From the NCBI GenBank assembly GCA_903877135.1, contig CAIRCN010000056.1:62001-126000 (forward strand): a stretch of DNA of 64,000 nt, written 5' to 3'. This document shows positions 1 to 64,000 of the stretch, piece after piece; position 1 is the stretch's first letter, and each line of letters opens with the position of its first letter. The translations under genes and the position numbers were made by a program. The stretch is from an uncultured Opitutia bacterium (lineage in GTDB: Bacteria > Verrucomicrobiota > Verrucomicrobiia > Opitutales > Opitutaceae). The notes below the pieces were generated by a model. It was not told the DNA's origin, did not search any database, and saw nothing but the letters and a program-made list of their open reading frames with translations.

Positions 1-88
1 GGTGGCAGTCACAGTGGTGATGTTGCTTGATGCCAAGGTCACAAACTCCGATTCAGTGGCAATTGAGGATCGTCAAACTCTAAAATAA
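1..88 (+). CDS. 3' end of an unidentified upstream gene (partial)
   Basis: A reading frame open from the window edge runs to a TAA at 86-88 and would give the C-terminus VAVTVVMLLDAKVTNSDSVA followed by eight more residues. It ends 7 bases before the TTG start of the next gene, a spacing typical of an operon. Only 28 residues are visible and no family is recognisable, so this may equally be an open frame by chance. Confidence 0.35.
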   Translation, partial: VAVTVVMLLDAKVTNSDSVAIEDRQTLK

Positions 89-95
89 TTTTCCC

Positions 96-953
96 TTGAA
101 AATAAAAATCTGGGGCTGTCGCGGGTCACTGATCACCCCGGGGAAAGAAACCCTGCGGTATGGCGGCAACACCACCTGCGTCGAGGTGCGCAAGCAGGAT
201 GGCCGCGTGATCATCTTGGATGCGGGCTCCGGACTGATGAACCTAGGCAAGGCTCTGGTGACCAGGCAGGAGTTGACTCTGCACATGCTGCTCACGCACG
301 CCCATTGGGATCACCTGTGCGGGTTTCCGTTTTTCGCTCCGGCTTATCTACCCCAATGCCATATCATGCTTTGCGGCGGCCCCACAGCTCAACAATCGCT
401 GGAACGCTATTTCAAACACCAGATGGAGCCGCCCTTTTTTCCAATACCGTTTGAAGGTTTGAAGGCCCGGTTTGAGTTCGGCTGTCGCTGCGATCAACCC
501 TGCGCGGGCAAAATCACCGCGATGTCGGACGGGCCGGGCTGTCACTCGGTGCGCCTGAATCATCCCGATGGCGGTTACGGGTTCAAGCTGGAGGAAGACG
601 GCAAGACTTTTGTCTTCCTACCCGACAACGAACTGGGCGTTCACCATGAAAACGGCCCGGATTTCGCCGAGCACGTTGATTTTTGCCGGGGCGCAGACCT
701 GCTTTTCCATGACGCCCAATACACCGAGGCTGAATACCAGCGGACGCGAGGCTGGGGCCATTCCACCTATGCCGCTGCGCTTCGTCTGGCGACCGCCGCG
801 GGAGTGAAACGGCTCGGGCTGTTTCATCATGATCCGGCGCGGACAGATGACGATTTGGACCATCAGGTGGAATGGTGCCGGCAGCAACTGCGCGCTGCGG
901 GCAGCACGCTTGATTGTTTTGCCTGCGCCGACGAAATGGTCATCGATCTGTGA
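96..953 (+). CDS. Metallo-beta-lactamase-fold hydrolase
   Basis: A 285-residue cytoplasmic protein that opens with MKIKIWGCRGS, the usual beginning of the phosphodiesterase-like branch of the metallo-beta-lactamase fold. The zinc motif HAHWDH lies at residues 68-73. Further candidate ligands follow: the His in GCHSVRLNH, the Asp in FLPDNE, the Asp in LLFHDAQY and the His pair in GLFHHDP. The start is TTG: an in-frame TAA at 81-83 and the conserved N-terminus leave no other choice. Members of this branch often sit beside signalling genes and are presumed to cleave a phosphodiester, but the substrate is unknown. It converges on the DUF1684 gene. Confidence 0.85.
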   Translation: MKIKIWGCRGSLITPGKETLRYGGNTTCVEVRKQDGRVIILDAGSGLMNLGKALVTRQELTLHMLLTHAHWDHLCGFPFFAPAYLPQCHIMLCGGPTAQQSLERYFKHQMEPPFFPIPFEGLKARFEFGCRCDQPCAGKITAMSDGPGCHSVRLNHPDGGYGFKLEEDGKTFVFLPDNELGVHHENGPDFAEHVDFCRGADLLFHDAQYTEAEYQRTRGWGHSTYAAALRLATAAGVKRLGLFHHDPARTDDDLDHQVEWCRQQLRAAGSTLDCFACADEMVIDL

Positions 954-974
954 CGCAGCGCGCGGGACTGGCCG

Positions 975-990
975 GCGCAGCGCGCTGCGC
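975..990. terminator. Possible bidirectional hairpin between convergent genes
   Basis: GCGCAGCGCGCTGCGC is a perfect 16-base palindrome filling the gap between the convergent stops at 953 and 991. There is no T-run on either side, so an intrinsic terminator is uncertain. Confidence 0.3.
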
Positions 991-1905
991 TCATTCGTAT
1001 GCGCCGCGGTATCTTTTCTCGCCCGCCGTCACCGCCAGCGGCAGCCGGTTTTCCTTCGGCGGCAGCGGACACGTTGCAAACGGCGTGAACGCGCAGGGCG
1101 GATTTTGCGCCCGGTTGAAATCGAGCACGAGCTTTCCGCCCTGCGGCGGATCGGCGTAGAGAAACCGCCCTGCCGCATAGGTCTGGTCGCCACTCGTAAG
1201 ATCTGCGATGACGAAGAAGAATGGCTCATCCGGCGCCTCCTGAATCGGCAGCAGTTCATAGGTGTGCCCAGCGCGTTCAAACACCGCCTTGCCGAGGACT
1301 AGCGCCGGTGATTCCTGCCCAAGGACATTCTTGACAGGAATCTCGCGCGGGTGCGCGAACGGCACCCACCGCGCCTCAATCCGCCACGACGGATCGATGG
1401 CAAAATAATCGACTCCGAGAAAATGCGTGCGCCGCTCCGACTCGCGGTCCTTGACGCGCAGCGCCTTTCGTCCGCCACGGTCGATCACGAAAAAACTGAC
1501 CGACCCACAAGAGACGAGAGTGGGTCTTCCCTGCCGGCCTTCGTCCAGTTCGGCGGAGAACCGTGACTGCCCGTCGATGAAGGCTCCGGCCGCCGGATTT
1601 AGCGTGAGTGTGACTTTCCCATCCGCCCCCAGCACTACGGTGCCGAAGTGCGCGGGGCCTTGGGAGAGGACAACGCTGTTGCCGGGCGCAGTGCCAATTG
1701 TGTTCGCGCCAGGTTTCAGAAAATGCAGCCCGATCAACGTTAGCCAGCCGTCCGGCGCGGTCAGGCGCTGCACCCGCTGCGCCCGCCAGGTTTCGATCGT
1801 CTTCACGTAGTCCGCTCCGGTGGTGGGCTCCACCGCCGCGCCGGCAGACAGCACAGCCGCCAGCACGAGACCCAGAACCGCACAGAGGCTTGTTTTCATG
1901 TGCAA
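991..1905 (-). CDS. DUF1684 family exported protein
   Basis: A 304-residue protein with an N-terminal signal peptide (MHMKTSLCAVLGLVLAAVLS, cleavage near AGA-AVE). The C-terminal signature FNRAQNPPCAFTPFATCPLP followed by PKENRL is characteristic of DUF1684, a family of unknown function common in Bacteroidota and Verrucomicrobiota. The middle carries the domain's usual stretches GWLTLIGLHFLKPGANTIGT and RVKDRESERR. A second Met two codons in (MKTS) could be the real start. It stands alone and converges on the preceding gene. No catalytic role can be read from the sequence. Confidence 0.85.
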   Translation of the reverse strand: MHMKTSLCAVLGLVLAAVLSAGAAVEPTTGADYVKTIETWRAQRVQRLTAPDGWLTLIGLHFLKPGANTIGTAPGNSVVLSQGPAHFGTVVLGADGKVTLTLNPAAGAFIDGQSRFSAELDEGRQGRPTLVSCGSVSFFVIDRGGRKALRVKDRESERRTHFLGVDYFAIDPSWRIEARWVPFAHPREIPVKNVLGQESPALVLGKAVFERAGHTYELLPIQEAPDEPFFFVIADLTSGDQTYAAGRFLYADPPQGGKLVLDFNRAQNPPCAFTPFATCPLPPKENRLPLAVTAGEKRYRGAYE

Positions 1906-2153
1906 CTGGTAACATCAGCGCTGGTGCCGTCACAAGCTTGGAGCCGTGTTGATCTCCGCCATTTCAGGTTCAGCCATGGCTCACCGCCGCGCTCCCGGCC
2001 GGCGCGGGGGCCCGGAGTCCTTCGGTGCGAAGGCCTGAAAGAGCAGGGCTGCACATCTGCTGGGTAACGCATTCGCCGATCTTCAATCCCTTATCCTTTA
2101 TGGGCACCCCGATTCGATTCAGACCGAAGTGCTGCCCGAGCGGGCGGCTCTTT

Positions 2154-2660
2154 TCATTTGCGGAGAATCGGCCGGACCGACTCCGGCAATTTGTCGGCGT
2201 GGAGCAACAGCAGGCTGACCTGCCACAGCTCGGCATCCGTGAGACTGTCAACGTAGCCGGGCATGCCGGTGAGCCGGATGCCGTTCTTCACCTTCCAATA
2301 GGTCTCGCCCACCAGATCGTCGGTGACTCCCTTCTTCGGCGGCAGCAGTTGCGGCGGATGCGGAAACATGCCCTTGGCAATGGCGGACTCAGGCTGGCCG
2401 AGCCGCCCGTGACACACCGCACACTGGGCCTGGTAGACGTGCGCCCCGGCGAGGAAGTTTGGTTCATCGGCCGGTAGCGGTGAGGGTTTGCCGACTTCGC
2501 GGTCCATCGCCGCATGGAGCGCCTTGCGCGCGAGGTATTTTTCCAACGGCAGCGGCGGGCCCTTCGTGGCCACCGGCATGCCACCGAGGCTCACAAACAG
2601 ATAACCCGCCAGAAGCAGCACGCAGATTCCGATGACGACACCAGCGAGGATTTTTTTCAT
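2154..2660 (-). CDS. Membrane-anchored monohaem cytochrome c
   Basis: A 168-residue protein starting MKKILAGVVIGICVLLLAGY, an uncleaved anchor or signal peptide, followed by a class I cytochrome c domain. The haem motif CAVCH is at residues 80-84 and the likely distal Met is in GIRLTGMPGY, followed by the helix LTDAELWQVSLLLLHADKLP. The start was placed at this Met because the longer upstream frame has no signal-like sequence. It is probably a periplasm-facing electron carrier. No oxidase or reductase partner is next to it, so its redox partner is unknown. Confidence 0.85.
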   Translation of the reverse strand: MKKILAGVVIGICVLLLAGYLFVSLGGMPVATKGPPLPLEKYLARKALHAAMDREVGKPSPLPADEPNFLAGAHVYQAQCAVCHGRLGQPESAIAKGMFPHPPQLLPPKKGVTDDLVGETYWKVKNGIRLTGMPGYVDSLTDAELWQVSLLLLHADKLPESVRPILRK

Positions 2661-2944
2661 GGATTTAATTTTTTCAAAGGGAGCTTGTTCGCACACTTCG
2701 CCGCCACGGAGTGTGGACGGGAAGCGTGTACCGGGGAATGTGGCGGTGAAACCTGAAGCCAAACTGAAATATAGCCGAATTGGCCCGATAATTTTAGGGC
2801 GTGCCGCAGTGCCGGCAAACCTGCCGAGGTCGATTTCCGGATGCCCAGGCTCAATTTTCCGTCCCGCGTCAGGGAGGAAGTGAGGCGCTGGCAGGCGGAC
2901 CCTCCTGCGATTGCCAGGTGGCCTGGAGAGACTAGCATGGCGGC

Positions 2945-3340
2945 ATGCTCAAAACGAAGTCGGTTCATTCGCCGATCGTAGCGGACGACGGGCTGCGGAT
3001 CCTCGCGACACGCTTCCGCGGTCGCGGGCTGCCGACGGACCGCTACGACGTCTGGATGGCCAGCCTTGGCCCGAGCGAAAAGCTGCTGAAATCCGTGCAT
3101 GCCGGCCAGATCAAGTGGCGGGAGTTTTCGAAACGCTACCGCGTCGAACTCTTCGCACCCGCCGCGGCCGATGCAGGCAACGCGACGATCAAAAACCACG
3201 GCCAGAAATTCACGCTGCGGCTGCTCGCCAAGCTCGCCGCGAAAGAAAACGTCACGCTCCTCTGCCACTGCGCCGAGGACGCGCTGGAGTGCCACCGGTT
3301 TCTGCTACAGAAACTGATCGAGCGCGAGTGCGGCACATAA
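2945..3340 (+). CDS. DUF488 family protein
   Basis: A 131-residue soluble protein. The opening part (RGLPTDRYDVWMASLGPSEK), the central KWREFSKRY and the C-terminal VTLLCHCAEDALECHRFLL match DUF488, a small alpha/beta family with a conserved Cys/His segment. The role of the family is unknown. The ATG at 2945 precedes the conserved sequence by a normal distance. It converges on the toxin-antitoxin pair, whose toxin gene ends 18 bases downstream, and shows no functional link to it. Confidence 0.8.
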   Translation: MLKTKSVHSPIVADDGLRILATRFRGRGLPTDRYDVWMASLGPSEKLLKSVHAGQIKWREFSKRYRVELFAPAAADAGNATIKNHGQKFTLRLLAKLAAKENVTLLCHCAEDALECHRFLLQKLIERECGT

Positions 3341-3358
3341 GCCCGACCAGCGTTGCTT

Positions 3359-3640
3359 TCACTCGTTCCGTAGCAGGCGGCGCACGGCGTCGTGATTCCC
3401 GGCGAAAACAATCTCCAAGCTGGCAAGGCTGACCCGGAAAACGATGCGGGTGTTCAAACCAGCCCGGCATTCGAAGTAGCCGGCATGAAGCCTCCGGATA
3501 GAGAGGCCGGTATGCTGGTGCGGCGCGCCCCAGATTTTCTGGAGCTGCCCCAACGCTTCCTCGACCCGGGTGTAATCATCATCGCCCATGGTTTTGAGCG
3601 ACTTGAGGAACCGCTTCGAAAGCCGCATCTCAACCGGCAC
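3359..3640 (-). CDS. RelE/ParE-superfamily toxin
   Basis: A 93-residue basic protein. The motifs RFLKSLKTM, LSIRRLHAGYFECRAG, TRIVFRV and FAGNHDAVRRLLRN fit the RelE/ParE fold of small toxins; RelE members cleave mRNA on the ribosome, ParE members poison gyrase. The sequence does not show which applies. Its start overlaps the 3' end of the upstream antitoxin gene by 11 bases, so the two are translationally coupled, antitoxin first. It is of normal length with no sign of decay. Confidence 0.75.
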   Translation of the reverse strand: MPVEMRLSKRFLKSLKTMGDDDYTRVEEALGQLQKIWGAPHQHTGLSIRRLHAGYFECRAGLNTRIVFRVSLASLEIVFAGNHDAVRRLLRNE

Positions 3641-3908
3641 GGCGCTTCGGGAGTTTGCCCGTGAAGGTGGTCATGCGTCCAGTCTTGCGCTCGGTCGCAA
3701 GCTCGGCGTCGGTGCGCTTGGCGAAAGCCGCCAATTGCTCCGTGGTCGCGCCATACTCCCGCTGGGCGTAATCGGCAGCGTGGATGGGCACGGGGCGCAG
3801 GGCAAAAACGTCGGCGCCGAAAACGATGCCGATTTCCTCCCCCCGTTTGGCGGCGCGCAGCCAGTGGCTGAGATTCTTGCGGGCTTCGGTGGCGGTGAGC
3901 GTCGTCAT
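3630..3908 (-). CDS. Phd/YefM-type antitoxin
   Basis: A 92-residue protein beginning MTTLTATEARKNLSHWLRAA and continuing GEEIGIVFGADVFALRPVP, the N-terminal DNA-binding layout of the Phd/YefM antitoxins. The C-terminal half is charged and probably disordered until bound to the toxin. It is the first gene of a two-gene operon and overlaps the toxin start. An inverted repeat covers its promoter and start codon, as expected if the toxin-antitoxin complex represses its own operon. Confidence 0.8.
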   Translation of the reverse strand: MTTLTATEARKNLSHWLRAAKRGEEIGIVFGADVFALRPVPIHAADYAQREYGATTEQLAAFAKRTDAELATERKTGRMTTFTGKLPKRRAG

Positions 3909-3943
3909 AACGGCTTTATCACGTCGTTATGGCGGCGCGTCAA
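3907..3943 (-). promoter_or_regulatory. Toxin-antitoxin promoter with overlapping operator
   Basis: Read on the minus strand, TTGACG (3938-3943) and GATAAA (3915-3920) are separated by 17 bases. Six bases after the -10 comes the ATG of the antitoxin, so transcription would begin at or next to the start codon and the message would be almost leaderless. An inverted repeat ATAACG-N12-CGTTAT (3907-3912 and 3925-3930) spans the -10 and the start codon and is a plausible autorepression site. This is inference from sequence only. Confidence 0.6.
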
Positions 3944-4121
3944 GCGCGCGCGGTTGCGCGGGCAGGCTTTGGCAAACGGGATTTCTTACGCGACAGTTTC
4001 AGTGCTCAACTCCCGATGGAGTTTCTGCCGACGGGTCATTCAGGCCCCGCATTTGCGCGAGTGCGCGGGTAGTTTAAAAAAAACCGCCGCTCACAATAAG
4101 AACCAGATCACGTCGTTTGCA

Positions 4122-5603
4122 CTACTTCACGAATGAGCTGACGAACTCGTGCGATGACATCGTCTCAAGTTTAGCACAGTCGGTGAAGAGGGACGTGAGG
4201 TTTTCGGACTTTGATTGGCCGTAGTGCGCAGTGAAGGCGGCGGCGGCTTTTTGCTGGAGGAGCGGGATGCCGTCTTTCCGCCGGCGGCGGTGGCCGATGG
4301 GATATTCGACGGCGATTTTTTCGGTGCTCGTGCCTTCGCGGAAGAAGACTTGGACGGCGTTGGCGATGGAACGTTTGTCGGCGTCGAGGTAGTCGCGGGA
4401 ATATTGTTTGTCCTCGGTGACGGTCATCTTGGCGCGGAGGGCGTCGATGCGCGGGTCGGCGGCTGTTTTGTCCTCGTAATCTTCGGCGATGAGATTGCCG
4501 AAGATCAGACCGATGGCGGTCATGTATTGCAGGCAGTGGTCGCGGTCGGCGGGGTTGTGGAGCGGGCCGGTCTTGTCGATGATCCGGATGGCAGACTCGT
4601 GGGTAGTGAGTTCGACGCGCTCGATGGCGTCGAGTCGGTCGCGGACCTGCGGGTGGAGTTGCACGGCGCACTCGACGGCGGTCTGCGCGTGGAATTCGGC
4701 GGGAAAGGAAATTTTGAAGAGCACGTTTTCCATCACGTAGCTGCCGAGCGGGCGCGCGAGTTTCACGGGCTGGCCCTTGAAGGAGACGTCCTGGAAGCCC
4801 CACGTCTTCGCGGTGAGGACGGAGGGGTAGCCCATTTCGCCGGTCATCGCGATGAGGGCGAGGCGGATGGCGCGGCTGGTGGCGTCGCCGGCGGCCCAGG
4901 ATTTGCGCGAGCCGGTGTTGGGCGCGTGGCGGTAGGTGCGGAGCGCGGAGCCGTCGAGCCAGGCGTGCGAGAGGGCGGCGATGACCTGATCGCGGGTGCC
5001 GCCGAGCATCGCGGTGGTGACGGCGGTGGAGGCGACGCGCACGAGGAGGACGTGGTCGAGACCGACGCGGTTGAAAGAGTTTTCGAGCGCGAGGATGCCC
5101 TGGATTTCGTGGGCTTTGACCATCGCGACGAGGACGTCGCGGACGGTGAGTGGCGAGTGACGAGTGACGAGTGATGAGTGGAAGGCAGAAACCGGAGTGC
5201 CGGCGGCGGCGTTGCGGCTGAGCCAGTCAGCGGTGGCGAGGATGGAGCCGAGGTTGTCGGAGGGGTGGCCCCACTCCGCGGCGAGCCAGGTGTCATTGAA
5301 GTCGAGCCAGCGGATGATCGTGCCGATGTTGAAGGCAGCCTGCACGGGATCGAGTTCGTAGGCGGTGCCGGGGACGCGCGCGCCGTTGACGATGGTCGTG
5401 CCGGAGACGACGGGGCCGAGGAGCTTGGTGCAGGCGGGATAGGCGAGCGCCAAGATGCCGCAGGCGAGCGTGTCGAGGAGGCACCAGCGGGCGGTGTCGA
5501 GGGCTTCGTCGGAGGGCGCGGTGAAGTTGAGCGCGTAGTCGGCGAGGTCGGCAAGGAGCTGGTCGGAGGGCGGGCGGAGGTTGGAAGGTGTGACGTGTGA
5601 CAT
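4122..5603 (-). CDS. prpD: 2-methylcitrate dehydratase PrpD (MmgE/PrpD family)
   Basis: A 493-residue cytoplasmic enzyme that dehydrates 2-methylcitrate to 2-methyl-cis-aconitate in the methylcitrate cycle. The MmgE/PrpD core is visible in [20 protein letters not shown] near residue 100-120 and in [20 protein letters not shown]. It is the last gene of prpB-prpC-prpD. Two copies of a heptameric repeat touch it: one covers its start (coding MSHVTP), one is translated inside it as [11 protein letters not shown], in what should be a surface loop after the GHPSDN motif. The start at 5603 is the first Met; the ORF could begin later because the first residues are repeat-derived. Without a visible acnD it presumably acts alone, as in E. 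coli. Confidence 0.92.
5146..5180. repeat. Heptamer tandem repeat inside prpD (5 units)
   Basis: Five consecutive 7-base units, GTGAGTG, GCGAGTG, ACGAGTG, ACGAGTG and ATGAGTG, fill 5146-5180. On the coding (minus) strand they read CACTCNN and are translated as part of [11 protein letters not shown]. The same unit occurs at 41749-41769 in another gene. Confidence 0.85.
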
Positions 5604-5615
5604 GTGGCGTGTGAC
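5588..5615. repeat. Heptamer tandem repeat over the prpD start (4 units)
   Basis: Units GTGTGAC, GTGTGAC, ATGTGGC and GTGTGAC occupy 5588-5615. They cover the ATG of prpD and part of the 36-base prpC-prpD gap, so both the ribosome entry region and the first codons are made of repeat. Related units occur at 45464-45491. Confidence 0.8.
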
Positions 5616-5639
5616 GAGTCTGTCAGCCGAGCCAGACGC

Positions 5640-6806
5640 TCAGCGCTGGTCGAGCGGCGGGAGGGGGCGGTTTTCGGGGCCGGTGTAGTTGGCGCCGGGG
5701 CGGATGATTTTGCCGTCGATGCGCTGCTCGACGATGTGCGCGGCCCAGCCGGCCGTGCGGGCCATGACGAAGAGCGGCGTGAACATCAGCATCGGCACGC
5801 CGAGGCGCTGATAGGCGACGGCACTGAACCAATCGAGGTTGGGGAACATTTTTTTCTCGTTCCAGAGAAGCGTCTCGATGCACTCGGCGACGGCGTAGAG
5901 GCGCAGGTCGTGTTGCTCGACGCTGAGCTGGCGGGCGATTTCCTTGATGATGGGGTTGCGCGGGTCGCCGATGGTGTAAACAGGGTGGCCGAAGCCGATG
6001 ACGATTTCCTTGCGGGCCATGCGGGCGCGGATGTCGGCCTCGGCCTCGTCGGGCGTGGCGTAGCGCTGCTGGATGTCGAGTGCGACCTCGTTGGCGCCAC
6101 CGTGCTTCGCGCCGCGGAGGGCGCCGATGCCGCCGCCGATGCATGAATAGATGTCGGAGCCGGTGCCGGCGATGACGCGGCAGGTGAAAGTGGAGGCGTT
6201 GAACTCGTGCTCGGCGTAGAGGATGAGCGAGCGGTCGAGCGCGCGGATGTGCGAGGGTGCCGGCGGTTTCTGGTGGAGTAGGCGGAGGAAGTGCGCAGCG
6301 ATGGAGTCGTCGTCGGTCTCGACATCGATCCGGCGGCCTTTCGTGGCAAAGTGGTGCCAATAGAGCAGCATCGATGGAAAACTGGCCAGGAGGCGGTCGG
6401 CGATAGCGCGCGCGCCGTCGGCGGTGGAGGCGTTGCCGCCGGAGGCCGGGAGTTTTTCCGGCTCGAGGTGGCCCAGCATGGAGCAGCCGGTGCGCAGCAC
6501 GTCCATCGGGTGCGCGCCCGCGGGGATTTGCTCGAGGACGGCGCGGAGGGGCGAAGGCAGCCGGCGCTGCGACGCGAGGCGCGCACGGTAGGCGGCGAGT
6601 TCGATGCGATTGGGTAGGCGCTCGTGGATTAGCAGGTGTGCGACTTCCTCGTAGGTGGCGTCGCGCGCGAGGTCGGCGATGCCATAGCCGCGGTAATGGA
6701 GGTCGTTGCCGGTGTGACCGACAGTGCAGATGGCGGTGTTGCCGGCGACGACGCCGGAGAGGGAGACGGATTTTTTCTGGGGAGGTGCGGGGATGGGGTT
6801 GCTCAT
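5640..6806 (-). CDS. prpC: 2-methylcitrate synthase (citrate synthase family)
   Basis: A 388-residue enzyme condensing propionyl-CoA with oxaloacetate. The citrate synthase signature [15 protein letters not shown] is intact, the first catalytic His lies in [10 protein letters not shown], and the catalytic Asp region is in the C-terminal third. The N-terminal stretch [20 protein letters not shown] followed by RGYGIADLA is the PrpC form rather than that of the TCA-cycle enzyme. It starts 6 bases after prpB and is followed 36 bases later by prpD. Residual activity with acetyl-CoA is likely, as in other PrpC proteins, but the operon fixes its main role. Confidence 0.93.
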
Positions 6807-6812
6807 GGGAAA

Positions 6813-7649
6813 CTACTTCGGGGGCTCGTAGCCGAGGGTGGCGTAGAGGTCGGAGCGCGGTTGCATGGTGGCGACGACGTTCCGCTGCGTGCCGTCACAG
6901 CGGATGGCGGCGTAAGCGGCGAGCGAGGCGGCGGCGGCGGCTCGGCTGGCGCTGAGGGGATAGAGCACCAGCGCGATGCCGGCGGCGCGGAGCTCGTCGA
7001 GGGTAAAGTAGGGCGTTTTTCCGAACTCGGTGAGGTTGGCAAGGACGGGGACGGGCATGGCGGCGGTGAAGGCGCGGTAGTCGGCGAGCGTGTGGAGCGC
7101 CTCGGCGAAAATCATGTCGGCGCCGGCGACGACGTAGGCTTGGGCGCGGGCGATGGCGGCGGGAACGCCCTCGACCGCGGCGGCATCGGTGCGCGCCATG
7201 ACGACAAAGTTGGGGTCGGGTTTGCCGGCGACGGCGGCGCGGACGCGGGCGACCATCTCGGCTGTGGGGACGAGGTGTTTGCCGGGGAGGTGGCCGCAGA
7301 GTTTCGCGGGGACCTGGTCCTCGATGTGAACAGCGGCGACGCTGGCAGCGGCCATTTCACGGACGGCGGTGGCAGGGTCGTCCCAGCCGGTGTCGATATC
7401 GACGAGGAGCGGGAGCGGCACGCGGCGCGTGAGGCGGCGGGCGTCGGTGAGCACGTCTGCGAGCGTGGTGGCGCCGGTGTCGGGGATGCCGTAGGAGTGG
7501 TTGGCAACGCCGGCGCCGGAGAGATAGAGGGCGCGGAAGCCGGCGCGCTGGGCGAGGAGCGCGGCGTAGGCGTTGATGGCGCCGGCGATCTGGAGCGGGC
7601 GCTCGGCAGCGAGAGCAGCGCGGAATTGGGAGCCGGGGGACAGACTCAT
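6813..7649 (-). CDS. prpB: 2-methylisocitrate lyase
   Basis: A 278-residue member of the isocitrate lyase/PEP mutase superfamily that splits 2-methylisocitrate into pyruvate and succinate. The metal-binding segment LLVDIDTGWDD, the active-site motif KLCGHLPGK (usually KRCGH, with the catalytic Cys present) and VMARTDA are all there. First gene of the prpBCD operon; the 103-base gap to the divergent ABC gene must hold its promoter, but I see no convincing hexamers. No PrpR-type activator is near, so control of the operon is not evident from the window. Confidence 0.93.
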   Translation of the reverse strand: MSLSPGSQFRAALAAERPLQIAGAINAYAALLAQRAGFRALYLSGAGVANHSYGIPDTGATTLADVLTDARRLTRRVPLPLLVDIDTGWDDPATAVREMAAASVAAVHIEDQVPAKLCGHLPGKHLVPTAEMVARVRAAVAGKPDPNFVVMARTDAAAVEGVPAAIARAQAYVVAGADMIFAEALHTLADYRAFTAAMPVPVLANLTEFGKTPYFTLDELRAAGIALVLYPLSASRAAAAASLAAYAAIRCDGTQRNVVATMQPRSDLYATLGYEPPK

Positions 7650-7752
7650 TGAGGCAGTTAGCCGTGGATGAGCGCGCGAGTCGAGACTGCGCCGTGCGAA
7701 GATTATGGGGAAACGGATTGAGGCGCAGCACGTCTTGCTTCATCCACACATC

Positions 7753-8430
7753 ATGCTCGCCGTCACCGCTCTCACGAAGTCGTTCCTCTCGCCGGAGGGC
7801 GTGAGGAATGAGATCGTGAACGTGCCGGTGTTCGGGCTGGCGGCAGGCGAGCAGCTGGCGCTGCGGGGCGAGAGCGGCTCGGGCAAGACGACCTTTCTCA
7901 ACCTGATCGCGGGCATCCTCGCGGCGGACAGCGGGCGGGTTGAACTCGGGGGCATGGTGATGACGGCGCTGAGCGAGTCGAAGCGCGACCGGCTGCGGGC
8001 GGAGAAGCTGGGCTACATTTTTCAGACGTTCAACCTGCTGCAGGGCTACACGGTGCTGGAAAACGTGGTGCTGGGGATGAGCTTCGGTCCGCGGGGCGCG
8101 GACCGGGCGCATGCGCGCGAGGTGCTGGAGCGCGTCGGGCTGGGCCACCGGCTGGACCATTTTCCGCGGCAGCTTTCGACCGGGCAGCAGCAGCGGGTGG
8201 CGGTGGCCCGCGCGCTGGCGAACCGGCCGCAACTGGTGCTGGCCGACGAGCCGACGGGCAACCTCGACCACCGGAGCGCGCACGAGGCTCTGGCGCTAAT
8301 CCGCGAGGTATGCCGCGAGCACGGCGCAGCGCTGCTGCTGGTGAGTCACGACGAGGAGGTGCTCAGGGAGTTCGAGTTGCGAAGAGATTTTACTGAGATC
8401 AACAAGGCGATGACGGAGGCGAAGCGATGA
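7753..8430 (+). CDS. ABC transporter ATPase (LolD/MacB class)
   Basis: A 225-residue nucleotide-binding subunit. Walker A GESGSGKTT is near residues 39-47, the Q-loop is in YIFQTFNLLQGYTVLENV, the signature is LSTGQQQRVAVARAL and Walker B is LVLADEPTGNLD, followed by the H-loop VSHDEE. YIFQTFNLL and the short length place it with LolD/MacB-type ATPases that drive mechanotransmission or lipoprotein release rather than import. The start was set at MLAVTALTKSF because the preceding in-frame residues do not belong to the domain. It overlaps the permease gene by ATGA. Confidence 0.9.
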   Translation: MLAVTALTKSFLSPEGVRNEIVNVPVFGLAAGEQLALRGESGSGKTTFLNLIAGILAADSGRVELGGMVMTALSESKRDRLRAEKLGYIFQTFNLLQGYTVLENVVLGMSFGPRGADRAHAREVLERVGLGHRLDHFPRQLSTGQQQRVAVARALANRPQLVLADEPTGNLDHRSAHEALALIREVCREHGAALLLVSHDEEVLREFELRRDFTEINKAMTEAKR

Positions 8431-9632
8431 CCCTGCCGCTCGTCATCTATCGCTCGCTGCGGCAGCACGCGCTCTCGACGGTCATCACCGCGGGCAGCAT
8501 CGCGCTGGCGTGCGGGCTGCTCATGTGCGTGTGGACGGTGAAGACACAGTCGCAGGTGGCGTTCACGCAGACCACCGGCGGATTCGACGCGGTGCTGGGC
8601 GCGCGGAGTTCGAAGCTGCAGCTCGTGCTAAACGCGATTTTCCACCTGGAGGCGTCGCCCGGGAACTTGGCGTGGAGCGATTACGAGGCGATTAAGCGGC
8701 ATCCGGCGGTGAAGGCGGCGATCCCGATCGCCGTCGGCGACAACTTGCGCGGCTTCCGGCTCGTCGGCACGCTGCCGGAGCTTTTTGCCAGCGTGGAATA
8801 CGCGCCGGGGAAGAAATACGCGCTGGAGGTGGGCGGGCGGGTGTTTCAGGGTGGGGCGAAGGAGGCGGTGGCGGGCAGTTTCGCGGCGGCGCGGCTGGGG
8901 TTGAAGGCGGGCGTCACGTTTCACCCGTTTCACGGGCTGGCGTTTGACGAGAAAAACCGGCACGCGGAGACCTACACCGTGGTCGGCGTGCTGACGCCGA
9001 CGAACACGCCGGCGGACCGCGTGATCTGGATTCCGCTGGCGGGCGTGCAGACGATGAGCGGGCACGATCCACGCGCGGCGACTGACGTGAGCGCGGTGCT
9101 GGTGCAACTGCGGGCGCCGACAGCGGGATTCATGATGGACATGATGTATAACAAGCAGGGCAACCGGCTGACGTTTGCCTATCCGGTGGGCACGATCATC
9201 GCGGAGCTGTTTGGGAAGATCGCGTGGTTCGACCAGGTGCTGACGCTCGTGGCCTATCTGGTGGCGCTGGTGGCGGCGGGTTCGGTGCTGGCGAGCATCT
9301 ACAACTCGATGAGCGCACGGCGGCGCGACCTGGCGATTTTGCGGGCCTTGGGCGCGCGGCGACGGACAATTTTCGGCGCGGTGGTATGCGAGGCGGCAGT
9401 GATCGGCGCGCTGGGCGCGTTGACAGGCTACGTAGTCTATTTCAGCCTGCTGGCAGCGGTGGCGAGCCTGATCCGCACACAAACGGGCGTGGTGATCGAG
9501 GTGTGGCACTGGCAACCGGTGCTGGCCTACAGTCCCCTGGCGATGATTGGCCTGTGCGCTCTAGGTGGTGTGGTGCCGGCGTTCAAAGCCTACCAGACGC
9601 CTGTGGCAGAGACGCTCGCACCTCTGGCATAG
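8427..9632 (+). CDS. FtsX-like ABC transporter permease (MacB/LolC class)
   Basis: A 401-residue inner-membrane protein. One transmembrane helix near the N-terminus (VITAGSIALACGLLMCVWTV) is followed by a large periplasmic MacB_PCD-type domain and a C-terminal FtsX domain with three helices, including LTLVAYLVALVAAGSVLASI and the coupling stretch MSARRRDLAILRALGARRRT. It is coupled to the ATPase gene by a 4-base overlap, so the pair forms a complete two-gene transporter. Cargo is unknown; no adaptor or outer-membrane partner is adjacent. Confidence 0.9.
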   Translation: MTLPLVIYRSLRQHALSTVITAGSIALACGLLMCVWTVKTQSQVAFTQTTGGFDAVLGARSSKLQLVLNAIFHLEASPGNLAWSDYEAIKRHPAVKAAIPIAVGDNLRGFRLVGTLPELFASVEYAPGKKYALEVGGRVFQGGAKEAVAGSFAAARLGLKAGVTFHPFHGLAFDEKNRHAETYTVVGVLTPTNTPADRVIWIPLAGVQTMSGHDPRAATDVSAVLVQLRAPTAGFMMDMMYNKQGNRLTFAYPVGTIIAELFGKIAWFDQVLTLVAYLVALVAAGSVLASIYNSMSARRRDLAILRALGARRRTIFGAVVCEAAVIGALGALTGYVVYFSLLAAVASLIRTQTGVVIEVWHWQPVLAYSPLAMIGLCALGGVVPAFKAYQTPVAETLAPLA

Positions 9633-9644
9633 GTGGGCCAGAGG
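9621..9644. terminator. Hairpin at the convergent ends of the permease and the cyclophilin-type gene
   Basis: CCTCTGGC (9621-9628) pairs with GCCAGAGG (9637-9644) around an 8-base loop that contains the permease stop codon. It lies between two convergent genes. No T-run follows on either strand, so termination is uncertain. Confidence 0.4.
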
Positions 9645-9654
9645 CGGAGGCCGA

Positions 9655-11709
9655 TTAGTAAACTTCGTAAACCTCAACGAGCGCGATGCCGGTCGCGCCG
9701 TTTACCCCGCTAACTTGCGCGGTATAGACGCCGGGCGGGAGCGTGAGCAGAAGCACGGACTCGTAGGCGGACGTGAGGGTGAAGGCGCCGACCTGGGTGG
9801 CCGCGGTGGAAAGGCTGCTACCGCCGCCCCAGTTGTCGTTGGTGGCGACAAGCGTGCTCGTGCCATTTTTCGCCTGATAGAGGCTGAGTTGCGGATCGGG
9901 CAGACAGCCCGTAACACCGTAACCGGCAAGCGTGGGGCCGACGCCACGGATGAGCACCGTGCGCGGAGTGCTGCCGCTGATGACGAAACCGGCGATCAGG
10001 ACGCCGCCGCCGGTGCCGACCTGCGCGCGAGCGGAGATGTTGACGAGGCGGGGAGTGGTGGCGGTGTAGGTGGAGTTGGCGGCGTAAATCTCGGCCAGCA
10101 CCTGGCCGGTGGTGTTGGCGACGCCCGAGGCGAGCACGGCATACACACCGCCAGGGAGCGATGTCACCAAGGCCGCATCCTTGCTGTTAGTGTTGGGGAG
10201 CGCGAAGGCGCCTACGGCGGCAGCGGTCGCGACAATTTGCGGGTCGCCACCCCAATTGTCGTTGGCCGCGACGATGGTGCCGTCGGACTGGCGGTTTAGG
10301 ACGAGAGCGGGATCGTTCAGCACCTGTCCAGCCGGCACACCGTAGGGGATCAGGCCCGGACCGATGCCGCGCACGAGGACGGGGATGTTACCGCTGTTGC
10401 CGGCGCCACCGATGACGAAGCCGACGTTGAGCACTTGCGCGCCGGTCCCGGAATTGGTGTTGACGGAAAGGTTGACGAGACGGCCGGGGTCGGCACTCGT
10501 CGACGCGACCGTGAGCGTGGCGGCAGTGCTGACGACGAAACCCTGAAGATTGATGATGGTTACCGAGTAGTTGGCCGCATCGGTCGCGGAGATGTTGCGC
10601 AGCAGCAAATTCGCGTCGGTGGCACCGACAATATCGACGCCGTTCTTGTGCCATTGGTAGGATGGCAGCGGATAGCCGGTGGCGTTGACCGAAATGACCG
10701 CCGTGGATCCCGCGGGCATGGTCATGTTGGCGGGCTGGTTGATGATGCTGGGGGCAGATGGTGCGATTATGGAAACAGGCACGATGCCATCGGCGTAGTT
10801 GCCGTCGGTGTCGGCAACGCGGATGGTGACGAAGGTGGTGCCGCTGGCAGCGACAGGAGTAACCACCAGCGCGCTGCCGGAGATCGTTACGGTTGCCACA
10901 GCGGGGTTGGAATTAGCGGTGACCGAAAGAGCAAGGATTGTGTCGGCGTTCGCAGTGGAGGGGTAAAGGGGTAGAGAGCGGATGCTATTGAGCACCAAAT
11001 AATTATTAAGTTGGATGAGGGTCGCGCCCGAACCTAGGGCAAAATTCTGCAGCGGGAGGTTCAATTTTTGGACTCCATTCGCATCGGTCCCGGTGTTCCA
11101 GGTAGGAACTGCACCCAAGGCATCGACCACAGTCATGCCGGAGCCAAGCACGCGGCCAAAGACAGTGAAGCCGGTGCCACCGGCGGCATCTAGGTAGGTG
11201 TTGTCCTTTAAATTGAAATAAAAACCCGAGGTGGCACTGTTCGGGTTGGCCGCGTCGTTTTGCGACATACCGATCGTGCCGCGGGTGTTGGACCAGTAGG
11301 GTTCATTGGCGATGGCGGCGTTTTGGGCGATCAGCACGGGCGTGAGCGAATACGTATAGAGGCCACCCGCGAGCATCTGGTAACTGGGATCACGATAATC
11401 GAAGATAGTCTGGTTGTAGGCACCCGTGGTTACGTAGGAGAGGAAATTGGTCACCGTGAGCTTATTGGTGGAATTGAAGAGCTCCATGTTGAACTTTCCC
11501 AGGCTCGTGTCCCATTGCACAAATGAGCCCGTCATGGACACGCCGGGCAGGCCGAAATAGGTGCGCAGATCGAAAGAGACTGCCCCCGCGCCCGGAGAGG
11601 CGACGAAAGTGGTCAGGGGCTTCAACACGGCCGGCAGGGTGGATTGTGCCCAAACTGGCAGAATGGCGGCAGAGAGGCAGAGCAAGAGGACGAGACGGCG
11701 GAAAATCAT
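9655..11709 (-). CDS. Exported cyclophilin-type peptidyl-prolyl isomerase with Ig-like and verrucomicrobial repeat domains
   Basis: A 684-residue protein. Signal peptide MIFRRLVLLLCLSAAILPVW ends near AQS. A cyclophilin-like domain (about residues 35-220) shows FNMELFNSTNKLTVTNFLSY, MSQNDAANPNSATSGFYFNL and FTVFGRVLGSGMTVVDAL. An Ig-like segment follows (QPANMTMPAGSTAVISV to the YQWHKNG and ATDAANYSVTI motifs). The end holds two copies of a repeat of about 115 residues (RLVNLS or RLVNIS, GFVI, RGIGP or RGVGP, NDNWGG, GVY and AEIY/VEVY) that is common in verrucomicrobial surface proteins. The start was moved to the signal-peptide Met. Probably periplasmic or surface folding factor or adhesin; whether the isomerase site is active was not established, since several catalytic positions differ by eye. 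Confidence 0.82.
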   Translation of the reverse strand: MIFRRLVLLLCLSAAILPVWAQSTLPAVLKPLTTFVASPGAGAVSFDLRTYFGLPGVSMTGSFVQWDTSLGKFNMELFNSTNKLTVTNFLSYVTTGAYNQTIFDYRDPSYQMLAGGLYTYSLTPVLIAQNAAIANEPYWSNTRGTIGMSQNDAANPNSATSGFYFNLKDNTYLDAAGGTGFTVFGRVLGSGMTVVDALGAVPTWNTGTDANGVQKLNLPLQNFALGSGATLIQLNNYLVLNSIRSLPLYPSTANADTILALSVTANSNPAVATVTISGSALVVTPVAASGTTFVTIRVADTDGNYADGIVPVSIIAPSAPSIINQPANMTMPAGSTAVISVNATGYPLPSYQWHKNGVDIVGATDANLLLRNISATDAANYSVTIINLQGFVVSTAATLTVASTSADPGRLVNLSVNTNSGTGAQVLNVGFVIGGAGNSGNIPVLVRGIGPGLIPYGVPAGQVLNDPALVLNRQSDGTIVAANDNWGGDPQIVATAAAVGAFALPNTNSKDAALVTSLPGGVYAVLASGVANTTGQVLAEIYAANSTYTATTPRLVNISARAQVGTGGGVLIAGFVISGSTPRTVLIRGVGPTLAGYGVTGCLPDPQLSLYQAKNGTSTLVATNDNWGGGSSLSTAATQVGAFTLTSAYESVLLLTLPPGVYTAQVSGVNGATGIALVEVYEVY

Positions 11710-11925
11710 CGGCAGCGAGGTGAAAAGTAAAGACGGTGAGGCGAAGCGAAAGTTCCGGGCAAGGTTAAAAACTGGAAATTTACCCGGAACCAGTGCTGTT
11801 GATTGATTTCTGCAGCACGCTTGAACCGAAAATGAAAGTGGCACCATGTTGTCTGTGCGCTCCAACGCGGCTACATTTTTTTGAGTATGATCCAAGGATG
11901 GACACAACGAAAAACGGGAAAGGAA

Positions 11926-11953
11926 AAGGGCGGAGACTTGCGTCTCCGCCCTT
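11926..11953 (-). terminator. Intrinsic terminator of the TonB-dependent receptor gene
   Basis: On the minus strand, a perfect 12-base stem (AAGGGCGGAGAC pairing with GTCTCCGCCCTT, 4-base loop) starts 32 bases after the receptor's stop codon and is followed by a T-rich tract (TTCCTTTTCCC then TTTTT). It is the clearest terminator in the window. Confidence 0.85.
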
Positions 11954-11985
11954 GAAGATTTTCGCTCAGATGAGCGGAGACCGGA

Positions 11986-14900
11986 TCAGAACTTCAGGGT
12001 GTTGATCACGAAGAGCTGACGGCCGGGGGACGGGATGGGGCCGCCCTCAAAGTAGAGCTTGTCCATCACGTTCTGGAGATTGGCCGAGGTGCTGATCTTG
12101 TAGCCGAAGATTTCCCACGGATACGTCACGCTCGAGTCGAACACGAAGTAGTTGCCGGCTTGGAAGCCGTTGCGGGCCGGATTCCAGTCCACGCTGCGGG
12201 AAACCACAGACTTGGACGAGAAGCGCGTGCCGATACCAATCTGCAGGCCCTGAGCAGGACCGGCGGTGAAGGTATACTTGCTGAACGTGTTGAACCGATA
12301 CTGGGGCGTATACTCGACGCGCTGCTGATAATAGAGATCATCATTGGTGCGCGCCTGGATACCGGCGAAGGTCGTGGTCGACAGAGCATTGTAAGCAGCC
12401 GAGCCCGGATGAGGAACCGTGGGGTTGTCATTGGTCTTGGCCACGAACAGATCAGACATATTGATCATGCTCTGGAAGTTGCGGATCGGGGTCCAGATGA
12501 CTTCCGCTTCGACACCTTCAACCGTGTTCTTGATGCCGAGAGCGCGCCAGCGAAGATTGCGTGCGCCGTAGAAACGACTGGACGATGGGAAGATCGTATA
12601 GTTGTTCGCGTAGTTGAGGGGCTCAGCGGCCTGCGCCACTGTGTCGTCGATGCGCTGATTCTGCCGGTAGGCGGAGAAGAGCGAGATCGTGCCAGTGAGT
12701 TTGTTGTCCCACATGCTGGACTTGAGGCCGACTTCCTTGCTCATGCCGATCTCAGGCTTGAAGAACGCATCGGCACCAATGCTGTGGAATACCGCCAGCA
12801 GGTCGGCCGCTGACTTGATCGTGGCACCACGGTAGGTGAAGTAGTTCTGTGACGTCTTCGCAGCGCCGGAATTGTCCGTCGTCTGCGCGGCATATCCCAA
12901 CGCATCGCTCACCATCGGGTTAATGTCGGTGACGTAATAACCACCGGCGATGGTGGAAGAGTTGAACTTAAACAACTTGGAAACCGAGACATAAGCCGTC
13001 AGATCCTTCTTGAGATCATAGGCCATACCCGCCATCCATGACGTGCCGGCTTGGCGGGAGAAGTTGCCGATAAGATCGTCGGCATAACCTAGATCGTAGC
13101 CGTTGGCCTGGGGAGGCGTCGTGGTGGAAGTGGTCCACTGATAGGGGCTGGGTGCAAACCACGGGAAGTTGCTCACGAGGTATTGGCCGCTGTCGCGGTG
13201 TTCCTCACGGCGCATACCGGCGATGATATTCAGGCGATCATTGAGCAGCGAGCCCTGATAGTTGACGTAGCCCGACTGATCTTGGGTGGCGTAGCCGTCG
13301 AGCGCAGGGCGGTCGAACAGCACGATCTTGGAGATGTCGGGGGCGATTTCATAGCCGGGGTCGAACTCCGTGTAAACCTGCTGGACGGTCTTGATGACGC
13401 CGTAGCGGTCGCGGATGACCTGATCAACGCGGGGGGCGTTGCTGTTAACCATCGACTGCGGCACGAGCATGAAGTTCGGATTGCCGAGCGCATTGGAAGC
13501 ACCGGGAATCTGGCCGTAGAAGGGGAACAGCGCGGTGGCCCAGCCCTGTTGGGCGACTTGGATGATGCCCGTCGGCGTGCCGCTGGCGACACTGCCGTTC
13601 GGGTTGAAGACCGCTGTGCCAGCGAGGTAGGCCGTATTGGCTGCCACGGTCGCGATTTGATTGCCGGTGAGGCGGACGCCTGTCGGTGTGACATAGGTAT
13701 ACTGGATGCCTGTCGGCTGGGCAACTTGAGTCGCACCGGTCGCGTTGGCGATGTTGATCGGCGCCAACGTGGTATTGGCGAGAAAGGGAGCGGGAGACGT
13801 CAGCGTGGTGTTCAGTGAGCCGGGGACCGCGCCATAGCTGCCCAAATTATAGGCGGAGGACAGGATCGTGCCACCGCCGTTGGCATTGTTGCCATTGAAG
13901 TTCTGGAAGACCTTGCGGGTGATGGCGCCGAAGAGCAGCTTGCTCTTGATGCCCCACTTTTCGAACTTCATCACTACGTCGAACTGGTGGTCATCCGCCC
14001 GGCGATAATAGCCGGATGAAGCGACAGAGGCCTGGGAATTCCAACGGCGACCGTCAGCATAGGGTGTAACCTGACCTTCAATGTTGTTGAAGCGGTTGTT
14101 GTCGTGCGTGAGCACATAGCGGAAGTCCAGCCAGCTGACGGGTGTGATCTCGACCGTCTCGACAAAGGTGGCGACGTCGTCCTTCGAGTAGGTGCCGCGC
14201 GCCTTGTAGTTGAAGGCATCGTCCTGGATGCGCTGCCCTTGGGCATTGGTGATTCTGGCACCCTTATTGATGACTGTCCAGAGAGGCTCAGTCGGATCAT
14301 TATCCACAATGCGCTTGGCGGCCATCCACGCGGAGATGTTGTTGAACGTAATGTTTTGGAAGGCGGCCACACTGGCTGCGCCTGCGGCGGACATCATGGC
14401 CTGAGAAGGAGCAGCGTAATCCGTGAACCACTGTTCGGGATAGCGCCAGTAGTCGTTGCTGTAGTTGTATTTTTGCTCGAGAATTTCAACTTGGCTCGTC
14501 AGACGGACCTTGCCGCTGTCAAACGGTACGAGGGTGATGTTGACGGTGGCGTTGTTGTTCTTCATGTATTCCCAGCGCTGCGTGCCACCGCTGTTTTCCC
14601 ATGAACCGATGAAGCGCATCGCGGCCTTCTTGGAGAGATAGGCGTTGTGATCGAACACGACCTTGTGCTTGTGGTCGCTGCCACCGGTGAGGGTGATGGT
14701 CGTCGGGATGTTGGCAAAGACCGGCTTCTTGGTGATGTAGTTGATCACGCCGCCGGGATAGCCTTGGCCGAAGAACACGGAGGCCGGACCCTTCACGATT
14801 TCAACACGCTCGGTGTTGTCCAAGTTGTAGGAGGTGTAACGGAACACACCGTCCTGCAGGAACGTGTTCATGGGGAAGCCACGCATCGTCATGCTGCCTT

Positions 14901-15366
14901 GGGGCGTGGCCGAGTTGGCCGGACGCGCCATGCGGAAGTTATTATCGCCGTAAGCCGAGGCGGAATAACGGAAGATGTCGTTCAGCGAGTTGATGCTCGC
15001 GTCCTGAATGAACTCGGCGCTGAACACCGAGACAAAGAGCGGCACTTTCTGAATTTCCATGCCGATACGGGTGGCCGTGACGGCGTTGGTTTTCAAATAC
15101 CCATAGTCTTTGTCGGCAGTGGCGACATAGGGGGAAAGGACGGTGACACCTTCGTCGGCCGTCGCGGTAGCGGTGGTCGAGGCGGCGGTGCCGGTGCGTC
15201 CTTCAATTTCGGCGAGACGCTTGCGGAGAGCGGCGTTCTCGTCCTGTAGTTTCTGGGCATCGTCGGCGGCCCAAGTCGCGGTCGCGGAGAGCGTGAACAA
15301 CGCTGCGAGACAGACGACCAAGGATCGCTTGGCCCTGTGAATCGAATAGCTAGGTTCTAGTTTCAT
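11986..15366 (-). CDS. TonB-dependent outer-membrane receptor
   Basis: A 1126-residue receptor for energised uptake of a ligand, probably a glycan fragment given the neighbouring regulator and glycosidases. A signal peptide (KRSLVVCLAALFTLSATATW, cut near WAA) is followed by a short charged coiled coil, AQKLQDENAALRKRLAEIEG, seen in many Opitutaceae receptors. The plug domain has VPLFVSVFSAEFIQDASINS and the VEIVKGPASVFFGQGYPGG motif. The protein ends in Phe (FVINTLKF), the outer-membrane insertion signal. It is longer than most receptors because of large barrel loops. The start at MKLEPSYS was chosen over an upstream Met because that region lacks coding character. The LacI gene lies 115 bases upstream in the same direction. 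Confidence 0.93.
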   Translation of the reverse strand: MKLEPSYSIHRAKRSLVVCLAALFTLSATATWAADDAQKLQDENAALRKRLAEIEGRTGTAASTTATATADEGVTVLSPYVATADKDYGYLKTNAVTATRIGMEIQKVPLFVSVFSAEFIQDASINSLNDIFRYSASAYGDNNFRMARPANSATPQGSMTMRGFPMNTFLQDGVFRYTSYNLDNTERVEIVKGPASVFFGQGYPGGVINYITKKPVFANIPTTITLTGGSDHKHKVVFDHNAYLSKKAAMRFIGSWENSGGTQRWEYMKNNNATVNITLVPFDSGKVRLTSQVEILEQKYNYSNDYWRYPEQWFTDYAAPSQAMMSAAGAASVAAFQNITFNNISAWMAAKRIVDNDPTEPLWTVINKGARITNAQGQRIQDDAFNYKARGTYSKDDVATFVETVEITPVSWLDFRYVLTHDNNRFNNIEGQVTPYADGRRWNSQASVASSGYYRRADDHQFDVVMKFEKWGIKSKLLFGAITRKVFQNFNGNNANGGGTILSSAYNLGSYGAVPGSLNTTLTSPAPFLANTTLAPINIANATGATQVAQPTGIQYTYVTPTGVRLTGNQIATVAANTAYLAGTAVFNPNGSVASGTPTGIIQVAQQGWATALFPFYGQIPGASNALGNPNFMLVPQSMVNSNAPRVDQVIRDRYGVIKTVQQVYTEFDPGYEIAPDISKIVLFDRPALDGYATQDQSGYVNYQGSLLNDRLNIIAGMRREEHRDSGQYLVSNFPWFAPSPYQWTTSTTTPPQANGYDLGYADDLIGNFSRQAGTSWMAGMAYDLKKDLTAYVSVSKLFKFNSSTIAGGYYVTDINPMVSDALGYAAQTTDNSGAAKTSQNYFTYRGATIKSAADLLAVFHSIGADAFFKPEIGMSKEVGLKSSMWDNKLTGTISLFSAYRQNQRIDDTVAQAAEPLNYANNYTIFPSSSRFYGARNLRWRALGIKNTVEGVEAEVIWTPIRNFQSMINMSDLFVAKTNDNPTVPHPGSAAYNALSTTTFAGIQARTNDDLYYQQRVEYTPQYRFNTFSKYTFTAGPAQGLQIGIGTRFSSKSVVSRSVDWNPARNGFQAGNYFVFDSSVTYPWEIFGYKISTSANLQNVMDKLYFEGGPIPSPGRQLFVINTLKF

Positions 15367-15397
15367 GCTGTTATTCGGGGTGGTTTGTAGTTTCCGG

Positions 15398-15425
15398 TTT
15401 TGGAGCAACGGGAGTTGTTCCAAAA
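15398..15425. promoter_or_regulatory. Long palindrome in the leader of the receptor gene
   Basis: Two 12-base arms, TTTTGGAGCAAC and GTTGTTCCAAAA, match at 11 of 12 positions around GGGA. The element lies 32 bases upstream of the receptor start. Because T's precede and A's follow the stem on both strands it is not an intrinsic terminator; an operator or an mRNA hairpin that controls the receptor is more likely. Confidence 0.5.
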
Positions 15426-15481
15426 GTCGGGAAAGTAAGGGAATTCTTAGGAACAAATGCAAGTAGTGAATTTTTGATTGT

Positions 15482-16522
15482 TCAGGCAACCGTCGGTTTG
15501 GGCGTTTCCATGGTCACCAGCGTCGGCGCCACAGTGATGCCAATGCGGCCAGTCGTCTGGGGATTGTCGATCCGCCACGCGAGGTGATCGACGACTTTGC
15601 GCAGAAGGGTCGGCAGGTTGATGTCGAGAGCGGCGGGGAGATGGTCGAGGTTGTGGTATATGACAGGATTGTAATTGCCCAGCACCGCCTCGAAGTCGCG
15701 CTCGGATTTCAGTCCGGCCTGGCGGAGCGAGCGGAAGAGCGAGCCGCAAAAATGGTCCACCGGCATGTAGAGCCCGGTGGGGCGGGGCGTAATCTGCAAC
15801 ATGCGGCGCACGAGCGAGTCGCTCTCCTCGTGCATAGGGGTGATTTCCAGATAGCTGACCCCGGGCCTGGCTTTGCCGAGGATGGTGCTGACAGCGAGGC
15901 CCAGTTCCCTGGCCCGCTCGGCAAAGGCCTTGATGCGCCATGCCACCGCACTGTAAGATGGATCCGTCGAGATGATGCCGAGGTTTTTATGCCCGCGACT
16001 GTGGAGAAAATCGGCGGCCAACCGGCCATTTAAGTCGTTATCCGGCTCCACGTAATCCCCGGCGTAAGAGGCAGTGCGCCGGGTCATGAACCACACGTGC
16101 GGAAAATCGCCCAGCTTCTGCAGACAGGCCGTCGAAGGCTCCATGCCCTGAATGATGACGCCGTCGACCAAATGCTCGGCTACCGCGCGCGGCAGCTCTT
16201 CAGGCGTGTCGGTGAACAGCACGCTCAAATCAATGCGCTGTCGCTCATTCGAGGGCTGCACCTGCAGGAGCTGATCCTGAAACCAGTTGAGGCTCGGGCT
16301 TTTCTTGGCACCGACAAACCAGACCCCTATTTTCTTGGGGGCGGCGAGCCGGGACTTGGGGCCGCGGCGGCGGTGCAAGGGCGTAGGCACGTAGTTCACG
16401 GCCGTCATGACGGCCTGCACACGGGCCAGCCGGTCGGGCGCGACCAGATGGGGTTGGTTGATGACGCGCGAGACGGTGGCTGGTGAGACCTTGGCCTTGC
16501 GGGCGATATCGGCAATAAGCAT
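15482..16522 (-). CDS. LacI family transcriptional regulator
   Basis: A 346-residue regulator. The first 50 residues are a LacI helix-turn-helix and hinge (MLIADIARKAKVSPATVSRV then INQPHLV). The rest is a periplasmic-binding-protein-like sugar sensor with GVIIQGME, RGHKNLGII and the C-terminal ligand-binding lobe. It lies between the receptor gene and the divergent glycan-degradation locus, so it probably controls both and possibly itself; candidate palindromic sites lie at 16551 and 17122. The inducing sugar cannot be read from the sequence. The start Met directly precedes the HTH. Confidence 0.92.
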   Translation of the reverse strand: MLIADIARKAKVSPATVSRVINQPHLVAPDRLARVQAVMTAVNYVPTPLHRRRGPKSRLAAPKKIGVWFVGAKKSPSLNWFQDQLLQVQPSNERQRIDLSVLFTDTPEELPRAVAEHLVDGVIIQGMEPSTACLQKLGDFPHVWFMTRRTASYAGDYVEPDNDLNGRLAADFLHSRGHKNLGIISTDPSYSAVAWRIKAFAERARELGLAVSTILGKARPGVSYLEITPMHEESDSLVRRMLQITPRPTGLYMPVDHFCGSLFRSLRQAGLKSERDFEAVLGNYNPVIYHNLDHLPAALDINLPTLLRKVVDHLAWRIDNPQTTGRIGITVAPTLVTMETPKPTVA

Positions 16523-16550
16523 GAAAGGCGGGGGCGGGGTGCCGTGAATG

Positions 16551-16571
16551 TTTCAGAAATAGGCTCTGAAA
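16551..16571. promoter_or_regulatory. Candidate operator upstream of the LacI gene
   Basis: TTTCAGA-N7-TCTGAAA is a perfect inverted repeat 29 bases upstream of the regulator's start codon. A TTGACC hexamer lies just upstream on the minus strand (16584-16589), so the palindrome would sit within the promoter and could serve autoregulation. Confidence 0.45.
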
Positions 16572-17205
16572 ATCATTGGAAATGGTCAAGTGTGTTTTTC
16601 TGGAGAAAATTCGGACGGTAGACGACAGCCTCCGAGAGCCGTTGGCATGCACGATGGAACGCCCTTTGCCAAGTTCCAGCATCAGCGCGCCAAGCCCGGA
16701 TCTCGACTCGACCAAGGAGAGCGCACGACTGCCACAACGCCTCAGAATCAGTCAGTCACCACAAACGGGAATCGTCAGACGATTCGAGCCATTTGGCCGT
16801 CGGTTCCGTCCGCCGAGCAGGGTTTGAGGCACCGTGCACATGGTAAATATTCAGGTTGGAAATGTTGCGAGTCCCAGGACAAATTTCCGCTGCTGGGTCT
16901 GGGTGGTAGAGCGAGCAAAACTGCCTGTGTTTCACGAGGTCAAAGTCGGTTGTTGCTGTTTTTAAGCGCGGGAAAAATGTCGTAATATATTTATTCATAA
17001 TACTATAATCTATAAAATTCATGCGTTGGCAACCCTGCTTCCAGTTGGCTTGGTAACCATGCACCGCCTAGGCGCAACCCTCAGAACAACTGTGGGCAGC
17101 GGCGGTAATGTTCGAGTTAAGTGTGAAAATGAAATTTCACAGAAAAGCTGGTTGAAATACCGAAAGAACCCCGCGTATGTTTATATCTTACCTCCCCTAC
17201 TCCTT
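16572..17205. other. Long divergent intergenic region of the glycan locus
   Basis: About 630 bases with no convincing gene; short open frames here lack coding character. The region is clearly richer in A+T than its surroundings, most strongly around 16975-17025, where TATAAT (17004-17009) is a perfect -10 hexamer facing the plus-strand locus but with only a poor -35. It should contain the promoter of the 17206 gene and further regulator sites. Confidence 0.55.
17122..17141. promoter_or_regulatory. Candidate operator upstream of the glycan locus
   Basis: TGTGAAA-N6-TTTCACA is a perfect inverted repeat 64 bases upstream of the first gene of the locus. Its half-site differs by one base from that of the palindrome at 16551 (TCTGAAA), though the arms face the other way. 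It does not have the spacing of a CRP site. Confidence 0.4.
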
Positions 17206-19140
17206 ATGACCCTGAAATTGGTTTGTCCGCGCCTCATCATGGTCATGGCTATCGGCGCGCTTGCCGGCCAGATCGGAGCCGCCACACCGGTCTGTTCACC
17301 AACTGACCTGCCCGACGCAGAAATTGCACGTCGGTTTGAAGCCCGCCGGGAAGCCGTCCTCGCCAGAGCGACCGCCGTCATCGACCCTGCCCATCCGACC
17401 AGAGGAGGATTCATCGAGGTTGCCGCCTGTCTCCAACAGGGCGCACACCGGGAGGCGGCTCTAGCCCGGTTGGCTCAGCTCAATGCGCCGATGCCCGATT
17501 TGAACATGTTCTGGATGTTTCCGATGGCCGCCGTGATGGTCGCAGGACACGACGGTCTCGATCAAGCCTCGTGGGATCGGATTCAGGAGCTCTGGCGCGT
17601 TTACTGGCCCAGTCGCGGTGACACCGAGAACCACTGGTGCCTTTATTACTCCAGCCTCTATCTCGCGGCGCAAACGATGCCTGGGGCCGGCCCGGAGAAA
17701 TGGTTCAACGGCAAATCTTCCGCCGAAAACATGGCAGAGGCCAAATCCTACCTCGAACACTGGATGTGGGTGACGACGACTCACGGTCAGGGTGAATACG
17801 ATTCGCCAAATTACATCCAGGAATACCTGATTCCGATGAGCCTCCTGACCGGTTGGGCCAAGGACGATGCTTTCCGCCAAAAAGCCCGGATGATGCTCGA
17901 CTACCTGATCTACGATTACGCCGTGGAAAACGTCGACGGCTACTATGGCGGCGCGCACAGCCGCGTTTACCCCAAGCAGATCATCGCCCCGGGCAACACG
18001 CCCATCGCCGCCATCGGCTGGCTCCTCTTCGGCTTCGGCGAACAGATCCCCGATCCGGCCAACACCCTCATCGCGCTCAGCGGCTATCGGCCGCCGCCGA
18101 TCCTTGAGCGCGTAGCCCGCGACCGCTCCCGGCCCTACGTCGAACGCGAACTCAAGCGCACCCGCTGGCGCCTCCGCAACGCCGGCCCCGATTCCTTCGC
18201 GATCGGCGACAAGCGCACCGTGCCCGTCTACAAATACAGCTACGTCGACGCCGACTTCGTCCTCGGCTCCACGCAGGGCGGCCTCCTGCAACCCATCCAA
18301 CAGCAAACCTGGAGCCTCACTTGGCGCACCGACACGCGCGTCCAGGACGCCGCCAACACCTTCTTCGGCGTCCAGCCCTATTCGTCGCCCCTCGAGGGCA
18401 CGATGTTCTTCGGCGGCGACTGGGACACCGTGACCGATCTGATTGCGAGATCCAAGGCCGACTACGATTCCGAGGACAAGCTCCCCGGCGGCTCGCCCTA
18501 CGAGCAGGTGTTTCAGCACGGCACGGCGCTCATCGCGCTCTACGACATGCCGGCGCACAACCGCTTTCCACACATCACCACGTTTTTTTCGCGCGACCTC
18601 GTCAACACCATCGAGGACTCCTCGGGCTGGATCTTCACCCAAGGCGGTGCCGTCTACATCGCCTACCGTCCCTTCGCGCCCGGCACTTGGAAACCCAACG
18701 ACTGGACCGGCCTCCTGCGCCGCGGCACCGGTGGCTTCATCGGCGCGGGTTTCGCGCAATGGGGCGCCGGCAGCCGCTGCTACGTGAGCGACGCCCCGCG
18801 CAACGGCTACGTGGTCCAGGTCGCGCCCGCGCGCGATTTCGCCTCGTTCGCGGCCTTCCAAGCCGCCGTGCGCGCCCTGCCCCTGAAAATCTCCACCGCC
18901 GCGGCCCCGGAGGCCACCTTCACTGCCCTCGACGGCAGCGTGCTGCATGCGCGCTACGGCGACACTCCCTCGGTCAAAACCAAGCCGGTCGACTACGCGC
19001 ACTGGCCCCTGTTCGACAGTCCTTTCGCACACGAGATTCGCGGCAGCGAACGCTTGGAAATCCGCCACGGCGCACAGCGCTACCGGCTCGATTTCAAACG
19101 CACCCTGATCCAGGAAACCGTCAGCTCCGCGCAGCCATGA
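17206..19140 (+). CDS. Exported protein of an unassigned family (paralogue A)
   Basis: A 644-residue protein with a signal peptide (MTLKLVCPRLIMVMAIGALA, cut near GAA). I do not recognise the family. It shares with the products at 26419 and 28353 the motifs MFWMFP, SRGDTENHW, Y-S-SLYL, GKSSAEN, a GQGEYD segment, LKRTRWRLRN, the block SEDKLPGGSPYEQVFQHGTA, RFPHITTFFSRDLV and SGWIFTQGGAVYIAYRPFAP. The N-terminal half is helix-rich with Trp/His/Glu motifs and the C-terminal half is strand-rich, a layout like the alpha/alpha-toroid plus beta-sandwich of alginate and heparin lyases; this is inference. It is the most divergent of the three. First gene of the locus, overlapping the next by ATGA. The start was placed at the signal-peptide Met. 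Confidence 0.85.
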   Translation: MTLKLVCPRLIMVMAIGALAGQIGAATPVCSPTDLPDAEIARRFEARREAVLARATAVIDPAHPTRGGFIEVAACLQQGAHREAALARLAQLNAPMPDLNMFWMFPMAAVMVAGHDGLDQASWDRIQELWRVYWPSRGDTENHWCLYYSSLYLAAQTMPGAGPEKWFNGKSSAENMAEAKSYLEHWMWVTTTHGQGEYDSPNYIQEYLIPMSLLTGWAKDDAFRQKARMMLDYLIYDYAVENVDGYYGGAHSRVYPKQIIAPGNTPIAAIGWLLFGFGEQIPDPANTLIALSGYRPPPILERVARDRSRPYVERELKRTRWRLRNAGPDSFAIGDKRTVPVYKYSYVDADFVLGSTQGGLLQPIQQQTWSLTWRTDTRVQDAANTFFGVQPYSSPLEGTMFFGGDWDTVTDLIARSKADYDSEDKLPGGSPYEQVFQHGTALIALYDMPAHNRFPHITTFFSRDLVNTIEDSSGWIFTQGGAVYIAYRPFAPGTWKPNDWTGLLRRGTGGFIGAGFAQWGAGSRCYVSDAPRNGYVVQVAPARDFASFAAFQAAVRALPLKISTAAAPEATFTALDGSVLHARYGDTPSVKTKPVDYAHWPLFDSPFAHEIRGSERLEIRHGAQRYRLDFKRTLIQETVSSAQP

Positions 19141-20144
19141 ACGCCCCGCTCGCCCTCCTGCTCGCCCTCATCGTTTCGCTCCCGGCCACCGCCGGCGCCG
19201 CGGCGCCGGCGCATCAACTTTACGCCGCCGTCGCGATGACGAAGGCGCAGAAAAACAGCTCCACGCCGACCGACTCCGGCCTCTACACCCGCGCCCCCGA
19301 CGGCCAATGGACCCACTTCGGTCCCCGCGCACTCGGCGTCACCAGCATCGTCGTGCAGCCCGGCAGCGTCGGCCGGGTCATCCTGATTGGCTGCTCCGAC
19401 GGCGTCGTGCGCAGTGCCGATGGCGGCAAGACTTGGCGCAAAACCACCGGCTGGGAAGTTGCCGATGTCCGCGCCCTCGCCTTCGATGGCCAAAATTCCA
19501 GCGATGCCTACGCGGCCACCTGCTGGGGCCCGCTCCGCTCGACCGATGGCGGCGCAACCTGGGCACTCGCCCAAACCGGCCTGCCCAAACTCTACTGCCA
19601 GACGCTCGTCACCGACCCGCGGCAGCCCGGCCGCGTGCTGCTCGGCACCGAGGACGGCATCTACCTCTCCACTGACGCCGCCAAGACCTGGTCGCGCACC
19701 GCCAGTCCTGCCGCCTGCATCCTGCGCCTCGCGCGCAGCGCCGCCGACCCGCAGGTGCTTGTCGCCGCGACGCTCGCCCGCGGCGCCTGGCTCTCGTGCG
19801 ACAACGGTGACTCGTGGTCCGCGACCGACTCCGCCTCGGCCGCCGCCAACCTCTACGCCGCCGCCATCGATCCTGCCAACGGCGCGCACCTCGCCCTCGG
19901 CGGCTGGGCCGTCGGCGTCCGCATTTCGGCCGACGGCGGCAAGACCTGGACCGACCGCAGCGCCGGCCTCCCCGTGAAAAACATTTTTGTTCTCTCGTTC
20001 GATCCCGACGTCCATGGCCGCCTCTGGGCCTCAACCTTCGAAGAAGGCACCTTCTTCTCCGATGACCTCGGCGCCACCTGGCACGACGGCGGCCTCTACG
20101 GCGCCTATGGCTTCGATTTAACCTTTCTGCCGGTAACTCGCTGA
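19137..20144 (+). CDS. Exported Asp-box (BNR) beta-propeller protein 1
   Basis: A 335-residue protein with signal peptide MNAPLALLLALIVSLPATAG. At least six Asp-box motifs are visible: SADGGKTW, STDGGATW, STDAAKTW, SCDNGDSW, SADGGKTW and SDDLGATW, spaced as in sialidase or VPS10-type propellers. No sialidase catalytic Arg triad was identified, so binding or a different chemistry is as likely as hydrolysis. It is translationally coupled (ATGA) to paralogue A and resembles the product at 25378, which precedes paralogues B and C, so propeller and paralogue seem to work as a pair. Confidence 0.82.
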   Translation: MNAPLALLLALIVSLPATAGAAAPAHQLYAAVAMTKAQKNSSTPTDSGLYTRAPDGQWTHFGPRALGVTSIVVQPGSVGRVILIGCSDGVVRSADGGKTWRKTTGWEVADVRALAFDGQNSSDAYAATCWGPLRSTDGGATWALAQTGLPKLYCQTLVTDPRQPGRVLLGTEDGIYLSTDAAKTWSRTASPAACILRLARSAADPQVLVAATLARGAWLSCDNGDSWSATDSASAAANLYAAAIDPANGAHLALGGWAVGVRISADGGKTWTDRSAGLPVKNIFVLSFDPDVHGRLWASTFEEGTFFSDDLGATWHDGGLYGAYGFDLTFLPVTR

Positions 20145-20169
20145 TTCGCCCGCCGTCCTTTCCCTCACC

Positions 20170-22611
20170 GTGTCCGCCCAACCCTTCGTCAATTCCGCCT
20201 CGTGGATTTGGTCCAGCGAGGGTTCCCACAGCGCGCCCGCACCTAAAGACGCCTCGCCATCGCACTACCAGGTGCGCTACTTCCGCCGCACCTTCGACGT
20301 CGCCGACCCGGCGAAGGCCGCGCTCACCGTCGATCTCTCTGCCGACAGCCGCTACCTGTTTTTCTGCAACGGCGCCTTCGTCGGCCGCGGCCCCGCGAAG
20401 GGCGACGTAAACCACCACTTCTTCGACACCTTCAAGCTCACACCGCACCTCCGACGCGGCCGCAACGTTCTCGCCGCGCTCGTCCTCGACATGTCGCGCG
20501 TCGCGCACCGCCCCGCGCTGCTCGGCCCGCCCTGCTCGGTGATGACTTACACCGGTGGTTTCGTGCTCGAGGGCGCGCTGAAAACCAAATCAGGCAAGGT
20601 GCTCGAGGATCTGCGCACCGACGCCTCGTGGCGCGTCGCAGTCGACAAGGCGCACCGTTTCCAGAACGAGAACACCACCTTCGAGGGCTACCTCGGCTAC
20701 TTCGAGCATCGCGTCTCCGCGCTCATCCCCGCCGGCTGGAACGCACCAAAGTTCGACGACTCGTCGTGGCAGCCGGCGCACCTCCTGTTCAAGGCCGAGC
20801 TCCTCGAAAACCGCCGCGACCCCGCCAGCCCCTACGGCCTCATGCCGCGCATGATTCCGATGCTCGAGGAGGGCGCGCCCGCGCCGTTCCCCGACGCCTA
20901 CGCCAGCGGCGGCGGCGAAGTTTCCCCGGCGTGGAAAAAACTCCTCGCGAAAAACACCGCGCTCACCCTCAAGCCCGGCGATAAAATTGACCTCGTGCTC
21001 GACATGGGCGCGCTCACGACGGCGTTCCCGCACCTCGCCGTCTCAGGCGGCGCCGGCAGCACGATCCGCCTCACCTACGCCGAGGCCCTGCGCCTGCGCT
21101 GGGACACGCCCGACGCCAAACTCCTCGGCAAACAGCAGTCGCTCGCCAACCTCGCCTCGCATTTCGCCGATGAGAGCCGCGGCTGGACCTTCGACCGGCG
21201 CGGCCAGGTCAACGGCTGGGGCGATATCTGGGAACCCTCCGGCGGCGAAGAAGTGTTCGAGCCGTTGCACTGGCGTGCGTTTCGCTACATCGGCCTGCAG
21301 ATCACCGTCGGCAAGAAACCGCTCATGCTCCGCGCGGTGCAGCAGCGCTTCACCGCCTACCCGTATCGCGTGAAGGCGAAGTTCAAATCCTCTGATCCCG
21401 CGCTCGACAAAATCTGGACCGTGGGCCTGCACACTATGCGCATGTGCTCGCACGAGACCTTCGAGGACTGCCCGCACTACGAGCAGATGCAGTATGCCGG
21501 CGACACGATGATCACGTCGAAGCTGGCGATGTTCACCACCGGTGACTACCGCCTCAGCCGCCAGGCACTCTATCACTTCGACTGGTCGCGCCACTCCGAC
21601 GGCCTCACGCAGGCGCGCTATCCCTCGCGCCTCGTGCAGATCATCCCGGCGTGGAGCATTCACTGGATCACGAACATCAAGGACTACTTCAACTGCACCG
21701 GCGACCGCGCCACCGTGCAGGATCTGCTCCCCGGCATGCGCGCCGTCCTCGACTGGTATCGCCGCCACACCGATGCCGACGGCCTGCCCGCGAAGATGCC
21801 GTTCTGGAACATCACCGACTGGTGCCCGTGGTGGCCGCGCGGTGTCGTGCCCGGCGCCGACATCGGCCCGACCGCGATCCACTCCGCGCAATACATCAAC
21901 GCCCTCGACGAAGCCGCGTTTCTCCTCCGTCACTTCAACCGCACCACTGAGGCCGATGCGCTCTCCGCCGAAGCCGCCGCCCTCCGCCCGAAGGCCCACG
22001 CGCTTTTCTGGTCCGTGGCCGAGGGCCTCTACTTCGACCGCCCCGGCGGCCCCGAGGTCAGCCAGTATGGCAACGCCTGGGCCATCGTCGCCGGCCTCGC
22101 CGGCGAGCGCGAGCGCGCCATCGTCATGCGCCGTTTCCCCAACGACCCGAAGCTCGCGCCCGGCTCCTTTTTCTGGATGCACACCGGCTTCACCGCGCTC
22201 GCCAAGGCCGGCCGCTACGACGATATGCCGCAGCACCTCGGCCCGTGGCACGAGTCGGTCGGCTACGGGCTCTCCACCTTCGTCGAGGAGAACAGTTACT
22301 GGCGCTCGCTCTGCCACGCATGGTCCGCGCAACCCGTGCTCGAGTTCCAGCAGCGCATCCTCGGCGTCACGCCCGCCGAGCCGGGCTTCGCGCGCCTCGC
22401 CATCGCGCCGCATCGCTGTGGCCTCACCCACGCCGCCGGCAGCGTCTGCACGCCGCACGGCCTGGTTGAGGTCGCGTGGCGCGTCGCCGACGGAAAATTT
22501 CATCTCACCGTCACGAAGCCCGCCGACCTTCCCGCGACGGTCACCGTCCCCGGCGGTGCCACGCGCGAATTCACCGCCGCGCATTTCGAGGAAACCTTCT
22601 CCCTTTCATGA
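20170..22611 (+). CDS. GH78-like alpha-L-rhamnosidase
   Basis: An 813-residue protein without signal peptide, so probably cytoplasmic. N-terminal beta-sandwich domains (WIWSSEGS, RYFRRTFDV, LSADSRYLFFCNGAFVGRGP) precede a six-hairpin (alpha/alpha)6 catalytic domain and a C-terminal beta domain. The catalytic region reads ETFEDCPHYEQMQYAGD, a variant of the GH78 DCPxRxERxGWxGD motif that keeps the acidic residues but replaces the Arg and Trp. It would remove terminal L-rhamnose from imported oligosaccharides. The start is GTG at 20170, matching the beginning of the family fold. Substrate could differ from rhamnose because of the altered motif. Confidence 0.85.
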   Translation: MSAQPFVNSASWIWSSEGSHSAPAPKDASPSHYQVRYFRRTFDVADPAKAALTVDLSADSRYLFFCNGAFVGRGPAKGDVNHHFFDTFKLTPHLRRGRNVLAALVLDMSRVAHRPALLGPPCSVMTYTGGFVLEGALKTKSGKVLEDLRTDASWRVAVDKAHRFQNENTTFEGYLGYFEHRVSALIPAGWNAPKFDDSSWQPAHLLFKAELLENRRDPASPYGLMPRMIPMLEEGAPAPFPDAYASGGGEVSPAWKKLLAKNTALTLKPGDKIDLVLDMGALTTAFPHLAVSGGAGSTIRLTYAEALRLRWDTPDAKLLGKQQSLANLASHFADESRGWTFDRRGQVNGWGDIWEPSGGEEVFEPLHWRAFRYIGLQITVGKKPLMLRAVQQRFTAYPYRVKAKFKSSDPALDKIWTVGLHTMRMCSHETFEDCPHYEQMQYAGDTMITSKLAMFTTGDYRLSRQALYHFDWSRHSDGLTQARYPSRLVQIIPAWSIHWITNIKDYFNCTGDRATVQDLLPGMRAVLDWYRRHTDADGLPAKMPFWNITDWCPWWPRGVVPGADIGPTAIHSAQYINALDEAAFLLRHFNRTTEADALSAEAAALRPKAHALFWSVAEGLYFDRPGGPEVSQYGNAWAIVAGLAGERERAIVMRRFPNDPKLAPGSFFWMHTGFTALAKAGRYDDMPQHLGPWHESVGYGLSTFVEENSYWRSLCHAWSAQPVLEFQQRILGVTPAEPGFARLAIAPHRCGLTHAAGSVCTPHGLVEVAWRVADGKFHLTVTKPADLPATVTVPGGATREFTAAHFEETFSLS

Positions 22612-23468
22612 GCACACTCAGCCTCCAGCACGACCTCGGCCGCGCCGTCACCCTCTTCGCTGGCGACGGGCTGCTCTGCCGCTACGTCTACGCGCCCCAG
22701 ACCGCGGCCAACGAATCACCCAAGCCCTATTTCCATCCGCTCAACTCGCTCGCCGGCGACACGCTGACGAACTTCCGCCCCAACGACCACCCCTGGCACC
22801 ACGCCCTGAGTCTCACGCTGGACAACGTTTCGGGCGCGAATTTCTGGGGCGGCCCCACCTGCGAGCGCGGCGACGGCTACAAGTGGCGCGATGACCACGG
22901 TTCGCAAAATCACCTCGCGTGGACCAAGCTCGAAGCCGCCGGCACCACCGCCGCCCTCGCCCACTCGCTTGAGTGGCGGAGGCTCACAGAAATTTTCTTC
23001 CGCGAAGAGCGCACCATTGACATTGCGGTCGACCTTGCCGCGCACTCGTGGTCACTGCGTTGGCGCAGCCAGCTCACCAACACCAGCGGCCGCACGCTCT
23101 CGCTCGGCAATCCCCACTCGCACGGCGGCCTCGCCGGCTCGCACTACACCGGCCTGCAGTTCCGCGGCGCGCGCGAGCTGCTCGACGACCACGGTGACGC
23201 CGCGATCAAGATCGTCGCCGAGGGCGGCCTGGAGGGCATCCCAGTCGTGCACGGCACGCTGGCGCGCTGGATGGAATGGCACGGGCAGCTCGACCAGACG
23301 CTCCATCGCGTTATCATCCGTTTCGAAAACAACCCCGGTCCGCTGCACTGGTTCGTGCGCCGCAACTACCCCCTCGCGGCCTTCCCCTTTCAATTCGACC
23401 AAAACCTCGATCTCGCGCCGGGTGCCAATTTCGCGCTCGATCACACCCTCACGTTCACCTCCCCATGA
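22608..23468 (+). CDS. DUF6807 (PmoA-like) family protein
   Basis: A 286-residue soluble protein with no signal peptide, overlapping the rhamnosidase gene by ATGA and the next gene by ATGA. FHPLNSLAGDTLTNFRPNDH followed by PWHHALS and GNPHSHGGLAGSHYTGLQFR are characteristic of the family annotated as methane oxygenase PmoA or DUF6807, which occurs in glycan-degradation loci of Bacteroidota, Planctomycetota and Verrucomicrobiota. The name is historical and does not imply methane oxidation. Conserved His residues suggest metal or sugar binding; the reaction is unknown. Confidence 0.8.
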   Translation: MSTLSLQHDLGRAVTLFAGDGLLCRYVYAPQTAANESPKPYFHPLNSLAGDTLTNFRPNDHPWHHALSLTLDNVSGANFWGGPTCERGDGYKWRDDHGSQNHLAWTKLEAAGTTAALAHSLEWRRLTEIFFREERTIDIAVDLAAHSWSLRWRSQLTNTSGRTLSLGNPHSHGGLAGSHYTGLQFRGARELLDDHGDAAIKIVAEGGLEGIPVVHGTLARWMEWHGQLDQTLHRVIIRFENNPGPLHWFVRRNYPLAAFPFQFDQNLDLAPGANFALDHTLTFTSP

Positions 23469-24769
23469 ACCTCAATCGAAGAAATTTCGTTCGCAGTCTC
23501 GGCGTCGGCGCTCTGGGCACGCTCGCCGCTCCGGCATTGTTTTCCAAGGACCAGCTAGTCGTGCCACCCGCCCCGTTCACCCCCAAACCGCTCCCTGCCT
23601 ACGACCCCAAACACGACGCCGATTTCTGGCGCGCCGTCCGCGCGCAGTTTCCGCTGCTCGACGAACCGGTCTATCTGAATACCGGTGGCCTCGGCCCGGC
23701 TTCGCAGCCCGTGCTCGAAAAAGTTTTTGCCACCATGAGGGCGTTGCAAAAACACTCCGAGACCGGACACAAATCCTTCGATCCCGCCCGCCAGACCATG
23801 GCGCGCTTCCTCGGCGTCACGTCGGACGAAGTGTGCTTTACGCGCAACGCCACCGAGGGTAACTGCATCATCGCCGCGGGGCTGGAAATGCGCCCCGGCG
23901 ACGAGGCTATTCTTGAGTCTCACGCCCATCCCGGCGGGTCTTACCCGTGGTTAAACCAGGCTCTGCAGGCCGGTATCAAAGTGCGCCTGTTTGATCCCGA
24001 CCCCGCGAGTCCCGGGGGCAACATCGCCCGCATTCGTGCGCTCGTCACGCGGCGCACTAAGGTGATTCAGGTGAGCCACATCACCTGCACCACCGGGCTC
24101 GTGATGCCGGTGCACGCCATCGCGGAGTATGCCCAAGCCCACGGCCTCTGGTTCCACATCGATGGTGCCCAGGCCGCCGGCATGATCCCGCTCAACCTCG
24201 ACGCGATCGGCTGCGACTCCTACGCGTTCAGCGGCCACAAGTGGCTCGGTGGGCCGCATGAGACAGGGGTGCTCTACCTCCGGCACTCGCGCCTCGAGGA
24301 CATTGCTCCGACGGGCATCGGCGCCTACTCGGGCGAGTTGCTGCGTCTGCCGGGCGAACTGAAATACTCCGCCGCCGCCTCCCGTCACGAATACGGCACG
24401 CGCAACGCCGGGCTCGTCGCCGGCCTCGCGGAAGCGGTGCGCTTTCAGGAACAAATCGGCCGCGACCGCATCGCCGCGCATGGCCGCGAACTATCGTCGT
24501 GGCTGCTCCGCGAGCTCGGAAAAATCAAAGGCATTGAAATGCTGACCCCTCAGCACGACGAGTTGCGCGCCTCGATGACCACGATCCGTCATACACGTGC
24601 CAACGCCGACAAATTCTTCGAATACCTAATGAAAACACACCGGCTGCGTTGCCGGCCCGTGACCGAGCAGGGACTGGAAGCCGTGCGTATCTCAACCCAC
24701 GTTTTCAATTCGCACCCCGAGTGCGACCGCGTCATCGCCGCCGTGCAGGCCTCCGCCCGCGACCTGTAA
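23465..24769 (+). CDS. Tat-exported class V aminotransferase-fold PLP enzyme
   Basis: A 434-residue protein. The N-terminus NRRNFVRSLGVGALGTLAAP is a twin-arginine signal, which fits an enzyme exported with its cofactor. The fold is that of class V aminotransferases (isopenicillin-N epimerase / cysteine desulfurase-like): YLNTGGLGPAS, TRNATEGNCIIAAGLEMRPG, the Asp in FHIDGAQAAG, and the PLP Lys in SGHKWLGGPHETG. The C-terminal VRISTHVFNSHPECDRVI is typical of the epimerase-like group. It is joined by ATGA to the DUF6807 gene. The natural substrate is unknown. An exported RidA is encoded convergently just downstream, which may be functionally relevant because RidA proteins hydrolyse the reactive enamines that PLP enzymes release. 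Confidence 0.85.
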   Translation: MNLNRRNFVRSLGVGALGTLAAPALFSKDQLVVPPAPFTPKPLPAYDPKHDADFWRAVRAQFPLLDEPVYLNTGGLGPASQPVLEKVFATMRALQKHSETGHKSFDPARQTMARFLGVTSDEVCFTRNATEGNCIIAAGLEMRPGDEAILESHAHPGGSYPWLNQALQAGIKVRLFDPDPASPGGNIARIRALVTRRTKVIQVSHITCTTGLVMPVHAIAEYAQAHGLWFHIDGAQAAGMIPLNLDAIGCDSYAFSGHKWLGGPHETGVLYLRHSRLEDIAPTGIGAYSGELLRLPGELKYSAAASRHEYGTRNAGLVAGLAEAVRFQEQIGRDRIAAHGRELSSWLLRELGKIKGIEMLTPQHDELRASMTTIRHTRANADKFFEYLMKTHRLRCRPVTEQGLEAVRISTHVFNSHPECDRVIAAVQASARDL

Positions 24770-24784
24770 GCGATGTCGCCGCGC

Positions 24785-25315
24785 TCAATCCGCCACTTCC
24801 GCGACCAGCTCAATTTCCACCGGTGCACCGGCAGGCAGCGCAGCCACCCCCACGGCGGCACGTGCGTGCCGGCCCTTGTCGCCAAACACCGCCACGAGCA
24901 AATCACTCGCGCCGTTCACCACCTTCGGCTGCGCGGTGAAATCGGCCGTGCAGTTCACAAAACCGCCGACGCGCACGATCCGTTTCACCTTCGCGAGATC
25001 ACCAACCTCCGCCTTCAACACGGCGAGGAGTTGGATCGCACAGGTCCGCGCCGCCTCGGCACCCTGCGCCTCCGTGAAATCGCGGCCGACCTTGCCAGCA
25101 ATGATCTTGCCATCGGCGCCCTTCGCCACCTGCCCCGCCAGAAACAACAGGTGCTCACTGCGCACCGCCGGCACGTAGTTGGCGATCGCCGCCGGCACCG
25201 GCGGCAGCGTCACTCCGAGCGCTGCAAGCTTTTGCTCGGGTGTGGTTGCGTCCGCCGCGTGGACCGAGGAGAGTGTGCAGAGAACCATTACCAAAAACAC
25301 CAATTTTCTTTTCAT
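24785..25315 (-). CDS. Exported RidA family protein
   Basis: A 176-residue protein with signal peptide MKRKLVFLVMVLCTLSSVHA, then a RidA/YjgF domain: HLLFLAGQVAKGADGK, IVRVGGFVNCTADF, and the C-terminal HARAAVGVAALPAGAPVEIE that carries the conserved substrate-binding Arg. RidA enzymes deaminate 2-aminoacrylate and similar enamines or imines. Most are cytoplasmic; this one should be periplasmic. It is the only minus-strand gene inside the 17-37 kb locus, lying between the PLP enzyme gene (15 bases away) and the second propeller gene. Confidence 0.85.
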   Translation of the reverse strand: MKRKLVFLVMVLCTLSSVHAADATTPEQKLAALGVTLPPVPAAIANYVPAVRSEHLLFLAGQVAKGADGKIIAGKVGRDFTEAQGAEAARTCAIQLLAVLKAEVGDLAKVKRIVRVGGFVNCTADFTAQPKVVNGASDLLVAVFGDKGRHARAAVGVAALPAGAPVEIELVAEVAD

Positions 25316-25377
25316 CTTGGCGCCTAGCCATGCCCGCTCGTCCGACGCGCCGCAACGTCAGAACTTCATTTTCAGCC

Positions 25378-26394
25378 ATGACCAAAATCAAAATGTCTCT
25401 CCTCCTCGGCTCGCTGCTCACCGCCACCGCGCTCGCCGGCACCGCGCCCAAGCACGACCTGCTGCTCTGCGCCGCCATCAACAAAAACTACGTCATCGGA
25501 TCGAAGATCGTCACACAAAACGGCATCTTTCAGCGCGGGAGCGACGGGAGTTTCCAGCACATCGGCCTCAACTTCCCCAGCATTCTCAATCTCTCGGCCG
25601 ACCCGCGTGACCCGCGCGTCTTCTATCTGGCCACGCTTAACGGTTGCGTGTTCACCAAGGACGGCGGCCAGACTTGGCGCATCGGCACCAGCTGGGATAT
25701 GACCGAGCCGAAGGATGTGTGCGTCGACCCCAACGCGCCCGACAACATCTACCTCGCGCTGCCCGATGGCATCGCCGTCTCGCCCGATCGCGGCGCCACC
25801 TGGCCTCGCCGCGAAAACGGCCTGCCCAACCGCGGCAAATACACCCAAACCATCGAGGTGGACCGCACCACCGCCGGCCGCGTCCTCGCCGGCTGCGAAT
25901 CTGGCATCTACCTCACTGAAGACGGCGCACAGTCGTGGCACCGCTTGCTGCCAACGAAAGCAGCCGTGGATGATATCGAGCAGTCGCCGCTCGACCCGCA
26001 ACTCTGGCTCACCGTCACGCAAAGCGATGGCGCGCACCTCTCGCATGACGGCGGCCGCACTTGGCAGAAAATTCCCGGCGTGCCCGCGGACGAGGCGCTC
26101 TACAACGTTGCGTTCGACGCCACCAATCCCCAGCGCTGGGCCATCGCAAGCTGGCACTACGGCGTCCTCACCACCGAGGACGGCGGCCACACCTGGACCG
26201 CGCGCAACGCCGGCCTGCCTGCTGACGGGCACGTCTTCAAACTCGGCATCGATCCCGACACCGGCCGCCTCTACGTCAGCGTTTACCAGAACGCCATCCA
26301 CGTCTCTGATGACTTCGGTCGCACGTGGCGCGCCGCCGGCCTCGAAGGCTCCTCCGTCTATAATTTCGTCTTCGTGCCCAAGACGGCGAAGTAA
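25378..26394 (+). CDS. Exported Asp-box (BNR) beta-propeller protein 2
   Basis: A 338-residue protein with signal peptide MTKIKMSLLLGSLLTATALA. Asp-box motifs include TKDGGQTW, SPDRGATW, TEDGAQSW, SHDGGRTW, TEDGGHTW and SDDFGRTW. It parallels the product at 19137 in length, opening (KHDLLLCAAINKN versus HQLYAAVAMTK) and end (VYNFVFVP versus GFDLTFLP), so the two are paralogues. It stands immediately before paralogues B and C, 24 bases upstream of B. Probably a glycan-binding or glycan-acting propeller in the periplasm or at the surface. MSLLLG, five codons in, is an alternative start. Confidence 0.82.
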   Translation: MTKIKMSLLLGSLLTATALAGTAPKHDLLLCAAINKNYVIGSKIVTQNGIFQRGSDGSFQHIGLNFPSILNLSADPRDPRVFYLATLNGCVFTKDGGQTWRIGTSWDMTEPKDVCVDPNAPDNIYLALPDGIAVSPDRGATWPRRENGLPNRGKYTQTIEVDRTTAGRVLAGCESGIYLTEDGAQSWHRLLPTKAAVDDIEQSPLDPQLWLTVTQSDGAHLSHDGGRTWQKIPGVPADEALYNVAFDATNPQRWAIASWHYGVLTTEDGGHTWTARNAGLPADGHVFKLGIDPDTGRLYVSVYQNAIHVSDDFGRTWRAAGLEGSSVYNFVFVPKTAK

Positions 26395-26418
26395 CCTACC
26401 TCCCGCGCCTCACCGAAC

Positions 26419-28311
26419 ATGAAAGCCCATTCTCTTTTCGTTTCCTGCCTCGCCATTCTCTCGTCCGCCTCGCTTTACGCGCAGCCTGCCTACGAGGCCC
26501 CGCCGCCCTCGCGCGCCGTCGTCGACAGCGCAGACTTTCGCCGCGCCGCCTATCTCCAACGCATCGACGAGGTGCTCACGTGGCGCGTCGGTCAGCTCAA
26601 GCCCGACGACGCCCTCCTCCCTGACATGGGCGCCATCGCCGCCAAGCTCGCACGCCACGAGGACGCCGACCTCTGCTCGCGCAGCGTCATCGCGCAGATG
26701 AAGGAGCCTGGTAGCGGCCCGTTCTGGATGTTCCCCGCCGTCTGCGTCGCCTACCTCGGCCGCGACCAGCTCTCGCCCGCCGCGCGGCAGGCGATCCGCG
26801 ACGCCTGGCGCACGCAGATGCAGCTCCGCGGCGACACCGAGAATCACTGGGCGATGTATTACACCTCGCTCTACCTGATGTCGGAGCTTTATCCCAACGA
26901 ACCCGCCAGCACCTGGTATTCCGGAAAAAGCTCCGCCGAGAATCTCGCCGAGGCGCGCGACTATCTCATCCATTGGATGGACCTCGCCACCACCATCGGC
27001 CAGGGCGAATACACCTGCTCCCACTACATCGGCGAATACGCGATTCCCATGCTCTTCCTAGCCTCGTGGGCCAAGGACCCCGCCATGCGTCAGCGTAGCC
27101 ACATGATGCTCGACTGGCTCTTCGCCGACCAGTTCGCCAACTCCCTCAACGGCGTCCTCCACGGCGCCAACGCCCGCACCGACGACACCGGCGTGGTCGA
27201 GCGCTGGAACTGCCTCTCGTCCTTCTTCAGCTGGCTCCTCCTCGGCAACACCCCGCCGCCCGCCGGCTACGGTGGCTGGGGCGTCTACTTCGCCGCCGCG
27301 GCGAAAAACTACGAGTTGCCCGAAGTCATCTATCGCATCGGCGTCGACCGCGACGGCGATTTTCTCCAGCGCGATCTCAAGCGCACGCGCCGCCGCTGGC
27401 GCAATAGCGACGTCTTCATGGCGCCGGTTTACAAGATGAACTACACCCGTCGCGACTACGCCGTTGGCTCCTTCCAGAGCGGCCTGTGCGATCCGATCCA
27501 GACGCACGTCTGGGACATCACCTGGGCCGTGCCCGATCCGCGCGGCGTGCACAACACCATGTTCTCGATGCACCCCGTCTCCTCGTCCTTCGACATGCAG
27601 ACCTACTTCACCGAGTTTCCCGACCACATGATGCAGGGCGTCACCAAGGAGGGCAAAGCCTCCTACGACTCGCCCGACAAGTTCCTCGGCGGCTCGCGCT
27701 TCGAACAGGTCGTGCAGGACCTCGACACCGTCATCGCACTCTACGACATCCCGCCCGGCACGCGCTTCCCGCACATCAACGGCTTTTTCTCAAAAGACCT
27801 CGTCCACCTTACCATCGACAAGTCCGGCTGGATCTTCGCGCAGGGCGGCCACACCTACCTCGCCTACCGTCCGCTCGCACCCTATGAAATGCTGCCGGTG
27901 GCGCACATCAAATCCTCGTGGACCGGCGAGCGCGTCGACTCCGGCGACAAGCGCCTCTACAGCCCGCACCTGAAGAATGGCACCATCGTGCAGGCCGCCA
28001 GCGCGGACGAGTTCAAGAGTTTCGACGCCTTCAAAACCGCCATCAACGCGCTCCCCCTCGAGTTCAGCCTCGAACCAAATCCGACGGTGAAACTGATCAC
28101 ACTCCGCGGCAAAAACATCGTCTTCACCTATAATCAGCCACCGCAGATCGATGGCCATGTGCGCGACTACGCCTCGGAGTGGAAACTTTTCCAAGGCCCC
28201 TACCTCAACGCCGAGAAGAACTCCCGCCGCCTCACTCTCACGCACGGCCGTCTGCAGCGCGTCCTCGATTTCAACACCCTCACGATCACCGACACTGTCT
28301 TGCCCAACTAA
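26419..28311 (+). CDS. Exported protein of an unassigned family (paralogue B)
   Basis: A 630-residue protein with signal peptide MKAHSLFVSCLAILSSASLY (cut near AQP). Family not recognised. It is very similar to the product of the next gene and more distantly to that at 17206. Shared elements: PFWMFP, LRGDTENHWAMYYTSLYLMS, YSGKSSAENLAEA, GQGEYTCSHYIGEYAIPM, the segment RTDDTGVVERWNCLSSFFSW, LKRTRRRWRN, the block SYDSPDKFLGGSRFEQVVQD and RFPHINGFFSKDLV. The conserved Asp-Thr-Glu-Asn-His-Trp and Gly-Gln-Gly-Glu-Tyr stretches are good candidates for an active site. Helical N-terminal and beta C-terminal halves suggest a polysaccharide lyase or glycosidase-like fold, unproven. Confidence 0.85.
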   Translation: MKAHSLFVSCLAILSSASLYAQPAYEAPPPSRAVVDSADFRRAAYLQRIDEVLTWRVGQLKPDDALLPDMGAIAAKLARHEDADLCSRSVIAQMKEPGSGPFWMFPAVCVAYLGRDQLSPAARQAIRDAWRTQMQLRGDTENHWAMYYTSLYLMSELYPNEPASTWYSGKSSAENLAEARDYLIHWMDLATTIGQGEYTCSHYIGEYAIPMLFLASWAKDPAMRQRSHMMLDWLFADQFANSLNGVLHGANARTDDTGVVERWNCLSSFFSWLLLGNTPPPAGYGGWGVYFAAAAKNYELPEVIYRIGVDRDGDFLQRDLKRTRRRWRNSDVFMAPVYKMNYTRRDYAVGSFQSGLCDPIQTHVWDITWAVPDPRGVHNTMFSMHPVSSSFDMQTYFTEFPDHMMQGVTKEGKASYDSPDKFLGGSRFEQVVQDLDTVIALYDIPPGTRFPHINGFFSKDLVHLTIDKSGWIFAQGGHTYLAYRPLAPYEMLPVAHIKSSWTGERVDSGDKRLYSPHLKNGTIVQAASADEFKSFDAFKTAINALPLEFSLEPNPTVKLITLRGKNIVFTYNQPPQIDGHVRDYASEWKLFQGPYLNAEKNSRRLTLTHGRLQRVLDFNTLTITDTVLPN

Positions 28312-28352
28312 CCTAGTATCGGGAGTGTGCTGTCCGCCGCAGCTTCGCGCCG

Positions 28353-30203
28353 ATGAAACTATTTCCCCGTTGCATCGCCGCATTCTGCGCGCTCGCGGGA
28401 GCATCCGTTGTGGCGCAGCCATCGTTCACCGCTCCCTCGCCGCAGCCTCGAATCGTCGAGCGTGCTGACCAGCGACAGTCTGAATATCTTGCCCGGATCA
28501 ACGAGGTTCTCGTATGGCGCGCGAGCCTGGCGCATGCCAGCCGGCCTGAGTCCCTCGGCTACGCCGAGATCGCCGCGAAGCTGGCCCTCCGCCAGGACGC
28601 CGCCCGGTGCTCGCAGCGACTCGTCGCACTGCTGCGTGAGCCGCCGAACGGCGACATGTTCTGGATGTTTCCGATGGTGTGCATCTCGTTCCTCGGGCGC
28701 GACCAGCTCTCCGCCGAGGCGCAGGCCGCGATCCGCGCCGCCTGGCGCAGCTATTTCCCTTCGCGCGGTGACACTGAGAACCACTGGGCGATGTATTACA
28801 CCTCGCTCTACCTCATGTCGGAGCTCTACCCGAACGAGCCCGCCGGCAGTTGGTATTCCGGCAAGTCTTCCGCCGAAAACCTCGCCGAGTCGCTCGACTA
28901 CCTCGTCAGTTGGATGGACCTCACAACATCTATCGGCCAGGGCGAATACAACTGCACCCAATATATCGGGGAATACACAATCCCGATGCTCTACCTGGCG
29001 ACGTGGGCACACGATCCCGCGATGCGGCAGCGCGGACGGATGATGCTCGACTGGCTGCTCGCGGAATATTCCGAAAACACCCTCGACGGCCTCTCCATCG
29101 GCGCCCACGCCCGCACGGACGACACGCAGGTGCTCGAAAAATGGAATGGCCTCTCGTCGTTCTACTCCTGGCTGCTGTTCGACAACTGTCCGCCGCCCGA
29201 CGGCTACGGCGGCTGGGGCGTATTTTTCGCGGCGGTGGCCACCAACTACGACTTGCCCGAGGTCATCTACCGAATCGGCACCGACCGGCCCGATGCCGCG
29301 CTCCAACGCGACCTCAAGCGCACCCGTAACCGCTGGCGCAACAGCCCCGTCCGCCGCGCCCCTGTCTACAAAACCACCTATCTGAAGCACGACTACGCAG
29401 TCGGCTCCGACCAAGGCGGCCTCAACCAGCCGAGCCAGCTGCATTCGTGGGACGTCACCTGGGCCGTGCCTGATCCGCGCAGCCGGCACAACACCATGTT
29501 CTCCCTGCAACCCTACTCGGCGGTCGCCGCCCTCCAGATGTATTACACCGAGCTGCCGGGCAATCTGCTCCCCGCCGTGGTGCGCACACGGCCCAGCTAC
29601 GACTCGCCCGACAAGTTCCTCGGCGGCTCGCCCTACGAGCAGGTTTTCCAGGACCTCGATACCGTTGTCGCGCTCTACAACATCACCCCCGGCACCCGCT
29701 TCCCGCACGTCAACGGCTTCTTCTCGCGCGAACTCGTGCAACTCACCGAGGACCCTTCAGGTTGGATATTCGCGCAGGGCGGCCGCTGTTACCTCGCCTA
29801 CCGGCCGCTCGCACCGTTTGAGTGGATTCCGACTACCCAGGGCGATCGGCGGCTCTACAGCCCGCATCTGCAGAATGGCACGATTCTGCAAGCCGCGTCG
29901 GCAGCTGAGTTCTCGGATTTTGGTGCGTTCCAGCGGGCGATCCGCGCACTGCCTCTCACCATGCAAATGGAGCCCGTGCCCTCTGTCGCGCTGCACACGC
30001 TGCGAGGCACCGAACTCGTCTGCACCTACGGTCAGCCGCCCATCGTCAACGGCCGGGTGGTAGATTATGCCGCGTGGAAACTCTTCGAGGGGCCGTTCCT
30101 CAACGCCGCGCGCGACTCCCATCGGCTTACGATCACCCACGGCCACCTGAAACGCGTGCTCGATTTCAACACGCTTACCGTTTCCGATTCCGTCACACCC
30201 TGA
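28353..30203 (+). CDS. Exported protein of an unassigned family (paralogue C)
   Basis: A 616-residue protein with signal peptide MKLFPRCIAAFCALAGASVV (cut near AQP). It follows paralogue B by 41 bases and is clearly a tandem duplicate of it: both have GDTENHWAMYYTSLYLMSEL followed by YPNEPA, GGWGV, LPEVIYRIG, AVPDPR and SYDSPDKFLGG. It lacks the insertion found in B around HIKSSWTGERVDSG. It keeps all motifs shared by the three proteins. The next gene, encoding a cytoplasmic GH51 enzyme, begins 6 bases after its stop, so the exported and intracellular steps are probably transcribed together. Confidence 0.85.
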   Translation: MKLFPRCIAAFCALAGASVVAQPSFTAPSPQPRIVERADQRQSEYLARINEVLVWRASLAHASRPESLGYAEIAAKLALRQDAARCSQRLVALLREPPNGDMFWMFPMVCISFLGRDQLSAEAQAAIRAAWRSYFPSRGDTENHWAMYYTSLYLMSELYPNEPAGSWYSGKSSAENLAESLDYLVSWMDLTTSIGQGEYNCTQYIGEYTIPMLYLATWAHDPAMRQRGRMMLDWLLAEYSENTLDGLSIGAHARTDDTQVLEKWNGLSSFYSWLLFDNCPPPDGYGGWGVFFAAVATNYDLPEVIYRIGTDRPDAALQRDLKRTRNRWRNSPVRRAPVYKTTYLKHDYAVGSDQGGLNQPSQLHSWDVTWAVPDPRSRHNTMFSLQPYSAVAALQMYYTELPGNLLPAVVRTRPSYDSPDKFLGGSPYEQVFQDLDTVVALYNITPGTRFPHVNGFFSRELVQLTEDPSGWIFAQGGRCYLAYRPLAPFEWIPTTQGDRRLYSPHLQNGTILQAASAAEFSDFGAFQRAIRALPLTMQMEPVPSVALHTLRGTELVCTYGQPPIVNGRVVDYAAWKLFEGPFLNAARDSHRLTITHGHLKRVLDFNTLTVSDSVTP

Positions 30204-30209
30204 TCTTCC

Positions 30210-31712
30210 ATGCCTCGCGCCCAACTTACCGTCCACACTACCGAGTCCGGCCCGGTCATCGACCGGCACATCTTCGGCCACTTCGCGGAACATCTCGGCC
30301 GCTGCATCTACGACGGCCTCTGGGTCGGCGAAAACTCTTCGGTCCCCAACATCCGCGGCTGGCGCAGCGACCTCGTCGCCGCGCTGAAACAGATCCGCAT
30401 CCCCAACCTCCGCTGGCCGGGCGGCTGCTTTGCCGACGACTACCACTGGCGCGACGGCATCGGCCCGCGCGAAAAACGCCCGCGCCGCGTCAACGCCCAC
30501 TGGGGCGGAGTCGTTGAGAGCAACGCCGTCGGCACGCACGAGTTCCTCGATCTCTGCGAACAGATCGGCTGCGAGCCCTACCTCGCCGGCAACGTCGGCA
30601 GCGGCTCGCCGCGCGAACTGCGTGAGTGGGTCGAGTATTGCAACGCCACCGCCGGCACCCTCGCCGAGGAACGCGCCACCAACAGCCGCCGCGACCCGTG
30701 GAAGGTCCGCCTTTGGGGCGTCGGCAACGAGACCTGGGGCTGCGGCGGCAACATGACGGTCGAGTATTACGCCAACGAGTATCGCCGCTTCGCCACTTAC
30801 ACGCGCGATTTCCCGAACGCCCCGCTCTACCGCATCGCCAGCGGTGCCCGCAACGACGACTACCACTGGACCGAGGTGATGATGCGCGAGGCTTTCAAGG
30901 GCCCGATCGGCGGCCCGATCCTGCAGGGCCTCTCGCTCCACTACTACACCGTGCCCGGCGACTGGCCGCCGAAGCATCCCGCCACCGGCTTCGACCACGC
31001 CGGCTGGAACTGGGTCATGGCCCTCGGCTGGAAAATGGACGAATACGTCCGCGGCCACCGCGCCGCGATGGACCGCTACGATCCCGCCGAAAAAACCGCC
31101 CTCGTCGTGGACGAATGGGGCTCGTGGTATGCCGTCGAGTCAGGGACCAACCCCGGTTTCCTCTACCAGCAGCAGACCGTGCGCGACGCCGTCCTCGCCT
31201 CGCTCACACTCAACATCTTCATCAACCACTGCGAACGCGTCCGCATCGCCAACCTCGCCCAGCTCGTCAACGTCCTCCAAGCCGTGGCGCTCACCGAGGA
31301 AGGCGGCGGTCGCCTCGTCCTCACGCCGACCTGGGACGTCCTCGCACTCTACGCCGCACACCAAGACGCCCGCCGCCTGTCCGTGCACAGCGACGCCGCC
31401 ACACTCAAGCACGACGGCATGCCCTACCCCGCCGTCTCCGCCACCGCCTCGCTCGCCGCCGACCACACCATCACCGTCACGGTCTGCAACACCGACCCCG
31501 CCGCGCCCGCCGAGATCACCCTCACCCTCGTCGACCGCGCCCCGGTTGTCGCCGACGCCCGCGTCCTCGCCTCCGCCGACCTAACCGCCTGCAACACCAT
31601 CGCCCAACCCCGCGCCGTCACCACCCGCCCGCTCGATGGCGTGCGCGTGAGCGGCCAGCAGATTTCCGTTTCTCTCCCCCCCGGCGCTGTCGCCTCGCTG
31701 CGCTTCTCATGA
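30210..31712 (+). CDS. GH51 alpha-L-arabinofuranosidase
   Basis: A 500-residue cytoplasmic enzyme that removes alpha-L-arabinofuranosyl residues with retention. The fold markers are HIFGHFAEHLGRCIYDGLWV, RWPGGCFADDYHWRDGIGP, the acid/base Glu174 in GVGNETWGCGG and the nucleophile Glu302 in VVDEWGSWY; the C-terminal beta domain is complete. Length is normal for GH51. It overlaps the GH127 gene by ATGA, and the two probably act together on arabinose-containing oligosaccharides with alpha and beta linkages. Confidence 0.93.
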   Translation: MPRAQLTVHTTESGPVIDRHIFGHFAEHLGRCIYDGLWVGENSSVPNIRGWRSDLVAALKQIRIPNLRWPGGCFADDYHWRDGIGPREKRPRRVNAHWGGVVESNAVGTHEFLDLCEQIGCEPYLAGNVGSGSPRELREWVEYCNATAGTLAEERATNSRRDPWKVRLWGVGNETWGCGGNMTVEYYANEYRRFATYTRDFPNAPLYRIASGARNDDYHWTEVMMREAFKGPIGGPILQGLSLHYYTVPGDWPPKHPATGFDHAGWNWVMALGWKMDEYVRGHRAAMDRYDPAEKTALVVDEWGSWYAVESGTNPGFLYQQQTVRDAVLASLTLNIFINHCERVRIANLAQLVNVLQAVALTEEGGGRLVLTPTWDVLALYAAHQDARRLSVHSDAATLKHDGMPYPAVSATASLAADHTITVTVCNTDPAAPAEITLTLVDRAPVVADARVLASADLTACNTIAQPRAVTTRPLDGVRVSGQQISVSLPPGAVASLRFS

Positions 31713-33634
31713 ATTACCGCTCGGCCCTCCCGCTCGCTAACGTCCGCCTCACGCGCGGCTTTCTCGCCGAGCGCACCCGCCTCGTCCGCGATGTCGTCAT
31801 CCCTTACCAGTGGGACGCGCTCAATGACCGTGTGCCCGGCGCCGAGCCGAGCGGGTGCGTGCACAACTTCAAGGTCGCCGCCGGTGAGAAGGAGGGGAAG
31901 TTCTACGGCCTCTTCTGGCAGGACTCCGACCTCGCAAAATGGATCGAGGCCGCCTCCTACCGCCTCGCCACGCACCCCGACGCCGCGCTCGACACCGAAC
32001 TCGACCGCCTCATCGCCACCATCGCGAAGGCCCAGGGCGCCGACGGCTACCTCAACACCTTCTTCCAGCTCGTCGAGCCGCAGAACCGCTGGGCCAACCT
32101 CCGCGACTGCCACGAGCTCTACGTCGCCGGCCACATGATCGAGGCGGGCGTCGCGCACTTCCGCGCCACCGGCAAGCGCACTCTCCTCGTCGTCGTCCAA
32201 AAACTCGCCGACCTCATCGACCGCACCTTCGGCCTCGGGCCCGGCCAGATCCCGGGTTATTGCGGCCACGAAGAAATCGAGCTCGCCCTCGTGAAACTCG
32301 CCCGCATCACAGGCGAAATCCGCTACGTCCGGCTCGCCGCCTACTTCGTCAATCAGCGCGGCCAGCAGCCGAATTATCTTGAGGAGGAAACCAAGCGCCG
32401 CGGCGACAAGCTCCCCTGGCACATGTATTTTGACGGCCTCGCCACGCTCCAGGCCGCGCGGCCCGTGCGCGAACTCACCGAGCCCGTCGGCCACGCCGTG
32501 CGCCAGATGTATCTGCTCGCCGCGATGGCCGACCTTGCCGTCGAACTGAACGACGACTCGCTTCTGCGCTCCTGCCACACGCTCTGGGACGCCATCGTGC
32601 GCCGTCACCTCTACCTCACCGGCGGCGTCGGCTCCGAGCCCTACGGCGAGAAATTCACCGAGCCCTTCGATCTGCCACCCGACCGCGCCTACGCCGAAAC
32701 CTGCGCCGCCATCGGCGTGATTTTCTTCGCCCGCCGGATGCTCGACGTCAAACTCCGCGGCGAGTTCGCCGACGTGATGGAGCGCGCCCTTTACAACAAC
32801 GTCCCGAGCGGCATATCGCTCGACGGCACGAAGTTTTTCTACGTCAACCCGCTCGAGCTCATCCCCGCCGTCGCCAAGCGCCGTTACGAGTGCCACCTCG
32901 TGAAGACGCAGCGCGTCGGCTGGTTCGGCTGCGCGTGCTGCCCGCCCAACGTCGCCCGCCTCTTCGCCTCCCTCGGCGAATACGTCGCCTCGCAGCGCCC
33001 CGACGGCCTCGCGCTCCACCTCTACACCGAGGGCGACCTGCGCTTCACCGCCGCCGGCACCGAAGTCCGCCTCGCCGTGCGCACGGATTATCCGTGGACC
33101 GAGGAGGTCGTCCTCGAAGTGAACCCCGCCGAGCCCGCCGAATTCACGCTGTATCTGCGCATCCCCGGCTGGTGCCGTGCCGCCGCACTCGCCGTCAACG
33201 GCCAGCCGCAGTCCCTCGCTCCCGTCAACGGCTACGCCGAGCTCACCCGCGCTTGGCAGCCCGGCGACACCGTCACGCTCACGCTTCCGATGCCCGTCGA
33301 GCGTATCCATGCCGACCCGCGCGTCGCCACCGTTGCCGGCCAGGTCGCGCTCCAGCGCGGCCCCATCGTCTACTGCTTCGAGGAAGCCGACCACGGCGCC
33401 AACCTCGCCGCCGTGTCTCTCTCCCGTTCCGCGCCCATCACCGCCCGCCACGACACCACGCTTCTCGGTGGCTGCGTCGTCCTCGAATCCACCGCACAAC
33501 GCGATCCGCAATCGCCCAGCCTCTACTCAACCGCTGCGCCTGCGCCAGCCATCGTCCCCTTCCGCGCCATCCCTTACGGCCTCTGGGCCAATCGCGGCGA
33601 AGGCGAAATGCGCGTCTGGCTCCGCGAATCATGA
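31709..33634 (+). CDS. GH127 beta-L-arabinofuranosidase
   Basis: A 641-residue cytoplasmic enzyme. GH127 uses a zinc-bound Cys nucleophile; here the expected ligands are Glu330 and Cys332 (YAETCAAIG) and Cys410-Cys411 (GCACCPPN), with Cys410 as likely nucleophile. The (alpha/alpha)6 barrel is followed by beta domains. The type member, HypBA1 of Bifidobacterium longum, releases beta-L-arabinose from hydroxyproline-linked arabinooligosaccharides of extensin-like proteins. It overlaps both neighbours by ATGA (GH51 upstream, M28 peptidase downstream). Confidence 0.92.
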   Translation: MNYRSALPLANVRLTRGFLAERTRLVRDVVIPYQWDALNDRVPGAEPSGCVHNFKVAAGEKEGKFYGLFWQDSDLAKWIEAASYRLATHPDAALDTELDRLIATIAKAQGADGYLNTFFQLVEPQNRWANLRDCHELYVAGHMIEAGVAHFRATGKRTLLVVVQKLADLIDRTFGLGPGQIPGYCGHEEIELALVKLARITGEIRYVRLAAYFVNQRGQQPNYLEEETKRRGDKLPWHMYFDGLATLQAARPVRELTEPVGHAVRQMYLLAAMADLAVELNDDSLLRSCHTLWDAIVRRHLYLTGGVGSEPYGEKFTEPFDLPPDRAYAETCAAIGVIFFARRMLDVKLRGEFADVMERALYNNVPSGISLDGTKFFYVNPLELIPAVAKRRYECHLVKTQRVGWFGCACCPPNVARLFASLGEYVASQRPDGLALHLYTEGDLRFTAAGTEVRLAVRTDYPWTEEVVLEVNPAEPAEFTLYLRIPGWCRAAALAVNGQPQSLAPVNGYAELTRAWQPGDTVTLTLPMPVERIHADPRVATVAGQVALQRGPIVYCFEEADHGANLAAVSLSRSAPITARHDTTLLGGCVVLESTAQRDPQSPSLYSTAAPAPAIVPFRAIPYGLWANRGEGEMRVWLRES

Positions 33635-35043
33635 TCATGCTGAACAAATTCCTCCTCCCTCTCCTGTTGGCCGGTTCGCTTTGCGCCCAGCCACTACAAA
33701 CCATGCAGGACAAGATCGTCGCCGACGGCGTGGCCGACCGCGCCGGTTACGATTTTCTCGGCCGCCTGTGCGACGACTTCGGCGGGCGCCTCACCGGCAG
33801 CCCCAACAACCGCGACGCACTCGCTCGCACCGTCGCCGAACTGAAGGCCATCGGCGTCGAGGCACGTCTGGAGCCGTTCACTATGCCCGGCTGGGTCCGC
33901 GGCGACGACGAGGCCGTCATGCTCACGCCCATCGTCCGCCGGCTCCGCGTCGCGTCGCTCAGTTACACGCAGCCGCACGAACCGTTCGAAGCCGAGGTCG
34001 TGGACATCCACGACGGCCGCGAGGAGGACTTCGCCGGCCTAGCGGCCGCGGGCAAGATCGGTCTGCTCGCCGCCAACACCTCCGTCCCGCGCGGCCAGTA
34101 TGAAACCGCCGCGCTCAAGCACGGCGTCCGCGGCATCCTTTTCATCGACCGCGAGGGCGGCGGCCAGTTGCTCGCCCGCACCGGCTCGTTCGTCGGCGAG
34201 CCGCTGCGCCTTCCGATCTACAGCATCACCCAGGAGGAGGGCCTATGGATCGGCCGGCTGCTCCAGCGCCACCAGCCCGTGCGCGTGCGGCTGACGACCC
34301 GCTCGCACTGCGAGCAGGCCGAAACGGCCAACATCGTCGTGTGCTTCCCCGGCCGCAACGCCGATACAATTATCGTCGGCGCGCATTTCGACTCGTGGGA
34401 CCTCGGCCAGGGCGCGACCGACAACGGCCTCGGCACCGCCCAGCTCTTCGCCCTCGCCAAACTCCTCAAAAACCACGCGCCGCAAAACCTGCGCACCATC
34501 GAGCTCGTCTGGTTCAACGGCGAGGAGCAGGGCCTCTGGGGCTCGCGCCACCACGCGCCGCTCACCCGCGGCCGGCCCGTCGCCACGATGCTCAACCTCG
34601 ACATGGTCGGCTATCCACTCTCGGTCAACGCCCTCGGATACGACGAATTGCTGCCCGTCCTCCAGCGCTTCGCCGCCTCGATGCCCAAGGAGCGCCTGCG
34701 CGAGGGCGTCACCAACATCAACTGGTTCGGCAGTGACCACACGTCCTTCCAACTAGAGGGCATTCCGAGCATCACGTTCGGCGCACATATCGACCGCGAG
34801 GTCGTGCGCTATTACCACGACCTCGGCGACACTTTCGACAAGAGCGATCCGAAGATGATTTCCGAATCCACCGCCACCATCACCGCGCTCGTCTACCGCC
34901 TCGCCAACGAGCCCGGTCTGTCTGTGAAGCGACACACCTCGACTGAGACACTGGAGCTTTTCCGCAAGTTCGACCTCGAAAAACGCTTGCGTAGCGTGGG
35001 TTTGTGGCCCGCAGAAAACCCACCGCCAGCCAAAACCCCATGA
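33631..35043 (+). CDS. Exported M28 family zinc peptidase
   Basis: A 470-residue protein with signal peptide MIMLNKFLLPLLLAGSLCAQ. A PA-type insert domain is followed by the M28 catalytic domain with all zinc ligands: His in VGAHFDSWD, bridging Asp in GATDNGLGTA, catalytic and ligand Glu in NGEEQGLWG, Asp in LNLDMVG and His in YYHDLGDTFD. Most M28 enzymes of this type are aminopeptidases or carboxypeptidases acting in the periplasm. It is translationally coupled to GH127 and GH36 genes, which suggests that the locus attacks glycoprotein or glycopeptide rather than pure polysaccharide. Confidence 0.9.
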   Translation: MIMLNKFLLPLLLAGSLCAQPLQTMQDKIVADGVADRAGYDFLGRLCDDFGGRLTGSPNNRDALARTVAELKAIGVEARLEPFTMPGWVRGDDEAVMLTPIVRRLRVASLSYTQPHEPFEAEVVDIHDGREEDFAGLAAAGKIGLLAANTSVPRGQYETAALKHGVRGILFIDREGGGQLLARTGSFVGEPLRLPIYSITQEEGLWIGRLLQRHQPVRVRLTTRSHCEQAETANIVVCFPGRNADTIIVGAHFDSWDLGQGATDNGLGTAQLFALAKLLKNHAPQNLRTIELVWFNGEEQGLWGSRHHAPLTRGRPVATMLNLDMVGYPLSVNALGYDELLPVLQRFAASMPKERLREGVTNINWFGSDHTSFQLEGIPSITFGAHIDREVVRYYHDLGDTFDKSDPKMISESTATITALVYRLANEPGLSVKRHTSTETLELFRKFDLEKRLRSVGLWPAENPPPAKTP

Positions 35044-37202
35044 TGCCCAAAATCCATCGCGAGCTCCGCTGTGGCGCAACCACGGTGCTTTACCTAATCG
35101 ACGAGGAGACCGGCCGGCTGGGGCTCTGGCTGGTTCCGACCTCGAAACGGAAACAGCTCGCTTCGCGGCGGCAATTTCTTAGCGGCGTCGAAGTCGACGG
35201 CATCAACACCACCCTCGGCACCCGGCAGCGCGCGTGGACCATCGAGTCGCTGATCCAGGTGAAGGCGCTGGGAGACGACCAAGCGTCGGCGTTTTCGCAG
35301 GGCCGCACAATGCGCAACAGCGTGACGGTGGATCGCCTGAAATTCACCGCGCAAACGCTCACGCGGGACCGCGGCATCACCCGCGTGCGGACCAGTTTCA
35401 CACACCAGGACGCCTGGCAGGCGCATCACGACCTCGTCTGGCGGCGCAGCGCGAGCTGGCTCACAAACTCCGTCACCGTCGAAAATAGCTCCGCCGCGTC
35501 CGTCACGCTGGAGTTTCTCGCCAGTTTCTCACTTGGTGGCCTCACGCCCTTCGCGACCGACGACGCGCCCGGCCGGTTGAAACTGCACCGCATCCGCGCC
35601 GCGTGGAGCACCGAGGGCCGGCTGCACACGCAGGCGTTCGAGGATCTTCTGCTCGAACGCTCGTGGGCCGGCTATGCCGTGCGTAACGAGCGGTTCGGCT
35701 GCATCGGCTCGCTGCCGGTCAACGGCTTTTTTCCCTTCGTCGCTGTCGAGGACACCACGGCCGGCGTCACGTGGGGTGCGCAGCTCGCACATCCGGGCTC
35801 GTGGCAGATGGAGATTTGCCGACGCGACGATCTCGCGGCGATTTCCGGCGGCCTTGCGGACCGTGAGTTTGGCCACTGGATGAAAACCCTGGCGCCCGGC
35901 GCCGCCTTCACCTCGCCCACGGCCACCCTCGGATGCGTCGCGGGCGGCCTCGACGACCTGTGCGCAGCGCTGACGGCGGCACAGGAGCTTTCGCTCTCGG
36001 CGTTGCCGAAGAGCGAGGCCGCGCTGCCGGTGATGTTCAACGAGTGGGCCACGAGCTGGGGCACGCCCAGCCACACCAACATACTGCCGCTCGCCGCCGC
36101 GCTCCGCGGCACCGGGGTGAAATATCTCGTGATGGACGCCGGCTGGTATAAGCCCGCCGGCGGCGACTGGTCCACCGCGCAGGGCGAGTGGCAGCCCAAC
36201 GCCGCGATGTATCCCGACGGACTCCGCGCCACCGCCGACGCGATCCGCGCCTGCGGCCTGATCCCGGGCCTCTGGTTCGAGCTGGAGGTCGTCGGCTCGG
36301 CGTCACCGCTCTTCTCGCGGACCGACCTTCTGCTGCACCGCGACGGCCGCGTGCTCACCGCCGGCACCCGGCGCTTTCTCGACCTGCGCAAACCCGAGGT
36401 CGTCGCGCACCTCACTGAGCGTGTCATCGGCCTGCTGCGCGCCGGCAATTTCGGCTATCTCAAGGTCGACTACAACGAGAACATCGGCATCGGCGTCGAC
36501 GGCGCCGAGTCGCTCGGCGAAGGCCTGCGCCAGCATCTCGCCGGCGTGCAGGATTTCTTCCGGAAAATCCGCGCCGAGCTGCCGGATCTCGTCATCGAAA
36601 ACTGCTCCTCGGGCGGACACCGCCTCGAACCGTCGATGATCGGCCTCACCGCGATGAGCAGCTTCTCCGACGCGCACGAGTGCCCGGAGATTCCCATCAT
36701 CGCCGCCAACCTCCACCGCGTGATGCAGCCGCGGCAGAGCCAAGTCTGGGCCGTGCTGCGCGCCAACGCCACGCTGAGCCGCCTCGTTTACCTGCTGGCG
36801 GGCGGCTTCCTCGGCCGGCTCTGCCTCTCGGGCAATTTTGTCACGCTGCGTCCAGAGCAGCGCTCGCTTGTGGACCGGGCCATCGCGCTCTACGCGAAGG
36901 CGGCGCCGGTCATCCGCCGCGGCCGCTCGCATCGCCACGGCCCCGACGTAGCCGCCTACCGCCACGCGGAAGGCTGGCAAGCCGTCGTGCGCGTCAGCGC
37001 CAACGGCAAACAGGCCCTCGTCGTCGCCCACGCCTTCGCGCAACCTGGGTTGAAAACCATCCTCGTGCCGCTGCCGCCCGGAAAATGGCGCGTGGTCGAG
37101 GAACTGAACACCGACCGCCAAGGCGTGAAGCTCGCCCGAGGCGAACTCCGCTGGCAACCCGCCGACGAGTGGTGTGCGACGGTGGTCCTGCTGAAACGGT
37201 AG
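35040..37202 (+). CDS. GH36 alpha-galactosidase
   Basis: A 720-residue cytoplasmic enzyme without signal peptide. The N-terminal beta-supersandwich is followed by the TIM barrel with LVMDAGWYKPAGGDW, the nucleophile Asp477 in YLKVDYNENI and the acid/base Asp544 in SFSDAHE, then a C-terminal beta domain ending VVEELNTDRQGVKL. Two Met codons begin the gene; the first (35040) gives an ATGA overlap with the peptidase stop. It would hydrolyse terminal alpha-D-galactose; members acting on N-acetylgalactosamine also exist, so the sugar is not fully fixed. Last gene of the coupled series. Confidence 0.9.
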   Translation: MMPKIHRELRCGATTVLYLIDEETGRLGLWLVPTSKRKQLASRRQFLSGVEVDGINTTLGTRQRAWTIESLIQVKALGDDQASAFSQGRTMRNSVTVDRLKFTAQTLTRDRGITRVRTSFTHQDAWQAHHDLVWRRSASWLTNSVTVENSSAASVTLEFLASFSLGGLTPFATDDAPGRLKLHRIRAAWSTEGRLHTQAFEDLLLERSWAGYAVRNERFGCIGSLPVNGFFPFVAVEDTTAGVTWGAQLAHPGSWQMEICRRDDLAAISGGLADREFGHWMKTLAPGAAFTSPTATLGCVAGGLDDLCAALTAAQELSLSALPKSEAALPVMFNEWATSWGTPSHTNILPLAAALRGTGVKYLVMDAGWYKPAGGDWSTAQGEWQPNAAMYPDGLRATADAIRACGLIPGLWFELEVVGSASPLFSRTDLLLHRDGRVLTAGTRRFLDLRKPEVVAHLTERVIGLLRAGNFGYLKVDYNENIGIGVDGAESLGEGLRQHLAGVQDFFRKIRAELPDLVIENCSSGGHRLEPSMIGLTAMSSFSDAHECPEIPIIAANLHRVMQPRQSQVWAVLRANATLSRLVYLLAGGFLGRLCLSGNFVTLRPEQRSLVDRAIALYAKAAPVIRRGRSHRHGPDVAAYRHAEGWQAVVRVSANGKQALVVAHAFAQPGLKTILVPLPPGKWRVVEELNTDRQGVKLARGELRWQPADEWCATVVLLKR

Positions 37203-37359
37203 CCCGGCGTAATTGGCTGGTCTTATTATTCTGCGAAACTGGAGCCGCGCCCAAACGGCCTTTGCCCCGGCAGACCTTTCGCGTCTTGACTGGTCGCCAT
37301 GTCCGGCGCTCCTGTAAGGCAATCGAGCAAGACATAACAACACTGTTGGGCAAATACCT

Positions 37360-37746
37360 ATGGCCTCACGAAAAAAGATCGCACTGGTTGTCGCGGCCTC
37401 GGTGCTGCTTCTCGCTTTCGCTGAGCAGCTGAACGCGGTCAGCGTTTACTATTCGCGTCTCGGATCGTCTACGAGCAACTCGGAAGTCGTGAAGGAGCGG
37501 CGCGGGGACTTAAAGTCGACGGTTCAGATTGAGCGGTCGTTTTGGCGTTGGATGCCGTTCCTGAAGATAGGAGACACAGTTTATCGGCACACCTACGAGT
37601 ATGTGAAGGGTTCCAATGCTGTTCTTGTGCAGGACTCGCTCACCCGGACCCATTTGGTGGTCATCAGACTTTGCTCCACGAGAAGCTACGACGCGCTCGC
37701 TGACGCCCCGTTCGAAAGCGTGCACCGGGACTACTCGAAGAGATGA
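37360..37746 (+). CDS. Small secreted or membrane-anchored protein of unknown function
   Basis: A 128-residue protein that begins with a basic stretch and a hydrophobic segment (MASRKKIALVVAASVLLLAF), a signal peptide or anchor, then a soluble basic part rich in Ser and Arg. No family is recognised. Base composition is less GC-rich than the flanking genes, which together with its isolation hints at a different origin. The 175 bases between its stop and the OPT gene hold nothing I can name. Confidence 0.5.
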   Translation: MASRKKIALVVAASVLLLAFAEQLNAVSVYYSRLGSSTSNSEVVKERRGDLKSTVQIERSFWRWMPFLKIGDTVYRHTYEYVKGSNAVLVQDSLTRTHLVVIRLCSTRSYDALADAPFESVHRDYSKR

Positions 37747-37921
37747 AAAGAAGAGCCCAATCGGGTAGCCGGTGGTAATCAGCAGCCGGTCCCCATACCA
37801 CCCTGATCGGTAGTCCGCCAATGGGCGGTTCCAATGGCTCCCCGCGCCGCGCCCTGCCCCAAATCATCCTCGCTTCGCCCTGTGGAGTGCGATTATCGCT
37901 TGGACAAACAGCGCCCCGCTC

Positions 37922-39853
37922 ATGCCCCAACCCGACGCCTCCGTGACCGGCCTTGCCGCCGATGATCCGAATTCCGACCAGCCACTCCGCGTGGACGGTT
38001 TCAAAGGCACCGCCGAGGAGATCGAGCGACAGTGGTTCCGCGAGGTTTACACCGGCCGCGGCGACCGCATGCCCCAGCTCACGCTGCGCGCCGTCCTCAT
38101 GGGCATGGCGCTCGGCGGCATCCTCTCGCTCACCAATCTCTACATCGGCCTGAAGGCCGGCTGGGCCTTTGGCGTCACGATCACAGCCTGCATCGTGTCC
38201 TACGCGGTCTGGTCGGTATTCCTCCGCATCGGCCTGGCGAAAACGCCGATGACCATCCTCGAAAACAACTGCATGCAGTCGACGTCGAGTTCCGCCGGCT
38301 ACTCCACCGGCACGACGCTCGTGTCGGCCTTCGCGGCGTATTTCATGATCAACAACCAGGCGCTCCCGCTCGGGCTCACGTTTGCGTGGGTGTTTTTCCT
38401 GGCGGTGCTCGGCGTGACGATGGCGATCCCGATGAAACGCCAGATGATCAACGTCGAACAGCTGCGTTTCCCGACCGGCATCGCGACGGCCGAGACGCTG
38501 CGGGCCCTCTACTCGAAGGGCCAGCGCGCTGTGCAGTCCGCCCGCGCGCTCACCTATGCCGGCGTGGCCGCGGCGGTCAGCCAGTTCTGGGCGGACGGCC
38601 TGCGGCTCGTCAACTCACGCCTCGAGCCGTTCGGGCTCAGCTCGCTCGTGGAGCGGTTCGACAAGGTCGTCTTCGGCCCGGCGTGGATCGGCCGCACGGT
38701 CACGTTCGTGTGGGACCCCATCTTCATCGCCGCCGGCGTGCTGATGGGGCTCCGCCCGGCCGCCAGCATTTTCTTCGGTGGCACGCTGTGCTGGGCGGTG
38801 TTCGTGCCGGTCATGCAGGCACGCGGCGTGATCACGGAGACCGGTTACCGTGGCGTGGTGCAGTGGACGCTGTGGGGCGGGGTCTCCTGCATGGTCGTGT
38901 CGGGACTGCTGGCGTTTTTCATGCAGTGGCGCGCGATCACCAAGGCGTTTCGCGCGCTGCGCAGCCTCTTCGGTGGCGAAAAAGCGCCCGTGAGCGAACT
39001 CGACGTCATCGAGACGCCCATGTCGTGGTTCGTCATCGGCCAACTCGTCTCGCTGGTCGCGATCTGCTGGCTGGCCAAGGTGAGTTTCCACATGCCGCTC
39101 TGGCAAAGTGTCCTCGCCGTCGCGATGTCGTTTTTCCTCGCGCTCGTCGCCTGCCGCGTGACCGGCGAGACCGACACCACGCCGACCGGCGCGATGGGTA
39201 AAGTCACGCAGCTCATCTTCGGCGCACTCAATCCCGGCAACATGAACGTCAACCTCATGAGCGCCAACATCACCTCCAGCGCCGCCATCTCCTCGGCCGA
39301 TCTGCTGACCGACCTCAAGAGCGGCTACCTGCTGGGCGCCAATCCGCGCAAGCAGTTCATCGCGCAGTTTTGCGGCATCTTCATCGGCACGATCGCAACC
39401 GTGCTAGCCTTCCGCGTCATGGTGCCCACCGCCTCCGTGCTCGGCTCGGACCAGTTTCCCGCCCCGGCCGCCCAGGCGTGGCGCGTCGTCGCGCTCGCGC
39501 TCAGCAAGGGCTTCGACGCGCTCGAACCCGTGAAAATCTGGTCGATCGTCATCGGCGCCCTCGTCGGCGCGCTGCTCACGCTGGCGCCCCGCTGGTTTCC
39601 CCGGCACGCCAAATGGATGCCCTCGGCCTCGGGCGTCGGCCTCTCCTGGACCTTCCACTGGTATTACGGCTTTCTGTTTTTCATCGGCGCCCTGGCCGGC
39701 TGGTTCATGGAACGGCGCAACCCCGCGAAGGCCGATCTCTACAACTACCCCGTGGCCTCCGGCATCATCGCTGGCGGCTCGCTGATGGGTGTGGCCCTGA
39801 TCTTCTGGGAAAACGGCCCGATCGTCTTCCACCAGATTTTCGGCGGCGGTTGA
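37922..39853 (+). CDS. OPT family oligopeptide transporter
   Basis: A 643-residue inner-membrane protein with about 14-16 hydrophobic segments. Family markers include MPQLTLRAVLMGMALGGILS, TNLYIGLKAGWAFGVTITA, the conserved ENNCMQSTSSSAGYSTGTTL and EQLRFPTGIATAETLRAL. Bacterial OPT proteins of this group take up oligopeptides with protons; relatives in the YSL branch move metal chelates. Its position after the glycosidase/peptidase genes suggests uptake of released peptides, but the 700-base interruption makes co-transcription uncertain. It converges on the acyl-CoA dehydrogenase gene. Confidence 0.9.
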   Translation: MPQPDASVTGLAADDPNSDQPLRVDGFKGTAEEIERQWFREVYTGRGDRMPQLTLRAVLMGMALGGILSLTNLYIGLKAGWAFGVTITACIVSYAVWSVFLRIGLAKTPMTILENNCMQSTSSSAGYSTGTTLVSAFAAYFMINNQALPLGLTFAWVFFLAVLGVTMAIPMKRQMINVEQLRFPTGIATAETLRALYSKGQRAVQSARALTYAGVAAAVSQFWADGLRLVNSRLEPFGLSSLVERFDKVVFGPAWIGRTVTFVWDPIFIAAGVLMGLRPAASIFFGGTLCWAVFVPVMQARGVITETGYRGVVQWTLWGGVSCMVVSGLLAFFMQWRAITKAFRALRSLFGGEKAPVSELDVIETPMSWFVIGQLVSLVAICWLAKVSFHMPLWQSVLAVAMSFFLALVACRVTGETDTTPTGAMGKVTQLIFGALNPGNMNVNLMSANITSSAAISSADLLTDLKSGYLLGANPRKQFIAQFCGIFIGTIATVLAFRVMVPTASVLGSDQFPAPAAQAWRVVALALSKGFDALEPVKIWSIVIGALVGALLTLAPRWFPRHAKWMPSASGVGLSWTFHWYYGFLFFIGALAGWFMERRNPAKADLYNYPVASGIIAGGSLMGVALIFWENGPIVFHQIFGGG

Positions 39854-39877
39854 ACGCAGCCCGCCGCGCGGGGATTC

Positions 39878-41077
39878 CTACTTTTTCGCCGCGCCGGGCT
39901 CCGCCGAGCCGTATTTCTCCTCGGCCGCCTTGAGGAGCGCGCGGCTGATGATGAGCCGCTGCACCTCGCTCGAGCCCTCGCCGATCTCGCACAGCCGCGC
40001 GTCACGCCACATCCGCTCAACCGCGGTGTCGCGGGTGTAGCCCCAGCCACCGCAAATCTGCAGCGCGCTGTTCGCCGCGCGCGACGCCGCCTCGCTCGCA
40101 TAGAGCTTGGCGAACGACGCCTCGAGGCTGAACCGCTGGCCGCGCGCGTGCATCACGCACGGCTGGAGCAGCAACGCCTCCGCCGCGCGCAGCTCGACCT
40201 CGCAGTCGGCGAGCCGGAATTGCAGCGCCTGAAATTCGGCGATGCGCTTCCCAAACTGCATCCGCGCCAGCATCCGCTCTTTCGCGATCTCGACTGCCGC
40301 GCGCCCGAGCCCGATCGCCATCGCTGCGATGCCGAGCCGGCCGCTGTCGAGGCAGGCGAGTGCTGCGTGTTGCCCGCGGCCGCGCTGGCCGACGAGTTCG
40401 CCCCGCACTTTCTTCAAGTAGAACTCGCTCGTGTTGCTCGCACGCACGCCGCTGGTCGGCACCTTGCGCACCGGCTCGATATCGGCGCTGTTGATCCAGA
40501 ACGCGGAAAATTCCTTCTTCCCCTTCTCGTCCTGGCCCGTGACCGCCATCACGACCATCCGGTCCGAGTGCAGACCCATCGTGATGTAGATTTTGTGGCC
40601 GTTCAGCTCCCAGGTGCCGTCCGCCAGCGGCACCGCCGTCGTTTCGACGCCGCCCGTGTCAGAGCCCGCGTTCGGCTCGGTCAGCGCCCAGGCCACCATC
40701 CAATCGCCATTCAGCACGCTCGGAAAAATCTTCTTTTTCAACTCCTCGCCCGCAAAGCCCAGCGGGTGGCCGACGCAGAGCGCATTGTGCGCCGCCATGT
40801 TCATCGCGAACGCCCCGCAGTGCCGTGCGATCTCCTCGACCACGAGACAGAAACACAGCATCGACAGCCCCTGCCCTCCGACCGCTTGCGGCGCGAGCAT
40901 GCCCATCAGCCCCGCGCGGCCCGCCTTGGTGAATAGCTCGCGTGGCAGTTCCTCCTTCTCCTCCCACTCGGCCGCGTGCGGCGCGATTTCGGCCACGCAG
41001 AAATCCGCGGCTTTCTTGAGGAACTCCAGCTCCTCGGGTTTCAGGTGATCGTGATAAAGCGAATGGGGATGGAGCAT
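39878..41077 (-). CDS. Acyl-CoA dehydrogenase
   Basis: A 399-residue FAD enzyme that introduces a 2,3 double bond in an acyl-CoA. Signatures: ALTEPNAGSDTGGVETTAVP, ICGGWGYTRDTAVERMWRDA followed by RLCEIGEGSSEVQRLIISRA, where the Glu-Gly pair marks the C-terminal signature. The start at MLHPHSLYHDHLKPEELEFL was chosen because upstream residues lack family similarity. It is divergent from the mutase/carboxylase genes across 165 bases. Given those neighbours, an isovaleryl-CoA or citronellyl-CoA type substrate is likely; chain length cannot be read by eye. Confidence 0.9.
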   Translation of the reverse strand: MLHPHSLYHDHLKPEELEFLKKAADFCVAEIAPHAAEWEEKEELPRELFTKAGRAGLMGMLAPQAVGGQGLSMLCFCLVVEEIARHCGAFAMNMAAHNALCVGHPLGFAGEELKKKIFPSVLNGDWMVAWALTEPNAGSDTGGVETTAVPLADGTWELNGHKIYITMGLHSDRMVVMAVTGQDEKGKKEFSAFWINSADIEPVRKVPTSGVRASNTSEFYLKKVRGELVGQRGRGQHAALACLDSGRLGIAAMAIGLGRAAVEIAKERMLARMQFGKRIAEFQALQFRLADCEVELRAAEALLLQPCVMHARGQRFSLEASFAKLYASEAASRAANSALQICGGWGYTRDTAVERMWRDARLCEIGEGSSEVQRLIISRALLKAAEEKYGSAEPGAAKK

Positions 41078-41242
41078 GGGGTGCGAGGTTGAGGGCAGCG
41101 TAGCGTCCCGCTGCACCCCGTGCAAGAACCCGCCCGCCGGTTCCTCCACTATACGCCGAAAGGGTGAAACAGGCCCCGGGCACGCCCAAAACACCCCTCG
41201 GCCATTGCGCCGGCGCCGGCCATCGCTATCTCCTGTCGCATC

Positions 41243-42430
41243 ATGGCGGCCGTCACCTCACGTCGCATCCAGCCCCCCGCCCCGCTCCGCATCCTGACTG
41301 CGGTGCCGCTTTGCGACGGACACGACAGTGCCATCACCACGATCAACCTCGAACTCGCCCGCCACGGCCTTGAGGTCATCTACCTCGGTTACCACCAGTC
41401 TGCCTCGGCCATCGTGCGCGCCGCCATTCAGGAGGACACCGACGCGATCGGCCTCTCCAGCTACAACGGCGGCCACCTCGTCTTTTTCAAAGAAGTCGTC
41501 GACCAGCTCCGCCGCAGTGGCAACAGCGACATCGACGTCTTCGGCGGTGGCGGCGGCACGATCACGCTGGCCGACGCGCGCCAGATGCGGCGCCTTGGAA
41601 CCGCGCGCATTTTTTTCGCCGGCACGCCCCTCGACACCATCGTGTCCGAGATCAAGCGCGACTTCGCCCGCGTCACGAAACCCAACGCCCGGTTTCGCGG
41701 CGACCGTGCCCTCGCCCGCGCCATCACCCTCGCCGAATCCGGCCGCGCCACTCGCCACTCGTCACTCGTCACACCACGAAAGAACGCCGCACGCTCTTTG
41801 GTGGTTGGCATCGCCGGCCCCGGCGGCGCGGGCAAGTCTACGCTCATCGATGAACTCGCCTTGCGCTTCCTCCGCGCGAACTCGACTGGCCGCATCGCCA
41901 TCCTCGCCAACGACCCATCACACCCCGGCACCGGCGGCGCCATCCTCGGCGACCGTGTCTCCGCTATCTACGCGCAAGACGACCGCGCGTTCTTCCGCTC
42001 ACTCGCCACGCGTGGCAGCCTCACCGGCCTCTCCGCCGCCGCGCCCGCTGCCATCGACATCCTGAAACGCAGCGGCGCGTTCGACCTCATCCTCGTCGAA
42101 TCCGTCGGCGTCGGCCAGGAGAGCGACCCGTTTGGCAGCTTCGGCCACCGCACGCCGCTCGTCGACGCCGTCCTCTTCGTGCTCGCGCCGCACTACGGCG
42201 GCCGCGTCCAACTCCAGAAAATCGCGCTCCTCAGCGGCGCCGACTTCGTCGCGCTGAACAAATGCGACCACCCGATGGCGCACACCGCCCGCGCCGAGAT
42301 TCAGGCCTGCCTCGACCAAAACGGCCAGGGCCAGCGCCTCCACGCCACCACCGCCGCGCAGCACTCCGACCCCGGCGTGAACCAACTCTACGACGCCATC
42401 CAGTCTCTCGCCAAAGGAGGCACCCCGTGA
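41243..42430 (+). CDS. B12-binding domain fused to MeaB-like GTPase (N-terminal half of an IcmF-type mutase)
   Basis: A 395-residue protein. Residues about 15-145 form a cobalamin-binding domain with CDGHDSAITTINLEL (the IcmF variant of DxHxxG), SSYNGG and FGGGGGTI. Residues about 185-390 are a MeaB-type G-protein chaperone: Walker A GIAGPGGAGKST, ESVGVGQES, and the guanine motif LNKCD. This domain order equals the first half of IcmF, the fused isobutyryl-CoA mutase, but the mutase domain is on the next gene, which overlaps by GTGA. The linker between the domains contains RHSSLVT, encoded by the heptamer repeat at 41749-41769. It should bind adenosylcobalamin and gate its loading using GTP. 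Confidence 0.88.
   Translation: MAAVTSRRIQPPAPLRILTAVPLCDGHDSAITTINLELARHGLEVIYLGYHQSASAIVRAAIQEDTDAIGLSSYNGGHLVFFKEVVDQLRRSGNSDIDVFGGGGGTITLADARQMRRLGTARIFFAGTPLDTIVSEIKRDFARVTKPNARFRGDRALARAITLAESGRATRHSSLVTPRKNAARSLVVGIAGPGGAGKSTLIDELALRFLRANSTGRIAILANDPSHPGTGGAILGDRVSAIYAQDDRAFFRSLATRGSLTGLSAAAPAAIDILKRSGAFDLILVESVGVGQESDPFGSFGHRTPLVDAVLFVLAPHYGGRVQLQKIALLSGADFVALNKCDHPMAHTARAEIQACLDQNGQGQRLHATTAAQHSDPGVNQLYDAIQSLAKGGTP
41749..41769. repeat. Heptamer repeat inside the B12/GTPase gene (3 units)
   Basis: CACTCGC, CACTCGT, CACTCGT and then a decayed CACACCA occupy 41749-41776. The unit is the reverse complement of that in prpD (5146-5180), and it is translated in the same frame, giving RHSSLVT here and HSSLVTRHS in prpD. 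It lies in the linker between the cobalamin and GTPase domains. Confidence 0.8.
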
Positions 42431-44193
42431 GTTCCCTCGGCAAAATCGCCGACTCGGTCGACGCCTACAACCGCCACGTCGCCGCCGAGGTGGCCCGCGC
42501 CCGCACCGACGCCGCCTTCGCCGCCGAACTTCGCGTCCGCTGGGCCGCGCTCCGCGCTTCGGTTGATTGGACCACCTCGCCCACTGGCACGCCACTCCCG
42601 CGCCTCGCGCTCCCCGACACCGACGAGCCTGGCGCCATCGCCGCCTACCTCCTCGGCCAGGGTCTGCCCGGTGAGTTCCCCTACGCCAACGCTGCCTACC
42701 GCGAGATGTATCTGGACCGCGAAACCGCCGCCGCACCCGCCACCGCCGCCGTCAACGAGGAGCCCATGCGCCTCTTCGCCGGCCTCGGCCTCGCCGAGGA
42801 CACCAACGCCCGCTTCCGCTACCTCTCGCGCCACCAAAAGAGCCTCCGCCTCTCCACCGCGTTCGACGGCCCCACGCTCTACGGCCTCGATTCCGACCAC
42901 GAGGGCGTGCTCGGTAAAATCGGCGAGGGCGGCGTCGCCATCGACACCGTCGAGGACATGACCCGCCTCTTCGCCGGCTTCGACCTCACGCGCCCCGACG
43001 CCTCCGTCTCCATGACGATGAACGCCCCCGCGCCGGTCATCCTCGCGATGTTCGTCGCCTCCGCGAAGCGCCGCTTCGGCCCCGCCTGCGTGCCCCAGCT
43101 CCGCGGCACCATTCAGGCCGACATGCTCAAGGAGGTGCAGGCCCAAAACGAAGTCATCTTCCCCGTCGATGCCTCCCTCCGTTTCCTCTGCGACATGATC
43201 GAGTGGTGCGTGCCCCACATGCCGCGCTGGTATCCCGTCTCCATCTCCGGTTACCACATCGCCGAGGCCGGCGCCACGCCCGTGCAGCAGGCCGCGTTCA
43301 CCCTCTCCAACGGCTTCACCTATGCCGAACTCCTCCGCGCCCGCGGCGCCGACGTCAACCAGTTCGGCCCGCGCCTCTCCTTCTTCTTCGATTGCGGCCT
43401 CGACGTCGAATACCTCGTGCTTGGCCGCGTCTGCCGCCGCCTCTGGGCCATCGGCATGCGCGACGTCTTCGGCGCCGGCCCCAAGGCGCAGATCCTGAAA
43501 CTCCACACCCAGACCTCCGGCCGCTCGCTCGTCGCCGCCGAGTTCCAGAACAACCTCACCCGCACCGCCGTCGAACTCCTGCTCGCCTACCTCAACGCCA
43601 CCAACTCCTGCCACTCCAACTCCGCCGACGAGCCCTTCACCACGCCCACCGAGCGCTACGCCCTCCTCGCCTCGCATGCCCAGTCCATCATCCTCGAGGA
43701 GTCCGGCCTCTTCAAACACACCATGAACCTCCTCGGCGGCGCCCCCGGCCTCCTCGCCCTCGAACGCGCGGTCGAGCAAGGCATCCTCGACGTTTTTCGG
43801 GAAATGGACACCCTAGGCGGCGTCCTCGCCGCCATGGAACAACGCTACCAACGCAGCAAAATCCAGGAAGCCGGCCACGCCTACGAGCGCCAGATCAACG
43901 CCGGCACCCGCCCCATCATCGGCCTCAACAAATACGTCTCCGCCGAGGCGCACCCCAACGTCCCCCTCGCCCGCACCCCACCGGCCAAACAGCGCCTGCA
44001 AGTCGAGCGCCTCCGCGCTTTCAAGCGGAAGCACGCGAAAAAAGCCCCCGACGCCCTCCAACGCCTCGAAAACGTCACCCGCACCGGCGGCAACGTCTTC
44101 GCCGAACTGGTGAACACCGTCGAAGTCTGCTCCCTCGGCCAAATCACCGCCAGCCTCACCAACGTCGTCGGGAAGTTCCGGCCAATGGTCTAG
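42427..44193 (+). CDS. Acyl-CoA mutase catalytic subunit (isobutyryl-CoA mutase / IcmF type)
   Basis: A 588-residue adenosylcobalamin-dependent mutase subunit, TIM barrel without its own B12 domain. GTG start, overlapping the upstream stop. By eye alignment, the residue that is Tyr89 in methylmalonyl-CoA mutase is Phe117 here (MRLFAGLG), and the position of Arg207 is Gln240 (KEVQAQNEVIF). Phe and Gln at these places are the marks of isobutyryl-CoA mutase and IcmF and argue against methylmalonyl-CoA, whose carboxylate needs the Arg. The active-site His lies in SISGYHIAEAGATP. The substrate would be isobutyryl/butyryl-CoA or pivalyl/isovaleryl-CoA. Automatic annotation would probably call it methylmalonyl-CoA mutase. 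Confidence 0.88.
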   Translation: MSSLGKIADSVDAYNRHVAAEVARARTDAAFAAELRVRWAALRASVDWTTSPTGTPLPRLALPDTDEPGAIAAYLLGQGLPGEFPYANAAYREMYLDRETAAAPATAAVNEEPMRLFAGLGLAEDTNARFRYLSRHQKSLRLSTAFDGPTLYGLDSDHEGVLGKIGEGGVAIDTVEDMTRLFAGFDLTRPDASVSMTMNAPAPVILAMFVASAKRRFGPACVPQLRGTIQADMLKEVQAQNEVIFPVDASLRFLCDMIEWCVPHMPRWYPVSISGYHIAEAGATPVQQAAFTLSNGFTYAELLRARGADVNQFGPRLSFFFDCGLDVEYLVLGRVCRRLWAIGMRDVFGAGPKAQILKLHTQTSGRSLVAAEFQNNLTRTAVELLLAYLNATNSCHSNSADEPFTTPTERYALLASHAQSIILEESGLFKHTMNLLGGAPGLLALERAVEQGILDVFREMDTLGGVLAAMEQRYQRSKIQEAGHAYERQINAGTRPIIGLNKYVSAEAHPNVPLARTPPAKQRLQVERLRAFKRKHAKKAPDALQRLENVTRTGGNVFAELVNTVEVCSLGQITASLTNVVGKFRPMV

Positions 44194-44200
44194 ATTCGCT

Positions 44201-44677
44201 ATGCCCGCCGTCCTCCATCTCCTTCATGGTCTGCCCGGCTCAGGTAAGACCACCTATGCCGCCAAGCTTGCCGCTGAGTGTAGAGCCCCCGTGTTCAGTC
44301 CGGACGATTGGATGATCGCCCGGCATGGCAGCAATCCTCCAGCCGCAGATTTTGCTCGTTACAAAGCAGCGATTGACACCGAGATCTGGCAGCAAACCGA
44401 TGCGCTGTTGCAGCAAGGAAAGGACGTGATCCATGACTCAGGCCTATGGACTCGCACCGAACGCGATATTGCGCGTCAGCGCGCCGCTGACGCCAAGGCT
44501 TTAACGCGGCTGTATTCTTTCGAAGCTGACGAGTCGGCCATGCTCCAGCGTGTCTTGCAGCGTTCGGCGGCTAATCCGGACAGCGCTTTGCAGATTAACG
44601 AAGCTGCGTTTCGCCTCTTCAAAACTCGTTTCGAGCCACTGGGCCCCGATGAAACCCACGTCACGATCCGCACCTGA
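44201..44677 (+). CDS. P-loop kinase (AAA_33 / zeta-like)
   Basis: A 158-residue ATP-binding protein. Walker A is GLPGSGKTT near residues 10-18; SPDDWM, the basic TRTERDIARQRA and the lid region follow, the layout of small P-loop kinases often annotated AAA_33 or zeta-toxin-like. It is squeezed between the mutase (7-base gap) and the carboxyltransferase (4-base gap). Its codon use is less GC-biased than that of both neighbours, a sign of separate origin. No antitoxin is present, so a toxin role is unlikely; the phosphate acceptor is unknown. Confidence 0.78.
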   Translation: MPAVLHLLHGLPGSGKTTYAAKLAAECRAPVFSPDDWMIARHGSNPPAADFARYKAAIDTEIWQQTDALLQQGKDVIHDSGLWTRTERDIARQRAADAKALTRLYSFEADESAMLQRVLQRSAANPDSALQINEAAFRLFKTRFEPLGPDETHVTIRT

Positions 44678-44681
44678 AGCA

Positions 44682-46295
44682 ATGAGTTCACCCGCACGCG
44701 TCCCCTCTCTCCTCGACCGCTGCAACCAAATCGCGCAGCAAGAAGCCCAGCTCCGCGAAGGCGGCGGCGCGGCCGGCCAGGAGCGCCAGCACAAGCTCGG
44801 CCGCCTTTTCGTCCGCGAGCGCATCGCCGCGCTGATCGACTCGCCCGAGTCGTTCCTCGAAGTCGGCCTCTGGGCCGCGCACGGCATGTATAAGGAATGG
44901 GGGGCGTTCCCCGGCGCGGGCGTCGTCACCGGCATCGCCGACATCGCCGGCCACCCGTGCATGATCGTCGCCAACGACGCCACCGTGAAGGCCGGCGCCT
45001 TCGTCCCGATGACCTGCAAGAAGGTCCTCCGCGCCCAGCGCATCGCCTTCGAGTGCAACCTACCGCTCGTCTATCTCGTCGATTCCGCCGGCGTTTTCCT
45101 CCCCATGCAGGACGAGATTTTCCCCGATGAGGACGACTTCGGTCGCATTTTTCGGAACAACGCCGTCATCTCCGCCGCCGGCATCCCGCAATACGCGGCC
45201 ATTATGGGCAACTGCGTCGCCGGCGGCGCCTACCTGCCCGTCCTCTGCGACAAGATCCTCATGACTGAGGGCAGCGGCCTCTACCTCGCCGGCCCGCAGC
45301 TCGTGAAAGCCGCCATCGGCCAGGAGACCGACACCGAGACCCTCGGCGGCGCCGCGATGCACGCCGAGATTTCCGGCACCGTCGATTTCAAGGAAACGGA
45401 CGACCCCGCCGCCATCAAGCGCCTCAAGTCACTCCTCGCGCTCCTCCCTGCCGAAGTTAACTCGTCACATGTCACAAGCCACACTTCACACGCCGAGCCA
45501 GAATTTCCGGCGAGCCGTCTCTACGACCTCGTCTCCGTCGATGGCCGCAAAGAGTATGACGTCCGCGATCTGATCAAGTGCCTCGCCGACGCCGGCTCGC
45601 TCGACGAATACAAGACCGACTACGGCAAATCCATCGTCTGCACCTTCGCGCGCCTCGGCGGCCGGCCCATCGGCATCGTCGCCAACCAGCGTATGCGCGT
45701 CCAGTCGAAGACGAGCGGCCTCCAGATGCAGGGCGTCATCTACGCTGACAGCGCCGACAAGGGCGCGCGGTTCATCATGGACTGCAACCAGACGCGCGTG
45801 CCCCTTCTCTTCCTGCAGGATGTCTCCGGCTTCATGGTCGGCAAGGACGCCGAGCAGAGCGGCATCATCCGCTCGGGCGCGAAGATGGTGAACGCGCTCA
45901 GTAACTCCACTGTGCCGAAGATCACCGTCATCACCGGCGGCTCGTTCGGCGCCGGCAACTACGCGATGTGCGGCAAGGCCTTCGACCCGCGCTTCATCTT
46001 CTCCTGGCCCCACGGCAAATACGCCGTCATGGGCGCCGCGCAGGCGAGCGACGTGGTTTTCAACATCCTCACCCGCTCCGCTAAGGACAAGACCCCGGCC
46101 GAACTCGACGCCCTCCGCGCCAAGGTCAAAGCCGACTACACCGAGCAGACCGACATCCGCTACGGCGCCGCCCGCGGCTGGGTGGACGCGATCATCCAGC
46201 CCGACGACACCCGCGCGACGCTCCTCCGCGCCTTCGCCCTCGCCTGCCGCGCAACCCCAAAACCCGGTTTCCACACCGGCGTGCTGCAGGTTTAA
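44682..46295 (+). CDS. Acyl-CoA carboxylase carboxyltransferase subunit (methylcrotonyl/geranyl-CoA type)
   Basis: A 537-residue crotonase-fold carboxyltransferase. YLVDSAGVFLPMQDEIFPDE followed by FGRIF, MGNCVAGGAYLPVL, LAGPQLVKAAIGQE, FLQDVSGFMVG and GGSFGAGNYAMCGKAFDPRF resemble the beta subunits of 3-methylcrotonyl-CoA (LiuB) and geranyl-CoA (AtuC) carboxylases more than propionyl-CoA carboxylase. It needs a biotin carboxylase/biotin carrier subunit that is not in the window. The heptamer repeat encodes SSHVTSHTSH in a loop between the two domains. A first ATG 8 bases after the kinase stop region was taken as start. Confidence 0.9.
   Translation: MSSPARVPSLLDRCNQIAQQEAQLREGGGAAGQERQHKLGRLFVRERIAALIDSPESFLEVGLWAAHGMYKEWGAFPGAGVVTGIADIAGHPCMIVANDATVKAGAFVPMTCKKVLRAQRIAFECNLPLVYLVDSAGVFLPMQDEIFPDEDDFGRIFRNNAVISAAGIPQYAAIMGNCVAGGAYLPVLCDKILMTEGSGLYLAGPQLVKAAIGQETDTETLGGAAMHAEISGTVDFKETDDPAAIKRLKSLLALLPAEVNSSHVTSHTSHAEPEFPASRLYDLVSVDGRKEYDVRDLIKCLADAGSLDEYKTDYGKSIVCTFARLGGRPIGIVANQRMRVQSKTSGLQMQGVIYADSADKGARFIMDCNQTRVPLLFLQDVSGFMVGKDAEQSGIIRSGAKMVNALSNSTVPKITVITGGSFGAGNYAMCGKAFDPRFIFSWPHGKYAVMGAAQASDVVFNILTRSAKDKTPAELDALRAKVKADYTEQTDIRYGAARGWVDAIIQPDDTRATLLRAFALACRATPKPGFHTGVLQV
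45464..45491. repeat. Heptamer repeat inside the carboxyltransferase gene (4 units)
   Basis: Units GTCACAT, GTCACAA, GCCACAC and TTCACAC fill 45464-45491, the reverse complement of the type over the prpD start (5588-5615). They are translated as SHVTSHTSH between the two crotonase-like domains. Confidence 0.75.
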
Positions 46296-46304
46296 GCAAT
46301 GATC

Positions 46305-46377
46305 ACCACGAAGAAACAGAGACACAAAGCCGTGTCATCCTGCTACGTTCTCCTTCGTGTCTCCGTGTCTCTGTGGT
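46305..46377. repeat. Intergenic imperfect palindromic element
   Basis: Two 25-base arms (46305-46329 and 46353-46377) match as an inverted repeat at 20 of 25 positions around a 23-base loop. Arms are built of ACAGAGACAC / GTGTCTCTGTGG-like strings. The element fills most of the 92-base gap between the carboxyltransferase and AtuA genes. Similar ACCACGAAG...CTTCGTG elements are, to my knowledge, dispersed in many verrucomicrobial and planctomycetal genomes; it could be a REP-like unit or an mRNA hairpin. Confidence 0.7.
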
Positions 46378-46387
46378 TCTCCTTGCC

Positions 46388-47740
46388 ATGATAAGGATCG
46401 CCAACGCCTCCGGTTTCTGGGGTGACCAGCCCGACGCCGCCGCGCGCCTCGTCGCGCAGCAGCCCGACCTCGACTTCCTCACCCTTGACTACCTCGCCGA
46501 GGTCTCGCTCTCGATTATGGCGATCATGCGCGCCAAGGATCCCACCGCCGCCTACGCGCGCGACTTCGTCGAGGTGCTGCGCTCGCTCGTTCCCTTCTAC
46601 CAAGCCGGCGGAAAAACCAAGATCGTCACCAACGCCGGCGGCCTCGACCCGCCCGCCTGCGCCCGCGCCTGCGCCGAGGTCCTTCGCGCCACGAACCTCG
46701 CCCACCTCCGCCTCGCCACCGTCACCGGCGACGACGTCTTGCCTGCGCTGCGCGCCGACCCTGCGGCCTTCGCCAACCTCGAAACCGCCGCGCCGCTCTC
46801 CTCGGTCGCCCCGCGTCTCGTCACCGCCAACGCCTACCTCGGCGCCGGGCCCATCGCCGAGGCGCTGCACGCCGGGGCCGACATCGTCATAACCGGCCGC
46901 GTGGCCGACCCCTCGCTCACCGTCGGGCCGTGCCGCGCGCACTTTGGCTGGGGCGAGACCGACTACGACCGGCTCGCCGGCGCGACCGTCGCCGGCCACC
47001 TGATCGAGTGCGGAACGCAGGCCTGCGGCGGTTTCTCGACCGACTGGCTCGACCTCCCGGACAACCACGACATCGGTTTCCCCGTCGTGGAAATTTCCGC
47101 TGACGGCTCGTGCGTCGTCACCAAGCCCGCCGGCACCGGCGGCGCCGTCACGGTGCCGACCGTGAAGGAGCAACTGCTCTACGAGATCGGCAACCCGGGA
47201 AACTACCTCTCGCCCGACGTCACCGTTTCCTTCCTCACCCTGCACGTCGATCAGTTCAGCGAGAACCGCGTTCGCGTGTCCGGCGCGACCGGCCGCGCTC
47301 CAACCGGCGCCTACAAAGTCTCCGCCACCTACCGCGACGGCTACAAGGCCCACGGTCTGCTGACCATCTTCGGCAACGACGCCGTGAAAAAGGCGCGCTA
47401 CGCCGGCGAGGGCATCCTTCGCCGGCTCGCCGCGCGCGGCTGCGTTTACCGCGAGACACTGATCGAGTGCCTCGGCACCGGCGCCAGCGTGCGCGGGCTC
47501 GCCAGCCGCATGAGCGACACCCACCTCGTCGAGACCGTGCTGCGCGTGAGCGTCGCCGCCGACACCAAGGAACCCGTCGAGCGTTTCACGCGGGAGATCG
47601 CGCCGCTCGTCACCTGCGGCCCGCAGGGCGTGACCGGCTACGCCACCGGCCGCCCAAAAATCCTCCCGATCTTCGGCTACTGGCCTTGCCTCATCGATCG
47701 CGCGGCCGTGCGGCCCACCATGGCGTTGCTCCCCCCATGA
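46388..47740 (+). CDS. AtuA family protein (DUF1446)
   Basis: A 450-residue cytoplasmic protein. IRIANASGFWGDQPDAAARL, DFLTLDYLAEVSLSIM, KIVTNAGGLDP, the ITGRVADPSLTVGP segment, and GGFSTDWLDLPD are hallmarks of AtuA, required in Pseudomonas for acyclic terpene (citronellol/geraniol) use; its biochemical role is unknown. In many genomes the protein carries a C-terminal ferredoxin-like domain; here that domain is a separate gene joined by ATGA. Neighbouring carboxyltransferase and hydratase genes match the usual Atu/Liu context. Confidence 0.88.
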   Translation: MIRIANASGFWGDQPDAAARLVAQQPDLDFLTLDYLAEVSLSIMAIMRAKDPTAAYARDFVEVLRSLVPFYQAGGKTKIVTNAGGLDPPACARACAEVLRATNLAHLRLATVTGDDVLPALRADPAAFANLETAAPLSSVAPRLVTANAYLGAGPIAEALHAGADIVITGRVADPSLTVGPCRAHFGWGETDYDRLAGATVAGHLIECGTQACGGFSTDWLDLPDNHDIGFPVVEISADGSCVVTKPAGTGGAVTVPTVKEQLLYEIGNPGNYLSPDVTVSFLTLHVDQFSENRVRVSGATGRAPTGAYKVSATYRDGYKAHGLLTIFGNDAVKKARYAGEGILRRLAARGCVYRETLIECLGTGASVRGLASRMSDTHLVETVLRVSVAADTKEPVERFTREIAPLVTCGPQGVTGYATGRPKILPIFGYWPCLIDRAAVRPTMALLPP

Positions 47741-48069
47741 TTCCCCTCCGCCAAATCGCCTTCGCCCGCAGCGGCGACAAGGGGGCGTCGGCCAACGTCG
47801 CCGTCTTCGCCCGCTCGCCCGCCGCCTACGCGTGGCTGCGCGACCACCTCACCGCCACCGCCGTCGAGGAGTATTTCCGTCCGCTCGGCGTCGGCACCGT
47901 CACACGCTTCGAAGTGCCCAACCTGGAGGCGCTGAACTTCCTCTTGCCCGCCATCCTCGCCGGCGGCGGCAGCCGCTCGCTGCGCATCGACGCCCAGGGT
48001 AAGACCCTTGGCATGGCACTCCTCGAAATGCCGGTGGACGCTCCCGCCAAATTTTTTTCCCGGTCATGA
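47737..48069 (+). CDS. Stand-alone AtuA-like C-terminal (ferredoxin-fold) domain protein
   Basis: A 110-residue protein: FARSGDKGASANVAVFARSP, a central YFRPLGVG, and GGGSRSLRIDAQGKTLGMAL match the C-terminal domain that is fused to AtuA in other bacteria. No Cys cluster is present, so the ferredoxin-like name refers to fold only. It overlaps the AtuA gene by ATGA and the hydratase gene by ATGA, so the three are translated together. It probably forms one complex with the AtuA protein. Confidence 0.85.
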   Translation: MIPLRQIAFARSGDKGASANVAVFARSPAAYAWLRDHLTATAVEEYFRPLGVGTVTRFEVPNLEALNFLLPAILAGGGSRSLRIDAQGKTLGMALLEMPVDAPAKFFSRS

Positions 48070-48836
48070 ATTCCCCCGTCCTTGTCTCGACTGACGGCCC
48101 GATCACTACCGTCACGCTCAACCGGCCCGACAAACGCAACGCACTGAACGTCGAGTTACTCGCCGCGCTCAGGGCTGCGCTCTCCACCGCCGAGGCCGAC
48201 CGCGTGCAACGCGTGTTCGTGCTGCGCGGGGCGGGCCCGGTGTTCTGCTCCGGACTCGATCTCGCGGAGGCCGCGCAGCCTGATTTCGCGCACCGCTCTG
48301 CGGAGCTCGTCGGCCGGACGCTCGGCGCGCTGGCGACATCGCGGCTCGTCACCCTCGCGGTCGTGCAAGGCGCGGCCATCGCCGGCGGCGCGGGCCTCGC
48401 CAGCGCGTGCGACTTCGTTGTCGCCGTGCGCGACGCAAAGTTTGGCTACCCTGAGGTGCGCCGCGGGCTCGTGCCCGCGCTCATCATGACTTTCCTGCGC
48501 CGCCAACTCCGTGAGCGAGATGCGCGCGAGTTGCTATTGCTCGGAAAACTTTTCACCGCCGAGCACGCCCTCACCATCGGCCTCATTAACCGCGTGGTCG
48601 CCGACGAAACCGCGCTCGCGAGCGAGATTCAGTCCATTGTCGGCTCCTTGCTGCAAGGCGCGCCCGAGGCCATCGCCGAGACTAAAAAACTGCTTGCCGC
48701 GCTCTGGCCGTCACCCGTCAACGACGACCTAGATCGCGCGCACGCTTATCACCTCTCCGCGCGCAACTCAGCCGAGGCGAAGGAAGGTGTGGCGGCGTTT
48801 CTCGAAAAACGCCCGCCTCACTGGGCGCCCAAGTAG
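48066..48836 (+). CDS. Enoyl-CoA hydratase/isomerase family protein
   Basis: A 256-residue crotonase-fold enzyme. LNRPDKRNALNVELLAAL, the oxyanion-hole segment GAGPVFCSGLDLAEAAQ, and AIAGGAGLASACDFVVAVRD followed by FGYPEVRRGLVPAL are present; the Glu in YPEV is one of the usual catalytic acids. By context it would hydrate the product of the carboxylase, i.e. 3-methylglutaconyl-CoA or isohexenylglutaconyl-CoA (LiuC/AtuE role). Last gene of the plus-strand series; converges on the DUF4177 gene. Confidence 0.9.
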   Translation: MNSPVLVSTDGPITTVTLNRPDKRNALNVELLAALRAALSTAEADRVQRVFVLRGAGPVFCSGLDLAEAAQPDFAHRSAELVGRTLGALATSRLVTLAVVQGAAIAGGAGLASACDFVVAVRDAKFGYPEVRRGLVPALIMTFLRRQLRERDARELLLLGKLFTAEHALTIGLINRVVADETALASEIQSIVGSLLQGAPEAIAETKKLLAALWPSPVNDDLDRAHAYHLSARNSAEAKEGVAAFLEKRPPHWAPK

Positions 48837-48852
48837 GCGCGGCGCCCGCGCC

Positions 48853-50439
48853 TCATTCGCCCTTCTTCGAACGGGTGCGCTTCGGTTTCCCGCCGTCGTC
48901 AGCCGGCTCGGCAAATTTCGAGACTTTGGCGTTAAGCCAGAGCTCGTCCTTGGCGTTGCGGTTAAGCCAGAAAATCTCGCCCGCGTGCTCGACGAAGACG
49001 GGTTTCTCGCGCGCCTTTTCCGGCACCTTCAACCCGGCGGCGGTGAGTGCCGCGACGAAATCCTCGGGCGCCTTGCCCAGTTCTTCCGCCAGCCGCTCGA
49101 GTTTGCCAGCGACGGAACCGGTCTTAGTTTCCTTCAACAGGAGCCGCACAGCGCTGAGGGTGTTTTCGGTTTTCGCTTCCCGATTTTGGCTTTCAGGGGC
49201 GGGCTCCGGCACAGCGGCAGACGCAGGCGTCGGCGTGAATACCGCGGCGGTCTCCGGGGTCGGCGTTTCCTGGGTGACCGGCGGCGCATCGCTCGGGAGC
49301 TTCTCGCGGCCGTTGATCCACACGCCGCCGCGTGAATCAAGGTTGAGCCACCAGATGTCGCCCTCGATCTCGACGTTCACCGGCTTGTCCGCGGCGGCAG
49401 CAGGGAGAACCAGGCCCAGCGCGATGAAGCCCGCGATGAGGTCGACCTCGGTGCATTTCAGGGCGCGGGCCAAAAAACTGGTGCTGCCCGAGCCGCCGGG
49501 GCCGCGGCGGTTGCGCCGCATGAGCGGGCGGATTTTCCCCAGCAGCGCCGAACCGGCGGGCAGCGGAGCGGGAGGAATCTGGCTTGTCGCTTTTGGCTTT
49601 TCACTTTCTGGTGCGGTGGTGGGCGCGGCTTCTGATACTGCGGCGGCCGGGATTTCCGGATTACGGTTTTCCGCCTCGGAGGCAGCGGCGGGTTCCTCGG
49701 GGGCGACGCGCTGCGCCTGCACCACGCGGAACACCGGACGGGGCTTTTCGCGGGTGTTGATCCAGATCTCGCCGCGGCGGTTGATGTTCACCCAAAACAG
49801 GTCGCCGTCGTATTCGACGTAGAGGGGCTTGGCATTCTCGTCGCCGGGGATCTGGAGGCCGCACTCGACGAGCGCACCCTTCACATCGTCCTCTGAGAGG
49901 TCCCACTTCTTGGCGAGATAATCGACGCCGACGGACATGCCGGGGCCGCGCTGGTTGCGGCGCAAGTGGGGCTTGAGCGCGTCGAAGAACGACGGCAGCT
50001 CATCCTCCTTGGCCAGTTGGTCCCACTCATCCTTCTCGATCTCTTCAGGCGCGTCGGGATCGCTGTCGCGTGAGGTGTCCACGGGCTTGCGGAAACCGTC
50101 GTCAGGGGCGGCCTTTTCCTCCAGAAAGCTCGCGGGCGCGACTTCGGCGGCGGCAGGGGCGGCGCTGCTGGTCGCCGCCTTGAACTTGGCCTCAAACTCG
50201 GCGCGGAGTTTTTCGGCCTCGACCTTGGCGGCGGCGGCGACGGCGTCCTCGAGCGTCCAGTCGCGCTGGGTCGAGCGGCGCACGAGACCGGTGAAGGCAA
50301 GGGCGTTGTCGGGCGGCGACTGAAAATGGACGATCTCCCACTCATCGCGGCCGAGATCGTTGAGATATTTTTCCAGCATTGCGGGCGTGGCAAAGCCGCC
50401 CTTGCCGCTGGTGATGACCTTGTATTCCCAAAGTGACAT
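48853..50439 (-). CDS. DUF4177-type protein with three tandem novel repeats
   Basis: A 528-residue acidic, probably cytoplasmic protein. The N-terminus (SLWEYKVI, LNDLGRDEWEIVHFQ) matches the small DUF4177 domain. An Ala/Glu-rich linker leads to three copies of a unit of about 75 residues, each with a basic or polar opening (LRRNQRGPG, MRRNRRGPG, a degenerate third), a helical part with a hydrophobic AL-x-GL, and a closing strand pair: GDLFWVNINRRGEIWINTRE, GDIWWLNLDSRGGVWINGRE and GEIFWLNRNAKDELWLNAK. Units are separated by Pro/Glu/Ala linkers. The protein ends with basic KRTRSKKGE, suggesting nucleic-acid binding. I cannot name the repeat family. Confidence 0.72.
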   Translation of the reverse strand: MSLWEYKVITSGKGGFATPAMLEKYLNDLGRDEWEIVHFQSPPDNALAFTGLVRRSTQRDWTLEDAVAAAAKVEAEKLRAEFEAKFKAATSSAAPAAAEVAPASFLEEKAAPDDGFRKPVDTSRDSDPDAPEEIEKDEWDQLAKEDELPSFFDALKPHLRRNQRGPGMSVGVDYLAKKWDLSEDDVKGALVECGLQIPGDENAKPLYVEYDGDLFWVNINRRGEIWINTREKPRPVFRVVQAQRVAPEEPAAASEAENRNPEIPAAAVSEAAPTTAPESEKPKATSQIPPAPLPAGSALLGKIRPLMRRNRRGPGGSGSTSFLARALKCTEVDLIAGFIALGLVLPAAAADKPVNVEIEGDIWWLNLDSRGGVWINGREKLPSDAPPVTQETPTPETAAVFTPTPASAAVPEPAPESQNREAKTENTLSAVRLLLKETKTGSVAGKLERLAEELGKAPEDFVAALTAAGLKVPEKAREKPVFVEHAGEIFWLNRNAKDELWLNAKVSKFAEPADDGGKPKRTRSKKGE

Positions 50440-50507
50440 AGAAAATCGAAACTCCACCCATCCCAAAAGCCGCCCCCCATGCCGAGCCTAATCTCTCCCC
50501 GGCTCGA

Positions 50508-51686
50508 TTATTTGCTCACCGCCGCAAGGAACCATGTCAGCGCAAACGCCGTGAGCTGGCCGCCGGGACCACCAAGGTTGACCTCGAAGCCATGCGTGGC
50601 CCAAGGGAGCTCGACAAAAACGTGCGACACCTGCGCCTCCCTGAGCGCCGCCTCCAGACGCCGACTGTGCCTCACCCAAGACAGCGTGTCGATGGTGCCG
50701 TGCAGCAGCAGCGTCGGCGGCGTAACGCCGCGGCGCACCAGGGCCTGCCCGCTCGCCGAATCGTAGAGCGCTTCGCGGCCCTCGGGCGGACCGCCCATAA
50801 TTTGCCGCATCAGTTTCAGCGAATTCAGCGCATCATCGGAGCGGGAAACCGACCATACGAAACGCATGTCGTGCGGCGCGTAAAGCGCCACCACCCCGCG
50901 GATGGCCGGGTCGCCCAGATAGCCGACCGCCGTAGCAATCTGTCCGCCCGCCGAGCGGCCGAGGAGCACCAACCGCGCGGGGTCAAAGCCCAGTTCTGGC
51001 GCGTGCGTCTTCAGCCAGGCAATCGCCGCGAGCACGTCGTCGCGCTGCGCCGGCCACGGGTGCGTCGGCGCGAGCCGGTAGGAAATCGCGGCCACGGCGT
51101 AGCCTTGGCGAGCCAGCCAGTGATTAAAACCCGCCAACTGGCGGCGGTCGCCTCCGTCCCACCCACCGCCGTGGATGGCGATTACGCAGGTGACCGGCAT
51201 CCCGATCGGGCTGGACGGATTCGCCGGATATAAATCCAGCGCCAGCCCGGGTGCGAACGTGTGCGTTTGCATCTGGCCATTTGGCGGAATCACACGCAGC
51301 AGCTTTCGCAGCGAAAAGGGTCCGAAGGAAAATGTCGCGGGACCGAACGCCGCGCCGAGTTGCGCGGGCAATCCCCGCCCGATCTGCCATGCCTGCACCA
51401 CCGGTCGTAGAAACAGCCAGATCGCCGCCACACAAAGCACGACGGTTGTCACCGTCAAAAGCAGCGATCCTCCGCACGCCAGTCTGGCCGCCAACACGCC
51501 CAGCGGCACGACGGCGAGCGCGTAGCCGAATTCGCCTGCGAGCACGGCAAGCTTCCAATTCACCGCCACCGGCACGTGCGCCACCGTGAGGAGCGACAGT
51601 GCCAGCGCGACGACTGCGACCAGCAGAAGCAGCACATTGGGCAACATCCCGCTACTACGTGCGAGAAACCCGCGCAGTTGAATCAT
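50508..51686 (-). CDS. Membrane-anchored alpha/beta-hydrolase (carboxylesterase)
   Basis: A 392-residue protein. The first ~115 residues hold three hydrophobic helices (VLLLLVAVVALALSLLTV, LAGEFGYALAVVPLGVLAA, LLLTVTTVVLCVAAIWLFL). The rest is an esterase of the hormone-sensitive-lipase/feruloyl-esterase-like type: oxyanion motif AIHGGGWDGGD, nucleophile Ser in LLGRSAGG, Asp in LHGTIDTLSW, and His in PWATHGFEVN. The catalytic domain should face the periplasm or cytoplasm near the membrane. The start at MIQLRGFL precedes the first helix. The gene is divergent from the pseudouridine synthase gene. Confidence 0.82.
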   Translation of the reverse strand: MIQLRGFLARSSGMLPNVLLLLVAVVALALSLLTVAHVPVAVNWKLAVLAGEFGYALAVVPLGVLAARLACGGSLLLTVTTVVLCVAAIWLFLRPVVQAWQIGRGLPAQLGAAFGPATFSFGPFSLRKLLRVIPPNGQMQTHTFAPGLALDLYPANPSSPIGMPVTCVIAIHGGGWDGGDRRQLAGFNHWLARQGYAVAAISYRLAPTHPWPAQRDDVLAAIAWLKTHAPELGFDPARLVLLGRSAGGQIATAVGYLGDPAIRGVVALYAPHDMRFVWSVSRSDDALNSLKLMRQIMGGPPEGREALYDSASGQALVRRGVTPPTLLLHGTIDTLSWVRHSRRLEAALREAQVSHVFVELPWATHGFEVNLGGPGGQLTAFALTWFLAAVSK

Positions 51687-51726
51687 TTTCGGCGTGTCCT
51701 CCCTGCGCGGCATGGTTCAGTGCGGC

Positions 51727-52419
51727 ATGCGTCGGCTCGACCAGCTTCTCACCAACCTCGGTTATTGCAGCCGGCGGGAGGCCCGCGCCTGGCTCAAGGC
51801 CGGGCGCGTGACCGTCCGCGGCGCGCCCGCCACCGACCCGGGCCAGAAAGTTCTGCCGGCGGACATTCGCATCGACGGTGAACCGCCAGACCATCCCGAC
51901 AACCTGCTCCTGATGCTGCACAAGCCGACTGGGCTGGTGTGCTCGCACGACGAGCGCGAGGGACCCAACGTCTATTCGCTGCTGCCGCCCCGCTGGCGGC
52001 AGCGCTACCCGGCGGTTACAAGCATCGGCCGGCTCGACAAGGACACCAGCGGCCTGCTTCTGCTCACTGACCAATCACCGCTCGTGCACCGGCTCACCTC
52101 GCCGAAACACAAGGTGCCCAAAATTTACCGGACGCTCGTGGACCGCAACTTGCCACCGGGGCTGGCGGCGCTGTTCGCGAGCGGAACGCTGATGCTCCCC
52201 GGCGAAAAGGACGCCTGCGCGCCAGCCACGCTCGATGTCCTCTCAGAGCGCGAGGCCGAAATCACACTCACGGAAGGGCGCTACCACCAAATCCGCCGGA
52301 TGTTCGCCAGCCAAGGTTGCGAGGTCGTGGAACTTCACCGCACCCGCTTCGGTGCGCTGGAACTCGGGAACCTGGCCGCGGGGCAGTGGCGGGAATTGCC
52401 GCTGGATTATTTCGCCTGA
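51727..52419 (+). CDS. RsuA-family 16S rRNA pseudouridine synthase
   Basis: A 230-residue enzyme. An N-terminal S4 domain (MRRLDQLLTNLGYCSRREAR then AWLKAGRVTV) precedes the catalytic domain with the active-site Asp in SIGRLDKDTSGLLLLT and the KIYRTLVD and RYHQIRRMFASQGCEV motifs. RsuA makes pseudouridine 516 in 16S rRNA; paralogues RluB/E/F act on 23S rRNA, and the exact position cannot be assigned here. The start at 51727 gives the canonical S4 beginning. Confidence 0.88.
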   Translation: MRRLDQLLTNLGYCSRREARAWLKAGRVTVRGAPATDPGQKVLPADIRIDGEPPDHPDNLLLMLHKPTGLVCSHDEREGPNVYSLLPPRWRQRYPAVTSIGRLDKDTSGLLLLTDQSPLVHRLTSPKHKVPKIYRTLVDRNLPPGLAALFASGTLMLPGEKDACAPATLDVLSEREAEITLTEGRYHQIRRMFASQGCEVVELHRTRFGALELGNLAAGQWRELPLDYFA

Positions 52420-52435
52420 TGCTCTCGCGCCAACG

Positions 52436-53230
52436 CTAATCGTGTTCCTCCACGTTAATGGTCATGGGCTGCATCATCCGGGCGTTGACCTTGCGGCCAC
52501 CTTTCATGCCAGGGCGGAATTTCCACTTCGATATGGCCAGAACAGCAACATCCTCAAAGTCGTGATTCGTCGAGCTCACTGCGACGGGGCTGACGACTGA
52601 GCCCGTCGTATCGACGATGAAGGCCACGCGAACTTCTACCGTCTGCGCCAGACGGCGGAGACTGGCCGGGACGGCAGGTGGCACCCTCACGATGGGTTCG
52701 GGCACGTGGTCGAGATCGGCGAGGTTGAACAGGTTCGCCATGCCTTCGCCCAGCCGGCCGCCGCGGGCGATGTTGGTCGGGATAGAGATGGTCTTCGCTG
52801 CCGTAAAATCAGGTGGCGGCACCAGGCTGTTGAAGTCGATCTGCTGCACGAAAGCGGACGCCAGATCGATTTGCGTTGGCACGTCGGGCAGCGTCGGCAC
52901 TGGAACACCTGCGTCGGGCGGCGGCATGTCGTCAGGATTCAGCGGTTTTTCTGGTTCCTCGAGATCCTTCAAGTCCGGCATTGTCAGCGTCACCGCAATG
53001 GCGTCATCAACCGCTACATGGCGGGTGACCTTTGGCGGTCGGTTAAACCCAAACAGCACAAAAACGTGAAACCCCAGCGAGACCAAGACAGCCAGCCAGT
53101 AGATCCCCAGGGAGCGTTTCTTTGCGCTGTAACGCCATGCGCCCGGGGCAGGCCTCAGGCGAGGTAGTGTGGAGGTGGCGACGACGGCGCTCGTTGCAGG
53201 GAGGACCGCGGTATGAGCTTCCCTAGTCAT
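52436..53230 (-). CDS. TonB family energy-transducing protein
   Basis: A 264-residue inner-membrane protein: a cytoplasmic N-terminus, one helix (LGIYWLAVLVSLGFHVFVLF), a Pro-rich periplasmic spacer (EEPEKPLNPDDMPPPDAGVP and following), and a C-terminal TonB_C-like domain with VRVAFIVDTTGSVVSPVAVS and ISKWKFRPGMKGGRKV. It would couple the proton gradient to TonB-dependent receptors such as the one at 11986. No exbB/exbD genes are near. A TATTAT hexamer lies five bases before its ATG on the minus strand (53236-53241), so the message may be leaderless; no good -35 is seen. Confidence 0.82.
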   Translation of the reverse strand: MTREAHTAVLPATSAVVATSTLPRLRPAPGAWRYSAKKRSLGIYWLAVLVSLGFHVFVLFGFNRPPKVTRHVAVDDAIAVTLTMPDLKDLEEPEKPLNPDDMPPPDAGVPVPTLPDVPTQIDLASAFVQQIDFNSLVPPPDFTAAKTISIPTNIARGGRLGEGMANLFNLADLDHVPEPIVRVPPAVPASLRRLAQTVEVRVAFIVDTTGSVVSPVAVSSTNHDFEDVAVLAISKWKFRPGMKGGRKVNARMMQPMTINVEEHD

Positions 53231-53406
53231 GACCTATAATACCCGGGAAACGCCACCAGACCTTCGCATAGATTGGTAAAAACCCCGCATCGCTTGCCGG
53301 AGACATTCCAGCCCACCAAAGAACAATGGAACCCCGGGCGGCGAAAGGAGCCTGCGAATCCGTCCTTGGCGGCGCGCCCGGAATCCGCGAACCTCGCCGA
53401 CCAAGC

Positions 53407-53718
53407 ATGTATGACCTCGTTCTCAGTAGTGCCCAGAAATCGCAGCTGCGCGGGCTCGGCCAGACGCTCGAGCCGGTCTTGAAAGTCGGCAAAGGCGGGC
53501 TCACGCCCGCGTTTTACGCCGAGCTGCAACAGCAGCTGCGCGCTCACGAACTGGTGAAACTGCGCTTTCTAGGCGCCGAGCGCGCGGAGCGGGCTGCGCT
53601 GTGCGCAATGATTGCCGACGAAGGCCGCTGCGTGTGCGTCGGCGCGATCGGGCACACCGCGCTGTTTTACCGCCAAAATCCGGTGCCTGCCGAGCGTCGC
53701 GTGGTGTTCCCGGAGTGA
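53407..53718 (+). CDS. yhbY: CRM-domain (YhbY-like) RNA-binding protein
   Basis: A 103-residue protein with the CRM/YhbY fold: LSSAQKSQLRGLGQTLEPVL, the GxxG-type loop KVGKGGLTP, a LRAHELVKLRFLG helix-strand, and VGAIGHTALFYRQN. Members associate with pre-50S ribosomes. The ATG at 53407 gives the normal family start; an upstream in-frame Met would add 27 unrelated residues. It is followed by the GYF-domain membrane protein. Confidence 0.88.
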   Translation: MYDLVLSSAQKSQLRGLGQTLEPVLKVGKGGLTPAFYAELQQQLRAHELVKLRFLGAERAERAALCAMIADEGRCVCVGAIGHTALFYRQNPVPAERRVVFPE

Positions 53719-53781
53719 CGATCCACTGTCGGCCAACCGCACAGATTGACGCGCCGCGTCGCCACTGCTTGGTTTTCGCCC

Positions 53782-54753
53782 ATGTTCACCATCATTGGAG
53801 GCGACGGAAAGGAATACGGGCCGGCTTCGACAGAGCAGATTCGCGCCTGGCTCAAGGGCGGCCGCGCCAATCTCAGCACCAAGGCGAAGGCTCTCGGCAC
53901 CGACGAGTGGCGCCCACTTGGCGACTTCGCGGAATTCGGTACCATCGACGACACAACGACGGCCAGCGTTGAGCCACCGCCCCTTTCCGCACCCGCCGGC
54001 GATGTGCACCCGAAAACCTACGCCGCCGACCTCATCGCGCGCGCCCAGCCGCTCGATGTGTTCGGGTGCCTGGATCGGAGCTTCTGTCTGTGGAAGGCGA
54101 ATTTCTTTCCGCTGGTCGGCGGCACGCTGCTCATCCTCCTGCTGCAGATGGCGCTCGGCCTCATCCCCATTCTGGGCTCTATCGCCGGGTTGTTCCTCAA
54201 CGGCGTTTTTTACGGCGGCCTCTACTACTATTATCTCGGCAAGATGCGCGGCCAACCCCGCGAAGTGGGCGACGTCTTTGCCGGTTTTTCGAGGGCCTTT
54301 GTTCCACTCATGCTCGCCAGCCTACTCATCACCGTGCTCACCCTCGCGGTGGTGCTGCCGTTCGTCGGGCCGCTGGTTTATGGCTTTGTCAAAGCCGCCT
54401 TCCTCCATGGCCACCCGCCGGCCGTGCTGCCGAGTTTCAGCCCACTCGCGCTGCTCAGCGCGTTTGTCGGCTTCCTGCTGCTGCTCTACCTGTCGCTCAG
54501 CTGGGCCTTCACCTTCACGTTGATCATAGACAAAAAGCTCGCTCCCTGGGCGGCGATGGAAGTCAGCCGGCGCGTGGTGACGAAACAGTGGTTCCGCGTG
54601 TTTTTCGTCACGTTGCTGGGGGCGATTCTGGCGCTACTGGGCCTGATCGGGTTGTTCATCGGTGTGCTGTTCACCCTGCCGTTGATGCTCGGTGCCATGC
54701 TCTACGCCTACGAAGATCTCTGCAATCCGCCGCCGAAAAACCCGAACGGTTGA
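53782..54753 (+). CDS. GYF-domain (DUF4339) integral membrane protein
   Basis: A 323-residue protein. Residues 1-55 are a GYF_2/DUF4339 domain (MFTIIGGDGKEYGPASTEQI, with RAWLKGGRANLST), normally a peptide-binding module facing the cytoplasm. After a Pro/Ala-rich linker come about five to six transmembrane helices (for example GGTLLILLLQMALGLIPILG and SLLITVLTLAVVLPFVGPLV), a layout like DUF975-type membrane proteins. Function unknown. The gene converges on the 2-hydroxyacid dehydrogenase gene. Confidence 0.82.
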   Translation: MFTIIGGDGKEYGPASTEQIRAWLKGGRANLSTKAKALGTDEWRPLGDFAEFGTIDDTTTASVEPPPLSAPAGDVHPKTYAADLIARAQPLDVFGCLDRSFCLWKANFFPLVGGTLLILLLQMALGLIPILGSIAGLFLNGVFYGGLYYYYLGKMRGQPREVGDVFAGFSRAFVPLMLASLLITVLTLAVVLPFVGPLVYGFVKAAFLHGHPPAVLPSFSPLALLSAFVGFLLLLYLSLSWAFTFTLIIDKKLAPWAAMEVSRRVVTKQWFRVFFVTLLGAILALLGLIGLFIGVLFTLPLMLGAMLYAYEDLCNPPPKNPNG

Positions 54754-54788
54754 GCCAACCGGACGGTCGGAGTTCGACCACTGACTCC

Positions 54789-55760
54789 TCAAACGATCCG
54801 GTCCGTCATCGGCTCGCCGCGCTCGAAAGCCGCGAGATTCGCCAGAAAATGCCGCACGAGCGCCTCGTCCTGGTCGTGCCGGCCACCGCCGGTGTGCGGC
54901 GTGATGAAGCAGTTCGGCGCGGTCCAGAGCGGATGCTCGGGCGGCAGCGGCTCGGGGACGGTGACGTCGAGGTAGGCGGCGCCGAGTCGGCCGGATTGCA
55001 GTGCGTCGAGGAGCGCCGACTGGTCCACCGTGGTGCCGCGGCCGACGTTGTAGAACCGCGCGCCGGGCTTGGCGCAGGCGAGGCGGCGGGCGTTCACGTA
55101 GTTCAGTGTGGCGTCGTTTTCGGGCAAAATATTCACCACATGGTCCGCCAGCGCGAGGGCGCTGCTGATGTTTTCCTCCGGGATGATGCGCACGGCGCGC
55201 TCGCTGCGCGTCTGCCGCCGCACGGCGAAGAGCGTCACGCCAAACGGCGTCAGCAACTCCGCCAACCGGCGGCCGATCGCCCCGAAGCCGAGTAGCAACA
55301 CCGTCTGGCCCGTCAGCAGGCGAGAGTCGTAGCGCCGCTCCGCGTAGTGCCAGGAGCGGTCCGTCAACTGATCCTGCAGCGATTGCGGCAACTGCCGGCC
55401 GAGCGCGAGCATCATGGCAAGCACATGCTGCGCGCACGAATCGGCAAACACCTCCGACGCGTTCGTCAGCACCGTCCCGCGCCGGAGAAATTCCTCCCGC
55501 AAATCGTCGCGATCATAGCGCGTGTAGCCCGCGCTCGACAACTCGACCCAGCGCAGGCCCGGACAACGCAGGCAATCCTCCACCGCTGGCTGCCCAAACG
55601 CCACCTCTGCCTCCGCCAGCTTCGGATCGGAGCTGCCCGCGACCAGCACCGACGAATTCGCCAATTTGGAAATCACCAGCCGGTGACCCGACAGGCCCGC
55701 ATCGAGCAGCCGCGTGGCTGCGGCGTTGAACTTCGTGTTGCACCAAATCGTGAGGCTCAT
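54789..55760 (-). CDS. D-isomer-specific 2-hydroxyacid dehydrogenase
   Basis: A 323-residue NAD(P)-dependent oxidoreductase acting on 2-hydroxy/2-keto acids. The nucleotide-binding motif is VLLLGFGAIGRRLAELL, the catalytic Arg is in NVGRGTTVDQSAL, the Glu in VPEPLPPEHPLW and the His in ITPHTGGG. The N-terminal ligand domain has WVELSSAGYTRYDRDDL. Closest by eye to glyoxylate/hydroxypyruvate-reductase-like members. The start at MSLTIWCNT excludes an upstream in-frame Met without family similarity. No metabolic partner is adjacent. Confidence 0.88.
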   Translation of the reverse strand: MSLTIWCNTKFNAAATRLLDAGLSGHRLVISKLANSSVLVAGSSDPKLAEAEVAFGQPAVEDCLRCPGLRWVELSSAGYTRYDRDDLREEFLRRGTVLTNASEVFADSCAQHVLAMMLALGRQLPQSLQDQLTDRSWHYAERRYDSRLLTGQTVLLLGFGAIGRRLAELLTPFGVTLFAVRRQTRSERAVRIIPEENISSALALADHVVNILPENDATLNYVNARRLACAKPGARFYNVGRGTTVDQSALLDALQSGRLGAAYLDVTVPEPLPPEHPLWTAPNCFITPHTGGGRHDQDEALVRHFLANLAAFERGEPMTDRIV

Positions 55761-55822
55761 GAATGCGTCCACGATGACGCCCCTCCGCCCGCTGGCCCGC
55801 AAGCAAATCCTCCCGGCCTACG

Positions 55823-56242
55823 CTACCGCACTGGTTCCACCTCGACCAAGTGCATTTCGTTCTCGTTGGCAGACGTGAGCGGATGCGCGCTCGCGGTGTA
55901 ATAGGCCAGTTTCTTGCCGATGGAGACACGCACGTCGATATTGAGGCCGCGTCGCAGCACAGCGTCTTCCGCGCGATACTCGATGCGGAACGGAATCGGC
56001 GGCTTGCTCGGCTCGATGATCGTCTGTTCGCCGAGCACCTCGCCGCGTCCTTCGTTGCTCGACTTGTCCACCACCTGCACGATCACCTCGGCGTTGGCCG
56101 GCAGGGGCTCGGCCACGCGAAAGGTCACCGAGCCCTGCGCCACCCGGTCGCCAAAGCCCGGAGGTGTGAGGTCGAGATTGCCACATCCGGCGCTGAATAG
56201 AACTAGCGCGATGGAGAGAGACACAGCGGAAAAAGTTTTCAT
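55823..56242 (-). CDS. YbaY/YscW-like lipoprotein
   Basis: A 139-residue lipoprotein: signal peptide MKTFSAVSLSIALVLFSAGC with a lipobox FSAGC and the lipidated Cys at position 20. The mature part has GSVTFRVAEPLPANAEVIVQ followed by VVDKS, and IPFRIEYRAEDAVLRRGLNI and VRVSI, typical of the YbaY family (type III secretion pilotin-like fold). Residue +2 after Cys is Gly, which does not force inner-membrane retention, so it may reach the outer membrane. Function unknown. The gene is divergent from the kinase gene. Confidence 0.8.
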   Translation of the reverse strand: MKTFSAVSLSIALVLFSAGCGNLDLTPPGFGDRVAQGSVTFRVAEPLPANAEVIVQVVDKSSNEGRGEVLGEQTIIEPSKPPIPFRIEYRAEDAVLRRGLNIDVRVSIGKKLAYYTASAHPLTSANENEMHLVEVEPVR

Positions 56243-56406
56243 GCGGTAAAGGAGGAGAGACGGCGGGTGATTGCTGAAAAAGTGCACCCACGCAGGGTCG
56301 ACCGCAAGCAAGTCCGTGTGTTTGCTCGCCCTAGTCGGCTATTGGACCCCACGGTGTAATGGAAAGCGCGATTGCGGGCGCGCATCCGATCCGTTTGCGT
56401 GTCGCC

Positions 56407-57426
56407 ATGACCTCCGCGCGCCTCGACGAACTCACCGCCCGTTTCGCCACCCTCAGCGTGGCCGTCGTCGGCGATTTTTCGCTCGACCGCTATTTCGATA
56501 TCGACCCGGCGCGCGCCGAGAAGTCGCTCGAGACCGGCCTGCCCGTGCACAACATCACGCGAGTCCGCTGCTCGCCCGGCGCCGCTGGCAACATCGCCCA
56601 AAACCTCGGCGCCCTCGGCGTCTCCGAACTCTGGCCAGTCGGCTGTTGCGGTGACGACGGCGAGGGTTTCGAACTCCTCCGCGCCCTCCGCCGCGTGCCC
56701 GGTGTGCGCCTCGACAACTTCCTTCAGTCGCCCGACCGCGTCACCTTCTGTTACACCAAGCCGCTCCTCCATCGCGCCAGCCAGCCGCCCGAGGAACTCT
56801 CGCGGCTCGATCTGAAAAACTGGACACCCACGCCGCCCGATGTCGAAAGCGAACTCTGCTCTGCGCTCCGCGATCTCGCACCGCAGCTCTGCGCGCTGAT
56901 CGTGATGGACCAGTCCGCCGTGCCCGGCACCGGCATCATCTCCGACAGCCTGCTAGCCACCATCCAAAAGCTCTCCGGCGCGAATCCTACCTTGCGCATC
57001 TTTGCTGACAGCCGCCACGGCCTCGGCCGTTTCCCACCGCTCACCTTCAAGATGAACGCCGCGGAGTTCACCACGCTCACCGGCGGACGCGCCGACGCCG
57101 ACCTCGCCCAACTCCAAACCGGCGCCGAGAATCTCGCGCGCACCACCAAGCGCCCCGTCTTCATCACCCTTGCCGAACGCGGCATCGTCGGCGCCGCCCC
57201 GGGCGAACTTGCACAGCACGCGCCCGCCCTGCCCCTCCGCGGCCCCATCGACATCGTCGGCGCGGGCGACACCGTCACCGCCACGCTCACCCTCGCCCTC
57301 GCTGCCGGCGCCACCATCGCCGAGGCCCTGCAACTCGCCCAGGCGGCCGCCAGCCTCGTAATCCACCAACTCGGCACTACCGGCACCGCCACTCCCGCCG
57401 AACTGCGTGCCCTGCTTTTCCCGTGA
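56407..57426 (+). CDS. PfkB family sugar kinase (heptose-7-phosphate kinase-like)
   Basis: A 339-residue kinase resembling the N-terminal domain of HldE/RfaE. AVVGDFSLDRYFDIDPARAE, SPGAAGNIAQNLGALG, and the C-terminal DIVGAGDTVTATLTLALAAG with the catalytic Asp are present. It overlaps the family 9 glycosyltransferase gene by GTGA, which supports a role in making ADP-heptose for the lipopolysaccharide core. The adenylyltransferase part of HldE is not included. Other PfkB substrates (ribose, fructose) cannot be excluded. The start at MTSARLDELTARF fits the family. Confidence 0.82.
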   Translation: MTSARLDELTARFATLSVAVVGDFSLDRYFDIDPARAEKSLETGLPVHNITRVRCSPGAAGNIAQNLGALGVSELWPVGCCGDDGEGFELLRALRRVPGVRLDNFLQSPDRVTFCYTKPLLHRASQPPEELSRLDLKNWTPTPPDVESELCSALRDLAPQLCALIVMDQSAVPGTGIISDSLLATIQKLSGANPTLRIFADSRHGLGRFPPLTFKMNAAEFTTLTGGRADADLAQLQTGAENLARTTKRPVFITLAERGIVGAAPGELAQHAPALPLRGPIDIVGAGDTVTATLTLALAAGATIAEALQLAQAAASLVIHQLGTTGTATPAELRALLFP

Positions 57427-58454
57427 GTGCCGCCGCAGAATTTGTCGAGGCCCCCGCAACCGTCGCGACCCGCCCACCCACCGGCCGGCCCACGCTGCTC
57501 GTCGCAGAACTGCGCGGCACGGGCGACATCTCTATCCTCATCCCGTTTCTCCAATCGGCCCTCGCCCGCTACGACGTCACCCTGCTCGCGCCGCCCAACG
57601 CCGCCACCCTCGTGCGCCGCTTCGCCCCCGCGGTGGAGCTGTTTCCCTGCGTCGCCCCGTGGGCACTCTTCTCCGGACCCGCCGCGCAATACTGGCCGTG
57701 GCGCGGCCTCGGCGGCCTCGTCCGCACGCTGCGCGCCCGCCGCTTCGACGCCGCCGCGTCCATCTGGCCCATCGCGCGCGACCACCTCTTCCTGCGCCTG
57801 ATCCGCGCGCGGCGACTCCTCGGCTACGGCCGCGACCTCGCCGGCTGGTTGCTCGACGACAACCTAGGCGGCCGCGGCCACGTGCACCGCCCCGAAGCGT
57901 GGCGTCGCCTCGCAGAACGCCTCGAACTGCCGCCTGTCACGATGGCGCAGCCGCGTATGCGTCCGCCCGTCTCTGCGAAACACATCGTGCTCCACTCCGG
58001 CGCCTCGCAGCCAATCCGTGTCTGGCCGCTCGCCCGCTACGCCGCGCTTCTCAAACGCGTGCGCGACCGTGGCTGGACCGTGGAAATCCTCTGCGACCGC
58101 CTGCAACTCGCCGCCTGGCGCGAGCTCGACGAGACCGGCGCGCGGGTCGCCGCGAGTATGGACGACCTCATCGATACCCTCGCCAGTGGCGCGGCGTTTC
58201 TGGGCAACGACTCCGGTCCCGGCCACATCGCTGCGCTCTGCGGCGTGCCGACCTTCACGCTCTTCGGCCCGCAAATCCCCGAGCTCTTCGCCCCCGGCCA
58301 CCCGCGCGCCGCGTGGATCGAAGGCCAGCCCTGCCGCTACAAACCCTGTTTCGACCGCTGCCACTACGCCGAACCCTTCTGCCTCACCGGCATCCAGTCC
58401 GACGCCGTCTGGTCACGCCTTGAGTCATGGCTCGACGGGCTGACCAAAGCTTGA
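57423..58454 (+). CDS. Family 9 glycosyltransferase (heptosyltransferase-like)
   Basis: A 343-residue GT-B enzyme of family 9. LLVAELRGTGDISILIPFLQ replaces the usual IGD-VLATP start, and the nucleotide-sugar site shows HSGASQPIRVWPLARYAALL and FLGNDSGPGHIAALCGVPTF followed by TLFGPQ. It ends with a Cys-rich segment (CRYKPCFDRCHYAEPFC), common in this family. It would add a heptose-like sugar to lipid A-core on the cytoplasmic face of the inner membrane. GTG start, coupled to the kinase gene. It converges on tnaA. Confidence 0.87.
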   Translation: MSAAAEFVEAPATVATRPPTGRPTLLVAELRGTGDISILIPFLQSALARYDVTLLAPPNAATLVRRFAPAVELFPCVAPWALFSGPAAQYWPWRGLGGLVRTLRARRFDAAASIWPIARDHLFLRLIRARRLLGYGRDLAGWLLDDNLGGRGHVHRPEAWRRLAERLELPPVTMAQPRMRPPVSAKHIVLHSGASQPIRVWPLARYAALLKRVRDRGWTVEILCDRLQLAAWRELDETGARVAASMDDLIDTLASGAAFLGNDSGPGHIAALCGVPTFTLFGPQIPELFAPGHPRAAWIEGQPCRYKPCFDRCHYAEPFCLTGIQSDAVWSRLESWLDGLTKA

Positions 58455-58468
58455 GCGCCTGGCGCTCA
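58452..58468. terminator. Palindrome made of two convergent stop codons
   Basis: TGAGCGCC-T-GGCGCTCA is a perfect inverted repeat in which the first three bases are the stop of the glycosyltransferase and the last three the stop of tnaA. It could form a compact bidirectional hairpin. No T-run is present, so termination is uncertain. Confidence 0.4.
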
Positions 58469-59860
58469 CCCAATCAACGTTCCACCGATCGGCTCGAACC
58501 GCGCCGTGAAGTGCCGCAGCACCGCGGGGGCGTGGGTCATCTTCACGCCGCGGATTTTTTCGCGCAAGCCGTTCACGTGCAGGATGACTTCGCCGAGGTA
58601 GTCCACGTGGCTCTGCGTGTAGACGCGCCGCGGGAAAGCCAGCCGCACGAGTTCCATCGCCGCGGGTTTCTCCGTGCCGTCGGGCTGGCGGCCAAACATC
58701 ACCGAGCCGATCTCCACGCCGCGCACGCCGCCCTCGAGGTAGAGCGCGCAGGACAGCGCCCACGCAGGAAACTCGCTCTGCGCCAGGTGCGGCAGCATCG
58801 CCTTCGCGTCGATATACACCGCGTGGCCGCCGGTCGGCTGCACGATGGGCACGCCCGCCGCGGTGAGCTTGTCGCCGAGATACTCGATCGAGCGGATGCG
58901 GTAGCGCAGGTAGTCCTCGTCGAGCGCCTCGTAAAAACCCACCGCCAGCGCCTCGAGGTCGTAGCCCGCGAGGCCGCCGTAGGTCGGAAAACCCTCGGTG
59001 AGGATGAGGTTATTCTTCGCGCGCTCGGACCACGTGTCGTCGTTCAGCGCGAGGAAGCCGCCGATGTTGGCCATGCCGTCCTTTTTCGCGCTCATTGTCG
59101 CCCCGTCGGCGCAGGCAAACATCGCGCGCGCGATCGCGAGCGGCGTTTTGTCGGCCATCCCCGGCTCGCGCTGCTTGATGAACCACGCGTTCTCCGCAAA
59201 GCGGCAGCAGTCGAGAAACAGTGGCACTCCGTGCTTTTGGCAGATGGCGCGCGCGCCGCGGATGTTGGCGAGTGACACCGGCTGGCCGCCGCCGGAGTTA
59301 TTGGTGATCGTGATCATCGCCAGTGGCACGCGGCCGGGATTTTCCGCGAGGCAGCGCTCGAGCGCGGCGAGGTCGATGTTGCCCTTGAACGGCGCGCGCA
59401 GCTGCGGCTGGCGCCCCTCGGGCACGGGCAGGTCGAGCGCGATGGCGCCGCGCGCCTCGATGTTCGCGCGGGTGGTGTCGAAATGCGTGTTGTTCGGCAC
59501 GATGTCGCCGGGCTTCAGCACCGTCGTGAAAAGGATGCGCTCCGCTGCGCGTCCCTGGTGCGTGGGGATGATCGTCTTGAGCCCCGTGATGTCGCGCACC
59601 GCAGCCTCGAAGCGGTAGAACGAGTCCGCGCCCGCGTAGCTCTCGTCGCCGCGCATCATGCCGGCCCATTGGTGCTTCGACATCGCCCCAGTGCCCGAGT
59701 CGGTCAGCAGGTCGATCAGCACGTCCTCGGCACGAAGGAGAAAGAGGTTGTAGCCGGCCTTTTCGAGCGCGGCGGCGCGATGCTCGCGGGTCGTGAACCG
59801 GATCGGCTCGACGGATTTGATACGGAACGGCTCGATGATGGTCTTGAACGGGGAGTGCAT
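58466..59860 (-). CDS. tnaA: Tryptophanase
   Basis: A 464-residue PLP enzyme of the beta-eliminating lyase family, cleaving L-tryptophan to indole, pyruvate and ammonia. EPFRIKSVEPIRFTTREHR, LLTDSGTGAMSKHQWAGMMR, PTHQGRAAE, and the PLP Lys in MSAKKDGMANIGG are present. Two positions that separate tryptophanase from tyrosine phenol-lyase favour tryptophanase: RHFTA (His, where the lyase has Phe) and VRGVEIGS (no Arg, where the lyase has one). Some stretches such as NIGGFL resemble the phenol-lyase. No leader peptide tnaC was seen in the 77 bases upstream; those bases contain nothing else recognised. Confidence 0.87.
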   Translation of the reverse strand: MHSPFKTIIEPFRIKSVEPIRFTTREHRAAALEKAGYNLFLLRAEDVLIDLLTDSGTGAMSKHQWAGMMRGDESYAGADSFYRFEAAVRDITGLKTIIPTHQGRAAERILFTTVLKPGDIVPNNTHFDTTRANIEARGAIALDLPVPEGRQPQLRAPFKGNIDLAALERCLAENPGRVPLAMITITNNSGGGQPVSLANIRGARAICQKHGVPLFLDCCRFAENAWFIKQREPGMADKTPLAIARAMFACADGATMSAKKDGMANIGGFLALNDDTWSERAKNNLILTEGFPTYGGLAGYDLEALAVGFYEALDEDYLRYRIRSIEYLGDKLTAAGVPIVQPTGGHAVYIDAKAMLPHLAQSEFPAWALSCALYLEGGVRGVEIGSVMFGRQPDGTEKPAAMELVRLAFPRRVYTQSHVDYLGEVILHVNGLREKIRGVKMTHAPAVLRHFTARFEPIGGTLIG

Positions 59861-59937
59861 CGCGGCGGCGGGTGGTTGGCCCTGACTGAACCGCCACGCC
59901 TACGCCTAGTCGAGCCCGGCCCAGTAGTCCGAAAGCA

Positions 59938-61272
59938 TCAAACCCCGCGCGGCCGGGCGTTCCACGTAAGCGCGAGCAGCGCAGCGCCGATCACCGCCGC
60001 GCCGCCGTAGAACCACAGCACGCCGTCCCACCCGAAACGGTCCGCCAGCACGCCGGTCGTGACTCCGCAGACCGTCGCGCCGAGGTAGCCGAGCAGCCCC
60101 GTGAGCCCGACGGCGCTCGAGGCGGCCGCCTTCGTCGCGTAGTCCGCCGCCGCCACCGCGATCAGCATCTGCGGCCCGTAGACAAAAAAGCCGAGCGCGA
60201 TGAACACCACCGCCATCGTCCCCACCTGGCCGCGCGGCACGACAAACAACGCCGCCACGCTCACGATCAGCAGCAACATGAATCCCACCGACACGGGCCC
60301 GCGCCGGCCCTTGAAAACCGTGTCCGACAGCCAACCTGCCGCATAAGCGCCAAAAATCCCCGCCACCTCGAAGCCCGACAGCGAAAAGCCGGCCGTCTGC
60401 AAATCGAAGCCTTTCGCCTCCTGCAGGTATTTCGGCGCCCAATCGAGGATGCCGATCCGCACGATGTAGACGAAGAAGTTCGCCCCGCTCACGAGCCATA
60501 CGCCGGGATTCGCGAGGATGTAGCGGCGAAACACGCCCCAGAACAGCGCGCTCACGTCCGCCACCGACCCCGCCGCCGTGCCCTCACGATAAACCTCAAC
60601 CGCCGGCAGCCCCATCGACTCCGGCGAATCGGTGAGCCGGTTCAGCAGCCAGAACGCACCGACGATGCACAGCAGCGCCGGCGCCCAAAACACCGCGCGC
60701 CACCCGTAGTGCGTCACCAGCAAGCCCGCCCACACCGCGATGATCGCGCCGCCGATCTGGTGCGAGGCGTTCCAGACGCCCCAGGCGCGCCCGATCTCTC
60801 GCGGGCTGAACCAGCTCGTCAGCAGCCGCACGCAGGGCGGCACGCCGGCGCCCTGGAACAGGTTGTTCAGCGCCCACAGCGCGATGAAGAACCCGAGGCT
60901 AGCCCCCAGCCCGAAAAAAAGGTTCACGACCGCAGAGCCCAGCAGCCCCAACGCGAGCAGATAGCGCGGGTTCGCCCGGTCGCCGACCACGCCGCTGAAA
61001 AACTTCGAGAACGCATAGACGATGGTCGCGACGCTCAGCACGACGCCCCACTGCGTGTTCGTGAAGTGAAACTCGTCCGTGATCGCCTTCGCGGCCATTG
61101 AGAGGTTTTTCCGCACGAAATAGAAGAGCGCGTAGCCCGTCGTCATCGCATACATCACGCGCAGCCGCCAGTGGCGGTAGAGCCGGTCTATCTCCGCACG
61201 GTCGGTCAGGGCCGGAGCTGGCGGTTGCGCGCGGAGCGCAGCGGCGATGCGGGCGAGCGGCGTCGCGCTCAC
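59938..61272 (-). CDS. MFS transporter of the organophosphate:phosphate antiporter type
   Basis: A 444-residue inner-membrane protein with 12 predicted helices. GYALFYFVRKNLSMAAKAIT, FSKFFSGVVGDRANPRYLLA and NNLFQGAGVPPCVRLLTSWF resemble GlpT/UhpT-type transporters for sugar phosphates or glycerol 3-phosphate. The GTG start at 61272 produces a GTGA overlap with the small Tat-signal gene upstream and removes a long low-complexity extension. The substrate is unknown; the divergent heparinase-fold gene makes a sugar or uronate derivative conceivable. Confidence 0.85.
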   Translation of the reverse strand: MSATPLARIAAALRAQPPAPALTDRAEIDRLYRHWRLRVMYAMTTGYALFYFVRKNLSMAAKAITDEFHFTNTQWGVVLSVATIVYAFSKFFSGVVGDRANPRYLLALGLLGSAVVNLFFGLGASLGFFIALWALNNLFQGAGVPPCVRLLTSWFSPREIGRAWGVWNASHQIGGAIIAVWAGLLVTHYGWRAVFWAPALLCIVGAFWLLNRLTDSPESMGLPAVEVYREGTAAGSVADVSALFWGVFRRYILANPGVWLVSGANFFVYIVRIGILDWAPKYLQEAKGFDLQTAGFSLSGFEVAGIFGAYAAGWLSDTVFKGRRGPVSVGFMLLLIVSVAALFVVPRGQVGTMAVVFIALGFFVYGPQMLIAVAAADYATKAAASSAVGLTGLLGYLGATVCGVTTGVLADRFGWDGVLWFYGGAAVIGAALLALTWNARPRGV

Positions 61273-61463
61273 GCCGCAGGATAGGCCTCGAAACCGTGGA
61301 TGTAACGGCGGTCCGTCTTCTGGCGGGACGGCACGGCGGGCGCGGCGCCGGACTGCGCCAGTGCAGCACCGGGCAGGCGCCGGGCGATGAGCAGTCCGGC
61401 AAGCGTGGCACTGACAGATTTGAGCCACTGACGGCGGTTCAGCGCGGATAATTTCGTCATCAT
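61269..61463 (-). CDS. Tiny Tat-signal protein upstream of the MFS gene
   Basis: A 64-residue product: MMTKLSALNRRQWLKSVSAT followed by LAGLLIARRLPGAALAQSGA is a twin-arginine signal peptide with cleavage near ALA-QSG, leaving a mature part of only about 25 residues (SRQKTDRRYIHGFEAYPAA at the end). It overlaps the transporter start by GTGA, so translation of the transporter may depend on it. It could be the remnant of a larger exported protein, a real short peptide or an accessory subunit. The second Met (61460) is an equal start candidate. Confidence 0.6.
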   Translation of the reverse strand: MMTKLSALNRRQWLKSVSATLAGLLIARRLPGAALAQSGAAPAVPSRQKTDRRYIHGFEAYPAA

Positions 61464-61539
61464 GGGTGGGGACTGGCACACATTGCGCCCGAACTTATTT
61501 CTCGTGCAAGCCCGGAGCTTCCCGCAACACTCATGCGCC

Positions 61540-63399
61540 ATGGGTGCCTACGATTTTAACTTCGACGTCCCTTCCGGGGAAACTTACGCGCCAAATCCCG
61601 ACCGCGTCCGCGCCCTCCAGGCGCTGCTGCCCAAACAGCCCTTCGGCTTCGCCCCGCCTGTCACCGACCGCGCCGCCTGGGGCCGCTGGCAGGACGACCC
61701 GTTCGGTAAAAAAATTCTCCAGACCGCCCGTGAACTCGCCGCCTCGCCGTTCCCCGACTACACCGACGCCGCCTACCTCGACTGCCTTGCCAAGGAGGAC
61801 GTCACGCACATCAACACCGTTATGCCGCTCACACGGAAACGCCAGGTGGCGTTCCTCCTTGCCGAGGCGATGCACGACAAGGGCGAATTCATCGGCGTCA
61901 TCGGCAGCGATGCGCGACAACTTGCCAAACTCCGCTCGTGGATTCACCCCGGCAACGACCTCAATAAAATCAACTACGACCTCAAGACCGTCGAGTCCGA
62001 CCTCGGCGTAGTGCACTTCGCCGACAATCTCGCGCTGACCGATTTTGTGCTTGGGCCGCGGCTGCCGGCCGACCTGCGCGCTCTCATCCGCGAGGAAACG
62101 AACCGCCGCCTCTTCGCCCCACTGCGCCAGCGGCTCGAGTCTGGCCGCGATCTCTACTGGTGGATCGACGTGAAGCACAACTGGAACTCCGTCTGCCTTG
62201 CTGGCACTGCAGAGGCCGCCGCCGTGCTTCTACCCGCCGCCGCCGACCGCGCGTGGTGGCTCGCATTCGCAGAGGCGCTTGTGAAAAATTTCCGCGACGG
62301 CTTCAACGACGACGGTGTGTGCACCGAGGGCGTCGGCTACTGGAGCTACGGCTTCATGCACTACGTCCTCCTCGGCGAACTGCTCCGCCTCGGCACGGCC
62401 GGTGCGATCGATCTGCTCGACGAGCCGAAGATGGAGCGCGCCTCGCTCTTCCCCGACCGTGTCGAAATTCAGCCGAAGGTTTTCCCGACGTTCTCCGACT
62501 GCGCGCTCGACGTGCAGCCGGTGTTCTGGACGCGCCGCTGGCTCGACAACCGCCTGGGCACCATCCGCCACGCCGTCGAACCCGTGGCGTCTGACACCGA
62601 TCCGTTTGCCACCATGGGGCAGCAATTTGCCTCCGAGCCGCTGCTGTGGATGTTCCAGACCCGCGATCCACGCCGGCCGCAGCGCTCGACGCTCGCGCCC
62701 GAACTGCGCAACTGGTTCAAAAGTTCCGACCTGCTCGTCTGCCGGCCCGCGCCCACGACCCGGCGCCGCTTCTCCGCCACGCTCCTCGGCGGCAACAACG
62801 GCACCAACCACAATCACAACGACCTCGGCACCTTCACCGTCGTGCTCGACGGTCGCACGCTCGTGGTCGATCCCGGCGCGGAGGTTTACAGCTTCCGCAC
62901 GTTCAGCACACACCGCTACGACAGCAATCTGCTCAACTCCTACGGCCACCCCGTGCCGCGCGTCGCCGGTCGCCTGCAGGAAGCCGGCACGGAGTATCAC
63001 GCCCGCGTCGTCGCGAAAGAATTCACCGACGCCACCGACCGCGTCGTGATGGATCTGAGCAAAGGCTACGACGTGCCCGCGCTGCGCAAACTCGAGCGCG
63101 AGTTCCTCTACGACCGGCGAGGCGCCGGCAGCCTGACCGTCACGGATCGAGTGGAGTTTTCCGAGCCCGCCGCTTTCGAGACGGCGCTCATCACGCTCGG
63201 CCAAGTCGTCATCGACGGCGCGCAGGTGAAACTAACCGACGGACCCGCCGCGCTCATGGCCGAAGTGACCGTCGAAGGCGCCGGCTTGGAAATCACCACC
63301 GACAAAATCGACCAACCGCCCAATCCGACGCGCGTCGCGCTGCGCTGCCGTGGCGAGGTGCGCCACGCCACCATCCGCACCGTCCTGCGCCCGGTCTGA
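61540..63399 (+). CDS. Heparinase II/III-fold polysaccharide lyase or related enzyme
   Basis: A 619-residue protein. An N-terminal alpha/alpha-toroid (WWIDVKHNWNSVCLAGTAEA, DGVCTEGVGYWSYGFMHYVL) is followed by the heparinase II/III beta domain with NNGTNHNHNDLGTFTVVLDG and VVDPGAEVYSFRTFSTHRYD. The conserved Asn-His-Asn-His-Asn-Asp stretch and the Tyr in GYWSYG correspond to lyase active-site regions. No signal peptide precedes the domain, so it should act in the cytoplasm on imported uronate oligosaccharides. The gene is divergent from the small Tat gene and the transporter. Confidence 0.87.
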   Translation: MGAYDFNFDVPSGETYAPNPDRVRALQALLPKQPFGFAPPVTDRAAWGRWQDDPFGKKILQTARELAASPFPDYTDAAYLDCLAKEDVTHINTVMPLTRKRQVAFLLAEAMHDKGEFIGVIGSDARQLAKLRSWIHPGNDLNKINYDLKTVESDLGVVHFADNLALTDFVLGPRLPADLRALIREETNRRLFAPLRQRLESGRDLYWWIDVKHNWNSVCLAGTAEAAAVLLPAAADRAWWLAFAEALVKNFRDGFNDDGVCTEGVGYWSYGFMHYVLLGELLRLGTAGAIDLLDEPKMERASLFPDRVEIQPKVFPTFSDCALDVQPVFWTRRWLDNRLGTIRHAVEPVASDTDPFATMGQQFASEPLLWMFQTRDPRRPQRSTLAPELRNWFKSSDLLVCRPAPTTRRRFSATLLGGNNGTNHNHNDLGTFTVVLDGRTLVVDPGAEVYSFRTFSTHRYDSNLLNSYGHPVPRVAGRLQEAGTEYHARVVAKEFTDATDRVVMDLSKGYDVPALRKLEREFLYDRRGAGSLTVTDRVEFSEPAAFETALITLGQVVIDGAQVKLTDGPAALMAEVTVEGAGLEITTDKIDQPPNPTRVALRCRGEVRHATIRTVLRPV

Positions 63400-63417
63400 C
63401 CGGAAAACACGCTGGCA

Positions 63418-64000
63418 CTATTTCCCGCCCAGCGCGGAAATCAGCTCGAACGCCGCCGGGTTGTCGATGCTGGTGAGGTCGCCGGCCGGCTGGCCGAGAT
63501 AGACGCGCAAGATCGCCGCGCGAACGATTTTCCCGCTGCGCGTTTTTGGCAGCGCGGCGACCGCGTGCACGCGTTTCGGCGCGAGTGGCTTGCCCAGCTC
63601 GTGCGCGACCCGGGCCACTAAGTCCGCCTCGGTCGCCACCGCGCCGTGCTTCAGCACCACGAAACACACCAGCGCCGTGCCTTTGATCTCGTCGGGCACG
63701 CCGATGACGGCGGCCTCGCTCACCGCGGGATGCGCCGTCAGCGCGCCCTCGACCTCGCCGGGACCGACGCGTTTGCCGGCGATCTTCATCGTGTCGTCGG
63801 TGCGGCCGAAGAGGAACCACTGGCCGTCCTCGTCGACCTTCGCCCAGTCGCCGTGATACCACACGCCAGGGAAGCGGCTGAAGTAGGTTTCGAGGTAGCG
63901 CGCGTCGTCGTTGAGAAAACTCTTCGTCATCGACGGCGCGGGCTGTTTGCACACGAGGTGTCCCATCGTGCCCGGCGGCGCGGGCTGCCCCTCATCGGTA
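63418..64000 (-). CDS. Acetyl-CoA synthetase-like AMP-forming ligase (partial, 5' part outside the window)
   Basis: The C-terminal 193 residues of an adenylate-forming acyl-CoA synthetase; the gene continues past position 64000. Visible are PAPSMTKSF, WYHGDWAKVDEDGQWFLFGR, TDDTMKIAGKRVGPGEVEGA and the C-terminal catalytic Lys region LPKTRSGKIVRAAIL, the typical site of regulatory acetylation. The Met at 63966 is internal, since the frame stays open with TDEGQPAPPGT before it. An acetyl- or propionyl-CoA specific enzyme is likely; propionyl-CoA would link to prpBCD. Confidence 0.87.
   Translation of the reverse strand, partial: TDEGQPAPPGTMGHLVCKQPAPSMTKSFLNDDARYLETYFSRFPGVWYHGDWAKVDEDGQWFLFGRTDDTMKIAGKRVGPGEVEGALTAHPAVSEAAVIGVPDEIKGTALVCFVVLKHGAVATEADLVARVAHELGKPLAPKRVHAVAALPKTRSGKIVRAAILRVYLGQPAGDLTSIDNPAAFELISALGGK

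Follow-up and report, generated by a model that had tools for sequence, protein, structure and literature searches.

A putative family of secreted toroid-type lyases with a fixed Asp-box propeller partner in Verrucomicrobiota

A 64,000-nucleotide stretch of an uncultured Opitutia genome (hereafter the window) contains a glycan locus in which three related proteins of no assigned family, paralogues A, B and C, are encoded among sugar hydrolases and close to Asp-box propellers, raising the question of what these proteins do and why propellers accompany them. The genes concerned are as follows, with fractions giving the occurrence of homologues in 74 loci, the best-scoring part of 318 relatives.

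11986..15489, minus strand: TonB-dependent receptor-like protein (every NCBIfam match under its cut-off; 24/74 loci)
15482..16522, minus strand: LacI-type regulator, assigned from reading the sequence (29/74 loci)
17206..19140, plus strand: paralogue A, 644 aa, A clade, toroid-lyase-like, with Gln at the position of H363 in B; order lyase then propeller
19137..20144, plus strand: propeller 1, predicted exported Asp-box protein, whose ATG lies in a 4-nt overlap with the end of A
20170..22611, plus strand: GH78 alpha-L-rhamnosidase, no signal sequence seen (56/74 loci)
22602..23468 (scanned as 22476-23468), plus strand: DUF6807 protein, no signal sequence seen (58/74 loci)
23465..24769, plus strand: class-V PLP enzyme, twin-arginine signal by eye (63/74 loci)
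24785..25315, minus strand: RidA/YjgF-like protein, predicted to be exported (57/74 loci)
25378..26394, plus strand: propeller 2, predicted exported Asp-box protein, ending 24 nt before B
26419..28311, plus strand: paralogue B, 630 aa, toroid-lyase-like, with N142, H143, Y203, R253 and H363
28353..30203, plus strand: paralogue C, 616 aa, with the same clade residues as B
30210..31712, plus strand: GH51-type alpha-L-arabinofuranosidase (below NCBIfam cut-off; 19/74 loci)
31700..33634 (open frame as scanned), plus strand: GH127 protein (best NCBIfam model aceric acid hydrolase, below cut-off; 28/74 loci)
33634..35043 (frame as scanned), plus strand: M28 peptidase, signal-like start, true start likely further inside (50/74 loci)

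Paralogue B shares 63 % sequence identity with C and 39 % with A, and the blocks RGDTENHW, GKSSAEN, GQGEY and RFPHxxxFFSxxLV, by which the initial annotation had grouped the three proteins, are present in all of them; a further block, LKRTRxRWRN, is matched in full by B and C, and A reads LKRTRWRLRN. Each paralogue had also been described as lying next to a propeller, which holds for A and B but not for C, which touches none and follows B after 41 nt. The proposed export agrees with our own inspection, as a signal-peptide-like start is visible by eye in A, B, C and both propellers, and a hydropathy heuristic, used in place of a dedicated signal-peptide predictor, predicted such a start in 111/112 family members and 114/114 propellers with an examinable start (window plus 74 loci).

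No Pfam family was returned for A, B or C at E values up to 1, nor for nine distant relatives, and a scan of 37 members gave only eight weak, unrelated matches (best E value 0.096). NCBIfam likewise assigned no family to A, B and C, and the heparinase II/III-type models PF16889 and PF07940 (PL12, 15, 17 and 21) matched none of the three above cut-off. Sequence searches of the PDB with B (best E value 0.019) or with a 37-row profile (best E value 0.42) yielded nothing meaningful, and 26 pattern matches in viral contigs included no relative. Among the matches listed from the open-licence PMC literature, no title or abstract describes the family or the lyase–propeller pair. A, B and C constitute a family that is new relative to Pfam and NCBIfam, and its members look like enzymes that cut acidic glycans.

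The AlphaFold2 model of B (pLDDT 92.8, pTM 0.91) comprises a predicted N-terminal alpha/alpha toroid followed by a C-terminal beta-sandwich. Foldseek searches of the PDB with this model returned toroid polysaccharide lyases in all of rows 1–27, 26 of them at E≤0.001 (best 1.3e-7), ahead of an unrelated protein in row 28 (E value 7.2e-3); TM-scores were low (0.23–0.44). In VIA-align comparisons, B was matched to GAGase VII (8khw: Z 11.3, 5.7 Å over 416 residues) and Dp0100 (6jp4: Z 10.4, 5.5 Å over 444 residues), Z scores of 8–11 against the lyases being middling for partly helical models.

Residue conservation was assessed in 82 distinct relatives (38 core and 44 divergent), of which all 82 retain N142 and R253, 81 retain Y203 and E197, and 78 retain R48. 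An hhalign comparison with 21 Hepar_II_III proteins placed N142 on Asn and Y203 on Tyr with a score of 54.9 and a Prob of 80, a value that needed the divergent members, the 37 core sequences alone giving Prob 3.5. The template Asn and Tyr are 54 residues apart, as are N240 and Y294 of PL12 (Table 4 of PMC12088678). In control comparisons, the best of 100 column shuffles scored 26.7 and the reversed profile 15.4, and profiles of the same-locus GH78 and GH127 proteins scored 16.3 and 17.8, respectively, against 52–55 for the heparinase set; a PL8 set (20 proteins) gave Prob 0.3. The fold is shared with PL8. These alignments support N142 and Y203 as probable counterparts of the heparinase II/III-type catalytic Asn and Tyr. 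Y198 had been considered for the Tyr on the basis of its spacing (55), but was rejected because it is Phe in one relative (L099) and absent from the nearly invariant residues, whereas Y203 is kept.

The two clades differ at position 363. H363 is present in 96/96 distinct B-clade members, where H143 and H363 are the only conserved His, and W365, two residues past H363, is invariant in 37 members. At the same position, the A clade carries Gln or Glu in 20/20 members, and the divergent members carry His in 8/44 and Arg in 15/44. A beta-domain His kept throughout the superfamily was not found among the 82 distinct relatives; an earlier conclusion from mixed clades that no beta-domain His is conserved was dropped once the clade-wise count gave H363 throughout the B clade.

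The initial annotation had named rare co-occurrence as grounds for abandoning the link between paralogues and propellers, and the survey found the reverse. A propeller lies within 300 nt of 109/112 family genes in the 74 loci (a count that keeps two near-duplicate genes), and the same 22/387 genomes carry both the lyase family and the propeller at E thresholds of 1e-250 and 1e-100, respectively, chosen after a gap was seen in both lists (next-best E values 1e-30 and 2e-39). One survey of these genomes scored up to three candidates per genome, so that its copy numbers are lower bounds. Three open frames fuse lyase and propeller naturally, and exceptions to the gene order number 3 among 121 lyase–propeller pairs (tandem arrays relabelled; five duplicate rows). 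The A clade comprises the same set in the lyase and propeller trees, and a mirror-tree comparison of 116 distinct pairs gave r 0.89, with none of 500 permutations exceeding 0.18; such a correlation also reflects species history. No propeller was found within 7.5–9.6 kb on each side of three distant family copies (L173, L176 and L177; 541–632 bits) and one close copy (L180; 940 bits), nor in 40 stretches around divergent members.

Both propellers contain PF02012 repeats above cut-off (41.2 and 34.8 bits versus 27), and structure comparison confirmed the propeller fold of the partner. The closest solved fold is 3b7f (Reut_B4987; Z 30.6, 2.8 Å over 297 residues), followed by GH74, whose chains are about twice as long (685–778 residues), while NF045728 (F510_1955 family glycosylhydrolase) matches at 110.5 and 93.1 bits, under its curated cut-off of 175. 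Conserved positions in 121 rows (five of them duplicates) include R101 (116), W106 (117) and an acidic residue at 110 (121).

The initial annotation had left open whether A, B and C are lyases or glycosidases. As (alpha/alpha)6 glycoside hydrolases they would act through two carboxylates, and E197 and E429 are indeed invariant in 38/38 core members, many hydrolases are encoded in the locus, and GH8 1cem (Z 10.5) and arabinanase 8ic6 (Z 9.3) share the toroid. However, E429 is lost in most divergent members, leaving E197 as the only such acid across the superfamily, and hydrolase structures match the toroid alone whereas lyase matches span both domains of B; the low scores of the same-locus GH78 and GH127 profiles beside the heparinase set argue in the same sense, so that a hydrolase is disfavoured and appears unlikely. 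Still more improbable, in our estimate, is that the three proteins are uronate C5-epimerases built on this fold, as dermatan sulfate epimerase 1 is. That enzyme (6hzn) gave Z 9.6 over 460 residues and is grouped by fold with the toroid lyases (excerpts of PMC11848413), but several lyases score as well or higher, a catabolic locus with neighbouring hydrolases is an odd setting for a secreted epimerase, and three copies of one would have no evident reason. The predicted fold, the conserved residues and the control-checked profile comparison support the suggestion that these proteins form a new family of toroid lyases of the alginate/heparin kind.

For the propeller, the choice is between a subunit and an independent protein. 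It could be an enzyme in its own right, for example an exo-enzyme resembling GH74, sialidases or PL42, sharing a pathway with the lyase but not a complex. The nearest structure, 3b7f, is called in its title only a 'putative' BNR-repeat glycosyl hydrolase, GH74 follows it, the weak F510_1955 match is to a glycosylhydrolase family, and R101, W106 and the acidic residue at 110 could form an active site. GH33 sialidases have an Arg triad, an Asp acid and a Tyr/Glu pair, and in PL42 the propeller itself is the catalyst. Against such an enzyme, the cleft of GH74 is formed between two propellers, and the three fusions and strict adjacency suggest a joint unit; we consider it possible but doubtful. 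DAIP and Ycf48, inhibitor- or chaperone-like proteins that protect or mature their partners, also rank, in both sequence and fold, with the solved chains closest to the propeller, which might serve the lyase similarly, but the likeness extends to the general propeller architecture and not to particular residues, and this role seems improbable. Most likely, the propeller is secreted as a constant companion of the lyase and serves as a glycan-binding or positioning subunit.

Overall, we favour a family of secreted lyases, built from a toroid and a beta-sandwich, with a fixed propeller partner, and give this explanation as a whole a probability of about 0.72. Because N142, Y203 and R253 are conserved whereas the A clade replaces H363 of the B clade by Gln or Glu, beta-elimination of a uronate glycan is the most likely activity of B and C, and A may follow another course. 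For B and C we propose that Asn142, possibly with help from Arg253, would neutralise the uronate carboxylate, Tyr203 would donate or shuttle a proton, His363 would activate the Tyr or serve as the base, and the bond at C4 of the uronic acid would be cut by beta-elimination. A keeps Asn142-His143, Tyr203 and Arg253; given the Gln in place of His363, Tyr alone or His143 may act as the base, and the uronate or linkage attacked would differ. Degradation of the products would then be completed inside the cell by GH78, GH51 and GH127, in none of which a signal sequence was seen, after uptake into the cytoplasm.

The substrate had been proposed to be rich in rhamnose and arabinose. Rhamnose is supported by GH78 (56/74 loci), but arabinose is less so, as GH127 and GH51 occur in only 28/74 and 19/74 loci; a glycan with rhamnose beside a uronic acid would therefore fit better. 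All 57 RidA-like proteins have a hydrophobic N-terminus by the hydropathy heuristic. A tentative extension, which we rate as rather unlikely, is that the two-protein lyase with its propeller subunit acts with the exported PLP enzyme, RidA-like deaminase and peptidase in the extracytoplasmic breakdown of an amino-acid-bearing rhamnose/uronate glycan, the lyase cutting the chain and the PLP/Rid proteins removing the amino acid. No periplasmic PLP/Rid step in glycan breakdown appeared by title or abstract among the literature matches listed. That the PLP and RidA-like proteins are conserved as a pair may be a hint of a glycan structure so far not considered.

If correct, this reading would enlarge the toroid clan by one lyase family in Verrucomicrobiota, represented here mostly by genomes from lakes, groundwater and other environments. 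It would also offer a lyase that is constantly paired with a propeller, a pairing that the natural fusions make directly testable, and an A clade that, with Gln or Glu for His but Asn, His, Tyr and Arg kept, amounts to a natural experiment on the base used for D- and L-uronates.

Among known systems, the PL35 GAGases (8khw, 8khv), PL33 (BT4410), PL39 (Dp0100), PL15, PL17, PL12 and PL21 share the toroid and beta-sandwich with B. According to excerpts of PMC12088678 and PMC11848413, the Asn-Tyr spacing in this clan is 53–57 residues compared with 61 here, the adjacent N142-H143 is reminiscent of N186-H187 in PL39 and N336-H337 in PL15 exoHep, and the distance from the Tyr to the beta-domain His (160 residues in B, Y203-H363) is close to that in PL33 (153) and PL35 GAGase II (155). 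The A/B/C family differs from the clan in its lack of a Pfam match, its VIA Z scores of only 8–11, its invariant Arg253, the Gln/Glu of the A clade in place of the beta-domain His and its fixed propeller partner, the like of which is not mentioned for toroid lyases in those excerpts. The PL40 ulvan lyase Uly1040, which acts on a rhamnose-uronate polymer, likewise combines a toroid with a beta domain and has an Asn245-Tyr305 spacing of 60 against our 61, but uses Asp358, His485 and His487 with Mn (excerpts of PMC12915356). Mapping by motif and distance, we did not find the PL40 His-x-His or the Asp after the Tyr in the A/B/C family, which has W365 two residues after H363 and R253 at about the place where Asp358 would fall; PL40 homologues are 92.6 % Bacteroidota and 4.8 % Pseudomonadota (same source). 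Finally, the PL42 L-rhamnose-alpha-1,4-D-glucuronate lyase (PMC8377490, PMC10951650) cuts a rhamnose-glucuronate bond and involves a propeller fold, whereas here the lyase-like residues sit in the toroid protein.

The paralogous exported proteins A (17206-19140), B (26419-28311) and C (28353-30203) and the exported Asp-box propellers 1 (19137-20144) and 2 (25378-26394), all on the + strand, were confirmed as open frames, and the motifs that the initial annotation listed as shared by the paralogues are present (identity to B, 39-63 %). Both propellers matched BNR/Asp-box and Sortilin-Vps10 models in a Pfam/NCBIfam scan; A, B and C returned zero matches at E values up to 1. The proposal of a propeller beside each paralogue held for A and B but not for C, which has none of its own. 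Lyase-lyase tandems, as with C, were also seen in loci L026, L045 (partly split frames) and L055. The source genome encodes a fourth, distant copy on a different contig (L173, C20:220856-222361), with no propeller inside ~9 kb, and has four propeller matches, of which those to the window's own pair are the strong ones.

A pattern scan of 84,980 species (one genome per species) found relatives encoded in 318 stretches, the best 80 of which yielded 74 loci, all in records named Verrucomicrobia, Opitutae, Opitutia, Opitutales or genera of that group. Sampling 387 genomes of the phylum gave a family match in 55: 22 encode the core family (E < 1e-250), while the remaining 33 hold divergent members with piecewise matches (best E 1e-30). 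Nine distant relatives, the source-genome copy included, lacked any Pfam match.

The claim that paralogues and propellers occur together was upheld. In the 74 loci, which represent the best-scoring portion of the relatives, a propeller gene lies on the same strand within 300 nt of 109 of the 112 family genes of near-full length; for two of the remaining three the distance is 330 and 457 nt, and the third starts 32 nt from a contig end. This count is not circular because the loci were picked by the lyase alone. Core lyase and propeller (E < 1e-100) occur in an identical set of 22 of the 387 genomes, and four further genomes have weaker propeller matches only (E 2e-39 to 3e-31). The lyase and propeller trees are parallel (116 distinct pairs; r 0.89 versus ≤0.18 in 500 permutations), with identical membership of the A clade (Gln or Glu at the position of B residue H363), and gene order tracks clade with 3 exceptions in 121 rows. 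In three cases, lyase and propeller lie in line within one long open frame:

8316-11282, - strand, fusion in locus L182, 989 codons, genome G271
2956-5940, + strand, fusion in locus L206, 995 codons, genome G091
3737-6916, + strand, fusion in locus L207, 1060 codons, genome G018

In all three the lyase part comes first, just as A precedes propeller 1 in the window, and carries the A-type Gln by eye; the L182 fusion groups in the A clade. Inspected by eye, the fusions appear to be without the usual signal peptide and to have an insertion in the lyase part.

The pairing is a mark of the core family and not of the whole superfamily, since no propeller was found in the flanking sequence (7.5-9.6 kb per side) of four copies, three of them distant (541-632 bits) and one close (940 bits), or in the 40 stretches surrounding divergent members. 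The close member, L180 (G091:C1:3766000-3785000), breaks the pairing rule. The predicted propeller model (pLDDT 91.8) has 3b7f, then GH74, as its closest folds with function-bearing titles. Beyond the usual Asp-box residues, R101 (116), W106 (117) and Asp/Glu110 (121) are kept among 121 rows and may form a ligand site.

Homologues of window genes recur across the 74 loci, of which 37 exceed 20 kb and the others are cut short where their contigs end: PLP enzyme 63, DUF6807 58, RidA 57, GH78 56 and M28 50, followed by LacI 29, GH127 28, TonB 24, GH51 19 and GH36 2. The usual order in the 45 loci listed is LacI/TonB, lyase-propeller, GH78, DUF6807, PLP, RidA, propeller-lyase (one to three times), GH51, GH127 and M28. 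PLP enzyme and RidA occur together in 55 of the 65 loci having at least one; their window counterparts (23465-25315), a class-V PLP enzyme with a Tat signal and, on the opposite strand, an exported RidA-like protein, rank among the best-conserved neighbouring genes. A hydrophobic N-terminus was found in 57/57 RidA homologues, and the PLP enzyme carries a twin-arginine motif in 31/62 and the lysine motif in 62/62; among examinable homologues, a hydrophobic N-terminal segment was found in GH78 3/51, DUF6807 0/43 and GH51 0/11. Judging from these counts, the polymer seems to be cut, and the PLP/Rid step to take place, outside, with sugar trimming inside. A different contig of the source genome encodes one GH88-type protein (unsaturated uronyl hydrolase), which could accept the lyase product. 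Our best guess at the substrate is a glycan with rhamnose and uronate, perhaps bearing an amino acid part. The window also encodes a 750-aa protein in which a cyclophilin domain is combined with Ig-like domains (9655-11907, - strand). The glycan locus is flanked by methylcitrate-type genes (MmgE/PrpD, citrate synthase, PEP mutase; 4122-7649) and, on the other side, by genes of the methylmalonyl-CoA mutase, MeaB, carboxyl transferase and AtuA types (39878-47740); propionate metabolism may be linked to rhamnose breakdown.

The AlphaFold2 model of B (37 input sequences) is confident, helical to about residue 310 and mainly beta strands thereafter. Foldseek rows 1-27 against the PDB are toroid lyases without exception, which we take, partly from titles and papers, to be PL8, 12, 15, 33, 35 and 39, plus one entry titled 'chondroitinase'; row 28 is an unrelated protein (E 7.2e-3). 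VIA-align matched many lyases, PL17 included, at Z 8-11 over 387-470 residues, and toroid-bearing hydrolases in the toroid domain only. Separate families of the toroid-lyase clan can show Z ~11, since tabulated values for PL35 GAGase II versus PL8 or PL23, read as DALI Z, are 10.5 to 14.3 (PMC12088678).

Among 82 distinct relatives (38 core, 44 divergent; 89 alignment rows), N142 and R253 are kept in 82, Y203 and E197 in 81 each, R48 in 78 and H143 in 69 (38 core, 31 divergent). Profile comparison with 21 Hepar_II_III_N proteins, collected with their own Pfam model, placed N142 on Asn and Y203 on Tyr, and the template pair's spacing of 54 equals that of heparinase III N240-Y294 (Table 4, PMC12088678). 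The unshuffled score of 52.4 compares with at best 26.7 in 100 column shuffles, 15.4 for the reversed profile and 13.7-17.8 for GH78, GH127, TonB, PLP and M28 control sets. Counting against such links, core sequences alone gave Prob 3.5 with the heparinase set, and the PL8 set gave Prob 0.3. By predicted fold and conserved residues, the A/B/C family is predicted to be toroid-lyase-like in its working, yet its sequences matched none of the toroid-lyase Pfam models; we therefore regard it as a putative new family of lyases, paired with the propeller as a constant partner and set apart from the toroid lyases at the level of Pfam models. Among the matches listed from open-licence PMC papers, no title or abstract described the family or the pair.

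H363 is present in 96/96 distinct members of the B clade (B and C included), 160 residues C-terminal to Y203; the Tyr-His distance is 153 in PL33 (Y291, H444) and 155 in PL35 (Y246, H401) (PMC12088678, PMC11848413). At this position the A clade has Gln (19/20 distinct members) or Glu (1/20), with Y203 and R253 both kept in 20/20 and N142-H143 in the 17/17 sequences extending that far; in the 44 divergent members the position is occupied by Arg (15), His (8), Ser (5) or various others. As described in PMC11848413, Tyr serves as both acid and base for D-GlcA cleavage in PL12, PL21 and PL33, and the base for L-IdoA cleavage is H311 in PL15 and H202 in PL21. From the clade-wise counts and this comparison, we infer that B and C can employ Tyr together with His363, and that A would rely on Tyr alone or on His143, which adjoins N142 as in the N336-H337 pair of PL15 exoHep and N186-H187 of PL39 (Table 4, PMC12088678).
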